From NCBI GenBank assembly GCA_033065855.1, contig JAVXUO010001110.1, positions 740,007 to 804,006 on the forward strand: a stretch of DNA of 64,000 nt, in the 5' to 3' direction. This document shows, in pieces, positions 1-64,000 of this stretch (positions are counted from its first letter, which is position 1; every line of letters begins with the position of its first letter). This DNA is from Escallonia rubra. Taxonomy: Eukaryota; Streptophyta; Magnoliopsida; Escalloniales; Escalloniaceae. The translations under genes and the position numbers were made by a program. The notes beneath the pieces are model-generated. The model saw only the letters and a list, made by a program, of their open reading frames with translations, was not told the origin of the DNA and made no database searches.

Positions 1-1440
1 GAACTTGGCACTAAGTTAATTTCAATGAAGACAATATGTGCCTTGGCTGTACACTCAATATCATTTTCAGTTCAAAACTTGGAAGGAACAAAATAGTAAA
101 GCTAATGCTATCAAGCCAACCATTTCTAACAGCAAGTCAGAGTATACGGAGATATGGATGGCGATCTGACCTGAGACTAGAACCACTCCAAAAAATTTCT
201 CTCGGCGGTTTCACCAAACAACTTGCAGGAAGCACAAACATCCTGCCATTTGGCATGAACAATTAACAATTAATTTTGCAAAGAAAGTAATGTAGTCTTA
301 GTGCGTATTTAGTTGCTTTCCATGAGGGAGAAAACCCATATTCCAGGGGATTTAAGTAGATATGGCCAAAAATGGTATGTCCCTTCTAGCAAAAGTTGGT
401 TTTGAATCTCTGAATCTATCACTCCCTGAAGGTACCCAACCCTGTCCTGAATATCAACATATTTGGTGTACAACAGAAAATACAAGAACACAGTATGTTC
501 AAGAAAAGTATCATTAGCAAACAAACTAGGGGAAGAAACACCTAGACAGAGTACCTAACAACTTCACAAAAGCAATAAGATAGCACCCTCAGAAATTACA
601 TAAAAATGACAGTAAAAAAGGGAAAACGATAAATATCTACATGCAGAAATAGTCAAAGTCGCACCATCAGTCATGTCATAACTTTTCATTTGAGGTCTGC
701 AACCGCGGGTACGAAGTTTCGCTCAAAGTGCCGTGGAAGGAGACCAGATCTATTGAAATGAAACACAGCAGAATCAACAAGAGGATAGCAAACAAGAATA
801 ACAGAGTAACTTAGTATAACTAATATGACTGCTTTGCAAAGTCAATTAATAACCATTGATTTGCCTGTGCAATATTACTCACCAATATCAAAAGAAAGTA
901 AAAAATGACTATGCGTAGGCATAGAGGGATAGAGATAGTCGGGCATTGCGAGATGAGAGAGTAATTAAGACAAGATACCGGTGCAACTGAGAAGAAATTG
1001 CGCAGGGGGTGCAAGCATGAATCAAGGAAAATGACAAAGCACTTTTAATTTGGTAACTGGCCTTTCAATTTCTGTTGACTGTAAACAATTACCGTTGTCT
1101 GTTTTTTTAGCACTAAGCACCAAAAAATGCAGGAATCATTTCCAGTTTCCTCATAAGTTGAACCAAATCAGTTGGATGGTAACTTGAAGAACGTCGAAAA
1201 TTGAAAACTATTAAAAAATGCACTACCGTTTTGCATGGTTGCACTTGGTTTGTCATATGATTCTTGGTTTCTGTCTTGCTTTCAAGTTAACATATTCGCC
1301 AAGATGCTAAGAATCTGCCGCTAGCTCTATGAATGAGGCTATAATTATGGATATAGTATGATATGCCGTACCCCAGTAAGGGCTTTGTAGCCAGCTTCTA
1401 AAACGGGTTCCAAAGCTGAGCAGCGTGTCATCAACAAAGA
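1..1440. other. Gene-poor flank, one possible terminal exon
   Basis: No recognisable gene or complete transposon is seen here. On the minus strand, 749 down to 686 follows a plausible splice acceptor (TTTCAATAG) and reads 20 open codons ending FVPAVADLK before a TGA. This could be the last exon of a gene or the edge of a relic, but no family was recognised and no upstream exon could be tied to it. Other open frames are short and lack recognisable motifs. Confidence 0.3.
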
Positions 1441-1605
1441 TGTCTTGGACATCATTCCTCGCATATTTCTTACGAAAGTAGTGGTCTGTAGCAGCCTGTG
1501 GTCCCTGGCATTGCTTGAACGATGTCTTGGACATCATTCCTCGCATATTTCTTACAAAAGTAGTGGTCTGTAGCAGCCTGTGGTTCCCTGGCATTGCTTG
1601 AACGA
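1441..1605. repeat. Imperfect 82/83-bp tandem duplication
   Basis: Two adjacent copies, 1441-1522 and 1523-1605, both begin TGTCTTGGACATCATTCCTC and both end TTGCTTGAACGA. They differ by one G-to-A change and one inserted T (GGTCCC against GGTTCCC), so the second copy is one base longer. A minus-strand open frame of about 150 codons (1762-1307) runs through both, but the extra base makes the two copies read in different frames. The encoded protein was not recognised. The arrangement suggests a slippage or unequal-exchange duplication within a former coding segment. Confidence 0.85.
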
Positions 1606-2075
1606 GCTTAGGACTAGCGACAAACTGAAGACCTGTGAACCCACTGAGTTTGTCTTCTCTGGGGCAAATAGTCCGAGGCCCATCTGTCATGCTTTCCATG
1701 AATTGGGCAGCATGATGAGTTCGTTTCTTACTAGCATTTTGTTTTTGCAAGCCACTGGACATTGCACATGAATGTTACAAACAACTTCTACGGCTCTGTA
1801 TTTCTATCTAGACAATGAAACAAATGTAGCTTTCCAAAATGCCTCATGCGGTGAACAGATTAGCGCATGGAATACACGTTCTGTTGGGGTGTCACCTTAA
1901 ACCACTGCAGACGGTGCGTGAAGAAAGAACTTCTCACTGCCATTTCATGAATCTTTTCTCGTGAAGACCTTATCTTCCAATGATGTGGATTTGCAACTCC
2001 CATGTACAAGAGCTCTCGTATCTCAATCCACAAAAATGAAGGAAACTCATTCGACCATTAAATGTTGATTACTCT

Positions 2076-3338
2076 TCACGTGAGCCAACTACCACCAGGT
2101 GCTGCCTTCACTCTTCTCTCTGTCATTTCTCTTCTCATTCTCTCCGCCTCCTCATTCCGCCCAGCATCGGCATAGATTCTTGCCAGTAGTACATAATTGG
2201 CAGCATTATCAGGCTCTATCTCAAACAAAGCCCTCCCGGCAACCTCTGCAAGCTCCACTTCTCCATATGTTCGACAAGCTCCTAAAAGCGCTCCCCAAGC
2301 TTTAACAGTGACTTTCAAAGGCATTTGTCGAATGACCTCATATGCCTCGTGTAATCTCCCCGCTCTACTCAAAACATCCACCAAGCACGAATAATGATCA
2401 CTAGTTGGTTCCACACCATAATCATCAAGCATACAACTAAAGTACACCCGCGCTTCATCAGCTAACCCCACGTGACTGCAAGCCTTCAACACCCCAAGAA
2501 AAGTGATCCCGTCAGGCTTTACATTGGCCAACTCCATCTGTTCAAAGACCTCAAGAGCTTTTTTTCCCTCCCCATGTAAAGCGTACGCGGATATCAAGCT
2601 GCTCCAGGCAACCACATCCCTTTCCCTCATGCTATCAAAAATATTGCGTGCACTCTCAAGACACCCGCATCGCCCATATGCCTCCACTAACCCGCTCCTC
2701 AAATGCGGGTGTGGATCAATATTGCTCCTCATGGAATACCCATGAATTTCTTTAATCAAATTTAAAGCAGCTATCCCAACACAAGAAGGCAACATTGCAA
2801 GAACTGTAATCAAATTCGGATTCAAATCCAGCTCCTGCATTCTTCTATAAAACGAAATCGCCTTAAATGACCCATCTTCCATTTCCGCCAAACCTGCTAT
2901 AATCGCGTTAAAGGTCGCCACGTTCGGCCGAACATCCATAGCTTCAAACAACCGTAAAGCACTGGGCACATTGTTGGTATGCGTGTACAACGAAATCATA
3001 GCGTTCCAACAAACAACGTTTCTGCTAGGAATTTCGTCAAACACCTGGCGTGCGGAAAATAGCGAGACGCATTTTCCATACATGTCGACAAGGGCGCAGG
3101 CGACAAATGGGTTCGATAAGAGGGACGTTTTGGCAGTATGAGCATGGACGGCGGCGCCGAGGCGGCAGCGGCGGGTGGCGGCGCAGGACTTGAGGGCTAG
3201 AGGGAAGATAAAGGGGTCGGGCGTGAGGGATGAGAAGATGTGGCGGAAGAGGTAGAGGGCCTGGTCGTGACGGCCTTCATTGACGTGAGAGGTCAACAGC
3301 TTGGTGTAAGAGAGCAAGCGGAGGTGGTTTGAGGCCAT
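2076..3338 (-). CDS. Pentatricopeptide repeat protein, PLS class with E-type tail
   Basis: An intronless protein of about 420 residues. It carries successive PPR motifs typical of organelle-targeted plant RNA-binding proteins: FVACALVDMYGKC, NVVCWNAMISLY, NVATFNAIIAGL, DVVAWSSLISAYALHGEGKKAL and DGITFLGVLKACSH. The C-terminus (VKAWGALLGACRTYGEVELAE, then EPDNAANYVLLARIYADAGR and RRVKAAPGGSW) matches the E/E+ extension; no DYW deaminase domain follows. I prefer the ATG at 3338 (MASNHLRLLSY) to an in-frame ATG 13 codons upstream because it gives the usual start of this class. The expected role is site-specific processing or editing of chloroplast or mitochondrial RNA. The layout resembles Arabidopsis At1g03510, recalled from memory and not checked. 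The frame is undisturbed, so the gene looks functional. Confidence 0.9.
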   Translation of the reverse strand: MASNHLRLLSYTKLLTSHVNEGRHDQALYLFRHIFSSLTPDPFIFPLALKSCAATRRCRLGAAVHAHTAKTSLLSNPFVACALVDMYGKCVSLFSARQVFDEIPSRNVVCWNAMISLYTHTNNVPSALRLFEAMDVRPNVATFNAIIAGLAEMEDGSFKAISFYRRMQELDLNPNLITVLAMLPSCVGIAALNLIKEIHGYSMRSNIDPHPHLRSGLVEAYGRCGCLESARNIFDSMRERDVVAWSSLISAYALHGEGKKALEVFEQMELANVKPDGITFLGVLKACSHVGLADEARVYFSCMLDDYGVEPTSDHYSCLVDVLSRAGRLHEAYEVIRQMPLKVTVKAWGALLGACRTYGEVELAEVAGRALFEIEPDNAANYVLLARIYADAGRNEEAERMRREMTERRVKAAPGGSWLT

Positions 3339-4219
3339 TTCTGATATTGCTTCGCTTGAAATCAGCACTAGTAACACCTAAAGTCCCGTAAACTACTGTT
3401 ATGTTACGGAGTGATAGAGGCGGGACACTCTCGAAGTATCCAACAAGCTAGGTGGCTTCATCTCATTGCAACCACACTGGTATATCGGGTGGTATCAGTA
3501 TCACGGTCATATAAACTAAGCAAATTAACAATCATGACAAATTTTTAGTTATGTAACTTCATGGTGACTTGGACGGTTATTGGCGACAAAATAAAACCGA
3601 TAGCGATGATGTTGACAAGTCGACAACGACCCTCAAAAGGTCGACGGCATTGATGACTGCGGCGAGTGACGGGAACCACAATGAGTCGACAGAACGACAA
3701 CAAGTCAAGTCAACAGAAGGACGACGATGGGTGCCCATGGATCTCGGCCGTCTCGACAACGATGCTTTGTCGGCAATTGCTAATCTCAAGCATGCAAACC
3801 CCCCCCCCCCCCCCCCACCTCGCGCCAGTTGAATTTCGTCCGTATAGTGCCCGTTCATTGCCCCCGTTTGGCTGTCGCTAATGGGGAAGAGGAAAGATTT
3901 GCGATTGAGTTTTATTGTCACGGTTTTAGAGTAGCTGAAGGTTACGAGAATCTCATTATTGATGTGGACGGTGATGGGGATGTCGAACTGGCAATTGCTA
4001 AAGTTTAATTGCATGGTGATACCACGTTATCGTGGTGTCACCGTACGTTGAAAGAGCTTGAGCAGTTTGTAATTTGGTGGACCATGTGGAAGCATATGTT
4101 GAGGTCAGTTCTAAGCAGTTTACGCTGCAGCACGAATGCAGAGGCCATTCATGGCGATGTTGTAGTTTGCATCCCTCAGCAATTACCCACTTAGAGAATA
4201 TTGGTAGAGGGTGTGAAGG
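3339..4219. other. Intergenic, with an 18-C run; left flank of hAT insertion
   Basis: The PPR upstream region is followed by low-complexity sequence with an 18-base C run at 3799-3816. A short plus-strand stretch near 3890-4005 reads open and ends in an acidic IDVDGDGDVELAIAKV peptide, but the frame stops at once and no family was assigned. The sequence continues across the hAT insertion: after removing 4220-8449 plus one target copy, the flank reads on at 8458. Nothing here is called as a gene. Confidence 0.4.
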
Positions 4220-4229
4220 TAGAGATGTC

Positions 4230-4423
4230 AAAGGGCCGGGCTTGGGCCGGCCCAGCCCAAGCCCATCGGGCCTGCTAACGGGCCGGGCCGGGGCCGGGCC
4301 AAGAGAGGGGGAAAACGGGCCGGGCCGGGCCGGGCCTGGTGAAGGGAATCCTAGGCCTGGTCCAGGCCCAGGCCCTAAGCCCAATATTTAGGGCCGGGCT
4401 TGGGCCGGGCCCGGGCCCTTTTT
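4230..4423. repeat. Left subterminal GGCCGGGC-rich repeat of the hAT element
   Basis: Dense, overlapping copies of GGGCCGGGC and GGCCCAGGCC in both orientations form a GC block of about 190 bp inside otherwise AT-rich DNA. The block starts within the terminal repeat. Repeated short motifs just inside hAT ends are commonly transposase-binding sites; here that role is inferred from position and repetition. Confidence 0.8.
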
Positions 4424-5266
4424 TTTTTTCTTTTCATGTTATTCAATTTTAAAGATAGGGAGTTTTAGATGCATATTACTTAAATGACCGGTCTGAACTG
4501 TTGAAACTTTGATTAAATCTTATTTAACATGCGCAACTTTCACAAAATGTTTTAATAGTAAACCAACTTCAAATTAATCAACCTAATGTTCTAAAAAATG
4601 AGAAAGTGATGAGGGCAAGCTTTGCTGATGTTTCTTGTTAGCAAATACTCAGTTTCTAGGGTTCTTTAAGTGGAAGAAACTTGCAAAGGCACAATGGAAT
4701 GGCTAAGATCAGCAAGTTAGGAATATCTTACCTAACAAACTTCTTGATAAAGCCTAATAACCCTGCAATTTCTTTATTCCAAATGTACAGTTTCTGAGCC
4801 CAAGGGCTAATGTAAGAATGTTTGCGAGAATATCGTTGATGATGATCTCTCATCGTGAACATGTATATTTCGCAGACTTGTTATCTCTAAACACAGATTT
4901 TCTAAAAGTTATTTCAACAACATTTGAGATTGCCACCATTAAATCTTAGAAGTCTCTGGCTAAAGGTGTTCATTATAATAAATGTGTTCATAGGCCCTCC
5001 TCCTTTTATCCGGGCTTGGGACCGGCTGCTTGTAAACAAACAGGCGAAGTTACCTATTTTTTTATATATACAAAAAAATATATATCTTGCGTGTAAAAAA
5101 TTATTTTATATATATGGAAAAAAATATATTTTGTGAAAAAATTTATTCTTAAAACTCTAACAATCAAAATAATAATGCATGTCTATCCAAAATATCAGCA
5201 ATCAAAGATCAAGAAATCTGCAACGTCAACCAAAAGGATCAAAAGAGGAAAATAAAAACAAATTAC

Positions 5267-7547
5267 CTAATCATCCGGAAGTACTTCAATATCCGAGTCA
5301 CTGCTCTTCCTATCATCAATCGGTTTATCTTGCTCGCGGTATTTCGCATCAAGATAATCCTTCCAACATACACATAGCTCGAGCGACTCGGGGTTAAGAC
5401 GACTCCTCCTGTCATCCAAAACCCTCCCGCTTGCTGAAAATGCCGACTCTGAAGCAACCGTGGAGGCTTGCACTGGCAGTACATCCCGTGCAATTTGGGA
5501 TAAAGTTTTATACATGTTTTGATTTTGTTTCCAAAAATTTAACAAATTAAAATTAATCTGTTCTTGCCTTGATAAATCAGAATAATGATCAGTATTTGCA
5601 TATACACCAATCTCATTAAAAGAGGAAAAATTATACGAACCTCCCGAATTAGAAGTACCTTCACCTGGTAGTTGTCTTGCTACTAGATGTTCAAAGCCTT
5701 GAAGGTATGGCGCATAATACCTCTCAGCAGTGGATGATGATGTAGCTCGCCCGCGCACGTCAGCAGAATTACGATAGAGGTTGAACAAGTCCTCAAACCT
5801 CTTGCTCACTTTTGCTGTGAGCAAGGTTGTGTCATCTGCTGTGTAGCGCATTAATTTCGATATCTCTTGTATCGAGGCGTTCACGCCATGCAACTTTAAC
5901 CTAGGATCTAAACAAGTAGCCACAGTAAAAATAGCAGGCAGTTTCCTCCAATATTTATTAAATTTTTGATCCATCACTTGTACTATTTCCCTAAAGGGTC
6001 CTATATATCTCCATTTTGTTAACATTGTAGCCATCTTCAGAATTTCTATTACAGCGAGAGGAGAGGTGGGATAGTACGTACCAGACAATAAATTGGTAGA
6101 CGTGTAGAATACCTCCAAAAATTCAGCTAGGTATGTGGCCATCTGCCATTCCTCTTGAGTTGGCAAGCCGGCTGGGAACTGGGTTAGTAGAAAATGCGTG
6201 TAGACTTCTCGGTATGCCAGAATGTGTAAAAGCATGTGGTATGTAGAGTTCCACCTGTGGACCACATCTGTAACTGCTCTCCTGCGAGGCATATTATATT
6301 GAACACACAACGTTTTAAATTGTTGTGTTCTCAAACTCGAGCCATTAACATACGCTGTCATATATACCCCTCATTTTGAGCAGAATATCTCCTGCAGCAC
6401 CTAAACCATCTTGAACAATTAAGTTAATAATGTGACAAACACAACGAACATGAAATAATTCACCATCAAGTACAGGTTGAAGCGTCTCCTTTAAAGCTGC
6501 AACAGCAGCTTTATTATTAGAAGCATTATCAAAACTAACACTCATAATCTTATCCTTAATTTTAAATGTGTTGCATGCTTTTAATATAAGAGTAGCAATG
6601 TTCATTCCATCGTGCGGATAAGGGAAGTGCTCGAAAGTGATGATTCTCTTGTGCATAACCCAATCTGCATCAATCCAATGAGCGGTCACACAAGAATAAC
6701 TAACAAAAGTATAAGGAGATTGCCAAATATCAGAAGTAAGACTAACTTTACCGTCAAATTTATCGAAATAATCGATAAGGCGTGCTTTGGCAGCCTTGTA
6801 CTGTCGGAGTGCATCGGACCTCGTTGTGTTTCTATGAACCTTTTTGTACAAAGGTTGAACGTAGGTGTTCATATATCTAGAGTGCTTAGGATTATCGGCA
6901 AAAGAAAAGGCTTGTTCATCGTGAATAACAAATTCAGCGAGACCGTCTCTTTGCTCTCGCTGATTATAAACAAATAACTTACCGTCAAAAGATAATTGCG
7001 TTTGGGTAGGTTCGACGTGGCCTTGTCGAGGTGCACACTGAGGGTAATGCCTGTTAAGATGTCCATTACCACTACCAGTCGAAAATAATTTAAGACAGTA
7101 CTTACATTGAGCTTTTCGGATGTCGTCCACCGTAATTAAGTCGAAATGATTCCAACACTCGGCTTTCTTCTTTTTCCCCCTTTGGACTTCTGGCACGTTA
7201 TCGGAGGCATTGCTCGGCCCTTCTTCATCATGACCAGGCATAGGGTTGAGATTATGCCACTGAGTAGTAGCTTCGCCAACCGAGCTGCGTCCTTGACTAT
7301 AATGCGGGGGGTCTTCATCAGGCGTGTATTCAAAATCTGGAATGTTTTGATTGAACTCCCAATTGGCTTGGGTATCTATCATAGAGCCTGTACTCATTCG
7401 TCCACGAACGAATGGTTGTGTTGGTGCTTGGATTGGTGTTTCTGATGGCCGTGGCGCTGGCGCTTGTGCTGGTGGTGGTGCTTGCGATGATGATGATTTC
7501 TTTCGTGATGACGTTGCACGCCTCATTTTGTTCAATAATCCAGACAT
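5267..7547 (-). pseudogene. hAT transposase (BED finger + RNase H fold + hAT dimerisation), one frameshift
   Basis: Reading begins at 7547. The first 400 residues hold a Pro/Ala-rich leader, a BED zinc finger (C148, C151, H163, H167), the first catalytic aspartate in SLTSDIWQS, a second in SVSFDNASNN, and the RCVCHIINL metal motif. This frame ends at 6345. The second frame, 6361 to 5267, continues with YVNGSSLRTQQF, WNSTYHMLLH and the C-terminal dimerisation region (LLNFWKQN, ASTVASESAFSASGRVLDDRR). The two frames overlap by 17 bases in different phase, so a one-base indel near 6345-6361 breaks one original gene of about 755 codons. No splice signals fit that junction. The protein would have cut and pasted this element; as read it is inactive unless frameshifted or supplied in trans. 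Confidence 0.9.
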
Positions 7548-7612
7548 ATTTCACGCTAAACTTTGTAAGAGTAACTAAATACACAAGTATAAGAGTAGTA
7601 ATAAGAAATAAC

Positions 7613-7852
7613 AATTAAAAGAATGAACGAGTAACAAATATTAGAGAGTTAGTAATTAAAAAGAATTTAGCAAGACTAGTAATTAATAAACAAGAGTACT
7701 AATTAGTAAATACTAGTAGTAATTAAAAGAATGAACGAGTAACAAATATTAGAGAGTAAGAGTAATTAAAAAGAATTTAGCAAGACTAGTAATTAATAAA
7801 CAAGAGTACTAATTACTAAATACTAGTAGTAATTAGCAAGACTAGTAATTGG
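7613..7852. repeat. 108-110-bp tandem repeat in the hAT 5' leader
   Basis: A unit starting AATTAAAAGAATGAACGAGT at 7613 recurs at 7721, and a partial third copy (AATTAGCAAGACTAGTAATT) follows at 7831. The units differ by a small indel (GAGAGTTAG against GAGAGTAAGAG) and scattered substitutions. It lies just upstream of the transposase start on the minus strand, in the presumed promoter or leader, and is internal to the transposon. Confidence 0.85.
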
Positions 7853-8155
7853 AGAGGAAACTAGTAGCAAAGCTTGTTGTGAGAGTAAGAAGAGAGTAAG
7901 AAGATTGGTGTGAAAAATTGGAGAGAAATGGTGTGAATTTATAGATTTTAGAAACTTCACAAAAGACCAAAATACCCCTACAAACTATCCGTTTATAGTT
8001 GTTGGGGAGGGTAAGAGTGTAAAGGAGTTGAAAAATATAGGTTAGACTAAAATACCCCCCAAACTAGCCGTTATATAGCTGTTGGGGGGGTAAAAGTGGA
8101 AGTTTGGAAAAGGGGGAGAAGAAAGGGGGGGAAAAGCAAAAGATTCAAAAAATGG

Positions 8156-8440
8156 TGGGGCCAAAACCGGGCCAAAAACCGGGCCGCAGACCGGGCCAGG
8201 TAACCGGGCCAAGCCCGGGCCGAAACCGGGCCGAAACCGGGCCGTAACCGGGCCGGGCCAAACCCGGGCCAAAACCGGGCCGTGCCGGGCCGGGCTGTTT
8301 TCCAGATTTTTCAGGCCTGGTCCAGGCCCAGGCCCCAGGCCCTATGTGTGCGGGCCGCTACTGTTCATCCACGGGGCCGGGCCAGCCCGGGCCGAAACCG
8401 GGCCGGGTCGGGCCAGCCCGCGGGCCGCCCGGCCCGTTTG
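8156..8440. repeat. Right subterminal CCGGGCC-rich repeat of the hAT element
   Basis: More than a dozen spaced copies of ACCGGGCC (AAACCGGGCC, TAACCGGGCC and so on) run up to the right terminal repeat. It is the counterpart of the GC block at the left end, though here the motif is more evenly spaced. The likely role is transposase binding, by analogy with other hAT elements. Confidence 0.8.
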
Positions 8441-8457
8441 ACAACTCTATGTGAAGG

Positions 8458-9015
8458 ACTCGTATGACACTTTTAGTCATAAGTGTGACGTTTCTCGTCT
8501 CATGTTTATTGATTGTTCACTCGTGTGTCATGCTTACTACTCGAATATCGTCTTACAAAATAACTCTTTACTCTTGCCCTGGTAGCATGACAAGGGCTTT
8601 CCCCCTCTCTCTCTCTCCAAACACTCAAACTTTTTCTCTTTCCATAATGGCCATGGGGCAACCTTAGATCTACCCATCTCTCCTCTCCTCTTCCTCAATA
8701 CCACCCTCCTTGAGTTTTCATAGGTGGCCGTATTCTCTGGTGTATCATGTCTTCGGTATCAGCGAACCCTCTTTGTAGGCAACAAAAAACAAGTACGATA
8801 TCTTCCCACAAGATGCTGGACCTAAAAGATTTAGGATAAAGTGCTCAATTGGAGATCTTAAAGTGGTGGTTCTTAATTCCAATATTGAAGCAAACAAGAG
8901 CACAATCCTAGTTTCTTTTACCAATTGTAAGAGAACAAAACAAACATAAAAGCTGGGATACTGGCTTGAAGTTACAAAGTTTCTGCCAAGGCAAAGAAAA
9001 GCTCCAGTAAGGTAG
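8458..9015. other. Short intergenic stretch after the hAT element
   Basis: This holds the right flank of the hAT insertion, a CT-rich patch near 8605-8640, and sequence 3' of the F-box gene stop codon, which may include its 3' untranslated region. No separate gene is supported. Confidence 0.4.
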
Positions 9016-12000
9016 CTAGCCAGTACTGGAGGTGGATAACACAACCTGAGAATATGGAGAAGCCTTTGAAAGATTATTAACCCAATCCATCACCTCTGCG
9101 CGGTACTCATGAAACGCCAAACCCGTTCTCGCCTTTATAGAGATGGACATGGTTCTTAAGTTTAGTCCCTTGCGTAGCAGAAATTTCACCAGTCTCATTT
9201 CCTCTTCATTTGCTTCAAAGTTCTTCATTTTAACTCCTATAAGGTGGTCTCTCACACAATCATGGGGATCCAACGGGTCACAGCTTGATCTTCCTTTTAG
9301 ATCAATGTCCTGAAACTGATTAAATTACAAACGATAATTGTCAGCACAACATGGTTTGGCCCATGATCCTGGAAGGTTGAGAGTACAAAGTGAGACTTGC
9401 ATGTAGTGACAAAGTAGGGTTGTTGTGGGAAGCTGAAACACGTACAAATAGAGCTTTTTTTGGAGGTTTAGCGACAAAAAATAGTCTTAAAATCATCAAC
9501 TGAGACTATTACGGCCAAAAGTACATTGTCGCTCCTAATATTGGCAATGATATAGCACACTTCAAACTTGAATTAGTCTTCTCCCGCTTAGCACTAAAAT
9601 TAGAAAAAAGAGTCACCGAGAGGTATTTATACGTGATATATCGAGAGAAAAAGGCATTTATACATGCCACTAAGAAAAATTTATTGTGGCTTGTTCAAAA
9701 TTGAAGGCCTTATGAACGAACCAACAAAAAGAAAAGGGCATTGTATTACACTTTAGGGTTCAAAGATTACCAAGAAGGCCCATTAATCTTCAAGTTACAT
9801 ATGAGGGACCTGAAACTTCATTTCAGCAAGTTGCTCAACCAACGGCTGACTACCTTGATCAGAACATCAGTGCCAAACTCATGCATCAGTAGCTACCATT
9901 TAAGTGTTTGTTCACACCATTGTAAGAAATTACAGCAAAAACTACGCCCCCTTGCAGTACTTTGTATCTTTACCTGGACTTAAATAATGGATGGACCGAA
10001 AGTGTTTCCGGAGCCATTTTTACGATTGATAATTAAATAAAGTCTCCAAAATTAGAAGTATGACTCTCAGAGTGCTGATGGGACAACTATTAAATGCAAA
10101 CTTTGCAATACTGTCGAGATCTAGAATTAAAACATTATCAATACGAGGTACCAAAGTTTAATTATTCAAGCCAGTGTTACATTCTCCGGGAAACCTTAAG
10201 CTTCCATGGTCCGTGTAATTTTAACGGAAATATGTTTTGAGGAGAGGGCAATAATACGAAGTACGTACCTCCAACTCGATGGTACTTGATCCCAAATCAA
10301 TGCACAAATTTTTTTGGCAAACTGAGATGTGGAGCGCACCAGATAAAAGGTCGACGAGACTGATCATTGCTCTTAACCTTGTTTGCACCTTGAGGTAGCT
10401 CAGGTAATTCAGAGGTGGCGGAGCCACATTTCCATCCTCGAGCATCACCACGCACTTGTAAAAATTGGAAACGAGTTAAAAGGATCCTTCCAAATTAGAT
10501 CATGTACTAATGAATAAATAATTTAAGGACTAGTGTATTTTTCTTTCTCCGGTTTTATAGGTTTCTTATACGATTTCGTGAGTGATGTAAGTGAATCTGC
10601 CATAAATCAGTTACTAGAGACATACCCAAACTAAATAGACTCCTAAAACACAAGAGGATTTTGATCTCTAACTTTTGTTAACCAACAAGAACATCAGTGA
10701 GCCCTCTTGACTACACACATTGAAAGTAGCCTTATGCCAATGCATTTGTAGTTGTTTAATTCTGTCCAGTAAAGTAAGTCCTGTAATTATCTTAGAGGGA
10801 AGTAAATTATATATGATGACACTTACAAGTTACAAGTACTCCTTAAGAGAAAGAAGAAAACAAATTGAATCTCTTAACTGTCTTTGATGGCAATGTGTTG
10901 TATTGCTGCCCTAAACCTTCAAAAGATCCAACTACGAGCAGGGAATTTAACTCTTCTAATGTTTTTCTTAACTATGAAATAGCTTTCCTTTTATACATCT
11001 ACGTGGTGAGCTTGTAGCTTCACGTAGATGTACTCACTAATAACGTATATGTATTTTCAGCCCAAAAGGGAACTTCAAAATGTATAGGTACGTACTTGAA
11101 CAAAACTTGTTAATATGAACAGCTATATCAGTGGATTGTAATTACGTGAGATGCTTGGTGCAACCTTGATGCAGTAAAATCCCTAGGTGTTGGCAGAAGT
11201 GCGGTTAAGAGTAACCGACTTTAAGTTAATCTTTTGAGTACGTAAGTTTTTGATGGCATTATCACGTTCCTGGTTGCCAAAAACTAGCTGCATTGAAAGA
11301 TCTTCCCTTCGATTTCTAATGAATAATGATAACACTGTTTCTAAATTTTGTGATTGCAACAAAATCCCTTTCTCGTTTGTGACTGCACATGCGTGAGAAT
11401 TAAGTGCCTCATGTTTGCAACTTCAAATGCAACTTCAAACTACTTGCATGCATGAATGCAGATGTAAGTTGCCTTAGACTTCCTCAATGCCCAAAATACT
11501 GTGAAGCGCAGTCCTTCTACAAAGGTAATAACACAAAGTCAATAAGCCGTTGATGGGAAGCTTAAGCATTTGGGAAAATGCTTTGGATGTCAAGGCTAGC
11601 TGGAGGGAGATGAAGAAGAAGAAATATACACAAATAGCAGTGGGAGTATAGATAGGTATACTGTCTTCCCACTTACCAATATGCTGTATATGCACAGCAC
11701 GCTACACACACCCACACGCAAACAGATATGCTGGCCAAAACATTACTGCATTCATGAATTTAATTCCGCATAGTTTTAGTCAAATCCTAAGATAACCTTC
11801 TTACCTGTAGATAATGCCGTGTAGTACTACAATGTGCAAAGAGATTTGCTTATTAATCATTTCTTTGTATATATGCATGCACATATGAGCGCATTTTTCT
11901 TATTTGCTAAAGTAGAACTGCAGTTTCAGCAATATCAAAAGAGTTTTAACACAAACCGATCGAGTTGGAAAAATCAAAGCAACTATAGACGATAGTACGT

Positions 12001-14054
12001 GAAGAGAAAACAGCACCTCAGAAAGTGGAAAATCCAAGCAACAATTCTATATATGTCACAGTAGTACTCGGTGACAGACATACAATATTGGTATAATCAA
12101 GTACTTTCAAGACATGTATACTTGTACCACACAAAATTCATCCGATCTTACATTAAAACCAACTGACTTCCGAATCAGAAAAACTTTAAGTATCAGAAGA
12201 GGCCTTCTAATCACCATTTAGGGAAACATTAGAGAAGCATACCAGTAGATCTTAAGCCTACTTTCTTACGTTCCACGTTAGTTGTAACATATTATAAACT
12301 TTTCAGTTGCGACACTAGTTAGTTCGCATTTTTCTATTATTTGTTGTTGGATATAAAGGTGTACAACATAAGAATTGGACGCAGGAAGTGAAAGAAGAAG
12401 AAAAGAGAGAGTACGAGCCTTGCATGTACACGGATAAGAAACATATAAAAAGGCAGATAAGTGAGGAGCATACCCGTGCACACTCATGAACCAGTGTAAT
12501 GGATTTAGCATAACGGGAAAACCTCTTGAGGATATCCCTGATTGCAGAAGGCTCAATGTCATGGTGCTTGTGTTGATGATCCATCTCTTTAAAATGTAGT
12601 TCAGCAGTGAGTTTATTGGAGGTAAATGCTCGTGAAAACTTCGGTAATGCTCCCACGTACTTGAAGAACAGCAGGTTTGGAGCCAGAATTCTGACATCTT
12701 TCACTTCTAAACATTCATCCACGATCAGAAACTCAAGCTTGGGACTTAAAATCTTAATGTTCTTCAACTTCGTGCAGGACTTCAGAGTCAAAGACACAAG
12801 TAGAGGACAATGGAGAACTGTGGACTCTAGATCCACGTCGAATATTTCAACCTTTCCTAATAATGTAAGGCTTCTAAGATAGTTCAATTGCAAGCCAGTA
12901 AATCTGCAGCCATCGAAACTATGGATGTAGAAAATACTTTGAAGATTCCGAGCTCTAATGTACAGCTTATCTTCAAAAAAGCAGTCTTTCATTACCAACT
13001 TCTTAAGATTTTCACCAGAATTTTGAGGCCAATCTGAAATTCGGCAACTCCTGAGTTTCATTCTCTCGAGGTTTGGGAAGTTTGAGAGTGCGTGATGAAA
13101 TGTGTCTGCTATCATGCTCATGTATGAAAGGCTTAATGTATTAAGAGTACTGCAAAACCCTATTGAGTCTGCAGCATTAAGCGTTGAAGTTTCTACATCA
13201 CCAGCATCATCGAAAATATAATGCCCTTTAAACTTAAAGTATTTGAGGCTGGGGAGATCTAACTTGAGTTGCTCCAATTTTCTACACCCCCCCAAAGACA
13301 GACTTTTGATACAAAAGTGAGAAAACTGGACAGTTATCAACTCATGGCAGTGCCTTATGGATAATGACTCAATCTTTGGACTGCCCTGAATCAATGTTTT
13401 TAGAGACCCATCTGAAATATGTACATCTCTAATCACAAGGGTTTTCAGCAATGGGAGATTGATAACATCATTGGCCTCAATGTGGCATCCCTCGAGCACT
13501 AAACTAACCAAGCATGATCCCAATGAAAAGACCACCTCTGGCAACCTGTAACAGCTATCGCATTCTTCATCTATGTATTGGAGGTGTGGATTGGTTAAAA
13601 AGCTCAAGTCGAGTTCTTTTACGCTACCTTTGATAGCTGCATCTAAAAATTTATCTGCAAGGTGGTAGATGTCACCGTTATGATGTGATGCTGGCACCGT
13701 TTGAATCCTTAGCTTCTCAAGGTGCAACAGTCTGCGTCTTGACAGGGAGCGCTCCAAACACTGAATGAACAGACTTCTAAGCTTCTCTAGTTCTTCTCCA
13801 TTTGCATGCAAATCATTCACAACTTTGTACTCATCAATGTCTATGACGGGAAATGCAGACCAGAGGGATTCCCATCTTCTTGAGAGGGTCGACGTACACG
13901 CGGCGTACTTTGTTGGGAGGAGTGAGATGATTTGATGAAGTATGTGGTCAGGCAGAGAGCTTATTCTGTCCGAGAGCAACAAATCATTCTCTTCCATGCC
14001 TTGAGTCGATGTTTTGTGATGCCTTCTTCTTCTTTTACTTTCACTCACTTCCAT
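9016..14054 (-). CDS. F-box/LRR/FBD protein, three exons
   Basis: Exons are 14054-12474, 10454-10269 and 9309-9016. All junctions are phase 0 with GT/AG borders (CACGG|GTATGC, TTACAAG|TGCG, GGAG|GTACGT, TTTCAG|GACATT). The joined frame is about 686 residues. It opens with a basic leader (KRRRRHH), then an F-box (RISSLPDHILHQIISLLPTK ... CTSTLSRRWESLW). A long run of leucine-rich repeats follows (VSLVLEGCHIEAND, IESLSIRHCHEL, KSLSLGGCRKLEQLKL, LVSLTLKSCTKLK). Exon 3 encodes an FBD tail (VKMKNFEANEEEMRLVKFLLRKG, EYRAEVMDWVNNLSKASP). Such proteins are presumed substrate adaptors of SCF ubiquitin ligases, with the F-box binding SKP1 and the LRR/FBD choosing a target; this target is unknown. The intron pieces (9310-10268 and 10455-12473) hold only AT-rich sequence and no convincing extra exon. 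Exon 2 is the least certain; it rests on splice sites and matching phase. Confidence 0.85.
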
Positions 14055-15280
14055 GGTTGTCTCATGAACTCTTTTCTGTCTTGGGTCAATCTGGATAGAT
14101 GATGGTGAGGAGGGCTAGGCCAGGGTTCGTGCAGAGAGAGAGAGAGATCTATGTTGTCGGAGGGCTCTGCAGGTTGCTGCAAAAATGGGTGGAAACACTT
14201 CTTTTTAAAAGCGACAATAACACGAAGACAAATTTAGTAACTGATTTCAAACATTATCAGATTAGGGTAATCCATACATTAATATTGAGATCTAGGATAT
14301 GACTGTACTACCACTAATGTTGTTGTAAGTATTTGGATTCAAACCGCGTAGTTGGTAAAAGTGAATATAGGATATCCAAAGAGCGTAATATTTAGTAGTT
14401 ACCAATTTAATAGACTCCCTAAATTTGTTACCTTTTCTTTTCATTTCCCTCCATTATTTTGCTACATTTTTTCCTTGTTTAGGTAAATTTGAATCGAACG
14501 CAGTAATAATATTTAGGAGCCGTAATATAGAAGAGGGCTTTGCGATTGGTTTCGATCGATTCTTTTACTCAACCAGTCTTTTGTCTAACCAAAAAAATAA
14601 AATGAAAATCAGTCTTATATGTGGTTGGTAGGCAGGGGCAGGGCAGCCGTGCCAAGCACAAGACAATTATATTATTACAGTAAAATTTATTGCGCCCGGG
14701 CCATACATATAATATTCTAACAAGTATTTATCTCTTTATCGATCGATCTCTTGCGAAAATACAATTGAGATTACGTTCCAATAAAATCTTGCGATGCCAT
14801 AGGGTTCACAACATGGGAATCCTTATATCATGTGGGTTCCGGAGTGAAACCACAACCCCCCGCAACCATGTTAGGAAATCCAAAAGGTTATATTCTCCTC
14901 TAGATGTGACCTTCAAATGTTTTTGTCATCAGAAATTGTACAGAAAATGGATCAAACCTATATTTAGAATCATTCCAGTTTTAAATATTTCATTTTATCA
15001 CTTTGATCGTTGGTTTAAATGCCAAATGATACGAAACAAATTAATTTTATATGATCCTTCCAGTTCTATCTTATCTTACATGGTACGCTCCTCAACCCCA
15101 AAAAAAAGGGTAAATTATATCATTGGGAAACTTACATGGATAACGAGGAAAGATAATAAGACATCAATATCAGAACCAATTTTTGCAGTAACTTTTTTTG
15201 AAAAATTGAGCATTTTTGCCTTAACATTTAGTTTAAATTGGTATAAATAACCCGAACGAAGCTCTGGTCGGTTTACAAAA
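14055..15280. other. F-box gene upstream region and intergenic DNA
   Basis: A GA-rich tract (14134-14146) lies just upstream of the F-box gene start and may sit in its leader or promoter. Beyond it is AT-rich DNA. An open frame at 14690-15250 (plus) has a composition typical of random AT-rich sequence and no motif, so it is not called. The region ends at base A15280, the presumed insertion site of the Helitron. Confidence 0.4.
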
Positions 15281-15711
15281 TCTATATAATATATAATAAG
15301 TAAAGCGAGAAAGACATTGATAGCTTCTTTGCGCGACACATCATCGCTTCTTTATATGACACGTCATCAGATTGTTATTTTAAAATTAATTAACTTCTAT
15401 AAAAGTAAGTCTTTTTTAATTTAAAAGCAATTTTAACCATTCTAAAACTCAACCTAATCAACATACTAATCTATTAAGAGTTCTTTTTGATAATTATGTC
15501 CTTAAAATTCGAATAATAATTTTAATCATTCTAAAACTCTACATTATCATTATACTAACTTATTAGGAGTTAATATTGACTATTATATCTTTAAATCTAC
15601 TATCTAATATGAATATAATAACTCATATATATAAAAAACGAAAATAATACTTTCGATTTAGAAGAAAAAAATTAATTAAAAAACTAATTGTAAACATTTT
15701 AAAACTCTACC

Positions 15712-16497
15712 TAATCAATATACTAATCTATTAAGACTTAATTTTGACAATTATGTCCTTAAAAGTGTTTTCTAATATGAAAATTAAAATTCATAGACCC
15801 AAAAAATGACTTATGAGATTTAGAATAAAAAAACATGACCAATCATTCTAAAATTCTACCTAATCTATTAAGGCTTCTTTCTAACAACTATGTCCTTAAA
15901 ATTCAAAACTAATTCTATTTATTCTAAAACTTAACCTTATCATTATATTAACTTATTAGGACTTAACATTGACAATTGTAGCTTTAAAACTACTCTCTAC
16001 TATAAATATAAAAATTCATATATGTAAAAAAACGAAAATAATAGTTTTGATTTAGAAAAAAAAAATAATGTTACAATTAAGATTAAAACTTAAGTTTGAC
16101 AATTATGTCCTTAAAAGTGTTTTCTAATCAATATACTAATCTATTAAGACTTAATTTTGACAATTATGTCCTTAAAAGTGTTTTCTAATATGAAAATTAA
16201 AATTCATAGACCCAAAAAATGACTTATGAGATTTAGAATAAAAAACATGATCAATCATTCTAAAATTCTACCTAATCTATTAAGGCTTCTTTCTAACAAC
16301 TATGTCCTTAAAATTCAAAACTAATTCTATTTATTCTAAAACTTAACCTTATCATTATATTAACTTATTAGGACTTAACATTGACAATTGTAACTTTAAA
16401 ACTACTCTCTAATATAAATATAAAAATTCATATATGTAAAAAAACAAAAATAATACTTTTGATTTAGAAAAAAAAAATGTTACAATTAAGATTAAAC
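15712..16497. repeat. Direct duplication of about 370-410 bp inside the Helitron
   Basis: The segment starting TAATCAATATACTAATCTAT at 15712 recurs at 16125, an offset of 413 bp. Both copies proceed through the same succession of motifs (TGACAATTATGTCCTTAAAA, GACCCAAAAAATGACTTATG) to GTTACAATTAAGATTAAA. Identity is very high, with a few substitutions and A-run length changes, which suggests a recent local duplication. No coding potential is seen. Confidence 0.88.
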
Positions 16498-16795
16498 AAC
16501 TTACGAGACTTGTGAAAAAAAATGATCTAAACATAATTTTGATAGGTGCCTTTCAATTTAAATTTGACTAATTTTGCAAGAATAATAAGGGTTGTATAAT
16601 TTAAAATTTAATTCTAAATATGTTAGAACTCGACTTAATCCATACACGAACTTATTATGACTTAATTTTAACTATTGTATTTTTAAAATTACTCTTTAAT
16701 GTGAATATAAAAAATCATATATCGAAAAAGATGAAAATAATATATTAGATCTGGAAGAGGGGAAAATGATGTTCTAATTAAGTCAAATGTTCTAT

Positions 16796-16798
<3 letters not shown>

Positions 16799-16843
<45 letters not shown>
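16799..16843. repeat. (AC)n microsatellite
   Basis: An uninterrupted AC dinucleotide run of about 22 units lies inside the Helitron. It is simple-sequence DNA and likely to be polymorphic in length. Confidence 0.97.
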
Positions 16844-16845
<2 letters not shown>

Positions 16846-17097
16846 AGATAGTCATCTTTAATAATGTGATATATAGATTTAATAAACGAATTATAAGTAA
16901 GTATTTTTAAATAAGACCTCACGACCACCAAACTGATTATATCCCATATTTAAGAATTTAGAAAACAAATCAAACTCTTTACTACGATTTATTGTTGAAA
17001 AATTTGTGGTATAATTGTCGCGATATTTGTAAACCTTATAAATATCAATTGTAAAACATTTAAACTCTATGCTATAGACATATTTACGTATTAGGCT

Positions 17098-17412
17098 CTA
17101 ATTTTGACTATTAAAACCTTGATTAGATTGTTATGCAATTCTTGTGTAATATTTGCATACGCATACATATTTGCTTTGGTTCCTTTGAACTGTAAGTTGA
17201 AACAAAAATGAGTAAATTGTGTTACAGAACTGCCTGATGATGTAAAAAAAAAAAAAACTTAAAGAACGCAACAATCTAGCTATGACATTGTAACACAATC
17301 TACTTATTATTCTTTAAACTTACAGTTCAGAGGAACTAAAGCAAACATATATACCTAGCAAATATTTTGCAACAATTGCATGACCATTTAATCAAGACTA
17401 TAATTTTAGAAG
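17098..17412. repeat. Imperfect fold-back of about 120-bp arms within the Helitron
   Basis: The left arm (about 17098-17225) contains TTTGCTTTGGTTCCTTTGAA and ends AAATTGTGTTAC. The right arm (about 17289-17412) starts GTAACACAATCTACT and contains TTCAGAGGAACTAAAGCAAA, so the two are inverted copies with several mismatches around a spacer of about 60 bp. A related half is seen near 25337-25450. It resembles a fold-back MITE or internal stem. No target duplication was identified. Confidence 0.7.
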
Positions 17413-19340
17413 TGTATGAGACGAAAAAATATTCTACTGGATATCATGTTTGTATCTTAATAAATTGGTAATTTTTTTGAAGCAATGATTCATGAAAAAG
17501 ATAAGATCGAACCTTGACATTTACGATTCCAAAGATTAAGAACTCTTAACCTAACTTTTGAAGCTAAGAGACTTGGTTTTGAGATGTTACATGTTGAACC
17601 ACTAAAAAAGGTTAATAAATATAGTCTTAACAAGTTACTTGAAACTTTTACAAATGAAGTATTAAAAAATTCTTACTAACAATTATAGTTTTAGTAAAAG
17701 TATAAGATAATCTCTTTTTGTTTCTTGAATGTGGTATGCATTGATACAGTTTTTGTAACTTTTAAAAATATTTTATTAATTTACTCGAACTAGATTCAGG
17801 ATCCCAAATTATAATATCTAATAAATGAGGCGAGAAATGCAATTATAGCTCATGACACGTCTTTGCATTGTGTTTCTAATATAATAAGAGTTATAAAAAC
17901 TAAGCTTAAACATATTAATGTTACGAAAGATCTCCAAACATTACTTTGAACGGATTCTTAATTTTGCAATTAATTAAATCGGCAAATATAGTAAACATTT
18001 AAATAATAAGCCTTATGCAATTCGAAAAAACAATTCGAAAACATTCAAAATGTTCTAACCAATATAGTAAACTATTATGAATTTATTTAAATATTATATA
18101 TCGAAAGCTCTCTAGCATGAAATGTTAACCTGCAAAACAAAAATTACTTTAAATATTTAATAAGAAAAAATAGGTACTATTTCAAATTCATATCTAAGTT
18201 TCCCGTAAATTCAAATATGAATATAACTAAATATGTTGGTTAAAAGTTTTGGTCAATAATTTCCTTACTCTAAGGTTTTGCGCTATCCTATTTTGTCACA
18301 ATGGTTAAATGCATATTTACCATAATATGCAGATTCTATACGAGATAAATTAAATAAATAGTGTAAATTTAAAACATTAATTATGTGAGCATTTCTTAAA
18401 TTCAACTAATTTTATGTTGGAAAAGTTTTGAACCAATTTTTTTCTATGGTACTTTTATTGTGAGTAATTAAACTCTTAAGCATTCTAAATTCTATATTAG
18501 CATAATACCATTTATGATTTTATGTTAACTTTTATACTTTTGAATAGAATTACATATAAAATCTAAAAAGATATTAGTTATGTTGTGATGAATGTAAATT
18601 AAAACTTAGATTAAAAACCTTATTATCTCTAAAGAGAAATCTTACTTAGTAAGCATGCTTATTGTATGCTTTGTGAAATCTTGGTTAAATTTTATTCAAC
18701 AATTTCCTTACTACGAGGTTTTTGAGCTATCCTATGTAGTCATGTTAGTTAAAATTTATATAATTACCTCATGCAGTGATTACTATATTCTCTGTATACT
18801 TTGTTGGTAGATTACATTTGCTTTTGAAAGTTGCACATCATCCTTACTTAATTAGTTTATGCTATAAACAAATATATGGACCAAATTCTTCTGTATCAAA
18901 ATTAAACTAATATGTAATTAACGTTATGGGTAACGCATTCAAGGTACAAATTATTTTTAAAAAGTTCTTAGAAAATAATAAAAATGTCTTGAGCAATAGC
19001 AAATTGATCTCAATATGTTCTCCGCATATGTTTATCAGTAGAGAATTTACTTTTACTTTTTTGTTTATTAAGTGAACTTTTAATTTTTGTTCATCTACAT
19101 AATTACCAAATCAGAATTAAGAAATATGCACAAGGACATTGCTTAATGATATTTCACCATAAGGATTAATTTATTTTATTACAAGAGAGTTCAAGACAAA
19201 AATTAAAGTAACCATCTTTGATGAAATAACCATAATAAAATAATAAAATTGTGTAATATATTTTATTATGCATTTTAAAACTACTAAAATAAGTTAATGT
19301 TAACAAACAGTCCCGTGCTTGGCACGGGATTCTGAGCTAG

Positions 19341-20204
19341 TGCATTATAAAGGTCTAAAATGTGTATTGCCGGAACCACGTACCATAAGATAAAAAAGAT
19401 ATTAACAAGTTATAACAAATATACTATCTATGTTTAATTTTTTTTTGGTAATTTGTTTATAGAAAGCATTGTTTGTAGCTATAAAGAATAATTTTACTAG
19501 TACCTAATTTAATCATGACTCACTTAAGTAAAATATGATAAAAAGATTCCTTCCATTCCATTCTATTTTACGCAAATTTGTGCAGAACTAAAAGCCTCAT
19601 TAAGGATATTAGTTCGAATAGGTCTTTTTAACAGATTCAAGGTACCGATCAAGACTCAAATTAAAGATGACGTGTTCTTATTTTGGAGTGTTGAATTTAT
19701 TTTTTTAATCTTTTATGGCTACTATTTGTTGTCAAACTATAGTTGTTATATCCACTAAATGCATTTAATAGTAAGTTTTCATAGTACTTAGTTTACCTTT
19801 ACCGCAGCATAATGTAACCTCCATATACTAAAATTTCTCTGGTTTTAACTACAACTATAATGATCATGCAAAGCATAAGAAATATTATCCTGGCATTGGA
19901 CTAGTATTTTATTGGGCGGGGTTAATGGTGCAGATGTTTTTGAATTCACACAATGAATCAGTACTCTATAATCTATTCATATTGTAGTCAAAGTTAAGTT
20001 TTAATGCTTATAATAAGATATATACTAAATGGTCTTATTCATAATGAAAATTTAATTAAGTATAAATAAAAGAGGCCTTTTGTTAATCTTTAGGGCCTAA
20101 GAAAAATATATTGGTTTGCCATAAGTTTTGTAAAACTACATGGATATATTTTTACATTGTAAAGGTTTTAAATTTTCTCAAATACATTCATTAAGAATTA
20201 TTAT
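19341..20204. other. AT-rich intergenic DNA, nothing recognised
   Basis: Between the Helitron 3' end and a Copia fragment the sequence is AT-rich, with frequent stops in all frames. No splice-bounded exon, terminal repeat or RNA gene was seen. Confidence 0.5.
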
Positions 20205-21440
20205 ATTCATTAAGAACATCATATTGCTCGACATAGAAACATGAGCTATCAAGCTCCCTTTATCATCTCTCAACTAAAGACTTTTGTCTTTCATATGGAG
20301 GCCGTAGCCTTTCTCCAATAGTTGGCATATGCTCAAAATGTTTGCCTTCATCTTTGGAACATAATAGACATTTGAGATGAACTGATGGCCTCCATTCTTC
20401 AATTGAATCAAAATTTTGCCTTTACCTTTGACTGAGATTTTGGACATGTCTCCAATAATTATGTTTCCGGTCACTGATTCATCCATCTTGATGAACATGT
20501 GTTTGTAGCCACATATGTGATTTATAACACCATTATCGAGATTCCAAGAACTCTCATTCTCTTCTTTTGGTCCATCGTGTGCCAATAGGAACTTGTCATC
20601 ACCCAACTTCTTTTCTTCTGCATAACAAGCCTTCACGTTTTGTTCCTTTGGTTCATCTCGACACTCCCAAGAGTAGTGCCCGTACCGATGACATATGAAA
20701 CATTCAATATCATTCTTATTTTGGTGTTGGTAATAGTCTCTTCTTCCTCGAGTCCTCTCGATGGACGAAATTCTGAACCCGATTCGTAAATGTTGTTCTG
20801 ATTTTGTCCACCACGGCCTCTGCCACGACCTCGATCGTGACTTCATCCATGGCCTCTGCCTTGACCATCTTGATTCTTATTGGTATCATCTTTCTTCTCA
20901 TTAATATTCATCTTGGCCTGAAGAGCTTGCTTGATAGGCTCTTTGTTTCTCCTTTTGATCTTGTCCTCATAGACTTGTAATTTTCCCGAGAGCTCATCGA
21001 CAGTCATAATCTCGATGTCACTGAACTCTCAATGGCAACAACTACATGGTCGAATTACGGATAGAGAAATTGAAGGATCTTCTCGACCACCCAACTATCT
21101 TCTATATCTTCACCATTCCTTTCAAGTTGGTTCACAACTTAGTGAACTCTTGAAATGTAGTCAAAAACTGTTTCAGAGTCTTTTATTTGTAAAGACTCAA
21201 ATTCACCTCGAAGGCTTTAGAGTTGGACCCTTTTCACCTTGTCGATGCCCTTGAAAGCACTTTTCTACGTATCCCATGCTTTCTTCACAGTGGTGGCCTA
21301 CACAATCTTCTCAAAAATATTGTCATTAACGCCAAGTTGGATGAGTGAAAGAGCTTTTTGATCTTTCACTCGGGCTTCATTGACAGCCTTCTTCACAACT
21401 TGGCTAGAACCGGCCAAGTTTTCAGGTTCCACACATTCTT
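20205..21440 (-). pseudogene. Ty1/Copia gag-protease fragment
   Basis: Read on the minus strand from about 21438, broken frames give a Copia capsid tail (DQKALSLIQLGVNDNIFEKI, SAFKGIDKVKRVQL, MTVDELSGKLQVYEDKIKRR). A zinc knuckle follows, CFICHRYGHYSWEC, fitting CX2CX4HX4C. The start of the protease comes next (WNLDNGVINHICGYKHMF, where the usual DTG/DSG active site reads DNG), then ISNVYYVPKMKANILSICQL. Similarity ends after SMSSNMMFLMNI at about 20205. Stops and frameshifts in the gag part show it is dead. No LTRs flank it, so it is a fragment of about 1.2 kb. Its content matches the part missing from the Copia element at 28.3-31.2 kb. Confidence 0.85.
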
Positions 21441-21670
21441 AGTGTATTGCTTAGTTACAGTTTAGAATTAGTTTTCAGATTATACAAGGCTTCCTGATAT
21501 TGCCCTTGTATAGTTCCTACAAAATTAAGTATATCTAATTAAGAATATGTGTTCTATCCAAAATAATATTCGCATACCTTTAAATATACTAATATATTTA
21601 GTATATAGCTTTAAATCATTTTCAACAATCAGATTTACTAATAAGTTTCATTGTTTGGGGGAAAAACTTA

Positions 21671-22946
21671 TATGTTGCTATGTTGTAGAAAACTTTTCTA
21701 TGGCATTACAACAAAAATACATAAATACCCTTATATCGGTCCAAAATCATTGCGTCATTAAGGGGTAAATAGTCAATAACCATAAATTTTAATTTTGTTC
21801 CCCAACCATCATCACCACCCGCAGCACACAACGACGGCAGAATAGCCACAAGGCATGACAACCACAACGAGAAACGAGGTCATTGGGAACACACTCCTCT
21901 CTTCCCCTATTTTTCTTGAATCCGTTGGTGGTTCGTTAGATCCCACCGGTGGTTTATTGCTATGGTGGTGATGGCTGAAGTGGTAGGGATTATGATGGTG
22001 GGTGGGGTAGCCATGGGGGCGTGGCATGGTGGTGGGGCGTCCATAAGGGCTGCAGACGTGATATTAGTGCCGGTGTGGGGAAGATAGTGGCGGCGGCAGG
22101 GGGAATGGTGGTGATGGTAAGCAGGGGTGGATCCAGAAAGTCTAATCGGGGGGTGCCAAAAAATCATAAAAAAAATTGATGGCTAACATAAAAGAATTCA
22201 AAAGGTTCAAGTTCACATAAAACATGAATAATAAAAAACACATTATAATTAGCGTCACTATATATTAAATCCGTTAAATAGATTGCTCAATTTGTCTACT
22301 AATAATATATTTTCATTATGACTTGTTAATGTTAGTCGACAATAAATTTTTAATTTTGCATTGAAAAAGCTTAACTCTTACTGTATAAATCTATTACTAA
22401 TGTAATTGTTAACTATATGAGTAAATTAGTTAGGTGTAAGTTAACCAACTATAAGAATTTAAACTTTTAAAAAAAGAATGAACCTTAAGCTATTCTTTTT
22501 ATTGGTAATGAGGAGATTTAAAATTTGGGATTTAGAAGAATGAAGATAAATCAAGAAAATAAAGAAGATAATGACTATGATAGGGCACAAAGAGTAAAAG
22601 ATACAACAAATGAAATCTTAATAAATTAGTGTTATAATATAATGTATTTTTGTAAACAATTTAAATACATTGATTCATTATCTAGGAAACTAAACTAGAA
22701 TTCCAAAAAAGTGAGGGGTGCCATGGCCCCCCCGGTCATGGGGGTGGTCCGCCCCTGATGGTAAGGAGATGGTGGCGGCGGATTAGGTATGGTGGTGGTA
22801 GTGGCTAGGGGAGAAATAGAAGGAATTAGGATTACGTTAGGTTGTGAATTTTTTTAAAAAAATGACTTTCTTACCCTTAATGAACTAACACATGTGGATT
22901 TCAAATAAGGGCAGAAGTATCTTTTTCATTATAGCATAGCAACACA
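21671..22946. mobile_element. Possible degenerate MULE-like element
   Basis: The stretch starting TATGTTGCTATGTTGTAG near 21671 and the reverse complement of about 22860-22946 (TGTTGCTATGCTATAATG ... TCATTAAGGGTAAGAAAGTC) share several blocks in the same order, including CCCTTAT and TCATTAAGGGTAA. This looks like diverged long terminal inverted repeats of about 100 bp. The interior is GGTGGTGGC-rich low-complexity DNA with no transposase, and a hAT derivative has inserted into it. No convincing target duplication was found, so boundaries are approximate. Confidence 0.35.
22122..22757. mobile_element. Non-autonomous hAT element (636 bp)
   Basis: It is flanked by an exact 8-bp duplication, ATGGTAAG, at 22114-22121 and 22758-22765. 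The left end is CAGGGGTGGATCC and the right end, reverse-complemented, is CAGGGGCGGACC, giving hAT-type terminal inverted repeats. The interior is AT-rich and non-coding apart from short GC blocks at both ends (GGGGGGTGCC, GGGGTGCCATGGCCCCCCC). It is a deletion derivative or MITE that needs a transposase in trans. Confidence 0.9.
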
Positions 22947-25915
22947 AAAGTCTTTTCCTTGTTATTATTGTTATTAATAATATTGTAGTTTTAACTAATT
23001 ATAAATACATAGTCAATTTGTTGGTCGTATATTCATTAAAAAAAATACGGTAAATTTTTTCTTATTTTGTCAGAAAGATTGTAAAAGCTATATGTTGTGT
23101 TCATAGTTCTTTACATTGATTATGGTAAACATATAGTAACGTAAAATATAGATAAATCAACTGTTACATCGATTTATAATTCCAAATCTCATTTGTTTGT
23201 ATGTGTTCTTTTGGATCTATAGGCTTTTATTTTCATATTAAAGAATGCTTTTTGGGGATAATGTAGTCAAATTTAAGTCTTACTAGGTTATATATGGGCT
23301 AAGTAGAGTTTTAGAATGTTTGGAATAGGTTATTCATATCTTAAGTGGTTTACTAATATAGAAATAAGGACCCATCGAAGAAAATATTGGAGACTCTTAA
23401 CAACATTTTCATGTTTTAGTATTTTAGTGTTTATAAAATATATTTCATATTGAAAAGAGAATGTGATAATGTGAAGTACAAAGAAGCTACCGTTAAATTT
23501 CATTGCATTTCTCGCTTTCTTATCACATATTTATAGATCATAAGTTATACTTATACATTAGACCAATATTATATAGGTATGGGTATTAATCCTTATACAT
23601 ACAACCATTGCTTATAGCTAAAACTTGTTAATTATTCTAATGTAGTCAAAATTAAGTTCTAATGTTTAGAATTAGTCTAAAACTTGTTAATTATTCTTAA
23701 TCTTATTGTTCATATAAAATTAATTAACTAAATAAAATAGTGTTGTTTGTTTGTCGTTAGGGCTTAAAATGAGTTCGTGGACTATATTCATTTGCCATTT
23801 GTTTTGTAAAACTACATAGATACATTACTTGTTTCAATTTTTTAATTTCTTTCATGAATGCTTTTGTAAATCTTATAGAAGAGATACAAGACACATAGCC
23901 ACTTCGTAGGTCATGTTTTAAAAAACTGGCCCAAAACTCGTTTATTGAAGCTATACGTTATGCAACTATTCTTTTACAGTGACTAATATACCTTTAAGAT
24001 TAATAAAACTAATAAATTATTATTCAACTGTAACATCATTCTTTTTCTTCTAAATCTCATATGTTATTTTTATTTTTTAAATATAGGTATTTTTATCTTC
24101 TTATTTGGAAGTGATTTTAAGGAAACATAAGTAAAAATTAAGCCCTAGTAAGGTTGTATATTGGTTTGATAAAATCTTATTATGTAAGGCTTACTAATAT
24201 AGTGTTCATCACTTCTGCAAATTAAATCAATTTAACAGTAAGGACCACATTCAAAATATTATTTCGAGACCTTTAGAGAACTAATATCTTAAGTATATAG
24301 CTTAAATTCTTTTTTAAGTATTAGATACTAATATTTCGAGACCTTTAGAGAACTAATATTTTAAGCATATATAGAGTTAATTCTAATTACATAACCACTT
24401 TTTTTTTTTGGTATGATAAGCCATTAAAAAATATTGCCTATCATTGTTTACCAAAGATAACTCTTTACATTGATTTTGGTAGATATAATTAACAATAAAT
24501 TGTTACATAACTTATTTTCTCTTCTAACTTCACATGTTAGTTATGCTTTTTGGATATATGAATCTTTATTTGAATTTTAGAGAATGCTTGTTAGGGATAT
24601 AATAGTCAAAATAAGTCTTTTTTTTATTACTATATATAGTGGTTAGGTAGAGTTTTAAAATTTGTTTTTAAATCATATAACTGTATCAATACATCAATTA
24701 ATTAACCTAAAAATAAAGATATCATCCAACATACTATGGGAGACCTTTAGGAACACTTTTGTGTTTAGCATATAACATTATAAATTTCACTTTACATATA
24801 CAATATAATGTCATGATGTGTCGCGTAAATAAACTAACATAATGTCATCATGTGTCACGCGGTGAGGCTATTGTTAAGTTTCAATGTGTTTGTTGATTCG
24901 CTTATTGTGTATTATTACATATCGATATCTTAGGAACCCGAGCCAAACTCATGTTAGTTATTAATGTATGTTATAAAGCCCTAAAACATGTGTTTATGCA
25001 TACCATGTAACATGAAACAAAAAAAAGCTCAGTTTGAGCTATAAAGAATAAGATAAGTACAAAATTTAATCATGCCTAACTTCATAACAACTTTAAGTAA
25101 CCTAGAAGACTATACTATTAGGCTCTTTTAATGGTCCAACATGCATCCTTAAAAAAACAAGTCTCTTAACTTCAAAAGTTACATTAAGAGTTACTAATAC
25201 TTTGAATCACAAATATCGTAGTCTCTTCTTGTCTTCATCACGAATCACTATATATTTCAAGAGATTAGTAACTTATCAATATACGAACATGATATACAAC
25301 AAATTATCTTACATCACATACACTACTAAAATTGAAGGCTTAATTACATGATCATGCAATTGTTATGTAATTTTCACGTACATGTATTTTCTTTAATTCC
25401 CTTAAACTTTAAGATAAGTTGAAAGAAGAAAAAGTAGACGACTGCATTACAGTGTTGTCCCTGGATATTTGACTTCTTGAAGCCTTTTTTTTTACATCGT
25501 CAAGTAGCATTTCAAATTAATATTTTCTTATCATGTAAAATTATTAAACAGTTGCTGGTGACATGTAACCCTAAATTGAAAATACATTTATAGTTGAGAT
25601 TAGAAAAGGATTGTGCTACTCATGTATCAATTTCAAATTCTAAATACTTATATATAAATTTTATTATTTAGGTTTAGAGGGTCTATAAGGTGCTAATAAC
25701 CATACAGTCCTCATAGGTTAGTATATTGATTAAGTAAAAATTTAAACCGAGTATAGTTGCATTTCACTTTAATAGAACTTAGGGTTAAATACACTTTAGT
25801 ACCCTGAAACTACACTGAAATTTCACCTAAGGATCTAAATGTTTTGTTTTTTTACACAAAATGGTATGTAGTTTCAAATTCACAATAAATAAGGACTTCC
25901 GTCCTAATTCCTACT
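22947..25915. other. AT-rich repeat-like DNA, no gene
   Basis: No coding exon is visible. Several motifs recur at about 23.15, 24.01 and 24.49 kb (TGTTACATC...TTCTAA.TCTCATATGTTA-like blocks), so the area is built from diverged copies of one repeat. Phrases such as GGTAGAGTTTTAAAATTTG are reverse complements of phrases inside the Helitron at 15.3-19.3 kb (ACTCTACCTAATCAAT), suggesting an old, inverted relative. Clear Helitron ends were not found. Confidence 0.45.
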
Positions 25916-26496
25916 TAGGAGTGAGCATTTAAACCGTTGAAACCGATTCAACCGTGAAAACCGAACGAACAAATCCGTATATTTTCAAACCGATCTAAAA
26001 ATCAATCGGTTTGATTTTTTTTTTTCCAAAGCGTACATTCGGTTCGGTCCGATTTTTTTTCAAACCGCATAAACCGAACCAACCGTATATAATATAACAT
26101 ATCTATATTTTTACCTAATCCTAGTTATTTTTTACTAACCCTAGTTATCTATTCACTCATATAAAATGGGATAAACCCTAAATCCCTTAACGTAACACAC
26201 ATTTTTCACTCTCCGCCTACATCTCACTAAATGTTATTAATTATAATTAAAAAATTCAGTTTTTTGATACTTATTACGTATAAGTTATTAATTTTTGGGC
26301 TTAAACTTGTCCAAAATTTAGTTTGGCCCAAACCGATTAAACCGTCCAAACTGATCCGTTCAATCCACAGAAACCAAACCGTTGAAATCGAACCGTTCAA
26401 TCATGGTTTGGTTTTTTTTTTTTTCATACCGAGGTTGGTCGGTTTGATTTGATATTCAGCCTCCAAACCAAACCAACCAAACTGTGCTCACCCTTA
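25916..26496. mobile_element. Non-autonomous hAT element (581 bp) with AACCG subterminal motifs
   Basis: An exact 8-bp duplication, TTCCTACT, lies at 25908-25915 and 26497-26504. The ends are TAGGAGTGAGCA on the left and, reverse-complemented, TAAGGGTGAGCA on the right, typical hAT termini. Both flanks inside the ends carry repeated AAACCG, CCAAACC and GGTTTGG motifs, probable transposase-binding repeats. The interior is AT-rich with no transposase, so it is non-autonomous. Confidence 0.92.
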
Positions 26497-26504
26497 TTCC
26501 TACT

Positions 26505-27553
26505 TTCTTGGCAAAACCGTGAGGGGTAAAATTGTCCGGTCAGGTTAATTTTTTTTTTTCTCTTTTTTAAAATTTCACTTCTTCCTTCTTCTTAAAAGAA
26601 AAAATCACCGGCAGCAGTAATAGCCATCCCTTAACTGACAAGAAAGCTCCGGCGGCGACAACAGCCACACCAGTTGACAATAGATCCCGACAGTGTCGCC
26701 GCCGAACGACAAAGACAAAGAAAATCGGCAACAAAAAGAGACGCAAAGACCAAATCACAACCGGTTGCAACCCTAGTAAATTCACCTAAATCACCATGGC
26801 TTCACCCACTGCATCATCGCAGCACTACCATCACCACAGATTTGGCCTACACCATGGCTTCACCCACCAACAAGATTTCAGAACTAAAGACACAAAATGC
26901 CATCAGAAAAAGTAGATAAAAGAATGTTTTTGTGATTTGCAGTTATGATCTAATTGGAGAGGGAGAGAGAGAGAGAGACGATGCACTCGTCGCGGTCGGT
27001 CTCGGCAGGAAGTGGGTGCCATGGCCGCTATAGTGGACGTATCAACAACCGTCGCAATATCGTCGAGGACCACCAGATCTACCGGATCTCCACCACCTGT
27101 CCCATTGATGTATGATTATCATTATTCTTTCATAATGACACCCTTTAAATTTACAATGTCCGTAGGCAATTGTCCTTATTTGGTTCAAAAATATTACTTT
27201 AGGTACTGATTTGGTACTTTTGAAATATTGGGTACTTAAGCTGAGTACCAAGGTGATACTAGAGATTTGGTATTTGCGCTTTAAAATTAAATAAGACTTT
27301 TGAATATAACCCTTGTTATTCCGGCAAAATTAATTAAATACAGAAATAAGGACCCTATCCAAATTTAGATTAATGGTTAGATAATTTTTGTACTCTAAAT
27401 CTTCATACTTACTTATATTTCGAATGTAACGTCATTTTTTTTCTTCTAAATCTAGTATGTTATTTCTATATTTAAATAAATGAACCATTATATTTATAAT
27501 AGAAAGTTTATGGATACAATAGGTTGAGTTGTAGAATGACTACAATTAATTTA
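26505..27553. other. Intergenic, low-complexity patches
   Basis: GC-richer stretches near 26640-26870 and 26940-27110 contain a GA microsatellite-like run (26957-26978) and short open frames with no recognisable domain. No gene is supported. The last part is AT-rich and related to the repeat family seen at 23-25 kb. Confidence 0.4.
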
Positions 27554-28311
27554 TAATTTATAGAGAAAATCGCCCAAATGGTTCATGTACTATTGGTCAT
27601 TCGGGGGTTTAGCCCATGTACTACCAAATTCGTACTAATAGTCCCTAGACTATGAAACTTTAGCCCGTTTAGTCCTTTTTTTTCACATCCGTCTATTTTT
27701 CAGCAGTTCGTGTGTCGCACAATTGGGGCACTTTCATCATTTATATTAATTGTTTAGCAGCTATGATCCTTATACTCTATAATATTAGTTGCATTACTCC
27801 TCTAATCTACTTCGTAGAAACTTTACATATTATACATCTACGAAGGGTAGGCTTCAAATTTGGGTTTAATTAACCCTAAAATCTATCAAAGACGACTACT
27901 GCGATGTAGGTTAATCAAGTTTTATGCTCATTGCTCAAGTCTTTTTTCCTTCTTTGATTTCTATTTATGTTGGCTATTAAAACCACGACTATTACTCCGG
28001 CGACCATAACCCACGACCACGGTAACAGTCCACTCAATCACCCACTCTTATCGACCTCTAACCACCACATCAAACAAAACCCAATCTATTGATTTCATTG
28101 AATTTTTTATAGCATCTAGCAACACACCCACAATTGCAAGCTCCATTGAGCTCTATCAATGCTTAATTCAACATTCTCGCGACTATCACCACCTCAATTG
28201 GAATCTTCCACGGGGTTGGTCATTTTAGTTTTTTTAAGAAAAGGATAGCGGTGGTGTTTGATTTGGATCTTCATGGGGGTGGGTGGAGTTTTTATCAACT
28301 AAGTGTGGTAA

Positions 28312-28675
28312 TGTTGCGTGATGGGCATAATATAAGAGATGCAATGAAAATACTTAGAGTATTATGGAAGAGGAGGAAGTGGAAATACTTGTGTTACTCA
28401 ATCAACACTTCTTTCATAAAACTCAGTCACTCTTTCTTAGATTGATTCATCACATTATCAAATGACTAGGAGATGTATCTATTTATACTAAGACATTAAA
28501 TACTCATTCATATCCTAAAGATAACTCCCCTAACCTTTCACTTTTCATCTTCTCATTTAATCACTCATAACTTAAAGGTAACTCCTTAACCTTTCACTTT
28601 TCATCGTCTCTTCATTTATGCATGTTTGGATCTTTCACATCTAGTATCCCATTGAATCACGATTAACACTCAACA
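28312..28675 (-). repeat. Copia 3' LTR
   Basis: This 364-bp LTR shares long near-identical stretches with 30772-31152, for example the block AGATTGATTCATCACATTAT and the following 60 bases. On the minus strand it starts TGTTGAGTGTTAATC and ends CGCAACA, and it holds a TATA-like TATAAATAG. Several point differences and small indels from its partner show the insertion is not very recent. Confidence 0.93.
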
Positions 28676-30765
28676 CTCCCCCTGAAGCCTGATTCCCTCA
28701 TTACAAGTTGACTCTTTAGCTTTTCGAATACTTCTCTTTCCAGGGGCTTTGTGAAAATATCCGCAACTTGATCTTCGGACTTCATAAACTTGACTTGGAA
28801 TTCTTTTTTAACAATGCTCTCACGGATGAAATGATACCATGTGTCAATGTGCTTGCTTCGATCATGAAAAATTGAATTTTTTGCAAGGGTTATGACTGAC
28901 TTGTTATCAACATATAAACAAACTATCAAGATGTCACCTTTTCCATTCATTTTGACGTAGGGTGCATGTTCTTGTGGGCACTTTTTAAAGCCTTGAAAGT
29001 ACTTGTCAATGTGACTGTTCCATGCCCTTGGCGTTTGCTTCAACCCATACAAGGCCTTCTTCAACTTCAATACTTTGTTTTCATAGCCTTGAACAACATA
29101 TCCTTCAGGTTGTTCGATATACACTTCTCCATCGAGAAAACCATTAAGGAAGGCTGACTTCACATATATTTGATGGATCTTCCACTTGTTTAGAGCAGCT
29201 ATAGATATCAAAATTCGTATTGTTTCCAACCGAACAACGGGGGCAAAGACTTCATCATAGTCAATTCCAGCCATATGCTTGTATCCTTTGTCGACAAGTC
29301 TTGCTTTGCATTCCTCAACCTTACCTTTGGAATTTTTCTTCACCTTGTAAACTCATTTTACACTAATTGGTTTCTGTACCGATTGAAGAAGGGTCTGCTT
29401 CCAAGTATCATTCTTCATAATGTCACTGATCTCTTCATTCATGGCCTTCCTCCATTCTTCACTTTTTGATGCGTCATCAAAATTGATTGGCTCAGTATCA
29501 GCAAAAAGACAGAACATATTTTGGTTCTGATTCAAGTCGTCATAAATATCTTCCAAAGATCTCTTGCCTTGTGGTCCCGTCTTAACAGATCTCTTGCTTT
29601 AAATATCTTCTGATGATGATGTTAGGCTCAATTGAGTTGGAGATGCTGGACTAGAGGGAGTCACAGATTCTGTCGACTCTTCTTCTACTTCCTTTTTATC
29701 TGTCTCGGTTGGATAAAAAACATAATGCTCCTTGTTTTGATCAGTCCAGTCCTATAAGTTTTTCTCATCAAAAGCCACGTCTCGGCTGACTTTTTTTTTC
29801 TTGTCAACAGGGTTGTATAATTTGTACCTTTTTGATTGTTGACTGTATCTGATGAAGATGTACTTCTCATTTTTTTTTCATTGAGCTTCTTTCTCTACTG
29901 ATCATGAATATGCACATATGCAATGCTTCCAAACACTTTCAAATGGGACACACTTGGCTTGAACCCACTCCAAGCCTTTTATGGTGTTTGATTCCACACA
30001 CTCCTCATTGGACATCGATTCGATATATAGACAGCACAATCCACGACTTCAGTCCTTAGGCAAATTCTTGCTCTTTAACATGGTTCGAGTCATGTCACTA
30101 TCGATTGTTTCTTTCTTTCCACCACTACATTCTGTTGAAGTGAATATTGAATGGTAAGAGGTTGATGGATGCCATTCTCTTCATAGAATGCCTTGAACTC
30201 ATTAGATGTGAACTTTCCACCTCAATCTGATCTCATCGCCTTGATCTGATACCCACTCTGCTTCTCAATGAGAGCCTTAAACCTCTTGAAGGTTAAAAAT
30301 ACCTTTGATTTCTGTTTGAGAAAATAAACTGAAGTTTTCCTGCTATAGTCATCAATGAACAGTAGAAGGTATATATTCTTACCAAGAGATGCAATATTGA
30401 TTGGACTACACACATCAGTGTGTATCAGCTCCAACAACACCTTTGCTCTCGATATCGAATGCTTTGGGAAGTTGTGTCGATGTTGCTTCCCGATAAGGCA
30501 ACCCTCATAGAGTTGGTCTATCGATGACACTATTTTTACCATGTTCTTTGTCGTTAGCAATTTCAAACCTCCAAATTAAGATGTCCGAGCCTCAAATGTC
30601 ATAACCAATATTGGTTATCAATAGAGGCCTTCAACAATTTCCGCGCATCTTGGCCACCAAGAAAAGTTTTCATTTGGATGCTCCACCTTTCATAGTTGTC
30701 TTTCACGAGCTTTGGAAAAGAAAATGCTCCAGTTGTTGCTGCCTTTAGAACCTTCGCTTCTGGTA
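28663..30765 (-). pseudogene. Copia polyprotein remnant (gag start, integrase, RT, RNase H)
   Basis: From 30765 downward, broken frames give the gag start (FSFPKLVKDNYERWSIQMK) up to LGGQDA. This is joined directly to a pre-integrase segment (LLKASIDNQYWL, then YEGCLIGKQHRHNF). Integrase follows (LIHTDVCSPI, LLFIDDYSRKTSVYFLK), then the linker to RT (EPINFDDASKSEEWRKAMNEEI) and RT (YKHMAGIDYDEVFAPVVRLETIR, ALYGLKQTPRAWN). At the catalytic YVDD box the frame passes straight from CLYVD into NKSVITLAKNSIFHDRSKHID of RNase H, so the part between is lost in frame. The rest (DQVADIFTKPLE) is intact. Stops and frameshifts elsewhere, and the missing gag tail and protease, make it non-functional. Confidence 0.9.
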
Positions 30766-30771
30766 CCACTT

Positions 30772-31152
30772 TGTTGCATGATGGGAACAATATAAGAGAT
30801 GTAATGAAGGTACTTAGAGTATTATGGTAGAGGAGGAAGTGGAGAGGATAATCGGTAATATTTTTCTCTACTCAACACTTCTTTCATAAAACTCACTCAC
30901 TTTTTCTTAGATTGATTCATCACATTATCAAATGACTAGGAGATGCACCTATTTATACTAAGACATTAAAGACTTATTCAAACCCTAAAGATAACTCCCC
31001 CAACCTTTCACTTTTCATCTTCTCTTTTAATCACTCATAACTTAGAAGTAACTCTCATAACCTTTCGTTTTTCATCTTCTCTTCATTTATGCACGTCTTG
31101 ATTCTTCCACATCTAATGTCCTAATTCATTGAATCGAGATTAACACTCAACA
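30772..31152 (-). repeat. Copia 5' LTR
   Basis: This 381-bp partner of 28312-28675 reads on the minus strand from TGTTGAGTGTTAATCTCG to CATGCAACA. It lies upstream of the primer-binding site, so it is the 5' LTR. It differs from its partner mainly by a small insertion around 30842-30868 and scattered substitutions. Confidence 0.93.
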
Positions 31153-32052
31153 GGTAGACGTTGTTGTGGGTGGTGGTGCTGACAATGCTCTGGGGGAACT
31201 GTGATGGTGGCGGTGGGATATTGATGATGGGAAGTGGGTAGTGGTATGGATCGAGAAGTCATGCGTGAATCATCGGGGTTGGTGGTTGGGGATTTCAGTG
31301 GTGGCAAGGGTGCTGAAGGAGGTAGGCGTGGTGGTAGGTGCTGATGGTGACATTGTTGCCAGTGCTTCAAAAAGTGGCATGCGAAAAATGGGGAACAAAA
31401 GGAAAAGACAAAGTAGAAGTAAGAGGTGAAGTGTTAAAAATAAATAGAAGGAATAAGCATAGTATTGATGAATATTCATTCATTTGGGGTGCGGAGGTTG
31501 GGTAGGGTTTGCATTTGAATATTTTCTCCTTCAAATATAATAATAATTGCTATATAGTTGAATTATCAAGTTCTCTTCTTTTTTCCTCAAGAGGATTATA
31601 ATAGAGGTTTCATTTTACGTATATAACCGCTAGAAAAAGACATGCAATGGAAATTTTTTGTTTTGGATGAAAGCAAAAAGATTAATGCAGTTACTATTGT
31701 AAAGTATAAAGACCATAGTCGCTAAACAAACAAAGCAAATGACTAAAATGCTCCAACCGTGGGGCACACCAGCGGCTAAAAGTGGATGAACGTGGGAAAA
31801 ATAACTGTAAGGGTTAAAGTTTAATAGTCTAGGGACTTTTCGCTCGAATTCAGTAGTACATGGACAAAACCTCCAAACGACCAATAATACAGAGACCATT
31901 TTGGCTGGGTTGTCTAACTTATATAATACTTACGAATAGGCTAATTAGTCTATTCTAGTAAGCACAAGGAATGCGGTGAAATGCAGAGCTGTCTCTTGAT
32001 CTATGGAAATATAGATCAACAAATGAATATGCAAAGGGAGGCACGTCCAAAT

Positions 32053-32395
32053 GCAAGTCTTGTCGAGCACACTAAGGAAAGTGCACGTTAACAAAATAAT
32101 GTGCAAGAAGGTAAGCCCAATTGTAATTCTCGTTGAGCACACCCTAAATACGAAAAGTGCAGGTCAACAAAAGCACATGCAAGAAGGCAAGCCCAATTAC
32201 AAGTCCAGTCGAGACACCTTCGATACGAAAAGTATAGGTCAACCATAGAACATGCAAAAAAAGGCAAGGCTAATTGCAAGTCCCGTCGAACACATGTTTG
32301 ATAAGGAAAGTGCAGGTCACTAAAGTACATACATAAAAAGACAAGTCTAATTGCAAGTCTTGTCAAGCACACTTTTAATATAGTAAAACGCAGAG
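32053..32395. repeat. Tandem array, about five units of 70-77 bp
   Basis: A unit containing GCAAGTCTTGTCGAGCACAC recurs with changes at 32053, 32123, 32199, 32276 and 32353. Each is followed by GGAAAGTGCAGGTCAAC- and ATGCAAGAAGGCAAGCCCAAT-like blocks. Spacings of 70, 76, 77 and 77 bp show a diverged minisatellite-like array. It lies just outside the Mutator-like element and shows no coding signature. Confidence 0.85.
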
Positions 32396-32496
32396 TTGCC
32401 ATGGTCATGTCAAAAATGCTGGTTAACAAAGGACTTTATGCATGAGGACCGGCCCAAAAAGAAAAAAACGAAAAAAACACACGCTAGATACGACAC

Positions 32497-33542
32497 TTTT
32501 TTTTTGGTAAAATGTCCATTTTATTCCATTTTAGCACAAATACACCTCTCAGTTCATCTATACATCAGCTTGACCACACTTTTTATCCATCTATTACAAA
32601 TAAAGCCAAATTCCCTGTAACTATCTACCTCTAATTTGTAAAACACATGGAGGCCGATTCCAATTTTTGCCTGTTGGTAACATTTGGCTCAGCTTTCTTC
32701 CAACTGAGCACTCATACCTGATATGATTTTCAATCTTGTCCAGTACATGCTCTGTTTCCATATTTTGCCCTGTGAATGTTCTCAAATTCCTTTCTTCCCA
32801 AATGCTGTATACTGTGACTGCGAGCACTAATTTGCTTATCATAGCTCTAAAACTTTTTCCTCTGAACCTTTGTATAGCAAATTGTCAGAGACCTGTCCAA
32901 CTTGAAAACTTTTGCAAAACTTGCAGCTTCAGTAGAGTTTTTGCCCATATAATCTGTGAGTATTGGCATGTCATGTATAAATGTTCCACAGTCTCCCTCT
33001 GCTTCATGCATAAGCAACAGGTGTCTTCAGTGATAATGTTCCACTCTTTGAGTTTATCTTTTGTCCGGAATTTCTTTTTACATACCATCCATAATATCAT
33101 TGCACATTTAGGAATAGTTCCAGAAAACCATATTAATTTCCACCAGGCCACATGGTCTCCTTTCTTCCTTAATTCATTCCATGTTGTGTGTATACTAAAT
33201 TTACCATTTGATGAGCTTAATTCCCATCTGATTTGGTCATGGTTGGTTGACAACATTCTATTCCTCAGTTGCTGATGCAGCAATCTGAGATTTTGTGATC
33301 TAGCAGTGATATGCCACACCTCATTATGGAAAGCTTCATTGACCCTTAGATCTCCTGAGCTTGCAGTATCATATATAATCATGTGCTCAAATTGCTTGAC
33401 TATAGGCCCCTCTGAAAGCCAATTATCTAGCCAGAACCAAGTCTCAGTTCCATTACCAACACTGTATGCAATTAAATCTTGCATTATGTCCCTCAGCTTC
33501 AACAACTTACACAGGTCCAAGATAGATCAGAGGGGGGAGTAA
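32497..33542 (-). mobile_element. 3' fragment of a LINE-type retrotransposon (zf-RVT region)
   Basis: The minus-strand frame 33520-32885 reads a typical LINE ORF2 tail: VGNGTETWFWLDNWLSEGPI, then IRWELSSSNGKFSIHTTWNELR, WWKLIWFSGTIPKCAMILWMV and the zinc-binding TCCLCMKQRETVEHLYMTCQYSQIIW. After a stop it continues at 32842-32621 with LAVTVYSIWEERNLRTF. A run of nine A residues on the minus strand (32497-32505) marks the likely poly(A) end. The endonuclease and reverse transcriptase core are absent, as in the common 5'-truncated copies. No target duplication was found. Confidence 0.85.
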
Positions 33543-36054
33543 AATACCACAGATTCTGGAGACACTTAGGCAAACACAGTCCTTACTCGCATTCCACCAA
33601 CTTAAAATGGCCACCGGCAACAGAAATGGCCACCAGCGGTGGAAACCGGCCTGTCAATCTATGTGTGGGTGTACGCGCGTGTGTAGGGGTGTGTGTGTGT
33701 GTGCATATCTCTGTGGGGGTCTGACAGGGATGCAAACAATCGATCCCGGCAATAAGGATTCAACCATTAGTTTTCAGTCCGATCACCAATCCACCGTGCA
33801 AATACCCCCTCCTCTGGCGAACACCGTCTTAATTTGTGTGTGGCTGTGGAGGTGCCCGTGGGCGCACGGCCGTTGCGGTGAAGCTGAGATGGCAATCTTG
33901 ATTTGCTTGCGTTTGCGCAACTGTTACATAGATTACGCCGGGATGCACATGACCTCCGGCGAAGGAGACACCAATGGGCTTAATCTTCAATTCACCCCCA
34001 CAAACGCCTTCTCCTCTAACGGTAACCATTGCACCGCCGCGTGGTCTCCGATCCAATACAACATCACCGCCGTATGACAATAACATCCTGTTTAGAATCA
34101 GTGTCGTCGAGATTGATAGAGATATCCTTCCTACGAGTAAAGAGCTGCGTGTACGCTGTATGGCGCTGAAGGTGCAGTAAGCCACCGCCGGTGTGCCGAC
34201 TATGATGATGTCAACGAACCAAACATGGTGATGATGTTGCTTTCATGTCAACCTGAGAAAGGGCAATCTGTAGACATCTGGAGTATCTGTATTAGCCAAC
34301 AATTCAAAATTCCGTTGACCAGCCAAGTATTCAACATCGCGACAAAAGCGAGTTCAGGTGTTGTGGTTTGGACCAAGCCCAATTCCATTTGTATGGTTCA
34401 ACTTATGTCACATGTCAGAATCTTTGACCACGACTCATTCAAGATCAAAGGAAAGTTGATCACAGCCCACCTTTGTCTATGAATTAAGGGCCTGGGGTAG
34501 AGAAGAAAGACGCATAAAGTCTCTTCAATCAAATCCAAAGCTCTGCCGAAAACCAGTCATCTCACACGTCGAGCAACATTTGAAGAACAATACACACTAA
34601 TCTAGTATCCTTCTTCGTTCGAGCACTTTCAAGAGACAAAAAAATTGATTTCTTTTTAATATTTAACCAAAGAGGAATTTGCCTTAACATTGGCGATACT
34701 ACAAGTCAAGGATTGTCACACTTGTTCTAGATAAAGCTTTGAAGCCCTCGATTAAGCATATTTTTTACGATCGTTCAAAAGTAAAGATTGAATTTCGAGA
34801 TCAAGCCGTGTCAGCCCTTGGGACGCAACAGAATTGGAGATCGAATCAGAGGATGTTACGATTGTCATATATAAAAATCACAGAGTGGTGTAACCCTAAA
34901 TATAAAACTGCTAAATTGAATCTTGTGCATTGGCTTTTATCTCGCAACTTTAGACACGAAATTTGTTTATACAGTATCGTCACTTTCTCTTTGCAGCTTT
35001 GTTGCTTGATTCTTTCGGTCCATTTGGTGCACTCTCTTTTTCTTCCGAGTTTTTCTCGTTCGAAACATGCTTTGGAGCAACACTAGGGTTAGGGCTTTTA
35101 GGTTTAAAATAGAATTGCTCTCTTACGTGCTATCAAAGATAACAAAATCCTATTTTCTTGCTAGCTTATCTGCTTGTTAGTGGTATAAAAGATATTCAGA
35201 ATACTAAAGCTCATTATCTTGGCAGAAAATTCAGTAGCCAAGTGAGAGTCTTCATACGTTTCGCAACTGTTATAAAACAATTTCAGTTTTTGTTGGCCAA
35301 AGATCTAAAGGATATTTTAGCGACACAATAGCCACTAGAAGCTAACCCAGTGTTGGTAAAAGTTACTTCAGAACCTATTTAATTTTGCATTTATTGAAAA
35401 AAGAAGTGTTGCTAAAAGCGACACTTCACCACCGACGAATCTCGCTACAAACTAGCATGAAGCATTTCGGATGCTTTATTTTTATCTTGCTCATTGCCAT
35501 GGCCATCTCTTCTCCATCCATAAAGTGAAAGGTCTTCGTCATGGTGGCGGTGGCAATAGTGAGAGTGTCAACATTAGATATTGAGCTCGTCAATATTGCA
35601 TGACTGTATAATAGTGACAGCGTCATTAGATATTAAGCTCATCGATATTACATGATTGTCGTTATACGATTTACACGCACCCATTAGTATGCGTAAAGCA
35701 CGGAATTTAGTTCTACCGACCAATGATTTTACAGGGATACGTAAAGATCGGAACAAGATAAAAAGGGGGGTGTCATGCAGTAGTAGCAATTCTCAAGCCT
35801 TCAAAATTAGATAAGCAGAAAAGAGTCATCAACGGCAGCAATGTACATCGTAAAGAGTTGTTGCGAATCACGTAGAAGTGATTCTTATTTCTTAAATCTC
35901 TCAGATTTTAAGACACATAATTTACAAAATTAAGGGGGGCGTCAACAATCTTGAAAGGACTCAAGCCAAAGAACAGTTTACTTGACCAGAATAATTCCAA
36001 GTCATATGAACATATTCTGTCCATAAGCCCTGATGCAGTTCATGACTAGTTCTA
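33543..36054. other. Intergenic DNA with a GT-rich patch, no recognised gene
   Basis: A GT-rich simple stretch lies at about 33660-33722. The plus strand from 33.6 to 34.5 kb is GC-richer, with several overlapping open frames of 70-156 codons; none has a recognisable motif or consistent splice sites, and they overlap in opposite strands. Near 35565-35665 a motif (ATTAGATATTGAGCTCGTC / ATTAGATATTAAGCTCATC) is duplicated about 58 bp apart. The last part is the 3' side of the RING/vWA gene. Confidence 0.4.
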
Positions 36055-37986
36055 CTAACGTGGCTGAGCATCCCCAGGAGTATGAGGCAGAGGAAGAGGA
36101 TTAGCAGTGCTGAAACTCTTTGACTTGGACATCATCTTAGCCATGGCCGGGGTGTCATAGCCCATATTAGCACCACCAAGATCACAACTATTGAGCGCCA
36201 TACCTTGAGGCGAACTGATACTTGACGCCTGCAACCTCATAATGCGATGGCTACCACTGGCCGTGGACCGTATTCCAACAGTCGTGCTCCTCTGCCTCGA
36301 GTGTGAGCTCAAACCCGCATAAGAGTAAGCTCGCCCGGCTTGCTCGTACAGCTCCAGGCTTGCCATTCTTTCCTCGATTTCATTCAGCTCGGACTCGAGC
36401 CAGCTGCAAAGACGATCCCCTGCCTGGGCAGATGCCGAAGATAACAGAGTTGATTTTTTATTCTTCAGCACAGCCTGTGCACCTGTTAAGTCCCCCCTAT
36501 CAGCCATCGCCTGTGCCTCTGCAATGCCTTCTACCACAGACAAACGGTTCCTTTGTCGATCCACCTCCAACCTGACAATCAAATCGGTTGCAGAAAGAAT
36601 CTCTGGCCGCCTTATCTCGACCCTTTCACCCTGTACCTGCATCACTTGGTTTGAATTGCTCTCTCTGAAAGAGCACATGACATCCATCAGCAAAGTCTTC
36701 CTTTCATCGCTGCCTTCAGAATTAGGACTGGGAGGAACTGATAAGTAAACCAAAAAGTCTTTCTCCTCGTCAGCGTACATGTCCCCGATATCAATCACAC
36801 CTTCGCGTCCTTGGCAGTAGATACTGTTGAAGTATCTCCCTGAGGGTATGGATCCAATATGCACACCAGGTGACAGTGTCCTCATAGAAAGCCGAACCTC
36901 TTGGGCCACCACACTGAGAAGACCACCAATGCACTTTGCAAAAGCATCTTGAACAATTTCAATCGACTCGATAAAGGAAAAGGTGCCACCTGATGCATCG
37001 GATATTGTGTGCAAAATGGCAGCGTCGTGGTCCAAACCAAATCCAAACGAATGGACTATGATAGGTGCTGCTGCTACGGCTTCGCAATTGCCTTGTTCAG
37101 GACAAATTGAGGCAGGAAGAAACCGCTTGATGTTATTGTGCTTACGGCCATATGTATCCATTCCATCAGATAGGAACATGATGCTTGCTACTGTATTCAT
37201 TTCACGGCGTTCTTGAAGAACTCGAACCCCTTTCTTGATTCCTTGGACAATGTCAGTCGCACCCTCTGCTGAAAGTGATTTGATTGCAATAGTAGCGTCT
37301 TCACGACCTCGTTCATTCATCAAGCGCAGGGGGAATACTCTCTGAGCAGAGGTTGAGAAGGCGACAATCGCAAGCCGATCAGAAGGCCCCAAGTTTTGTA
37401 TCACGAACTCAACGGCACGCTTGAGGAGTGCCATCTTCGCCCCCCACATGCTGCCACTAACATCTAGCACCGCCACAAGGTCAATGGGTGCACGCCTGCT
37501 ATCATCCATCAGAGATGGCGCTTGCACCCCAACAAGCGCGGCTAACTTGGAGACTGAATCAGAGGCAGCAAGGGCCGGTAACTCAGGAAAGGACTTCAAA
37601 ATAAGAGAGGGCAGAGAATTTTTGGACGGTTCTGTGGAAACTTCCCCGGATTTAGGGAGGGGTTCGTCGTCACAAAACTGATGACCATAGGGTGGTTCTG
37701 GCCACAACAGAGACGATGCTGGTGGGTGGCTCCTAGTCTTAGAAGAAGGTGTAGGTTGTGGATATGGAGAGTAGCGAGGGTATGGATGGCTCCTAGTCCC
37801 ATTTGTAGAAGGGATGGATGTCCATATGGAGTTGCAGGTGGGGCAAAACTGATTCCCAGAATTCAGTCTGCTAGAGATGCAGTTCATGTGAAATGAACAA
37901 GAGCATTCGGCTGTGAAGGTGGCCTGGCCTAGTCTAGTTACTACCTCCTCAGAGCAAATGCCACATGTTTCCTCCTGTAACACCAT
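36055..37986 (-). CDS. RING-finger/vWA E3 ubiquitin ligase, WAV3 family
   Basis: About 643 residues. A RING finger opens the frame (C8, C11, C28, C30, H33, C36, C48, C51). A Ser/Pro-rich linker follows, then a vWA domain from about residue 168 with a complete DVSGSM metal site (175-180) and SIMFLSDGMDTYG. A C-terminal helical region (RLEVDRQRNRLSVVEGIAEA ... GDRLCSWLESELNEIEERMA) matches the vWA-interacting tail. The WAV3/EDA40 group acts in root growth and auxin-related ubiquitination. The codon for residue 5 is preceded by TTACAG, a good acceptor at 37974, and family members usually have an N-terminal exon ending just before the RING. So either an upstream exon lies unseen beyond 38 kb, or the gene starts at ATG 37986. 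RING ligand 4 is Cys30 rather than the usual His; zinc binding should be possible. Confidence 0.87.
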   Translation of the reverse strand: MVLQEETCGICSEEVVTRLGQATFTAECSCSFHMNCISSRLNSGNQFCPTCNSIWTSIPSTNGTRSHPYPRYSPYPQPTPSSKTRSHPPASSLLWPEPPYGHQFCDDEPLPKSGEVSTEPSKNSLPSLILKSFPELPALAASDSVSKLAALVGVQAPSLMDDSRRAPIDLVAVLDVSGSMWGAKMALLKRAVEFVIQNLGPSDRLAIVAFSTSAQRVFPLRLMNERGREDATIAIKSLSAEGATDIVQGIKKGVRVLQERREMNTVASIMFLSDGMDTYGRKHNNIKRFLPASICPEQGNCEAVAAAPIIVHSFGFGLDHDAAILHTISDASGGTFSFIESIEIVQDAFAKCIGGLLSVVAQEVRLSMRTLSPGVHIGSIPSGRYFNSIYCQGREGVIDIGDMYADEEKDFLVYLSVPPSPNSEGSDERKTLLMDVMCSFRESNSNQVMQVQGERVEIRRPEILSATDLIVRLEVDRQRNRLSVVEGIAEAQAMADRGDLTGAQAVLKNKKSTLLSSASAQAGDRLCSWLESELNEIEERMASLELYEQAGRAYSYAGLSSHSRQRSTTVGIRSTASGSHRIMRLQASSISSPQGMALNSCDLGGANMGYDTPAMAKMMSKSKSFSTANPLPLPHTPGDAQPR

Positions 37987-38422
37987 AAGCGAACATTTTA
38001 TTCAAGAAAAAGTCAATTAATTAGATGTAAACTTACAAGTACAGTAATACACAGGCAGTATACAGCAGGACCAAGCACACGAGTGGGTATGAAATTTAAT
38101 TTTGTGATTGACAAATTTCTTAAATGAGGGTTTTTTTGTGTGTACTTGAAAATTAAATTCGCGTAATAAACTAATTTCCAGATTCAAATTTAACTTTCCA
38201 ATGCTTTCTTATCGAGTACGGATAATATCAGAGGTCAATCTCATACAGACCGATACGAATTTGATTGTGCTATTCGTGTCTGAACGATTATGGACATGGA
38301 TGTTGAAATCCTACACAAAAAAGGTTTTCAATTACAACATCACTAACATCAATTCTCCCTTGAGTCTTATAGGCTGAAATCTGTTGCTACTCTCATGTAC
38401 CAATTCATCTTCGAGACAACGT

Positions 38423-38751
38423 TGTTGGAGACTAAGTATGACTCAAACTCACACTCACAAATATATGAGGAGGCAGATGAGAGACATTTGAGGGAATACT
38501 TTCATTCCACTTGATCAAAATGGTTGAGGTACATGAGTTTATATAGTGTCTAAAAGTAACTTCCAATATTACAATAACCATACACTCGTGCGCAATTACT
38601 AGACCACTACTCATCTTCATAACCACACTACTAATGCATTTGTAACATATGCACCACTAACACATTATTAACACACCACTAACCCATGACTAATGACCAC
38701 TAACACACTAATCACCACACTAAAGAGCTAAACCAAGTTAATTTTTCAACA
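38423..38751 (-). mobile_element. Solo LTR (329 bp)
   Basis: The sequence begins TGTTGG and ends CAACA, and an exact 5-bp duplication, AACGT, flanks it (38418-38422 and 38752-38756). On the minus strand it has a TATA-like box, ACTATATAAACTC, so the transcription direction is probably minus. No internal retrotransposon sequence is attached. It is best read as what remained after recombination between two LTRs. The ends resemble Copia LTRs but the family is unassigned. Confidence 0.85.
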
Positions 38752-38756
38752 AACGT

Positions 38757-39810
38757 ATCTCTACAACTCCAAGGTGAGGTGAAGCATCAGAGTCTTCTAT
38801 AAGTATCTTTCTTCTTTCCTGTAGTAATCCAACTAGTATCAAATTTGAAATCCTCCTAACAAGCCTTTGTCACCATTTGTACTCAAGGGACCATTTAGGT
38901 GCGACTAAGTACTTCTCACATCTTATACAGACAGGGTACCTCTACATCTCCAAAGCGACTAAATGTTATCCTCCAAACATCTTATCACCAGAACTAACAT
39001 TCCATACGTATCTCTCTGGCCAAGCCTTACAATTTTGGGACACAGTCCCACAGCTAATTACTATTCGCCAAATAACTTTCGTCCAAACTTTGGAAGCCTC
39101 AAAATCAAGTTTATTTTCAAAAGGGTGTCGATGAGCGCTGCTAGCACTGTGATGTTCTCAAAATATGTTTGACGAAAAACTCACAAGAAATCAAACAGGC
39201 AACAGCAATCCTATGATCATGTTGTACAAGGTCAACCTTGGACAGACGTGCGAGCATACTGGAAACAAAGAAAGTCAAAGGAACAAATCGCTCATGAAGC
39301 ACCCAGATACATAAAAATTATGAAACTGATCACCTTGTACATATTGAAGTGGTGTTCAGATTTCGGGGATCCAGAGGAGCTTCTGCTTGAAGAGAGAGTC
39401 TTCTTCAGTGGACAGAGAGCAGTGGGCTTACAAGGCTTTTAACCAAACAAACGGCGACTTTCTCTATGAAAGGACTTGCGCGCTTTTCTCTATACACATA
39501 TAAAAGAGGCTAAGGTGATCATCATGTATTTTAGCACATTACCCATCATTTCTCACGGAATTACACACTTGCCACGAATAACCTGTTTACCCCATTTTCA
39601 AACTTATTTACCCGCATACCACATTTTGGGAAATCGTGGTTCCAAACCGCGACTTCTCCTAGAAAAACGTGGTTTGCAAACACGTTTTCATGTTCTATAT
39701 ATGTTTCCCATTTAATTTTTCTAATTTAAACAAAATTGAAAGAGAAAATTGGAAACAAAAATATATTCTGTTAGGAAATTAAAAATCGCATTTTCAAAAC
39801 ACGTCTTCTG
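38757..39810. other. Intergenic, no gene; AACCACG-type motifs begin near 39.63 kb
   Basis: No recognised exon or complete element is present. From about 39630 the sequence starts to show AATCGTGGTTCCAAACCGCGA and AACGTGGTTTGCAAACACG motifs in both orientations. These herald the repeat arrays described at 39811 and 40379. Confidence 0.4.
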
Positions 39811-39887
39811 ACGTTTTATTAAAAACGTTGTTCAGAACCACGTTTTTAGAGGAAACGTGGTTCTGAACAACGTTTTTAATAAAACGT
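39811..39887. repeat. Perfect 35-bp hairpin with 7-base loop
   Basis: Arm 39811-39845 (ACGTTTTATTAAAAACGTTG, then TTCAGAACCACGTTT) is the exact reverse complement of 39853-39887, with TTAGAGG between. Each arm also reads as one GTTCAGAACCACGTTT-like unit of the repeat family found at 40.4 kb. Such a stem would fold strongly in single-stranded DNA or RNA. No gene overlaps it. Confidence 0.97.
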
Positions 39888-40378
39888 AGCCTATACATTT
39901 TCATCACCCCACCTGGACCATCTACATTCTTTCTTCGCGTAGAATCCTTCCGTGCCTCATATACCTAAAACATGACTTACACCCGATGCACCAAAAGTGC
40001 GAAGAACTCACATTCTTTAAACCCAAAAAACAAAGAGAGAATAGGAAAAAGAACAATGACAAAAATTGCACTTCTAAAAATACAAAGAGACAGCATCAAG
40101 TGGAAAGTATATGTTAAAAAACAGAGGTAGATGGTTCTACCATTCATGGGAAATGAATATGTTCAAGTTATATGCAATGTCAGTCAATAGCATATGGACC
40201 AGCTTATATTAGTCATTGGCAACATGGGTATGTTAACATTTGTTTATTAACAAAGATGGAAGTCTAAAGATGCAAGAAAACATCATTATAATGTTCTTAA
40301 GCATGAGACACATACAAAAAATGTTTTCATCTATTCAATTCAGTTTTTATGGTAGACATTTCTTTGTTAGAACAAAGG

Positions 40379-40588
40379 TGGTTCAAAACCACGATTTACA
40401 AGAAAACGCGGTTCAAAATAACGATTTATTGAAAAAACGCGGTTCAAAACCACGATTTCTAGTAAAACGTGTTTTGAAACCACGTTTTCCTTTAAAATCG
40501 TGGTTTTGAACCCCGTTTTTTATAAAACGGGGTTTCCAATCACGTTTTACTAGAAATCGTGGTTTTGAACCGCGTTTTCTTGTCACGA
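40379..40588. repeat. About seven 30-bp units forming nested perfect hairpins
   Basis: Units of 29-31 bp follow one another: GGTTCAAAACCACGATTTAC..., GGTTCAAAATAACGATTTAT..., GGTTCAAAACCACGATTTCT..., GTTTTGAAACCACGTTTTCC..., TGGTTTTGAACCCCGTTTTT..., GGTTTCCAATCACGTTTTAC..., TGGTTTTGAACCGCGTTTTC.... The later ones behave as inverted versions of the first, so 40434-40471 is the exact reverse complement of 40541-40578 (38 bp). A smaller perfect hairpin (CCCCGTTTT/AAAACGGGG, 40511-40532) lies in the loop. Related motifs are scattered to about 41160. Function is unknown. Confidence 0.93.
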
Positions 40589-41309
40589 TTTACATTTTCC
40601 TGTTTCTGGTTTAATGAGCAGAAAACGTGTTTCGTTCCAAACGTTCGTCGTTGGATCGTTGGAAACCACGACGATTTTTGTTAAAAACATTGTGCAATTT
40701 CAAGTGAATCTTGGTTTTTACTTCAATTAAAATTGTGGCTGAAAACCACGACTTCTATATAAATCGCTTTTTTTTAACAATGATTTCTTGTAAATGCGTT
40801 GTGTACTTTCAATTGACGCTTGATTTTCACTTTAACACTACTCGTGGTTGCAAAGCATGGCTTATATGGGCAAATGGGTGCTTGTGTGGCTCCTCAAATA
40901 TGGGCACTTAGTGTGCTTACTTGGTGATGTCAGCGTGTGTGGTTCTCTCCTATGGGAAGGTGTTCATTGTCCGTGATTCTTTCTTTCTCTCCTTCTCAGA
41001 GTACCACTGGTTCTCCACAATGTTGTATCCTCTTGATTTCATGTTTTTGTTGAAATGAAAAGAAAGTTCAAATAGTATAAATCGCTTTTCAAGAAAGGCA
41101 ATGCCTAGGAATGACGATTTAACTTGAAATTTTAAATCGTTGTACTTAAACACGTTTTCTAGATAACCGTTTTCAGTGAATACTTTAGAGGCTTAGAGCC
41201 TTATCAACTTCCCACGACCAAGCAGCTTGAGATTAGAAAAATGGACATGGGTTTAGATGTCTTGCACTACAATGGCTGAAAAAAGCTTGTTACTAGTATA
41301 TAGGTTCAC

Positions 41310-41351
41310 TGTCGAAATCCTAATTTTAGTGATTAAATTAGGATTTCGACA
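41310..41351. repeat. Perfect 17-bp hairpin
   Basis: TGTCGAAATCCTAATTT (41310-41326) and its exact reverse complement (41335-41351) surround an 8-base loop. It may be the core of a small fold-back MITE, but no longer arms or target duplication were found. Confidence 0.85.
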
Positions 41352-41582
41352 ATAAAAAATATATATGCTCACTGCTATTTGTGACCATCTAGATGGTCTA
41401 GTGTACTCAGTCATGAATGCATCTTATATACGTGCATTATTGACCACTAATCATTTGTAGCCATCTTCATCTGAACATAAGGAAATACAACATATAAATT
41501 TTACGTGGTATTTCTTACAAAGAAAGCATCCTGGTTGACATGACCACGCTGATAAACCGGTCAGCCTCAACACTAACCATTT

Positions 41583-42014
41583 TTAGTCATCTTCATCAGA
41601 CATTGGAGCATCAGAAACTGAATCAGGTTCAAAGCTCATGTTCCAATATAAACGTGCTTCGTTGTTGCAACCAGCTGCATAGCTTTCACGTGCCATACGA
41701 CGTAGGTTATGCCTACTTTGACGAACTCTCATTCTATTGTTTTCTTCACGTATACGATGCAGTGCCCTTTCAAGCTCCATATGTGTATTCCGAGGCACGT
41801 TGATTGCTTTTTGGCGAGGTATGGGTATATTCATGTGTCGTGAATCAACTACAAGGACCTCATATTCATTCAACCGATAAGACCATTCTGCATGTAATGT
41901 ATTAACATACCGTGATGAGTAACACAAACTTGGACGCAACGAATAGTGAAATTCATCTTCGCCCGCCCAGTAACGACCCATAGCTTCAAAAATGTCTCGT
42001 GGAGTATATGTCAT
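41583..42014 (-). CDS. Small intronless gene, unrecognised family (143 residues)
   Basis: The family was not recognised. I chose ATG 42014 (MTYTPRDIFEAMGRYW) over an in-frame ATG at 42074 because a TATA box at 42083-42090 would place transcription start between the two. The protein has a Tyr/Trp-rich N-terminal half, a central EWSYRLNEYEVL, a basic helical stretch RALHRIREENNRMRVRQSRH probably forming a coiled coil, and an acidic end (MSDEDD). It is a diverged paralogue of the plus-strand gene at 43610. From the EW pair to the ENNRM motif both have exactly 53 residues, with matching EW, ES/YE-L, R-ENNRM and acidic tail. No signal peptide, membrane segment or catalytic motif is seen. Preservation of an open frame in both copies suggests a real gene family. 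Confidence 0.6.
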   Translation of the reverse strand: MTYTPRDIFEAMGRYWAGEDEFHYSLRPSLCYSSRYVNTLHAEWSYRLNEYEVLVVDSRHMNIPIPRQKAINVPRNTHMELERALHRIREENNRMRVRQSRHNLRRMARESYAAGCNNEARLYWNMSFEPDSVSDAPMSDEDD

Positions 42015-42082
42015 TTTTAGAGTTCTTACACAACAAAGAATATAGCAGCTAGTTGCCCTTTGCCCTTCATCCACTACACATA

Positions 42083-42090
42083 CTTATATA
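42083..42090 (-). promoter_or_regulatory. TATA box of the minus-strand small gene
   Basis: On the minus strand it reads TATATAAG. It lies about 70 bases upstream of the chosen ATG (42014) but only about 10 from the longer ATG (42074), which would then precede transcription start. It therefore decides the start call. Confidence 0.5.
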
Positions 42091-42547
42091 ATGCTTGACA
42101 AGGGTCCACTTCAATAAATGCAACGTGTTAATATTTTTTGAGATGTCACAAGTCGCTGCAAGTTTCTTTAAAGTAGTTGATGAAAAGACTTTACAGATAT
42201 ATTAGTTGTTGAAAGGATAATAGCTCATTAACAGCTTCATCAATCCTTGAACTGTTAATAACAGATTGAAGGACAATTCACCGTGAAAAGTCTACAGCTA
42301 TAGCAAAATCAAAGTGTAGTTGTTGCTCGTCAGCTTGATATGGCGTGCTAGTTTGGAAGTACCTACGTTTGTCTTTTTTGGGGTTTAGGACATGCCAGAC
42401 ACGTGACGTTACTGCAAAAAAAAAAAAAAAAAAAATGTGGCAACGAGTTGATTCAATTTTTTTTTTTACCCAACTCATAACTCTATGTGAAGTTTTAAAA
42501 GTATGTAGCTAAAGTACATATGAAACCCATAATCGGTATTGAGCATA

Positions 42548-43609
42548 AATGCAAAAGCGCAAGAATGATGTAATTGCTTAGCGGGAAAAGCCTTAGAATA
42601 CCACAACCACTAAGAAGTTATGGGCGAGTAGAGGCTCATATTCTGGTAATAGATCATGGTTGTGCCTATTTTCTTCTCGCTCATTCAAGACACTGTCCAC
42701 CTAATTAAATAAGCTACTTGAACACAAATTTCCCATCGACAAATAACCTCTTTGAAAGCCTTCATATCTTTTACATGCTAACGTACAAATGAGCAAAATG
42801 AGATCGGAATTTACTTTAGACAAAGTAACGTGGTTGATGTAACATTTCACTGGAAAGGCCCTGGTCTACCAATAAACACATGCAGGGTGTAAGTGGCCAG
42901 TGACTTGTCTTGTCACTGGCTTGTCCTTTTCCAGTTCTCACAATAATGTATGGTGTCTACGTGTGTGTGCTTGGTTATATAAATTAGTGGTGTTCAAAGG
43001 GTGAGAAGTACTGTCTCTTGACTAGTCAAGGGCATCCCAAGCATATTACGTTAAAAATAATTGCGACAGTCTTATAAATTACTTGCTTAAAAACGAACTA
43101 TATGCAAAAGCGCAGGAATGATGTAATACTTCGCTGGAAAATCCTTAGAATACTAGAGAAATAAGTTATAAATACTTGTCGCGACCTTTGTATTCTGGCC
43201 TCAGATCATACTTGTGTCTATTTTCTTCTCGATGATTTAAGACACCACTCTTAACTATGTGAATGTTCGACACAACAAGGAGCCTCCTATTTAAATCAGC
43301 TGATTGAACACAACTTTAAGGCCTATCTGAGGTCAATTTTCCACAGCCTTGAGTACACAATACATGCTAACGTACAAATGAGCAAAATGAGATCGGATAT
43401 TACTTTAGACAAAGTAACGTGGTTGATGTAACATTTCACTGGAAAGGCCCTGGTCTACCAATAAACACATGCAAGGTGTAAGTGGCCAGTGACTTGTCTT
43501 GTCACTGGCTTGTCCTTTTCCAGTTCTCACAATAATGTATGGTGTCTACGTGTGTGAGCTTGGTTATATAAATTAGTGGTGTTCAAAGGGTGAGAAGTAC
43601 TGTCTTTTG
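42548..43609 (+). repeat. Duplicated promoter region upstream of the plus-strand small gene
   Basis: Copy A (42548-43020) and copy B (about 43102-43609) share the order of motifs from GCAAAAGCGCA.GAATGATGTAAT onward. The last 248 bases (42773-43020 against 43362-43609, offset 589) are almost identical, including the TATATAAA box and the run GGTGAGAAGTACTGTCT. Copy B runs straight into the gene at 43610. Copy A instead continues CTTGACTAGTCAAGGGC and has no open frame. Each copy contains a perfect stem GCCAGTGAC-7-GTCACTGGC (42896-42920 and 43485-43509), a possible regulatory dyad. Confidence 0.92.
43565..43572 (+). promoter_or_regulatory. TATA box of the plus-strand small gene
   Basis: TATATAAA lies 38 bases before the ATG at 43610, so transcription would start only about 10-15 bases before the codon: a very short leader. 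The same box is conserved in the gene-less promoter copy at 42976-42983. Confidence 0.6.
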
Positions 43610-44044
43610 ATGGCAGGACTTCCTGGTAGTTCTAATTATCAGCGACGTGAGAAAGTGTGGTTGTTGTGTGAAAGGAACGACGACTACAAAGAAGTGAAGT
43701 ATACAGATCCGAAAGAGTATTATTGCGGTTTACGGAGAGAATGGGCACATAGAGTTACGGAATCAGAAGCACTACACCAAGATCTCATCTCCCTTAGAGC
43801 ACCCTTGCTGCATCGTCGTTCACTCATTATGTCACGGCCCAAAGTTAAGGAGTGTAAGAAAGCTGTGAGCCAAATTCGAAAGGAGAATAACCGAATGTTG
43901 CTGCGTAGAAAACGATTTTACATGCTTCAACTTGCCGAAGAAATGGCAGAGGCTAGTGGGAGGCACCTCACTTCAAACGAGAGAAACAATATTTTAACCA
44001 ATGATCAGTACTTATCTGATGAATATATGTCTAGTGAAGAGTGA
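43610..44044 (+). CDS. Small intronless gene, unrecognised family (144 residues)
   Basis: The family was not recognised. The ATG at 43610 opens MAGLPGSSNYQRREKVWLL, preceded by a well-placed TATA box. The protein is charged, with EYYCGLRREWAHRVTESEAL in the middle, a basic helix KAVSQIRKENNRMLLRRKRF and an acidic tail (YLSDEYMSSEE). It aligns without gaps to the minus-strand protein at 41583-42014 from EW to ENNRM (53 residues in each) and shares the acidic C-terminus, so the two are paralogues transcribed divergently about 1.6 kb apart. There is no signal peptide or membrane segment. The helix plus acidic tail could suit a nucleic-acid or protein-binding adaptor, but that is only a guess. 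Its promoter is duplicated upstream. Confidence 0.65.
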   Translation: MAGLPGSSNYQRREKVWLLCERNDDYKEVKYTDPKEYYCGLRREWAHRVTESEALHQDLISLRAPLLHRRSLIMSRPKVKECKKAVSQIRKENNRMLLRRKRFYMLQLAEEMAEASGRHLTSNERNNILTNDQYLSDEYMSSEE

Positions 44045-44779
44045 AATATCTCTCTGCCCACTATGTGTTTGGATTTTATTCCGTTATCAGTTTTACACGT
44101 CATTGTAATAAGCCAACCTCTCCAATGCATTTGTTTGTGTAATACTTCTGTGGCTGCAAATTTGTACTTTGCGCAATTGGTAGGATCTATTACAACCTAC
44201 ACTGAATGATCCAGTCTATCTAAAGTTATACCTATACGCCTATAAAAGTTGTCATGGGCTTAGATGGTTATTCCCCTTTTTTTTCCCTGTAGGAGCGCCT
44301 TTTTCTAATTGATATTTCCATATAGGTTAATGGTGAGTAAGGGTATTTTTTGACTTGTAACATTTACGTTCCATTAAATACCCTTTTTTAGATTAAATGT
44401 TCAGTAAACAAATGAAGGGTAATATTTTAGTGGTCTAGTTTTGACTTTTAGTGTAAAATTTCCATCATAAACTATTTACTTAATATGCATAAGATTAACA
44501 ATGTCATGCTGAATTACATTCACAATAATGTAATTGTTGAGATGTACTATTAAGATTACTAAGTCACATTGTATGTTAAAACAAAAGATAATTAATGAAT
44601 GCACTGATGATAGAGCTTTAGAGTACTGTTTAAAACGTTTAACGGAAAAAAGAAAGAATAAAAATTATCGTTACCTTACCCCAATTGTACATGAATTGGG
44701 GGGTCTAACATTTAGCTCCTGTGTAGTATGGGTGCTTGTTGTGGTGATTTCTAGCCGAATTTGACAGTGAAGGAAATTA

Positions 44780-44838
<59 letters not shown>

Positions 44839-45050
44839 TATAACTCTTTGGTGCAAAATATGTTCTGCTCAAAGAACTTTTCTGCTCTTATACATGGTTC
44901 TCTTTTTTATTGGAAATACAATGATTTTTCTATTCAATCAAAAAAAGAGTATAAATAGATTCCAAATATAGCAACTTCAAACATTCTTCACAAATTATTT
45001 ATAACTTGTTGGAATTTTCACTTCGTATTTCAGTATACACACTACAACAA
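44045..45050. other. Intergenic, AT-rich, with a (TA)n tract
   Basis: This is 3' sequence of the small gene followed by AT-rich DNA. No exon is recognised. A 22-base string, AACTTGTTGGAATTTTCACT plus TC, at 45003-45024 is repeated exactly near 62706 and may be an LTR edge. Confidence 0.4.
44779..44835. repeat. (TA)n microsatellite
   Basis: About 28 TA units with one CA interruption near the start. It is simple-sequence DNA. Confidence 0.97.
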
Positions 45051-45134
45051 AAATGACTTTTAGCGACGGGTACTTCATAAACTAAAAGTCTCCTTTCCGT
45101 CAAAAAATATTTTTAGCGACGGTTAGTCCATCGC
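45051..45134 (+). mobile_element. CACTA-like transposon end (single terminus)
   Basis: The sequence starts CACTACAACAAAAATGACTT and goes on with TTTAGCGACGG and an inverted CCATCGCTAAAAGTCCG, a pattern typical of CACTA termini and their subterminal motifs. No matching inverted terminus ending TTGTAGTG was found to the right in this window, so only one end is called. A kinase-exon fragment follows within 75 bp. Confidence 0.5.
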
Positions 45135-45206
45135 TAAAAGTCCGTTTAAAAAAATAAAAGCAGAAACACCAGGAACTTGGTAACTTCACTGTTGACCGAA
45201 ACTTAC

Positions 45207-45296
45207 AAGGCCAATTTGCGGACGAGAATCAGGTGCACGTCTGATACAAAGGCTAGCAGTTAAAACCATCTTCTCAAGTTGATCATGGTCATAATC
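45207..45296 (-). pseudogene. Receptor-like cytoplasmic kinase exon, downstream part
   Basis: On the minus strand this reads DYDHDQLEKMVLTASLCIRR then APDSRPQIGL and ends at a good donor (CCTT|GTAAGT). It matches kinase subdomain XI (the CIRR.P..RP.I core) of plant RLCKs of the At5g57670/USP-kinase type. It is the second half of an exon split by the 4.65-kb insertion at 45297-49951. With one copy of the 5-bp duplication removed, it joins 49952-50040 in frame (MGSDYDHDQLE). The rest of the kinase is absent, so this is a gene fragment. Confidence 0.8.
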
Positions 45297-45299
45297 TGT

Positions 45300-47401
45300 C
45301 ACGCCCCCGGAAGGGGCGCAACAATTAATCCTAAGGCAACACATGTTATCATGCTTAACAGAAAGTTCGGGTAAGAGCAGGAAGGCAAAGCGAACCGCTC
45401 CCGTATGTCCTCCGAGGAAGATTGAGGGCAAGTTTAATCCGTCGACTGTAATCAAAACTACCAAAGCCATTGTCACGCGGAGGGGAAACTTAAAAGGTTG
45501 AGAACTTAAGATTATCTATTTGATGTCATGGAGACAAATTTCGCACCCTCTATAGCCCGAATTGTCTTCTCTCTAACCTATTTGGGACAGAAATGATAAA
45601 CGCACCGGCTCTCAAGGGCTCGAATAGATCCAGTCAATTTAAGGAATGGGAGGGGTAAAGTGCAAGCAGAAAATAAACCTCATACATACACTCCTTTTTC
45701 TCAAGGTTGATAGTCCACGAATATAACGTGTCTCTACAAGTGGTTTATTAATCTTATCTCATGTATGGTTAGTCTAATGTGGTTTTAATTAACCTTATAA
45801 GATGTCTTTTCTTACAAGCATTTAGCTGTGCCAGTGAGATCAACTATATGCAACAATGGAGAATCTACTACATTAAACAAAAGGGAACGAATCTGTGGCA
45901 TCTTTGTAAGAATATTAAGCACCAGTCGCCCCAGTCTCGCTTTCCTTCTCTCATCTGTTATTGCATGCTAGAAACATTGACGGCATAACAAAAAGACTGG
46001 CATGCCAACAGCCACCACCACCACCAATCTTTCATCAGCTCATTTACTTTGCAAAACCCACCACCACCACCACCTCACTCCGTAGACACCCACTCGTCTC
46101 CTCCATGTCATCACAAACACGGTTAAGCGCGAACTCAGGGAGTGCGTTTCACTTGACTGGCGTGTTCATTGGATGGAAGTTGCCTGTGGTGACAAAACTG
46201 GTTCTTTTTTTTCTTGTATAGAATGTCGCTGAAGTTCGCCTGTGACGTGTCTACTTCGCGACTCAATTTGCAAACATCGGCCAAAGTATTTCCAAGGATG
46301 CAACTAAAAACTTGTAGCGACAAATATGGGTTGTGGGTTTGGTGTTTTCTGGGGGATGTTGCTCCAACCAGGATTGAAGCAAAATAATTTCCTTCTCAGA
46401 ATCTCAAAACCTTTGCCTTGGTGAAAATTAAAAACAGAAATTAAAATGCCTTGCCACACTTATGATTCTCTGCATATGACAAACATTTTTAGGAGCAGAA
46501 AATGGGAAGAGAAAAAAAAAATATTGACTTCCCAAAATATGCATAGCATCCCTTCTAAAAGGGGCAACAAGCCATAGAGGATGAGAATGCCTCCACAACG
46601 ACCACAATGTCTTCTATCCATTCACAATCCATCAATTCATAACCGGAGAAGAGGCTACATCATTGACTTCTGCCTATGAACAAATATCGCTTAAGACTTC
46701 AGCTTCCGAAAATTCAAGAGGCGTAGAGCACAACAGTGAGCAACCAGTCAATAACTGAATCGATGGGCATTGAACATACTCTTCGAAAGCAACATCAGGG
46801 AAAGACACATCTAAGATAACTCTCTGAACCTTGCAAATACGTTAATATATATCTCTCTCCAGACATATATATACATTTATATATCGAGTAGGGACATGTA
46901 TATATATACACAAGCACAAGCACACAAACATATATGCGCACGCAGACACGCATATGTGTGTGTGTGTGTTAAAGAATCACAACAGTAAGTGGATTAAAAA
47001 GTAAATGTTGGACTTGGAACCTTCAATCGCTATGAAAATATAATGCCATAAGAATTCGGGGAACAAATGCCAATCTAATTCCGCACATGCACAAATAATA
47101 CGAGATAAGACAATCGGTTTGAAAAGCAGGAAGCCGTTTATTCAAACCTGTAAGTGTTTCTTACAGCCTCTTTCTGCAGAAAGTTAGCACAGGAAAGGTA
47201 CACAAACCTGCACTCAGAATGTTGGATTATTTGCACCAGCACTCCACCTTCCAACATCTTGCTGCCATGAGACGTGATATGTACAGGGGACTCGCAACGA
47301 GCAGAGGCTTCTTAATAGCAGCTCTAGCTGTTTCTTCTTCCTCAAGAATATTCTCTTTGTTGTTAAGAATTTTCTCTTTGTTGTTAAGAATTTTCTGCTT
47401 A
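45300..47401. other. Unassigned left part of the insertion
   Basis: No coding exon is recognised. Features include a GC-richer opening with TGTCACGCC and, at 45472-45483, a second TTGTCACGCGGA; a CCACCA-rich patch near 46005-46075; AC/GT simple repeats near 46910-46970; and a doubled 21-bp motif (AAGAATTTTCTCTTTGTTGTT) at 47350-47395. The last few hundred bases may be the ETR1 3' untranslated region. Confidence 0.4.
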
Positions 47402-49873
47402 CTAGGCTTCAAATAGAACCCTATGCTCTAAGAGCTCAGATAAAACAATTCTCATTTTGTCTACTGAAACAGGTTTTAGTATGACTCCATCCATGCCGAC
47501 TCTCAAGCAGTGCTCCTTTGTTACCCTGTCTGTGTTTCCAGTCAGTGCAACAATAAGGGGTCTTTCATGGCATTTTGAAAACATTTCATGTATGCGGACA
47601 GCAATTTCATAGCCATCTACACCAGGCATACAGATATCCATAAACACCACCTGGTGTTCCTGAGTAATAGCACGCAAACACTCATCTTCCGAGCTAACAG
47701 TCATCACATCACATCCCAGATGCACAAGAAGTCCCTTCGTTACGCTCCTGCTAACCCTGCATACCCGCAAAATAACAAATTTATGAACGACAATCAGATG
47801 GTAATTAACTGTACTACCTTATTGATCGGCCAACCAAAAGTCAATCTTAGCGGCTCTTACTTGCAAAAACCTACGTGTGTTGGAAATTTCACACCATCTA
47901 ATCACTTCTATCAATGATGAAACCTTAAAAGATTTAAGAGCAATAAGGAAAACGCTTGACGGGGAAAGCTGAATTTTAAGGAGTCAAAGTCAACGGGCAA
48001 GTCCTAGGTGCCCTAGTTTTTATGACTTTCATTGCTTTCATTACAACCAGACCTTGCTATCGCTTAAAGTAAAGGAGGTATCTAGTGAAAATATGCTTAT
48101 CTTAGGGCTTTCACTCAAATCTTGAGTGCTACTTATTCGCGTAACATCGAGGCTGGCTGTGTGGGGGAGGGTTTGGGTAGGTATAGAAATGCAATATTCC
48201 TCTCTACCAAGCTAGTCTGATGGGACTACTCTAATGGGACAGCCCACATTTTTGGGAAGAGGCAAATTGCTTTCAGCCAAGCACTGTGAATCCAAGAATT
48301 TTCTCCCTCGCAATGGTGGGAGCCTGGGCACCTGGCCTTTTATATAGACTGTTATACAATAACTAATGTGGCACCACCTAACCCCACTAACTTGAAACCC
48401 CAGTAACACATACCTCAGTTTTGGCCATAAAGCCCCCAGGAATAAAATTGATATTAGAAAAGTTAACTAATTGAGCAACGAAGTAACATGATCTAAATGC
48501 ATTACTAACCCATTGTCATCCATGACAAGAACTTTGAGGCCCAAAAAATTTGTCTGGCCATGATTAGCAGGACCTTTGGGTACAAAAGAAAGCTTCAATT
48601 CGTTTGAGCGCTCAGGGATACCAAGTTTTACAACAAAGATAGCAGTAGATCCCTTGCCGAGGCCTTCACTTTCAATCCGAATATGCCCTTCCATAAGATT
48701 TACGAACCTAATTGCACAAACCAGAAAAGAGGTCGACATTTAAATTTTGAAATGCAGATTTACCAGAGAACAAAGCAATTTATGATCTGATGTTACAAAA
48801 AATTAGAATGCCTGAGAAAAGATGAGACTCTTTTTTCGAAGAGTTGCATAGACAACCCAGGCAGACGAGAAACCTGTGAAGTACCAAAAGTGACATACCT
48901 CTTACAAATTGCAAGTCCAAGACCACTGCCATCAGAATTTTTTGTTGCTAGTGATTGGCCTTGAGCAAATTTGGTGAATAACTTGGGAATATCTTGGGGA
49001 TTAATTCCTGATCCTGAATCTTTTACCTACGCTAGAGGAAAAATGTAAAAATGTCACTAGACTGTGAGATACAAAAAGCATTTCAAGGCCAATTTAGATC
49101 CTTCTTGAGCATAGAAGAGGCCAACCTGTACGCGCAAATAAAAATGATTATCACTAGGAACTGGGAAAAAATCAGGAACTCGAGGATCTCTTAAAGACTC
49201 TGATTTTGCAACAAAAGCAGAAAGTGAAATGCTGCCATCTTTCGAGAACTTCACAGCATTGCCAACAACATTCAGAAGCGTTTGCATAAGTCGCTTTTCA
49301 TCACCAACAGCATATTCTGGCAAATCTGAAGCCAAGCTCAACGTAATGAGCAACTTTTTGACAGATGCAATCGGCTTTATCAAGTTAAGGACCTGACATT
49401 AAGACAACAAATCTCGTTACAGCCAATGACAACATTGTGCTATTCACTACTGTGCCTAAGCTAATCTAGAATGAATTGTTATTGCAAAAGATCTGGTAGC
49501 CTACTTCCTTGAAGAGAGCATGAAGGTTAAAAGTTCCAATGTCAAGTTGAAGGCTGCCATCTTCAAGCCTGGAAAGATCCAATACATCATTTATGAGGGT
49601 AGCTAGAAGATTACTGCTCTTAAGGATTGTTTCAACCATCAGACGTTGCTCAGGTGTCAGCTCAGTTTCCTGTAGTAAGGAGGAAACCACAATAATTGCA
49701 TGCATAGGAGTTCCCATCTCGTGGTTCATAACAGCAAGGAAATCATTACGAGCACGAACAGCCGTTTCTGCTTCTCTTCTTGCCAAATCAAGTGCAACAT
49801 TCTGCTCCATAAGAAGATCCCTTGCCCTCATTGACTCTTCTAGGATAGCGGCATGTGATAGAGCAACAACAAC
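47402..49873 (-). pseudogene. ETR1: C-terminal half of an ETR1-type ethylene receptor (five exons)
   Basis: Exons are 49873-49505, 49392-49126, 49026-48899, 48707-48510 and 47756-47402. All have GT/AG borders and agreeing phases, giving 438 codons without a stop. They cover the end of the GAF region ([12 protein letters not shown]), a HisKA domain with the phospho-acceptor in [11 protein letters not shown], an N box ([12 protein letters not shown]), G boxes ([15 protein letters not shown]) and a receiver (MDDNG, acceptor [17 protein letters not shown]). The length and receiver place it with ETR1, an endoplasmic-reticulum ethylene receptor that represses signalling through CTR1. The ethylene-binding membrane segments and most of the GAF are absent; only 78 bases of intron precede the first exon before the insertion edge. 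The H box has Gly where Arg is usual (HEMRTP). It cannot bind ethylene; whether it is transcribed is unknown. Confidence 0.9.
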
Positions 49874-49951
49874 CTACATCACAGCAACCAAATTTAAATA
49901 TGTTTAAACTTAATAAAATGATTAGTAGCTAATTAAGATCGGGGCCTCACA

Positions 49952-50040
49952 TAATCACTGCCCATGCTTGGATCTAACAACTGCAAAACCTTCTCACCCT
50001 CTAAAATTGGCTTCGCCTGGAGGTCATCATCAACTCCCGT
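49952..50040 (-). pseudogene. Receptor-like cytoplasmic kinase exon, upstream part
   Basis: On the minus strand it reads ...DDDLQAKPILEGEKVLQLLD then PSMGSDY, where it meets the insertion edge. This is the stretch just before subdomain XI in RLCK kinases (WAKPIL...QLLDP..G.DYD). Its upstream limit is uncertain: acceptors at TTGATTCAAG or ATGACCTCCAG are both possible. Together with 45207-45296 it forms one exon of about 57 codons. No other kinase exons lie nearby, so this is a captured or leftover fragment. Confidence 0.75.
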
Positions 50041-50340
50041 TTTTACTTGAATCAAGAAGGAAGAAATCATAGAGGAAAAATTTTAAACACTCGTGCATGT
50101 ATGCAATCCATCAGACATGCTTAACAGTATGTACGATGTCAATTACTAGTGCAATCCATCGTATACTTAACATGCATTAATCTAAATGCAACATTCCATC
50201 GCTACTTCAAAGAATAACCAGTACATACCATCACAAAAATGCCACACGATTACAAAGCATGTTTTCAAAATAGCTAAGTCAACATGTTGCCTGTACTAAG
50301 GTTAGGGGACTGGTTTTCATGAGTGTGCTAATCTGCAAAG

Positions 50341-53300
50341 TTAAGTTCCACATGGTGCTCGTACTCCTTTCTTTGCCCTTGGAGGATTCCTCTTGGCGTA
50401 TGTCTTGAGTTTATGGCGCTTTGCAGGCTGCTCCATCACAACACATTGTGTTGCACAATTCGACGTAGGAGGAGGCTCCTCTGTAACCTGTGAAACTGAA
50501 TCTTTCACAGGTGAACAAATCCCATGAGGTGCTCTAAGACGATGGGGATGTTGACTTCGTCGAGCTCGTGGAATGGCATAAAAAAACTGGTCGGAAATGC
50601 AACCTCCTCTACCTTGACCAGTGATTCGTCCAGGACTTGATACTCGGCTACCACCTGTAACGCCACTGCTAAAGCTGTGATATGGAACCGACCCATGTGT
50701 CTCTTCCTCAATAGGTTCCAGCTGTTCTTGTACCATCTCATAACAAGCAAGTGGATCAGTAGAAATAGGAGGGATTTCCGAAGGTATATCATTGACTATA
50801 CCTTCCATCTCAGATTCATGAAGCAGCGGGGATGGCATGTGATGTACAGCTGCTGTCTCAGTTGCTGATATAGGTGCTGGGCCTCCTGGTGTATGAGGTC
50901 GATCAGATCTATTAGGTGTGGAAGATGATGGCCCATGAGCAGGGGGTGTACTGGATGTGGAATGGGATGTCAAAGGCTCATGCTCTGCAGCTGTTACAGG
51001 CGATGGTGAGGGCAAAACCTGCATATGAGGTTGGACTGACGGTGGCACGTGTGATGTTGATGCAGTGTTTGGTGCTGGTGCACCTATCGGTACTACGGTG
51101 ACCGGCTCCATGGTCGGTCTCGGTCCCTTTCGGCGTGCCCGCGGTGGTCGTCGGGCCTGAGTAGCTGGTTGTGTCGGATCCTGGATTCGTGGCTCTGGTT
51201 GTGCACCGGCTGAGATTCGTTCAGCCTCACAAATGGCAGACAGTGCTTCTCGACACACAACTTTAATACTTGCAAGGGATTCAATGGCTGCATTAGGGTC
51301 AGTAGAATCAGCAAGGTGGAATATGCACTTGATTTGTTGTGCCTGCAAAATAAGCAAGTTCGTTAATAACCAGCTAGTTTGAGGTCAATTTCATATTTTC
51401 TGTTACCATCAACCTTCAAAGAAGTCACTACTGTAACAACCTAACTACGAAATGGAATTGCATTACCATCAACCTTCAGAGAAGTCAAATCCCAAATGCA
51501 TTTACATTAAATCACGCAACAACACAGCATGATATTTAGTCAAAGAAACAACATGAAGGATGTAAGGCATATGAAGCTAGAGAGTTTGTAGAACAGAGAT
51601 TATTACCAACAGGGTCCAAAAAGAATCCCACTCACTAACATACAAGCACCCGAAATAATAGGGAGGAACAAATACCATAGACAACAGGTTTGTCCTCGTC
51701 TGGGTTTCGATCTGCCTCAAAGAACTCCTCTAGGGGGTCATAGCCAGTCCTGCAGCAGCAGCAGCTGCAGCAGCAGCAGGAGCAGCAGCAGCAGGAGCAG
51801 CAGCAGCAGCTGCAGCAGCAGCAGCTGCAGCAGCTGAAGTTTCTGTTTTGGCTGCAGCTAAGAGTGTCCTCCCAAACGCTCTTGTCATAAACATAATATG
51901 CGAACAGATTTCTGCAGAATATCTTTAATGAGTTCAAACTTAGAAAAGCATGAATTGGTTTAATCAGCCATCCAACACAACAAAGTCTCATCAGGAGAAA
52001 GATGCCCACTGCGGGAACCGAGTACAGTACAGCGTAGCTAGTTCCTAAACCAATTACGGACGGTTCCAAATTCCTCTCACCGTATTCAATATGCCATATT
52101 AACCAAAGGGTGTGGAAATGAGGTGCTATTATACTTATCACCAGACAGAAAATGACCACACAAACAATGAAGGCTTAACTTTTAATCCCACAACTGCAAG
52201 GCTTTTATGTAATCTTTATAGAGACGTCATATCAGGAAGCGGTCCTAGACCACAACAAGTTTGACAAATTACGTTGAATAAGCTTTCTTTGTTTTTCAAT
52301 TTTCTTTCAAAAGGTTGTGATGCCAACATTTGTGAAGAGAATCTTATTCAACTCTTTTGAAGAATAAAACAAAATAAAATCACAAAAGTACTTCCACATA
52401 AAAGGAAACACTACTGAAAAAGGTACGAGCAAATCAAGAAATACGACTATACCATGCTCATTTTGAGTATTTAAAAGGGTGTTTTGAATAGCATAAGGAC
52501 ACGTAACCGCAATCAGTCATCAGAGCAACTTCATGGTGCCAATCTTAGAACTACCATCACAGTTTTATCACGTGCACTGGCAGTACCTATGATATATGTC
52601 CTGTATTTTAAAATGTCTAATGCATGGATAATCGGATCTTGTAGTTTAAAATTTTCATAACGTGAATGATCACAAGGTTTTAGTAGCTATTTCTGGACCA
52701 AGCAGAGTGGTCTTATTAGTCTAAGGGAAGTCCTACATGTAAGTGCATAACATGTGTTCCTAGCAAGAATCACATTTTCTTCCCCAAGTGACAAATTTAT
52801 GTACCACAACTCACCAAGTCTTCATATCATTCTCTATTGGGTGGCTACATGATCCTAGCTAGCAATCAACCTCTTTTTCTCTTTCTTCTCTATCTTTTTG
52901 TTCTAGCCTAGATTCCCTTTCTTTTCCCTGTCATTCAAGAGTAACACTTTCGGGATTTTCTCCTTCCTTATGCAAGTGCTGTGACTAACATCCCAGAAAT
53001 ATCCTTCTTTGATACCTCTTGCCCATGCATTTGTGCACACTGCACAACAATCCTCCTCCAAGATTTAGTCAAGTTGAGCTGCATATACTGTTATTCTTAC
53101 TTGACTTAAACTTATATTGTAAGGCACTTCTCCAACCCTAGAACATTGCATAAACTCATGTTAAAGCTCGTACACAACTAGTCTAGAAAATGACATATAC
53201 GAAGCTCTCTTCATCCTTAAATCCACTGTATTACAATGAAATAAAAAATCCTAAACTCAGACTTCTTTAATGAAGCAAGACCCTAATCCTGTCACTAGTA

Positions 53301-56271
53301 CTAAGGCAGTAAACCAGAATCTGAATTGCTCACAGGAATGGCTTGTAACTGTATCATGATTGTATCTGAAAATTGCAACACTGGGAACTTCCCAGTAATC
53401 TGGGACAATGTGTTTTGCTTGTGCAGGAGGCCAGCACCCAGGCATACGGGATAACCTGTTTTGTTTTAGTTTTTCTATTTTCCTTTCTACCTCCCCTGTA
53501 TTCCTTTCTTCTATTTTCACATCATTATTTTGCTTATGTGAGAAAAACCATTTCAACCTCCCAGCCCAGACATGTGTCTTTTGTTCATACGATAATCCCA
53601 ACATATTCATGCAAATAATCAAATTCAGACAATACAATTAATGTAACTTGTTGGAATTCCCTCCTTCTCTCTATGTCTCTCTTATACAGGGCTTGGTTTT
53701 TAGTGAAATCAGGAGTTATGGAATTCCCTCCTTGTCTCTAGAAAAACCATTTCAACCTCCCAGCATTGTGATGCAGCACATCAGGATATTTACACTAAAA
53801 CAACATCCGAAATGAGCAATTTTAGAGGTCTTTGCTTTGCACTTCACCATTTGGGACCCCATATCCAACATATGTCCCAAATGTTAAGTCATTATACCCC
53901 AACATCCACACAATCATGCATGTCAAGCCATGTTTTTTGCCAGGAAATCTGCCAACCAACAATTCCTAATCCCTTAGAAAACCTGGAACAAAGAAAGGGC
54001 TATACATTGCGCAAATGTGATTATTTTATCTGGGGTCAAGTGGAGTGGAAAGAATTTAACATATACTTTCCACATGTGTCATACTTTCAAGCTCTGCATG
54101 ATAGTTTCTAATCTAAATGATATCATATTTAGAAAGCATCCCAGCCCCAAACGTACACACACAATCCTAAGTAAATCAAACGGGATGCATGTCGTTGTGT
54201 CTTGAGCATTGTATCTAGAAATGATCTTAGAGCATAACTAAGCGTGTAAGTGGGAATGGTCACTATCATGCGAAAAAAATGTAGATAGTTGCTAGCGTTT
54301 AAATGGAGGAAGGGCCTAAGATACATACCAACATCTCCACAGTAGCATGCCCTCCTTGGTATCCAGATGGTATATTTTGCACCGGTTTGCCAACCAACAG
54401 ACGGGTGATCGAGCGGTACCACAACATGTATGGGCTAGAGTACCCTGCATCAACATATTCTCCTGCCGCGTCTATACGATATATAGTATCTGCACGAGCA
54501 TTCCACATGTCAATGTAGACACGATGTTTCAGCTCCCAGTCGGTGTTCGGGTGGCCCCGACGATCAATCTTATGAAGGACCTCACCACCAGTGTCACAAT
54601 CACGGGGGATCACCTGGCTCATGCTGTATTGGGGGCAAACACGGTCCGGGAAGTGCCACTCCACTCTTTCGAAGCAGATAAGCGGCGATCGAGTCATCCA
54701 AACATGCCTTCCGGTCAAGCAGTACTCCGGTAGCGAAGCTAAGTCATACGGTTGCCATATGAACTGCGGGATGTAAAAGGCACATTTTTTTGAAATAACA
54801 TATAGACAAGCCAATTACATACTTATGTACCACATGTGAATACTTAAGCACAAACCTCTGATGACTTTAAATTGTCCAGCTGATCCCTATATCCCCTGAG
54901 ACACTGTGATCCTACCCTGTCACTTTCCAGTGCTACAAGCCACCTGTCGATGTTATTTTCAAGTTTGGTTAATAAACATAAAAGGTGATAGTAACCATAG
55001 ACGCATACAATTCCTATAGACTTTCATACTATCACAAGTATGAAAGTAACCATAGAAGCATACAATTCCTATGAAACTGTCCAACTGTTACTGTAGCCCA
55101 GAAATAAGGGCTTACCTCCTACCCAAAGGGTCTCGCGGTAAAGGCTCGACTTCATGTGGCTGGGGAGGGCCTCCACCAGCAACAGGTGCATCACCAGCGG
55201 CCTCATTATGTTGCATGTCAACAGCAGCAGGTTGTGCCCGGTCCTCTACGGGGGGGAATCTTTCAGGGCCTCTTTCGGGACGCATGTTAGGGCACCTCTC
55301 CCAAGCCCATAACTATGTGATAAGGTATTTTACAAAGAAGGATCAATGATAAGATATCGTATAGAAAAAGAAGGAGATTAACACTTTAGCGTACCTGCAA
55401 CAGAATTAGGGGTCCCCCAATCTCATATGCTGAACTCCTGCTTGCTCGGCACATCTCATGGTACAAGTAAGCTAGAGCTGCACTACCCCAACTACGCCCA
55501 CTCGCAGCATTAAGGTCTTGAAGCAAAGTTAAGTACATAAGAGGAACCCTAGCGCCAGATAGGTTTGGGAGTAAAACACCACCAATCAAGGCCAATATAA
55601 GAGCCCTGGCATGCTGTTGTACAATCTCATCATCTGAACCCTCTGGTAACACCATGAATTGATCCATCAGCCAACGAAGTTGTATTGACCCTCCACGTAT
55701 GACCGTTGCAGGTGGCCTGACACCTAACCATTCATGACAATACTCCCGCCACGCATCCGTGGAACATGTAGTGTCAACACCTGTAACAGCATCACCGTCA
55801 ACGGGTAGCCCAGACAACACTGCCACGTCCTGTAATGTAATTGCAGCCTCCCCAACACGAAGGTGAAAAGTATGGGTCTCAGGCCGCCATCGCTCAACAA
55901 GTGCTGTGATGAAAGCATGATCAAGTCTAACCTCCATGATCCGGTAAAGCCCATAAAAACCAACTCGCACCAAGTACTGCATGACACGCGCATGTGGCTC
56001 CATCCTTCGATTCCCACCGCGATTCCGAACTAGTGGTCCTAGGGCTCGTCGGCATGTCAATACCTTATCAACCTGCATGCATTTTCTATATCAGTTAAAT
56101 TAAACATGAATAATTAAAGTTGATAACAAAATCAAGTACCTCTCCATTCCAGACACAGCTAGAATGATGAGAATGTTGCAAATCCAGTACATGAGGATCG
56201 ACGGGCCCTGGATTTACCAAATGCTCCACAATTTCCCCCTGTCTAGGTCCTTCATGTCTTAGTCCCTCCAT
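50341..56271 (-). CDS. Plant mobile domain protein (MAIN-like / PP7 long-form homolog type), six exons
   Basis: Exons are 56271-56140, 56072-55395, 55312-55116, 54943-54856, 54763-54329 and 51342-50341. All junctions have GT/AG borders and compatible phase, giving about 843 residues. The start MEGLRHEGPRQGEIV is chosen because the upstream in-frame ATG adds only seven residues. Exons 2-5 carry the plant mobile domain (VGFYGLYRIMEVRLDHAFIT, ALVERWRPETHTFHL, LSGLPVDGDAVTG, LWAWERCPNMRPERG, PEYCLTGRHVWMTRSPLICF, GHATVEM). The last exon is Pro/Ser/Thr-rich and ends basic (KRHKLKTYAKRNPPRAKKG). PMD proteins such as MAIN and MAIL1 act in the nucleus in gene silencing and meristem upkeep; many others belong to transposons. 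Intron 5 is about 3 kb. The next gene upstream on this strand is a MULE transposase 0.83 kb away. Confidence 0.88.
51752..51835. repeat. Imperfect (GCA)n microsatellite in PMD intron 5
   Basis: GCAGCAGCAGCAGCTGCAGC-type repeats with GGA and CTG interruptions span about 84 bp. Open frames over it read poly-Cys/Ser or poly-Ala/Gln but lack start, splice or domain support. Confidence 0.95.
53541..53763. repeat. Short direct repeats in PMD intron 5
   Basis: AAAAACCATTTCAACCTCCC followed by AGC occurs at 53541-53563 and again at 53741-53763. In between, TGGAATTCCCTCCTTCTCTCT recurs as TGGAATTCCCTCCTTGTCTC. It looks like a small local rearrangement within the intron. Confidence 0.8.
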
Positions 56272-57102
56272 CTCTACAAAAAACCAATCCAAACTCTATG
56301 GTAATTAGCGTGAAAAAACACAATGCACGAAATAATATTAAACTGATTATTATCTTCATCTCGCTTTTCAAGCATTGTCACCTAATTTCAGTTTTGTCAC
56401 CTAGTTCAAGTTTTATCACCTAATGTCTATTTTGTCACTTAATGATTAAGCAGTGGATGCAATGGTCTACGAGCAGCTGGAAACAAATCAGTGCAAGGAA
56501 TAGTAAAAACAAGAAGCTATGCAGTAATTGGGGAATAAATGAGCGAATACTGATATATTAAACACCCATTAGTTGTATATAGCTGCTTTTGTAAATGTGA
56601 GATGTGTATGAGGACACAATTCTCAGATGTAAATTTTTCTATGGTAATGCAATTGACTTTCATCAAAAAAACTTTAGAGCATCATTTGCAACACCACCAT
56701 CTTCTTCGCGGGTTAAGTACGAGGGCAGGCTGAGATAGTTAAAGTCATGCAGAGAAGATGAGAAGCAAAGACAAAAAGGTCTACTTGAAGTAACGGTTAA
56801 ATGGGAAAAGCATGGTAAGGTAGATGCAGGTTGCTTACGTGAGATGGCACATGCAAAAAAGGGCCTACGAAGTGACTACCTTTTATGATGAAATAAGGTT
56901 TGTCACTCTTGATTATGTTTGTATCACAACATTGTGTAGCATTCTATGTGGAGATAAACTTCAAACTTTCAAAAGTTTTAAAACTAATAATAGGAACATG
57001 ACATAGAGTTTTCAGCCAAAGGACTACATTAGTTTGTACAAAAGTTTGACCATAATATACAACGCAGACAATATGAAAAAAAACGATGGGAGCCGACTCT
57101 TG
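56272..57102. other. Gap between the PMD gene and MULE transposase
   Basis: About 830 bp on the shared strand hold AT-rich sequence and a TTTTGTCACCTA/TTTTATCACCTA motif repeated three or four times near 56377-56440. No exon, terminal inverted repeat or LTR is seen. It must include the PMD promoter and the transposase gene 3' end. Confidence 0.45.
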
Positions 57103-59766
57103 TCAAGTGTCAAACGTTGTTGTTTGAGCTGTCTGCCTTGCATGACATGTACGCTTGTCGTGGCCAGTATTTTTGCATAATCCACAACGTTTCGGCTGCC
57201 GCTCTAGACGAATATCCATTTCATTGCGCAAACGGACTGATCTTGGTCGACCCTTCCCTCTATTTATAGCAGGGGGCATGAATGTACAGCTGGTCCATTC
57301 TTCCCAGTAATCTGGATGCTCCAGTGGTTGAAACATTTCAGCCCATATCTTGCTATATTCCCGAACCGAAAACCAGGCACTGATAAATGCACAAGGATCT
57401 AGCTTTGCCACTGCACAACATGCTAGAACATGAGAACATGGGATTCCATATGTCGTCAACTTCCCACATGTACATGTTTTATCTTGAAGCCGCACAACCT
57501 GTGCGTTTTGGCCGCGTTTATTTCTCACCAAAAAATCCCCCCGATCACCGGTCGTGTTATAAGGTTGCACAAACATAGAACCAATTTTCCTTTTCGCTTG
57601 TTGAATTGCAAGAATGACGGAAGGGACATAATGCATTTGATCTGCCATAGAGGTTGCCGCAAGGTTTCTTCTCAAATTAAAGTAATGTACACAACGGTGA
57701 AAAGAGGTTTGGACTAGTGCTGTGATAGGTAAGCCTCGAGATCCTTTCAAAACACTGTTAAATACTTCAGAGATGTTGGTCGTTATCATTCCAAAACGTT
57801 TACCACCATCATGTGCAAGTGTCCATTGTTCAACGGGTATCTCATCACACCACTTTTTTGCTTCTAACGAAAGATTTTTGACCTCTTCCATCAACTCGTT
57901 GAATTTGCGAACTTGAGTAGCCTTCCCAGCAGCCCAAATAAGCTTCTTCAGCTCCGAACTACTGAATTTTTTTGTGAAATTGCTACGAATATGTCTCAAG
58001 CAGAACCGGTGATGGGCATAAGGTGGCTGCCATAATTGGTTTTTCCTCACAGTGCTTAAGATACCGGGATGGCGATCTGAGATCAAGCAAATACACCTAT
58101 CACTTGGGACCACATAATCTCTAACATGCTGCAAAAACCAATTCCAGCTATCATGGTTCTCCCCTTCAACGATAGCAAATGCAAGCGGCAATATTTGGTT
58201 GTTTCCATCGGCTGATACGACAATTAACATGGTCCCTAGATACTTTCCATGAAGAAACGTGCCATCAATGCTAATAACAGGACGACATAATCTAAATCCC
58301 ATGATGCATGGCTGAAATGCCCAAAAAACTCGTTTAAAGCGTATTGCATCAGATTCTCCACGCCCTTTTGGATCGTATTCGACAATGGTACCGGCATTAT
58401 ACTTTTGGATGGCAGCTAAAAATTTTGGCAATGCCCGATATGACTCTTCCCAATTCCCATACAAATCAGCAATAACCGCCACCTTGGCCTTCCACGCCTT
58501 TTTATATGAAACAGTGTATTCATATTTTTCCTTCACAGCTGCAATTAAAGAGCTAATTCTAACCATCGGATCAGCTTCAACTATATTGTGGACTGCTTCA
58601 GTAATCAGTCTATAGTTTACGTGGTGTTGGTCTTGGTCCAAGGCCGTCCTCAATGGACATGTGTGAGGTCCTCGATAGCGTGTAACTTCAAAATAGTTAT
58701 GGCTCTTCTTACACGTTGCACGGAGATAAAAATTGCACTCATTCGGGAACTTACATGTCAAAGCCACCATAGTTGGGATAGACTGCTTCACCTTGTAGAT
58801 CAAATTATGCTTGACGTGGTACCTTAAAATAGCCTTCACAAACTCGCTTTTATCCTTGAAAACTAGACCCACTCTTAACTCGTCGTGCTCGGGATGCCAT
58901 ACAGTAGCGTGATTGCTTTCAAGAGGACTTGTAATAACTGCAGCGGGTGCCCAATCAACGTCTGTGAAAAAATGCTCGGTAGGCTCGTATACGCGTCTCT
59001 GAGCTTCTAGCTCAGTACTTATACCGTTACCATAATCCTCCCCATCGTCATCTTCATTTAGCCTATCCATGAATGCATCTTCTTCGCCTTCCGAATCTGT
59101 CCTCTCATGTTCATTATCCAGATTAGGTGCCTCAATGATGGTTGATGCCTCATTCCCCAAGTCAATCATGTTATGCAGCGGTAAAAGCAAAGAGGAAACA
59201 TGACCAGTCACACCTATACCCTGAGGTGTGACATTGGAAATCCCGCCACAATAACTAGCTCTGATATCGTTGTCTACGGGAGATAAAATCGAACTTTGTG
59301 TGGCATGATCACCAATGTCCAAGGAGGTTAGATCCCTTATGGGCGTGGACATGCTACGTTGTGGAGGGGATAGCCTGTCACAGTTTGACACAAGATTCCG
59401 GGAAGAGGAACCGTAGCCCGTCACAATAGCCTCCATTTCAATAAATAACTCAATGGCGCTCAGCTGCGAGAATTGAGATTGGAGATCAAACATAGCTTCT
59501 ACATCTCCATCATCCTCAATCGGTACTTTGATATAAAAGGTCTGAGCACCGTTTCCAACCATCCGCGGATACCTACAATTCAACTTCAACCTGAAATGTT
59601 CCTTGTCCAATTTTGTGCATCTACACAGCTTATCCATCAAGCAATTAAATGTCCAGTTCCCCTCCACCTTGATCAACTTCTTTGGTCCACAATCATATGC
59701 ATAACCGTCTGAATCTTCTACTGCATTTCCTCCCCAGTAGCACAGCAGCCTTACGGAAGGAGCCAT
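57103..59766 (-). CDS. MULE transposase (MuDR type), intact 887 residues
   Basis: This is one uninterrupted frame in a favourable start context (GCC ATG G). The N-terminal region is followed by acidic stretches (210-245), a MuDR DNA-binding domain (about 290-372: VGLVFKDKSEFVKAI ... CPLR) and the MULE catalytic core. Conserved residues are D501 in ISIDGTFL, D564 in LISDRHPG, the C-x2-H motif at 589-592, and E667 in TTNISEVFN. Then come a SWIM zinc finger (C765, C767, C777, H779) and a CCHC knuckle (C861, C864, H869, C874). Every catalytic and zinc residue looked for is present, so the protein may be active or domesticated (compare the FAR1/MUSTANG lineages). A GTGAGT donor near 60068 on the same strand could belong to a leader intron. 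No flanking terminal inverted repeats were found. Confidence 0.93.
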   Translation of the reverse strand: MAPSVRLLCYWGGNAVEDSDGYAYDCGPKKLIKVEGNWTFNCLMDKLCRCTKLDKEHFRLKLNCRYPRMVGNGAQTFYIKVPIEDDGDVEAMFDLQSQFSQLSAIELFIEMEAIVTGYGSSSRNLVSNCDRLSPPQRSMSTPIRDLTSLDIGDHATQSSILSPVDNDIRASYCGGISNVTPQGIGVTGHVSSLLLPLHNMIDLGNEASTIIEAPNLDNEHERTDSEGEEDAFMDRLNEDDDGEDYGNGISTELEAQRRVYEPTEHFFTDVDWAPAAVITSPLESNHATVWHPEHDELRVGLVFKDKSEFVKAILRYHVKHNLIYKVKQSIPTMVALTCKFPNECNFYLRATCKKSHNYFEVTRYRGPHTCPLRTALDQDQHHVNYRLITEAVHNIVEADPMVRISSLIAAVKEKYEYTVSYKKAWKAKVAVIADLYGNWEESYRALPKFLAAIQKYNAGTIVEYDPKGRGESDAIRFKRVFWAFQPCIMGFRLCRPVISIDGTFLHGKYLGTMLIVVSADGNNQILPLAFAIVEGENHDSWNWFLQHVRDYVVPSDRCICLISDRHPGILSTVRKNQLWQPPYAHHRFCLRHIRSNFTKKFSSSELKKLIWAAGKATQVRKFNELMEEVKNLSLEAKKWCDEIPVEQWTLAHDGGKRFGMITTNISEVFNSVLKGSRGLPITALVQTSFHRCVHYFNLRRNLAATSMADQMHYVPSVILAIQQAKRKIGSMFVQPYNTTGDRGDFLVRNKRGQNAQVVRLQDKTCTCGKLTTYGIPCSHVLACCAVAKLDPCAFISAWFSVREYSKIWAEMFQPLEHPDYWEEWTSCTFMPPAINRGKGRPRSVRLRNEMDIRLERQPKRCGLCKNTGHDKRTCHARQTAQTTTFDT

Positions 59767-61626
59767 GGCGAACCTTCAATGTTTGCATAGAAATATGATT
59801 AGGTTTTCTATACAAACTATGTGTCATTACAAAGCATGGTAAATCAGTGCAAGGATGAGGCTTGCTTGGCCTGCGCACACGCCAAGCCACAAACAAAAAA
59901 CACACGCACACCAAAACACACACACACACGATGGACATATTCTGGCCTAAAACTCATCAATCCATTTCTATATTGTTTCTTGCATCATAAAATGACTAAA
60001 GCTATTATATAAACATAACTAACTTACATTACAATTACATATACAAAAAGATCAAAAAGTACAAACTCACCTAAGCGATGATGGGATGGTGTTCTATGTG
60101 GCAAATACCAACTATATATGCAGTGATCCAATAATTTCTGCATGGTGGCTAACTTATAATGCTCTCAGAGGGTAAGCACAAAGGGCTCAACAACTGAGTC
60201 AAAGTAATGATTACGTGATCTGAACATTGGTAAAGTCAATATCATCTCAAATTCCCCCTTAAGGTAGCTCCGACCTGCTATCATGTTTTGTTAAGTGGCC
60301 AAGATTAGATGTTGGAGGTATTAAAAGCCGCCATCTTACTCCCACAAAGAGTGACCTCTCCTTAATACAAAGAATAAACGTATAAAACTGCAGCATGTTC
60401 GAGTCCATGTGATTTTCAAGTCCATGGTTAGTATACAAAACTCAACACTTAGAGAGCCGACAGTCGATCTGCCGTAACTCTGACTCAAGACGGTATAATT
60501 CTCCTATCGCACCAAACATTCTTGAGGATCCGATTCAAGAGAAGATGCGATAGACTGTGCACAAGCTATTGATTTCTAATTATCCTCAATTCTCCTATAA
60601 CAAAGCTGGTACATGAGTTACATAGGTAAACTAAAGCAAACAAAAAGCTACTAATGGCTGGAACCAAGGGAATTTGACTGGAATATGTAAATCATTAGGT
60701 ATGATAGAATACAGAATATGCCTCCACCACGAGGTAATGAAGGTAAAGCTGCAGAATCACCTCATGCTAGCTTATCCATTGGAATAAACACTTCAATCAC
60801 AGAGAAGTTCCCCAGCAACCTATTCCAAACTGAGATGCAGATTTTTAGTGGTGCTTCAGCTAAGGATTATTCTAAGTGTAGAGATTGGTTTAATCAATTT
60901 CTGAAATTCTGCTTAGTATTTGTATGCGGGGTCATTCCACCTTTGAGTTTGATCCTGGAGGTGACCAATTTATGTCAAATTCAAATGTACCGCTCTTTAC
61001 TTCTAATTGTTTGAATATCGGTTGTAATTTCCCCCTTAAAAGGGGGAAACACCAGGAAGAATGTATGTGAAATGTGAATCAGAAAATCTCTCTTCTCTCT
61101 CTACCATTTCTGAAGTTCTCTCTCTATCTCTCTTCCTCGTTCACTCCCCTTCTCTGTTCTTCAATTTTCAGCCCATCAATTCCATTAAAAGCGCAACCAT
61201 AACCTTGTTAAGCCATGGCCGGTAACGTATCGAGCTCGATACATGTTGAACTTCATTACTGCAAGTAGTACGTTGTTGATCGTACTTAGCGATTGCGAAT
61301 AGACACAGCAGAAAAGAACCAAAAAAAAGAGCACCTGTCTTGGTACTAAAAACATAGCCAACGAAGGTGGGTTGTGTGTGTGATAGTTTCTCTGTGTGTG
61401 TGTGGGTTTGCTGGCCAGTGTGTTGTCATGGATGTTCCATCCAGACATCCCCTTAAGATCAGAATTCAATTGAAGAAAGCAGCTGCTACCAATGGAGTCA
61501 GCATCACCAACAATGAAGGCTTGGAGCAGGTGACACACACGCAGGGCTACACAGGAGATCAGCAGGCGCGTGAAGAAGATAACAGCAGTTAAGGCATCAG
61601 CACGTGAGGAGCATGATCAGCACTAA
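59767..61626. other. Transposase upstream region and LTR-like sequence
   Basis: 59767-60100 is the presumed leader and promoter of the transposase, with a CA-rich patch at 59880-59930. From about 61010 to 61180 the sequence has CCCCCTTAAAAGGGGG, a perfect 16-base palindrome, then CT-rich runs (TCTCTCTTCTCTCTCTACC, TTCTCTCTCTATCTCTCTTC) as in the 3' part of plant Gypsy LTRs. This fits a Gypsy remnant that continues at 61627. Open frames at 60718-61014 and 61374-61592 have no recognised domain. Confidence 0.4.
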
Positions 61627-62580
61627 TAACCAAAGATTTGCTGAGTAGTGCCTCAGTGCTAGCATTACCAAATTTCTCCTCACCATTCACTGTTGAGGTT
61701 GATGCTAGTGATCTCGGCATGGGAGGGCTCCTAATGCAAGAAGGGAGACCCTTGGCTTTTTTTCAGTAAAGCCTTTGGACCAAAAGCAATAGCCCTATCT
61801 ACCTATGAAAAGGAGCTAATGGCCTTAGTCCAGGCAGTTTTGCACTGGCACACCTACTCAAGCATTCAACCATTTTCAATTTTGACAGACCATTGTAGTC
61901 TTAAATACCTGTTAGGGCAGAGAGTAACATCATTACTCCAAAAGAAATGCCTTTCCAAGCTGCTTGGGTTTACCTTCACAGTTCAATACAGAGCAGGTAG
62001 TGAAAATGGTGCCGCAGATGCCCTATCTAGGCTGCCAAGTGGGAATGAAGACAATGGGGAATGTCAAGCCATCTCACATATCAATCCAGCTTGGTTAACA
62101 GAGGTCCAAGACAGCTACTCAGGAGATCCTTATATACAAGAACAGATACAACTCCTTACATTGGACCCCTTTGCTACCACTGAGTTCACATATGAACAGG
62201 ACATTCTAAGGTACAGAGGGAGGATATGTATAGGGCAAGAAGGGAAACTAAGGGAGCATATTTTTCAAACCATGCATTCCTCTGGACTAGCGACGGGACA
62301 TTCAGGATCATAACCCAATAACAAGAGAGTCTCAGCAACATTCCATTGGCCTTCTCTTAGAAGTGATGTCAAAGAATGGGTTAAAAGGTGTGATATATGT
62401 CAAAGGTGCAAGCATGAAACAGTAGCTTATCCTGGATTGTTGCAGCCTTTACCTATCCCAAATCAATTATGGAGTAGCATCTCCATGGATTTCATTGAAG
62501 GGTTACCTAAATCAGCACACAAGGAGGCTATACTAGTGGTTGTTACAGCCTATATAAAGCCTAGAGGACTGACATGTTAA
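61627..62580 (+). pseudogene. Ty3/Gypsy pol fragment (RNase H and start of integrase)
   Basis: The plus strand reads the end of RT and RNase H: FTVEVDASDLGMGGLLMQEG, then after an extra T in the T run at 61759-61765, KAFGPKAIALSTYEKELMAL, SILTDHCSLKYLLGQRVTS and the GAADALSRLP terminus. An integrase zinc-binding segment follows (HSSGLATGHSG, then WVKRCDICQRCKHE) and the first catalytic-core motif (SMDFIEGLP). A TAA at 62311-62313 interrupts the frame inside the zinc finger. Similarity ends at about 62580, so the rest of integrase and the 3' LTR are lost. It is a dead fragment. Confidence 0.9.
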
Positions 62581-64000
62581 GGCAGCTTTGTAGTACAACT
62601 TCCAAACTTAAAAGCTTCAATATGTACTTTTTTGTTTCTTAACCTTTAATTCTAATCAAAATGCAAAATGTGGGTTCCTTACCTGCTTAAATTACATGCA
62701 TTTTAAACTTGTTGGAATTTTCACTTCAAAAGTACATGCTCACATTCAACTCTACTCCTCTTCAAGCAAACGGAAGTAAACAGCAGAAAAGGGAAGAAAG
62801 GAAACCTGACTTAAAAGTAAGGCACGACGAAAATTTGTGCATCAAAAAGATAAAAAATAAACTACAAAACATAGCACCCCGTCAATAAACTAGAAGTAAA
62901 GAGTAAGAATTTGTGGCGAACCTTGGCTCTTTAGTTCCAAGATGAAATATGCTAATAGAGCACCATCCAATAGCAATCGATGAGAATGCTCTCCATCAGT
63001 CTGTTCATTAGCGCAACAGCATATAGGTTGAGGTTGGCAACCTGAAAATGAAATCATGGTTAAACCATATATTTATATATCTCTCTACATTAAAAGTGTA
63101 ACTTGTTTAAACATGTTTCTACACATCTCTCTACATAAAAAGTGTCTACTTGTTTAAACATTTTTCTACACATTTTCACTACTTTTCTGCAAAGCGTTAA
63201 TCCATAGTATTTTAGATAAGATCAAAAATCATCAATACATCACGAAATGTATGGTTGTAAAGAACACATGCCAAAAAGCTATGAGTTTATTACCCAACTT
63301 AGATTGTACTCTCATTGTTAGAGAGATGTAATGCTAATAGAAAGAAAATAACCATGAGAGATATTAGAAGGGGAGAAATGAAAAAGAAAGGGACACATTT
63401 ATGTTTTGAATACTTAGTCATAAACTAAACCAGGTACATAGAAAAGTGGTACAAATGAGGTATAAAGTTAGCATACAGATAAAAGTAAGGCATGCTATCA
63501 TTTGGAATAAGGTTCTGTAGGTGGAGCATTGTCATAGTTGATCTTACTCAGGCTTTGCTAGAGTCCATTTGCGCATGTTTAGCTGGTTTCATTGAGTTCA
63601 CATTTTAAAAAAATTGATCATGCGTCTAATATACGTAGGGAGCAACGACGATGATAAGAAAGAAACAACTAAGTAAAATGCGAGAAAGCCTTTTGGCGTT
63701 CATCTTACTATCCCTACACCCTACAATGGTAGCAGACTCATTATTAGCCTTAAAGAAAGGACAAAGAGGGGTTACATAGATATAAACTAGATGAGAAAAA
63801 TACGAACAAAAGATCCCAAAGCACGTATATCTTTTCATTCCCCGCGACTCACAAACTTTAGTTACTTTTAAGGTACTTCTTTTAGATATTTGTTGTATTC
63901 ATGTTGTCATTACATGATAGTTCTTTTAGATATCCGTTGTATTCATGTTGTCATTACATATTATATAATTATCAAATGGCAGGTCAATTAGAAAATAGTG
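62581..64000. other. Right edge of window; one possible minus-strand exon
   Basis: On the minus strand 63041-62922 lies between a good acceptor (TTTTCAG|GTTGCC) and a weak donor (CCAAG|GTTCGC). It reads open in one frame (CCCANEQTDGEHSHRLLLDG, ALLAYFILELKSQ), which looks like real coding sequence. The family was not recognised, and further exons would lie beyond the window or in the AT-rich rest. No other feature is supported. Near the end a 36-base block (TCTTTTAGATATTTGTTGTA and after) is repeated at 63866-63905 and 63920-63960. Confidence 0.3.

Follow-up and report, generated by a model that had tools for sequence, protein, structure and literature searches.

A 4,655-bp insertion carrying the intron-containing 3' half of an ETR1 gene within a kinase-like exon of Escallonia rubra

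The window analysed here is a 64,000-nucleotide (64-kb) stretch of the Escallonia rubra genome (assembly GCA_033065855.1, contig JAVXUO010001110.1), in which a 4,655-bp segment carries part of an ethylene receptor gene (Table 1). On the minus strand of this segment, ETR1 runs from exon 2 to the stop codon in five exons, which together form a 1317-nt coding sequence (stop included) that stays in frame and encodes 438 amino acids without a frameshift. The four intervening introns (112, 99, 191, and 753 nt) all have GT-AG junctions, and an AG precedes the first exon present. The product matches Arabidopsis ETR1 (4pl9, E 1.6e-85; 1dcf, 3.7e-58) and also ERS1 (4mt8), and its HisKA, HATPase_c, and receiver domains are recognised by Pfam. 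A single residue is odd, in that the HEMRTPM motif reads HEMGTPM (ERS1 has R), a change that may reflect decay or be a variant. On the minus strand, 260 bp beyond the ETR1 stop, a polyadenylation-type AATAAA is present at 47142. The segment lacks the 5' part of ETR1: only 78 bp separate the first ETR1 exon from the right end of the segment, and no coding for the membrane ethylene-binding and GAF part was found in the three minus-strand frames of that end.

Table 1. Features of the insertion and its surroundings, in window coordinates.
Feature	Position	Strand	Basis or remark
CACTA-type terminus (CACTACAACAAAAATGACTTTTAGCGACGG) containing two TTTTAGCGACGG repeats, next to the kinase fragment	45040..45145	+	right limit approximate
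Split kinase exon, 3' half	45207..45296	-	exon limit inferred from GTAAG donor
Target-site duplication TAATC, left copy	45292..45296		sequence
Inserted segment, 4,655 bp, TGT...ACA ends	45297..49951		sequence and chance tests
Left terminal near-palindrome, TGTCACGCCCC-CGGAA-GGGGCGCAACA (hairpin)	45297..45323		
Part without recognised genes	45297..47100		best guess, bulk of a long LTR; right limit a guess
ETR1 last exon with stop, receiver domain	47402..47756	-	355 nt
ETR1 exon	48510..48707	-	198 nt
ETR1 exon	48899..49026	-	128 nt
ETR1 exon, ATP-binding part	49126..49392	-	267 nt
ETR1 exon, first present (HEMGTPM)	49505..49873	-	369 nt
ETR1 intron 1 remnant and element end; possible 77-nt intron (GTGAGG...TACTAAT...GTAG)	49874..49950	-	splicing inferred
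Target-site duplication TAATC, right copy	49952..49956		sequence
Split kinase exon, 5' half	49952..50045	-	exon limit inferred from an AG
Mutator-like genes	54299..59775	-	Pfam
Plant mobile domain ORFs	54299-54814, 55386-56090	-	Pfam
MULE transposase	57103-59775	-	Pfam

The segment begins with TGTCACGCCCC and ends with GGGGCCTCACA, sequences that are complementary at 9 of 11 bases. When its flanks are joined with a single TAATC, they form an open frame (...LQAKPILEGEKVLQLLDPSMGSDYDHDQLEKMVLTASLCIRRAPDSRPQI). In phmmer, the alignment of this rejoined frame runs gaplessly through the junction for both BAK1 (whole-sequence E 0.0042, best stretch 0.073) and CERK1 (0.0049 and 0.029). No Pfam family was found for the 61 rejoined amino acids at E 0.1, so their identity as a kinase rests on these modest matches. 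We take the sequence to resemble plant receptor-like cytoplasmic kinases. Further kinase exons were sought across the 64 kb in a six-frame scan with four strict motif patterns, which degenerate motifs would escape, and no match was obtained. Because it seems to be isolated in the window, with a CACTA-type end and Mutator-like genes nearby, the kinase exon is probably itself a fragment that was carried to the site.

Short inverted ends and a target-site duplication (TSD) are by themselves poor guides in a sequence of this length. TGT..ACA inverted repeats matching at 9/11 or better, spaced 0.2–10 kb apart and bordered by a 5-bp TSD, occur twice in the window, compared with a mean of 1.69 and a maximum of 7 in 100 first-order Markov sequences. 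The pattern is thus within chance for 64 kb, whereas its placement at the break in the kinase frame is beyond chance. In random breakpoint pairs, a TSD occurs at a frequency of 0.00141, an inverted repeat at 0.00024, and TG..CA at 0.00474, and all three coincide in 0 of 3,000,000. Since the kinase frame fixes the breakpoints independently, a single insertion is the sound reading. The initial annotation had described a TGT...ACA segment of 4,655 bp between two TAATC copies, holding five consecutive minus-strand ETR1 exons with their introns, and kinase pieces that rejoin in frame once the segment and one TAATC are excised. The sequence confirms the segment and its limits, the splice junctions, open frame, and ETR1/ERS1 matches confirm the exons, and the open, gapless junction confirms the rejoining. 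Its claim that a single insertion event brought in half of ETR1 has good support. Its term ‘kinase exon’ calls for qualification, as this is the one exon that was found, near a CACTA-type terminus and Mutator-like genes.

No second copy of the segment was found within the window. Exact TGTCACGCCCC occurs once there. Allowing up to two mismatches gives 12 places, against an expectation of 5.89 (12 were reached in 4 of 100 shuffles); the two segment ends and the left near-palindrome account for three of them. In viral_contigs there is no exact match to the 22-base left end, and 45297-47380 has no match among plasmids, negatives of little weight as both collections are non-plant; an exact 21-base match in one Porphyrobacter genome is taken as chance.

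LTR elements have TG..CA ends and 4–6 bp TSDs (PMC6696364), as a solo LTR would, and the segment has TGT...ACA ends and TAATC twice. The strongest external hint to the identity of the element comes from rice, where the LTRs of the retrotransposons Retrosat2 and RIRE8 end in 10-bp inverted sequences, 5'TGTCACACCC-GGGCGTGACA3' (TGTCACACCC...GGGCGTGACA) (PMC3485330). Compared by eye with that published text, the corresponding ends in the window, TGTCACGCCC and GGGCCTCACA, agree at 9/10 and 8/10, and the terminal inverted repeat looks nearly the same. The likeness lies in the end motif, and the available text on these elements mentions no captured host gene (PMC3485330). Such ends, together with a 5-bp TSD, favour an LTR, and the lack of an LTR pair points to a solo LTR. 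The LTRs of Retrosat2 are longer than 3.2 kb and often solo, with 429 solo LTRs against 162 complete elements, and the same source mentions LTRs of over 5 kb (PMC3485330). A complete LTR element was rejected for want of direct repeats. No terminal direct repeat of the segment was found in the window, as is expected of a solo LTR, and no significant repeat, direct or inverted, links its left 2.1 kb to its right part.

We therefore favour, with a rough probability of 0.42, an insertion of the LTR-retrotransposon class that holds the 3' half of ETR1 antisense and unspliced. Its most likely form is a solo LTR of great length, the ends of which are Retrosat2/RIRE8-like. The LTR element would have been located downstream of ETR1 in convergent orientation, and a read-through RNA would have passed the 3' end of the gene on the antisense strand as far as intron 1. 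Introns cannot be spliced from antisense RNA and would hence have been kept. Template switching would then have moved the ETR1 sequence into the LTR, integrase would have placed the product into the kinase exon with a 5-bp duplication, and recombination between LTRs would have left the present single copy. The insertion, its ends and duplication, and the ETR1 exons with their introns and strand are observed directly; the LTR class and its direction, the way of capture, and the step to a solo LTR are deduced from them. Both read-through transduction and template switching are described as capture routes in plants, and template switching placed Wis-2 sequence in the LTR of BARE-1 (PMC13317346).

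Several points weigh against this antisense LTR reading. The two ends match each other at only 9/11, and several steps are required. No primer-binding site for iMet, the one tRNA considered, was found in the segment within two mismatches, though a solo LTR would lack one anyway. Were the element transcribed from the minus strand, ETR1 would be in sense and its introns should be gone; a plus-strand read-through RNA, in turn, must cross AATAAA at 45672, 48441, and 49137. The element Bs1 and gene-carrying TRIMs are likewise LTR-class elements with pieces of host genes, and 30 TRIMs have 5-bp TSDs; their captures, however, are confined to intron-free exons, and both LTRs are present in the 30 TRIMs (PMC4717578). 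By the rule of that survey (PMC4717578), introns point to capture of DNA, unless the gene lay in antisense, as the initial annotation proposed. The available text of PMC7602945 and PMC3726574 yielded nothing on the introns or strand of captured genes. The earlier suggestion of RNA-mobile capture in antisense is plausible and is strengthened by the similar form of published LTR ends; no LTR pair, iMet primer-binding site, or second copy in the window was found, and a DNA transposon is a live alternative.

The left part of the segment, which possibly includes some ETR1 3' flank, is overlapped (45297-47420) by 36 ORFs of at least 40 amino acids, and the six of these given to Pfam contain no transposon or retroelement domain, only a weak DUF5332 match below the cut-off (E 0.035). 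The statement that no known element gene lies within accordingly holds for those six of the 36 left-part ORFs. Rfam gave no match in 40000-64000, and no tRNA was found in the window.

Gene capture is known in plants; unspliced capture between retrotransposon-like ends is unusual. At the tomato sun locus, Rider reportedly moved intron-containing genes, and the element itself is said to be present there. The Escallonia segment differs in having no recognised element gene or LTR pair. Rider at sun is named as a case of capture in the available review text (PMC13317346). Literature searches on Rider with introns found nothing, those on ETR1 with transposons found nothing relevant, and a full-text search for TGTCACGCCCC returned no transposon paper as judged by title and the start of the abstract, results that leave absence from print unproven. 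If the segment is LTR-ended, its five intact exons with antisense introns would make a clear case of orientation protecting introns during RNA-based capture, and would show how a regulatory histidine kinase can become separated from its sensor half and enter a new context.

The introns can also be accounted for at the DNA level. A Pack-TYPE DNA transposon with short terminal inverted repeats (TIRs; TGTSASGCCCC) and a 5-bp TSD could have taken up genomic ETR1 DNA with its introns and been moved by an unknown transposase, which we consider a live though less likely rival. The inverted ends agree at 9/11. Like the segment, Pack-TYPE elements hold a piece of a host gene flanked by short inverted repeats and a TSD (PMC4717578, PMC8903248). 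Retention of introns on whatever strand is usual for DNA-level capture, and Pack-MULEs with exons and introns are documented (PMC4717578). Pack-TYPE elements are known in the main plant TIR superfamilies, and the CACTA set has 5-nt TSDs, so that TSD length alone is no bar to a DNA transposon (PMC8903248). The ends differ, however, from CACTACAA, the CACTA TIR of that survey (PMC8903248), and published LTR ends fit them at 9/10 and 8/10 (PMC3485330). No sequence is common to the segment and the Mutator-like element of the window, and the ends of the segment were matched to no nameable TIR superfamily. Presumably they are not those of hAT, PIF, or Tc1/mariner elements either, which we also count against a Pack-TYPE origin.

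A further live rival, though an unlikely one, is that a solo LTR entered the kinase exon first and that in-place repair of a double-strand break arising within it later copied in genomic ETR1 sequence. Introns and strand would then be explained without any RNA step, and the ends and TSD would be due to the LTR alone; such a patch, at about 2.5 kb or more, would be long, and no flanking duplication was found within the segment. A stepwise mosaic of gene fragments in a larger CACTA, Mutator-like, or Helitron element, with TSD- and TIR-like ends arising by chance, is very unlikely: the kinase exon does lie near a CACTA-type end and Mutator-like genes, and chance alone yields some 1.7 TIR and TSD pairs in 64 kb, but the breakpoints are fixed by the kinase frame, the three marks never coincided in the random pairs, and no Helitron-type hairpin with CTRR was found in the segment under the criteria used.

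A Helitron inside the segment was separately rejected, as CTRR with a hairpin was absent (mean 0.65 in 20 shuffles) and a TSD is present. Six weak matches to a Helitron 5' motif, with at most two mismatches, were left aside.

The junction between the insertion and the kinase exon offers a further, highly improbable prospect, suggested by local sequence: that the insertion made a new gene, the terminal TGTGAGG serving as a splice donor that joins the kinase exon in frame to ETR1 exon 2 over a 77-nt intron. The minus-strand sequence across the insertion edge is TAT|GTGAGG; a splice from this site to ETR1 exon 2 would remove 77 nt and keep the frame, leaving 482 codons open from stop to stop, and a branch-like TACTAAT lies 48 nt before the acceptor end of the candidate intron. 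The first ATG of this frame is upstream of the inferred start of the kinase exon, and the second is within the exon. The candidate donor agrees with the consensus at 6 of 8 positions (5 to 7 for the four ETR1 donors), a score reached by 8.4% of the 7,029 GT sites in the window. In a true fusion, the kinase fragment would be followed by a histidine kinase with its receiver, both stripped of the ethylene-sensing half, and the event would represent exon shuffling by a retrotransposon end, with introns kept through antisense capture.

The insertion sits in transposon-rich DNA. No partner was found in the window for the CACTA-type terminus. Between the kinase exon and the Mutator-like genes, two minus-strand ORFs (50341-51384 and 51635-52174) have no Pfam match. 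Around these genes, no long inverted arms of at least 30 bp were found in 38000-64000 beyond local simple repeats, and none were convincing by blastn. A GCA repeat (51752-51834) lies close to the MULE and plant mobile domain ORFs. To the left of the insertion, two small ORFs on opposite strands (41583-42083 and 43577-44044), without a Pfam match, have an ENNRM stretch in common, as seen by eye. Between them, a direct repeat roughly 0.5 kb long (42546-43021 and 43099-43610, 79%) extends into the start of the second. Elsewhere in the window, the C-terminal half of a hAT transposase is found at 5267-6370, and an ORF that overlaps it (6345-7550) seems to be the remaining half. A tandem array with a 412-bp period occupies 15466-16496, and direct repeats of 86% identity (28312-28675 and 30772-31152), possibly an LTR pair, flank an ORF at 28663-29352 that appears copia-like by eye.
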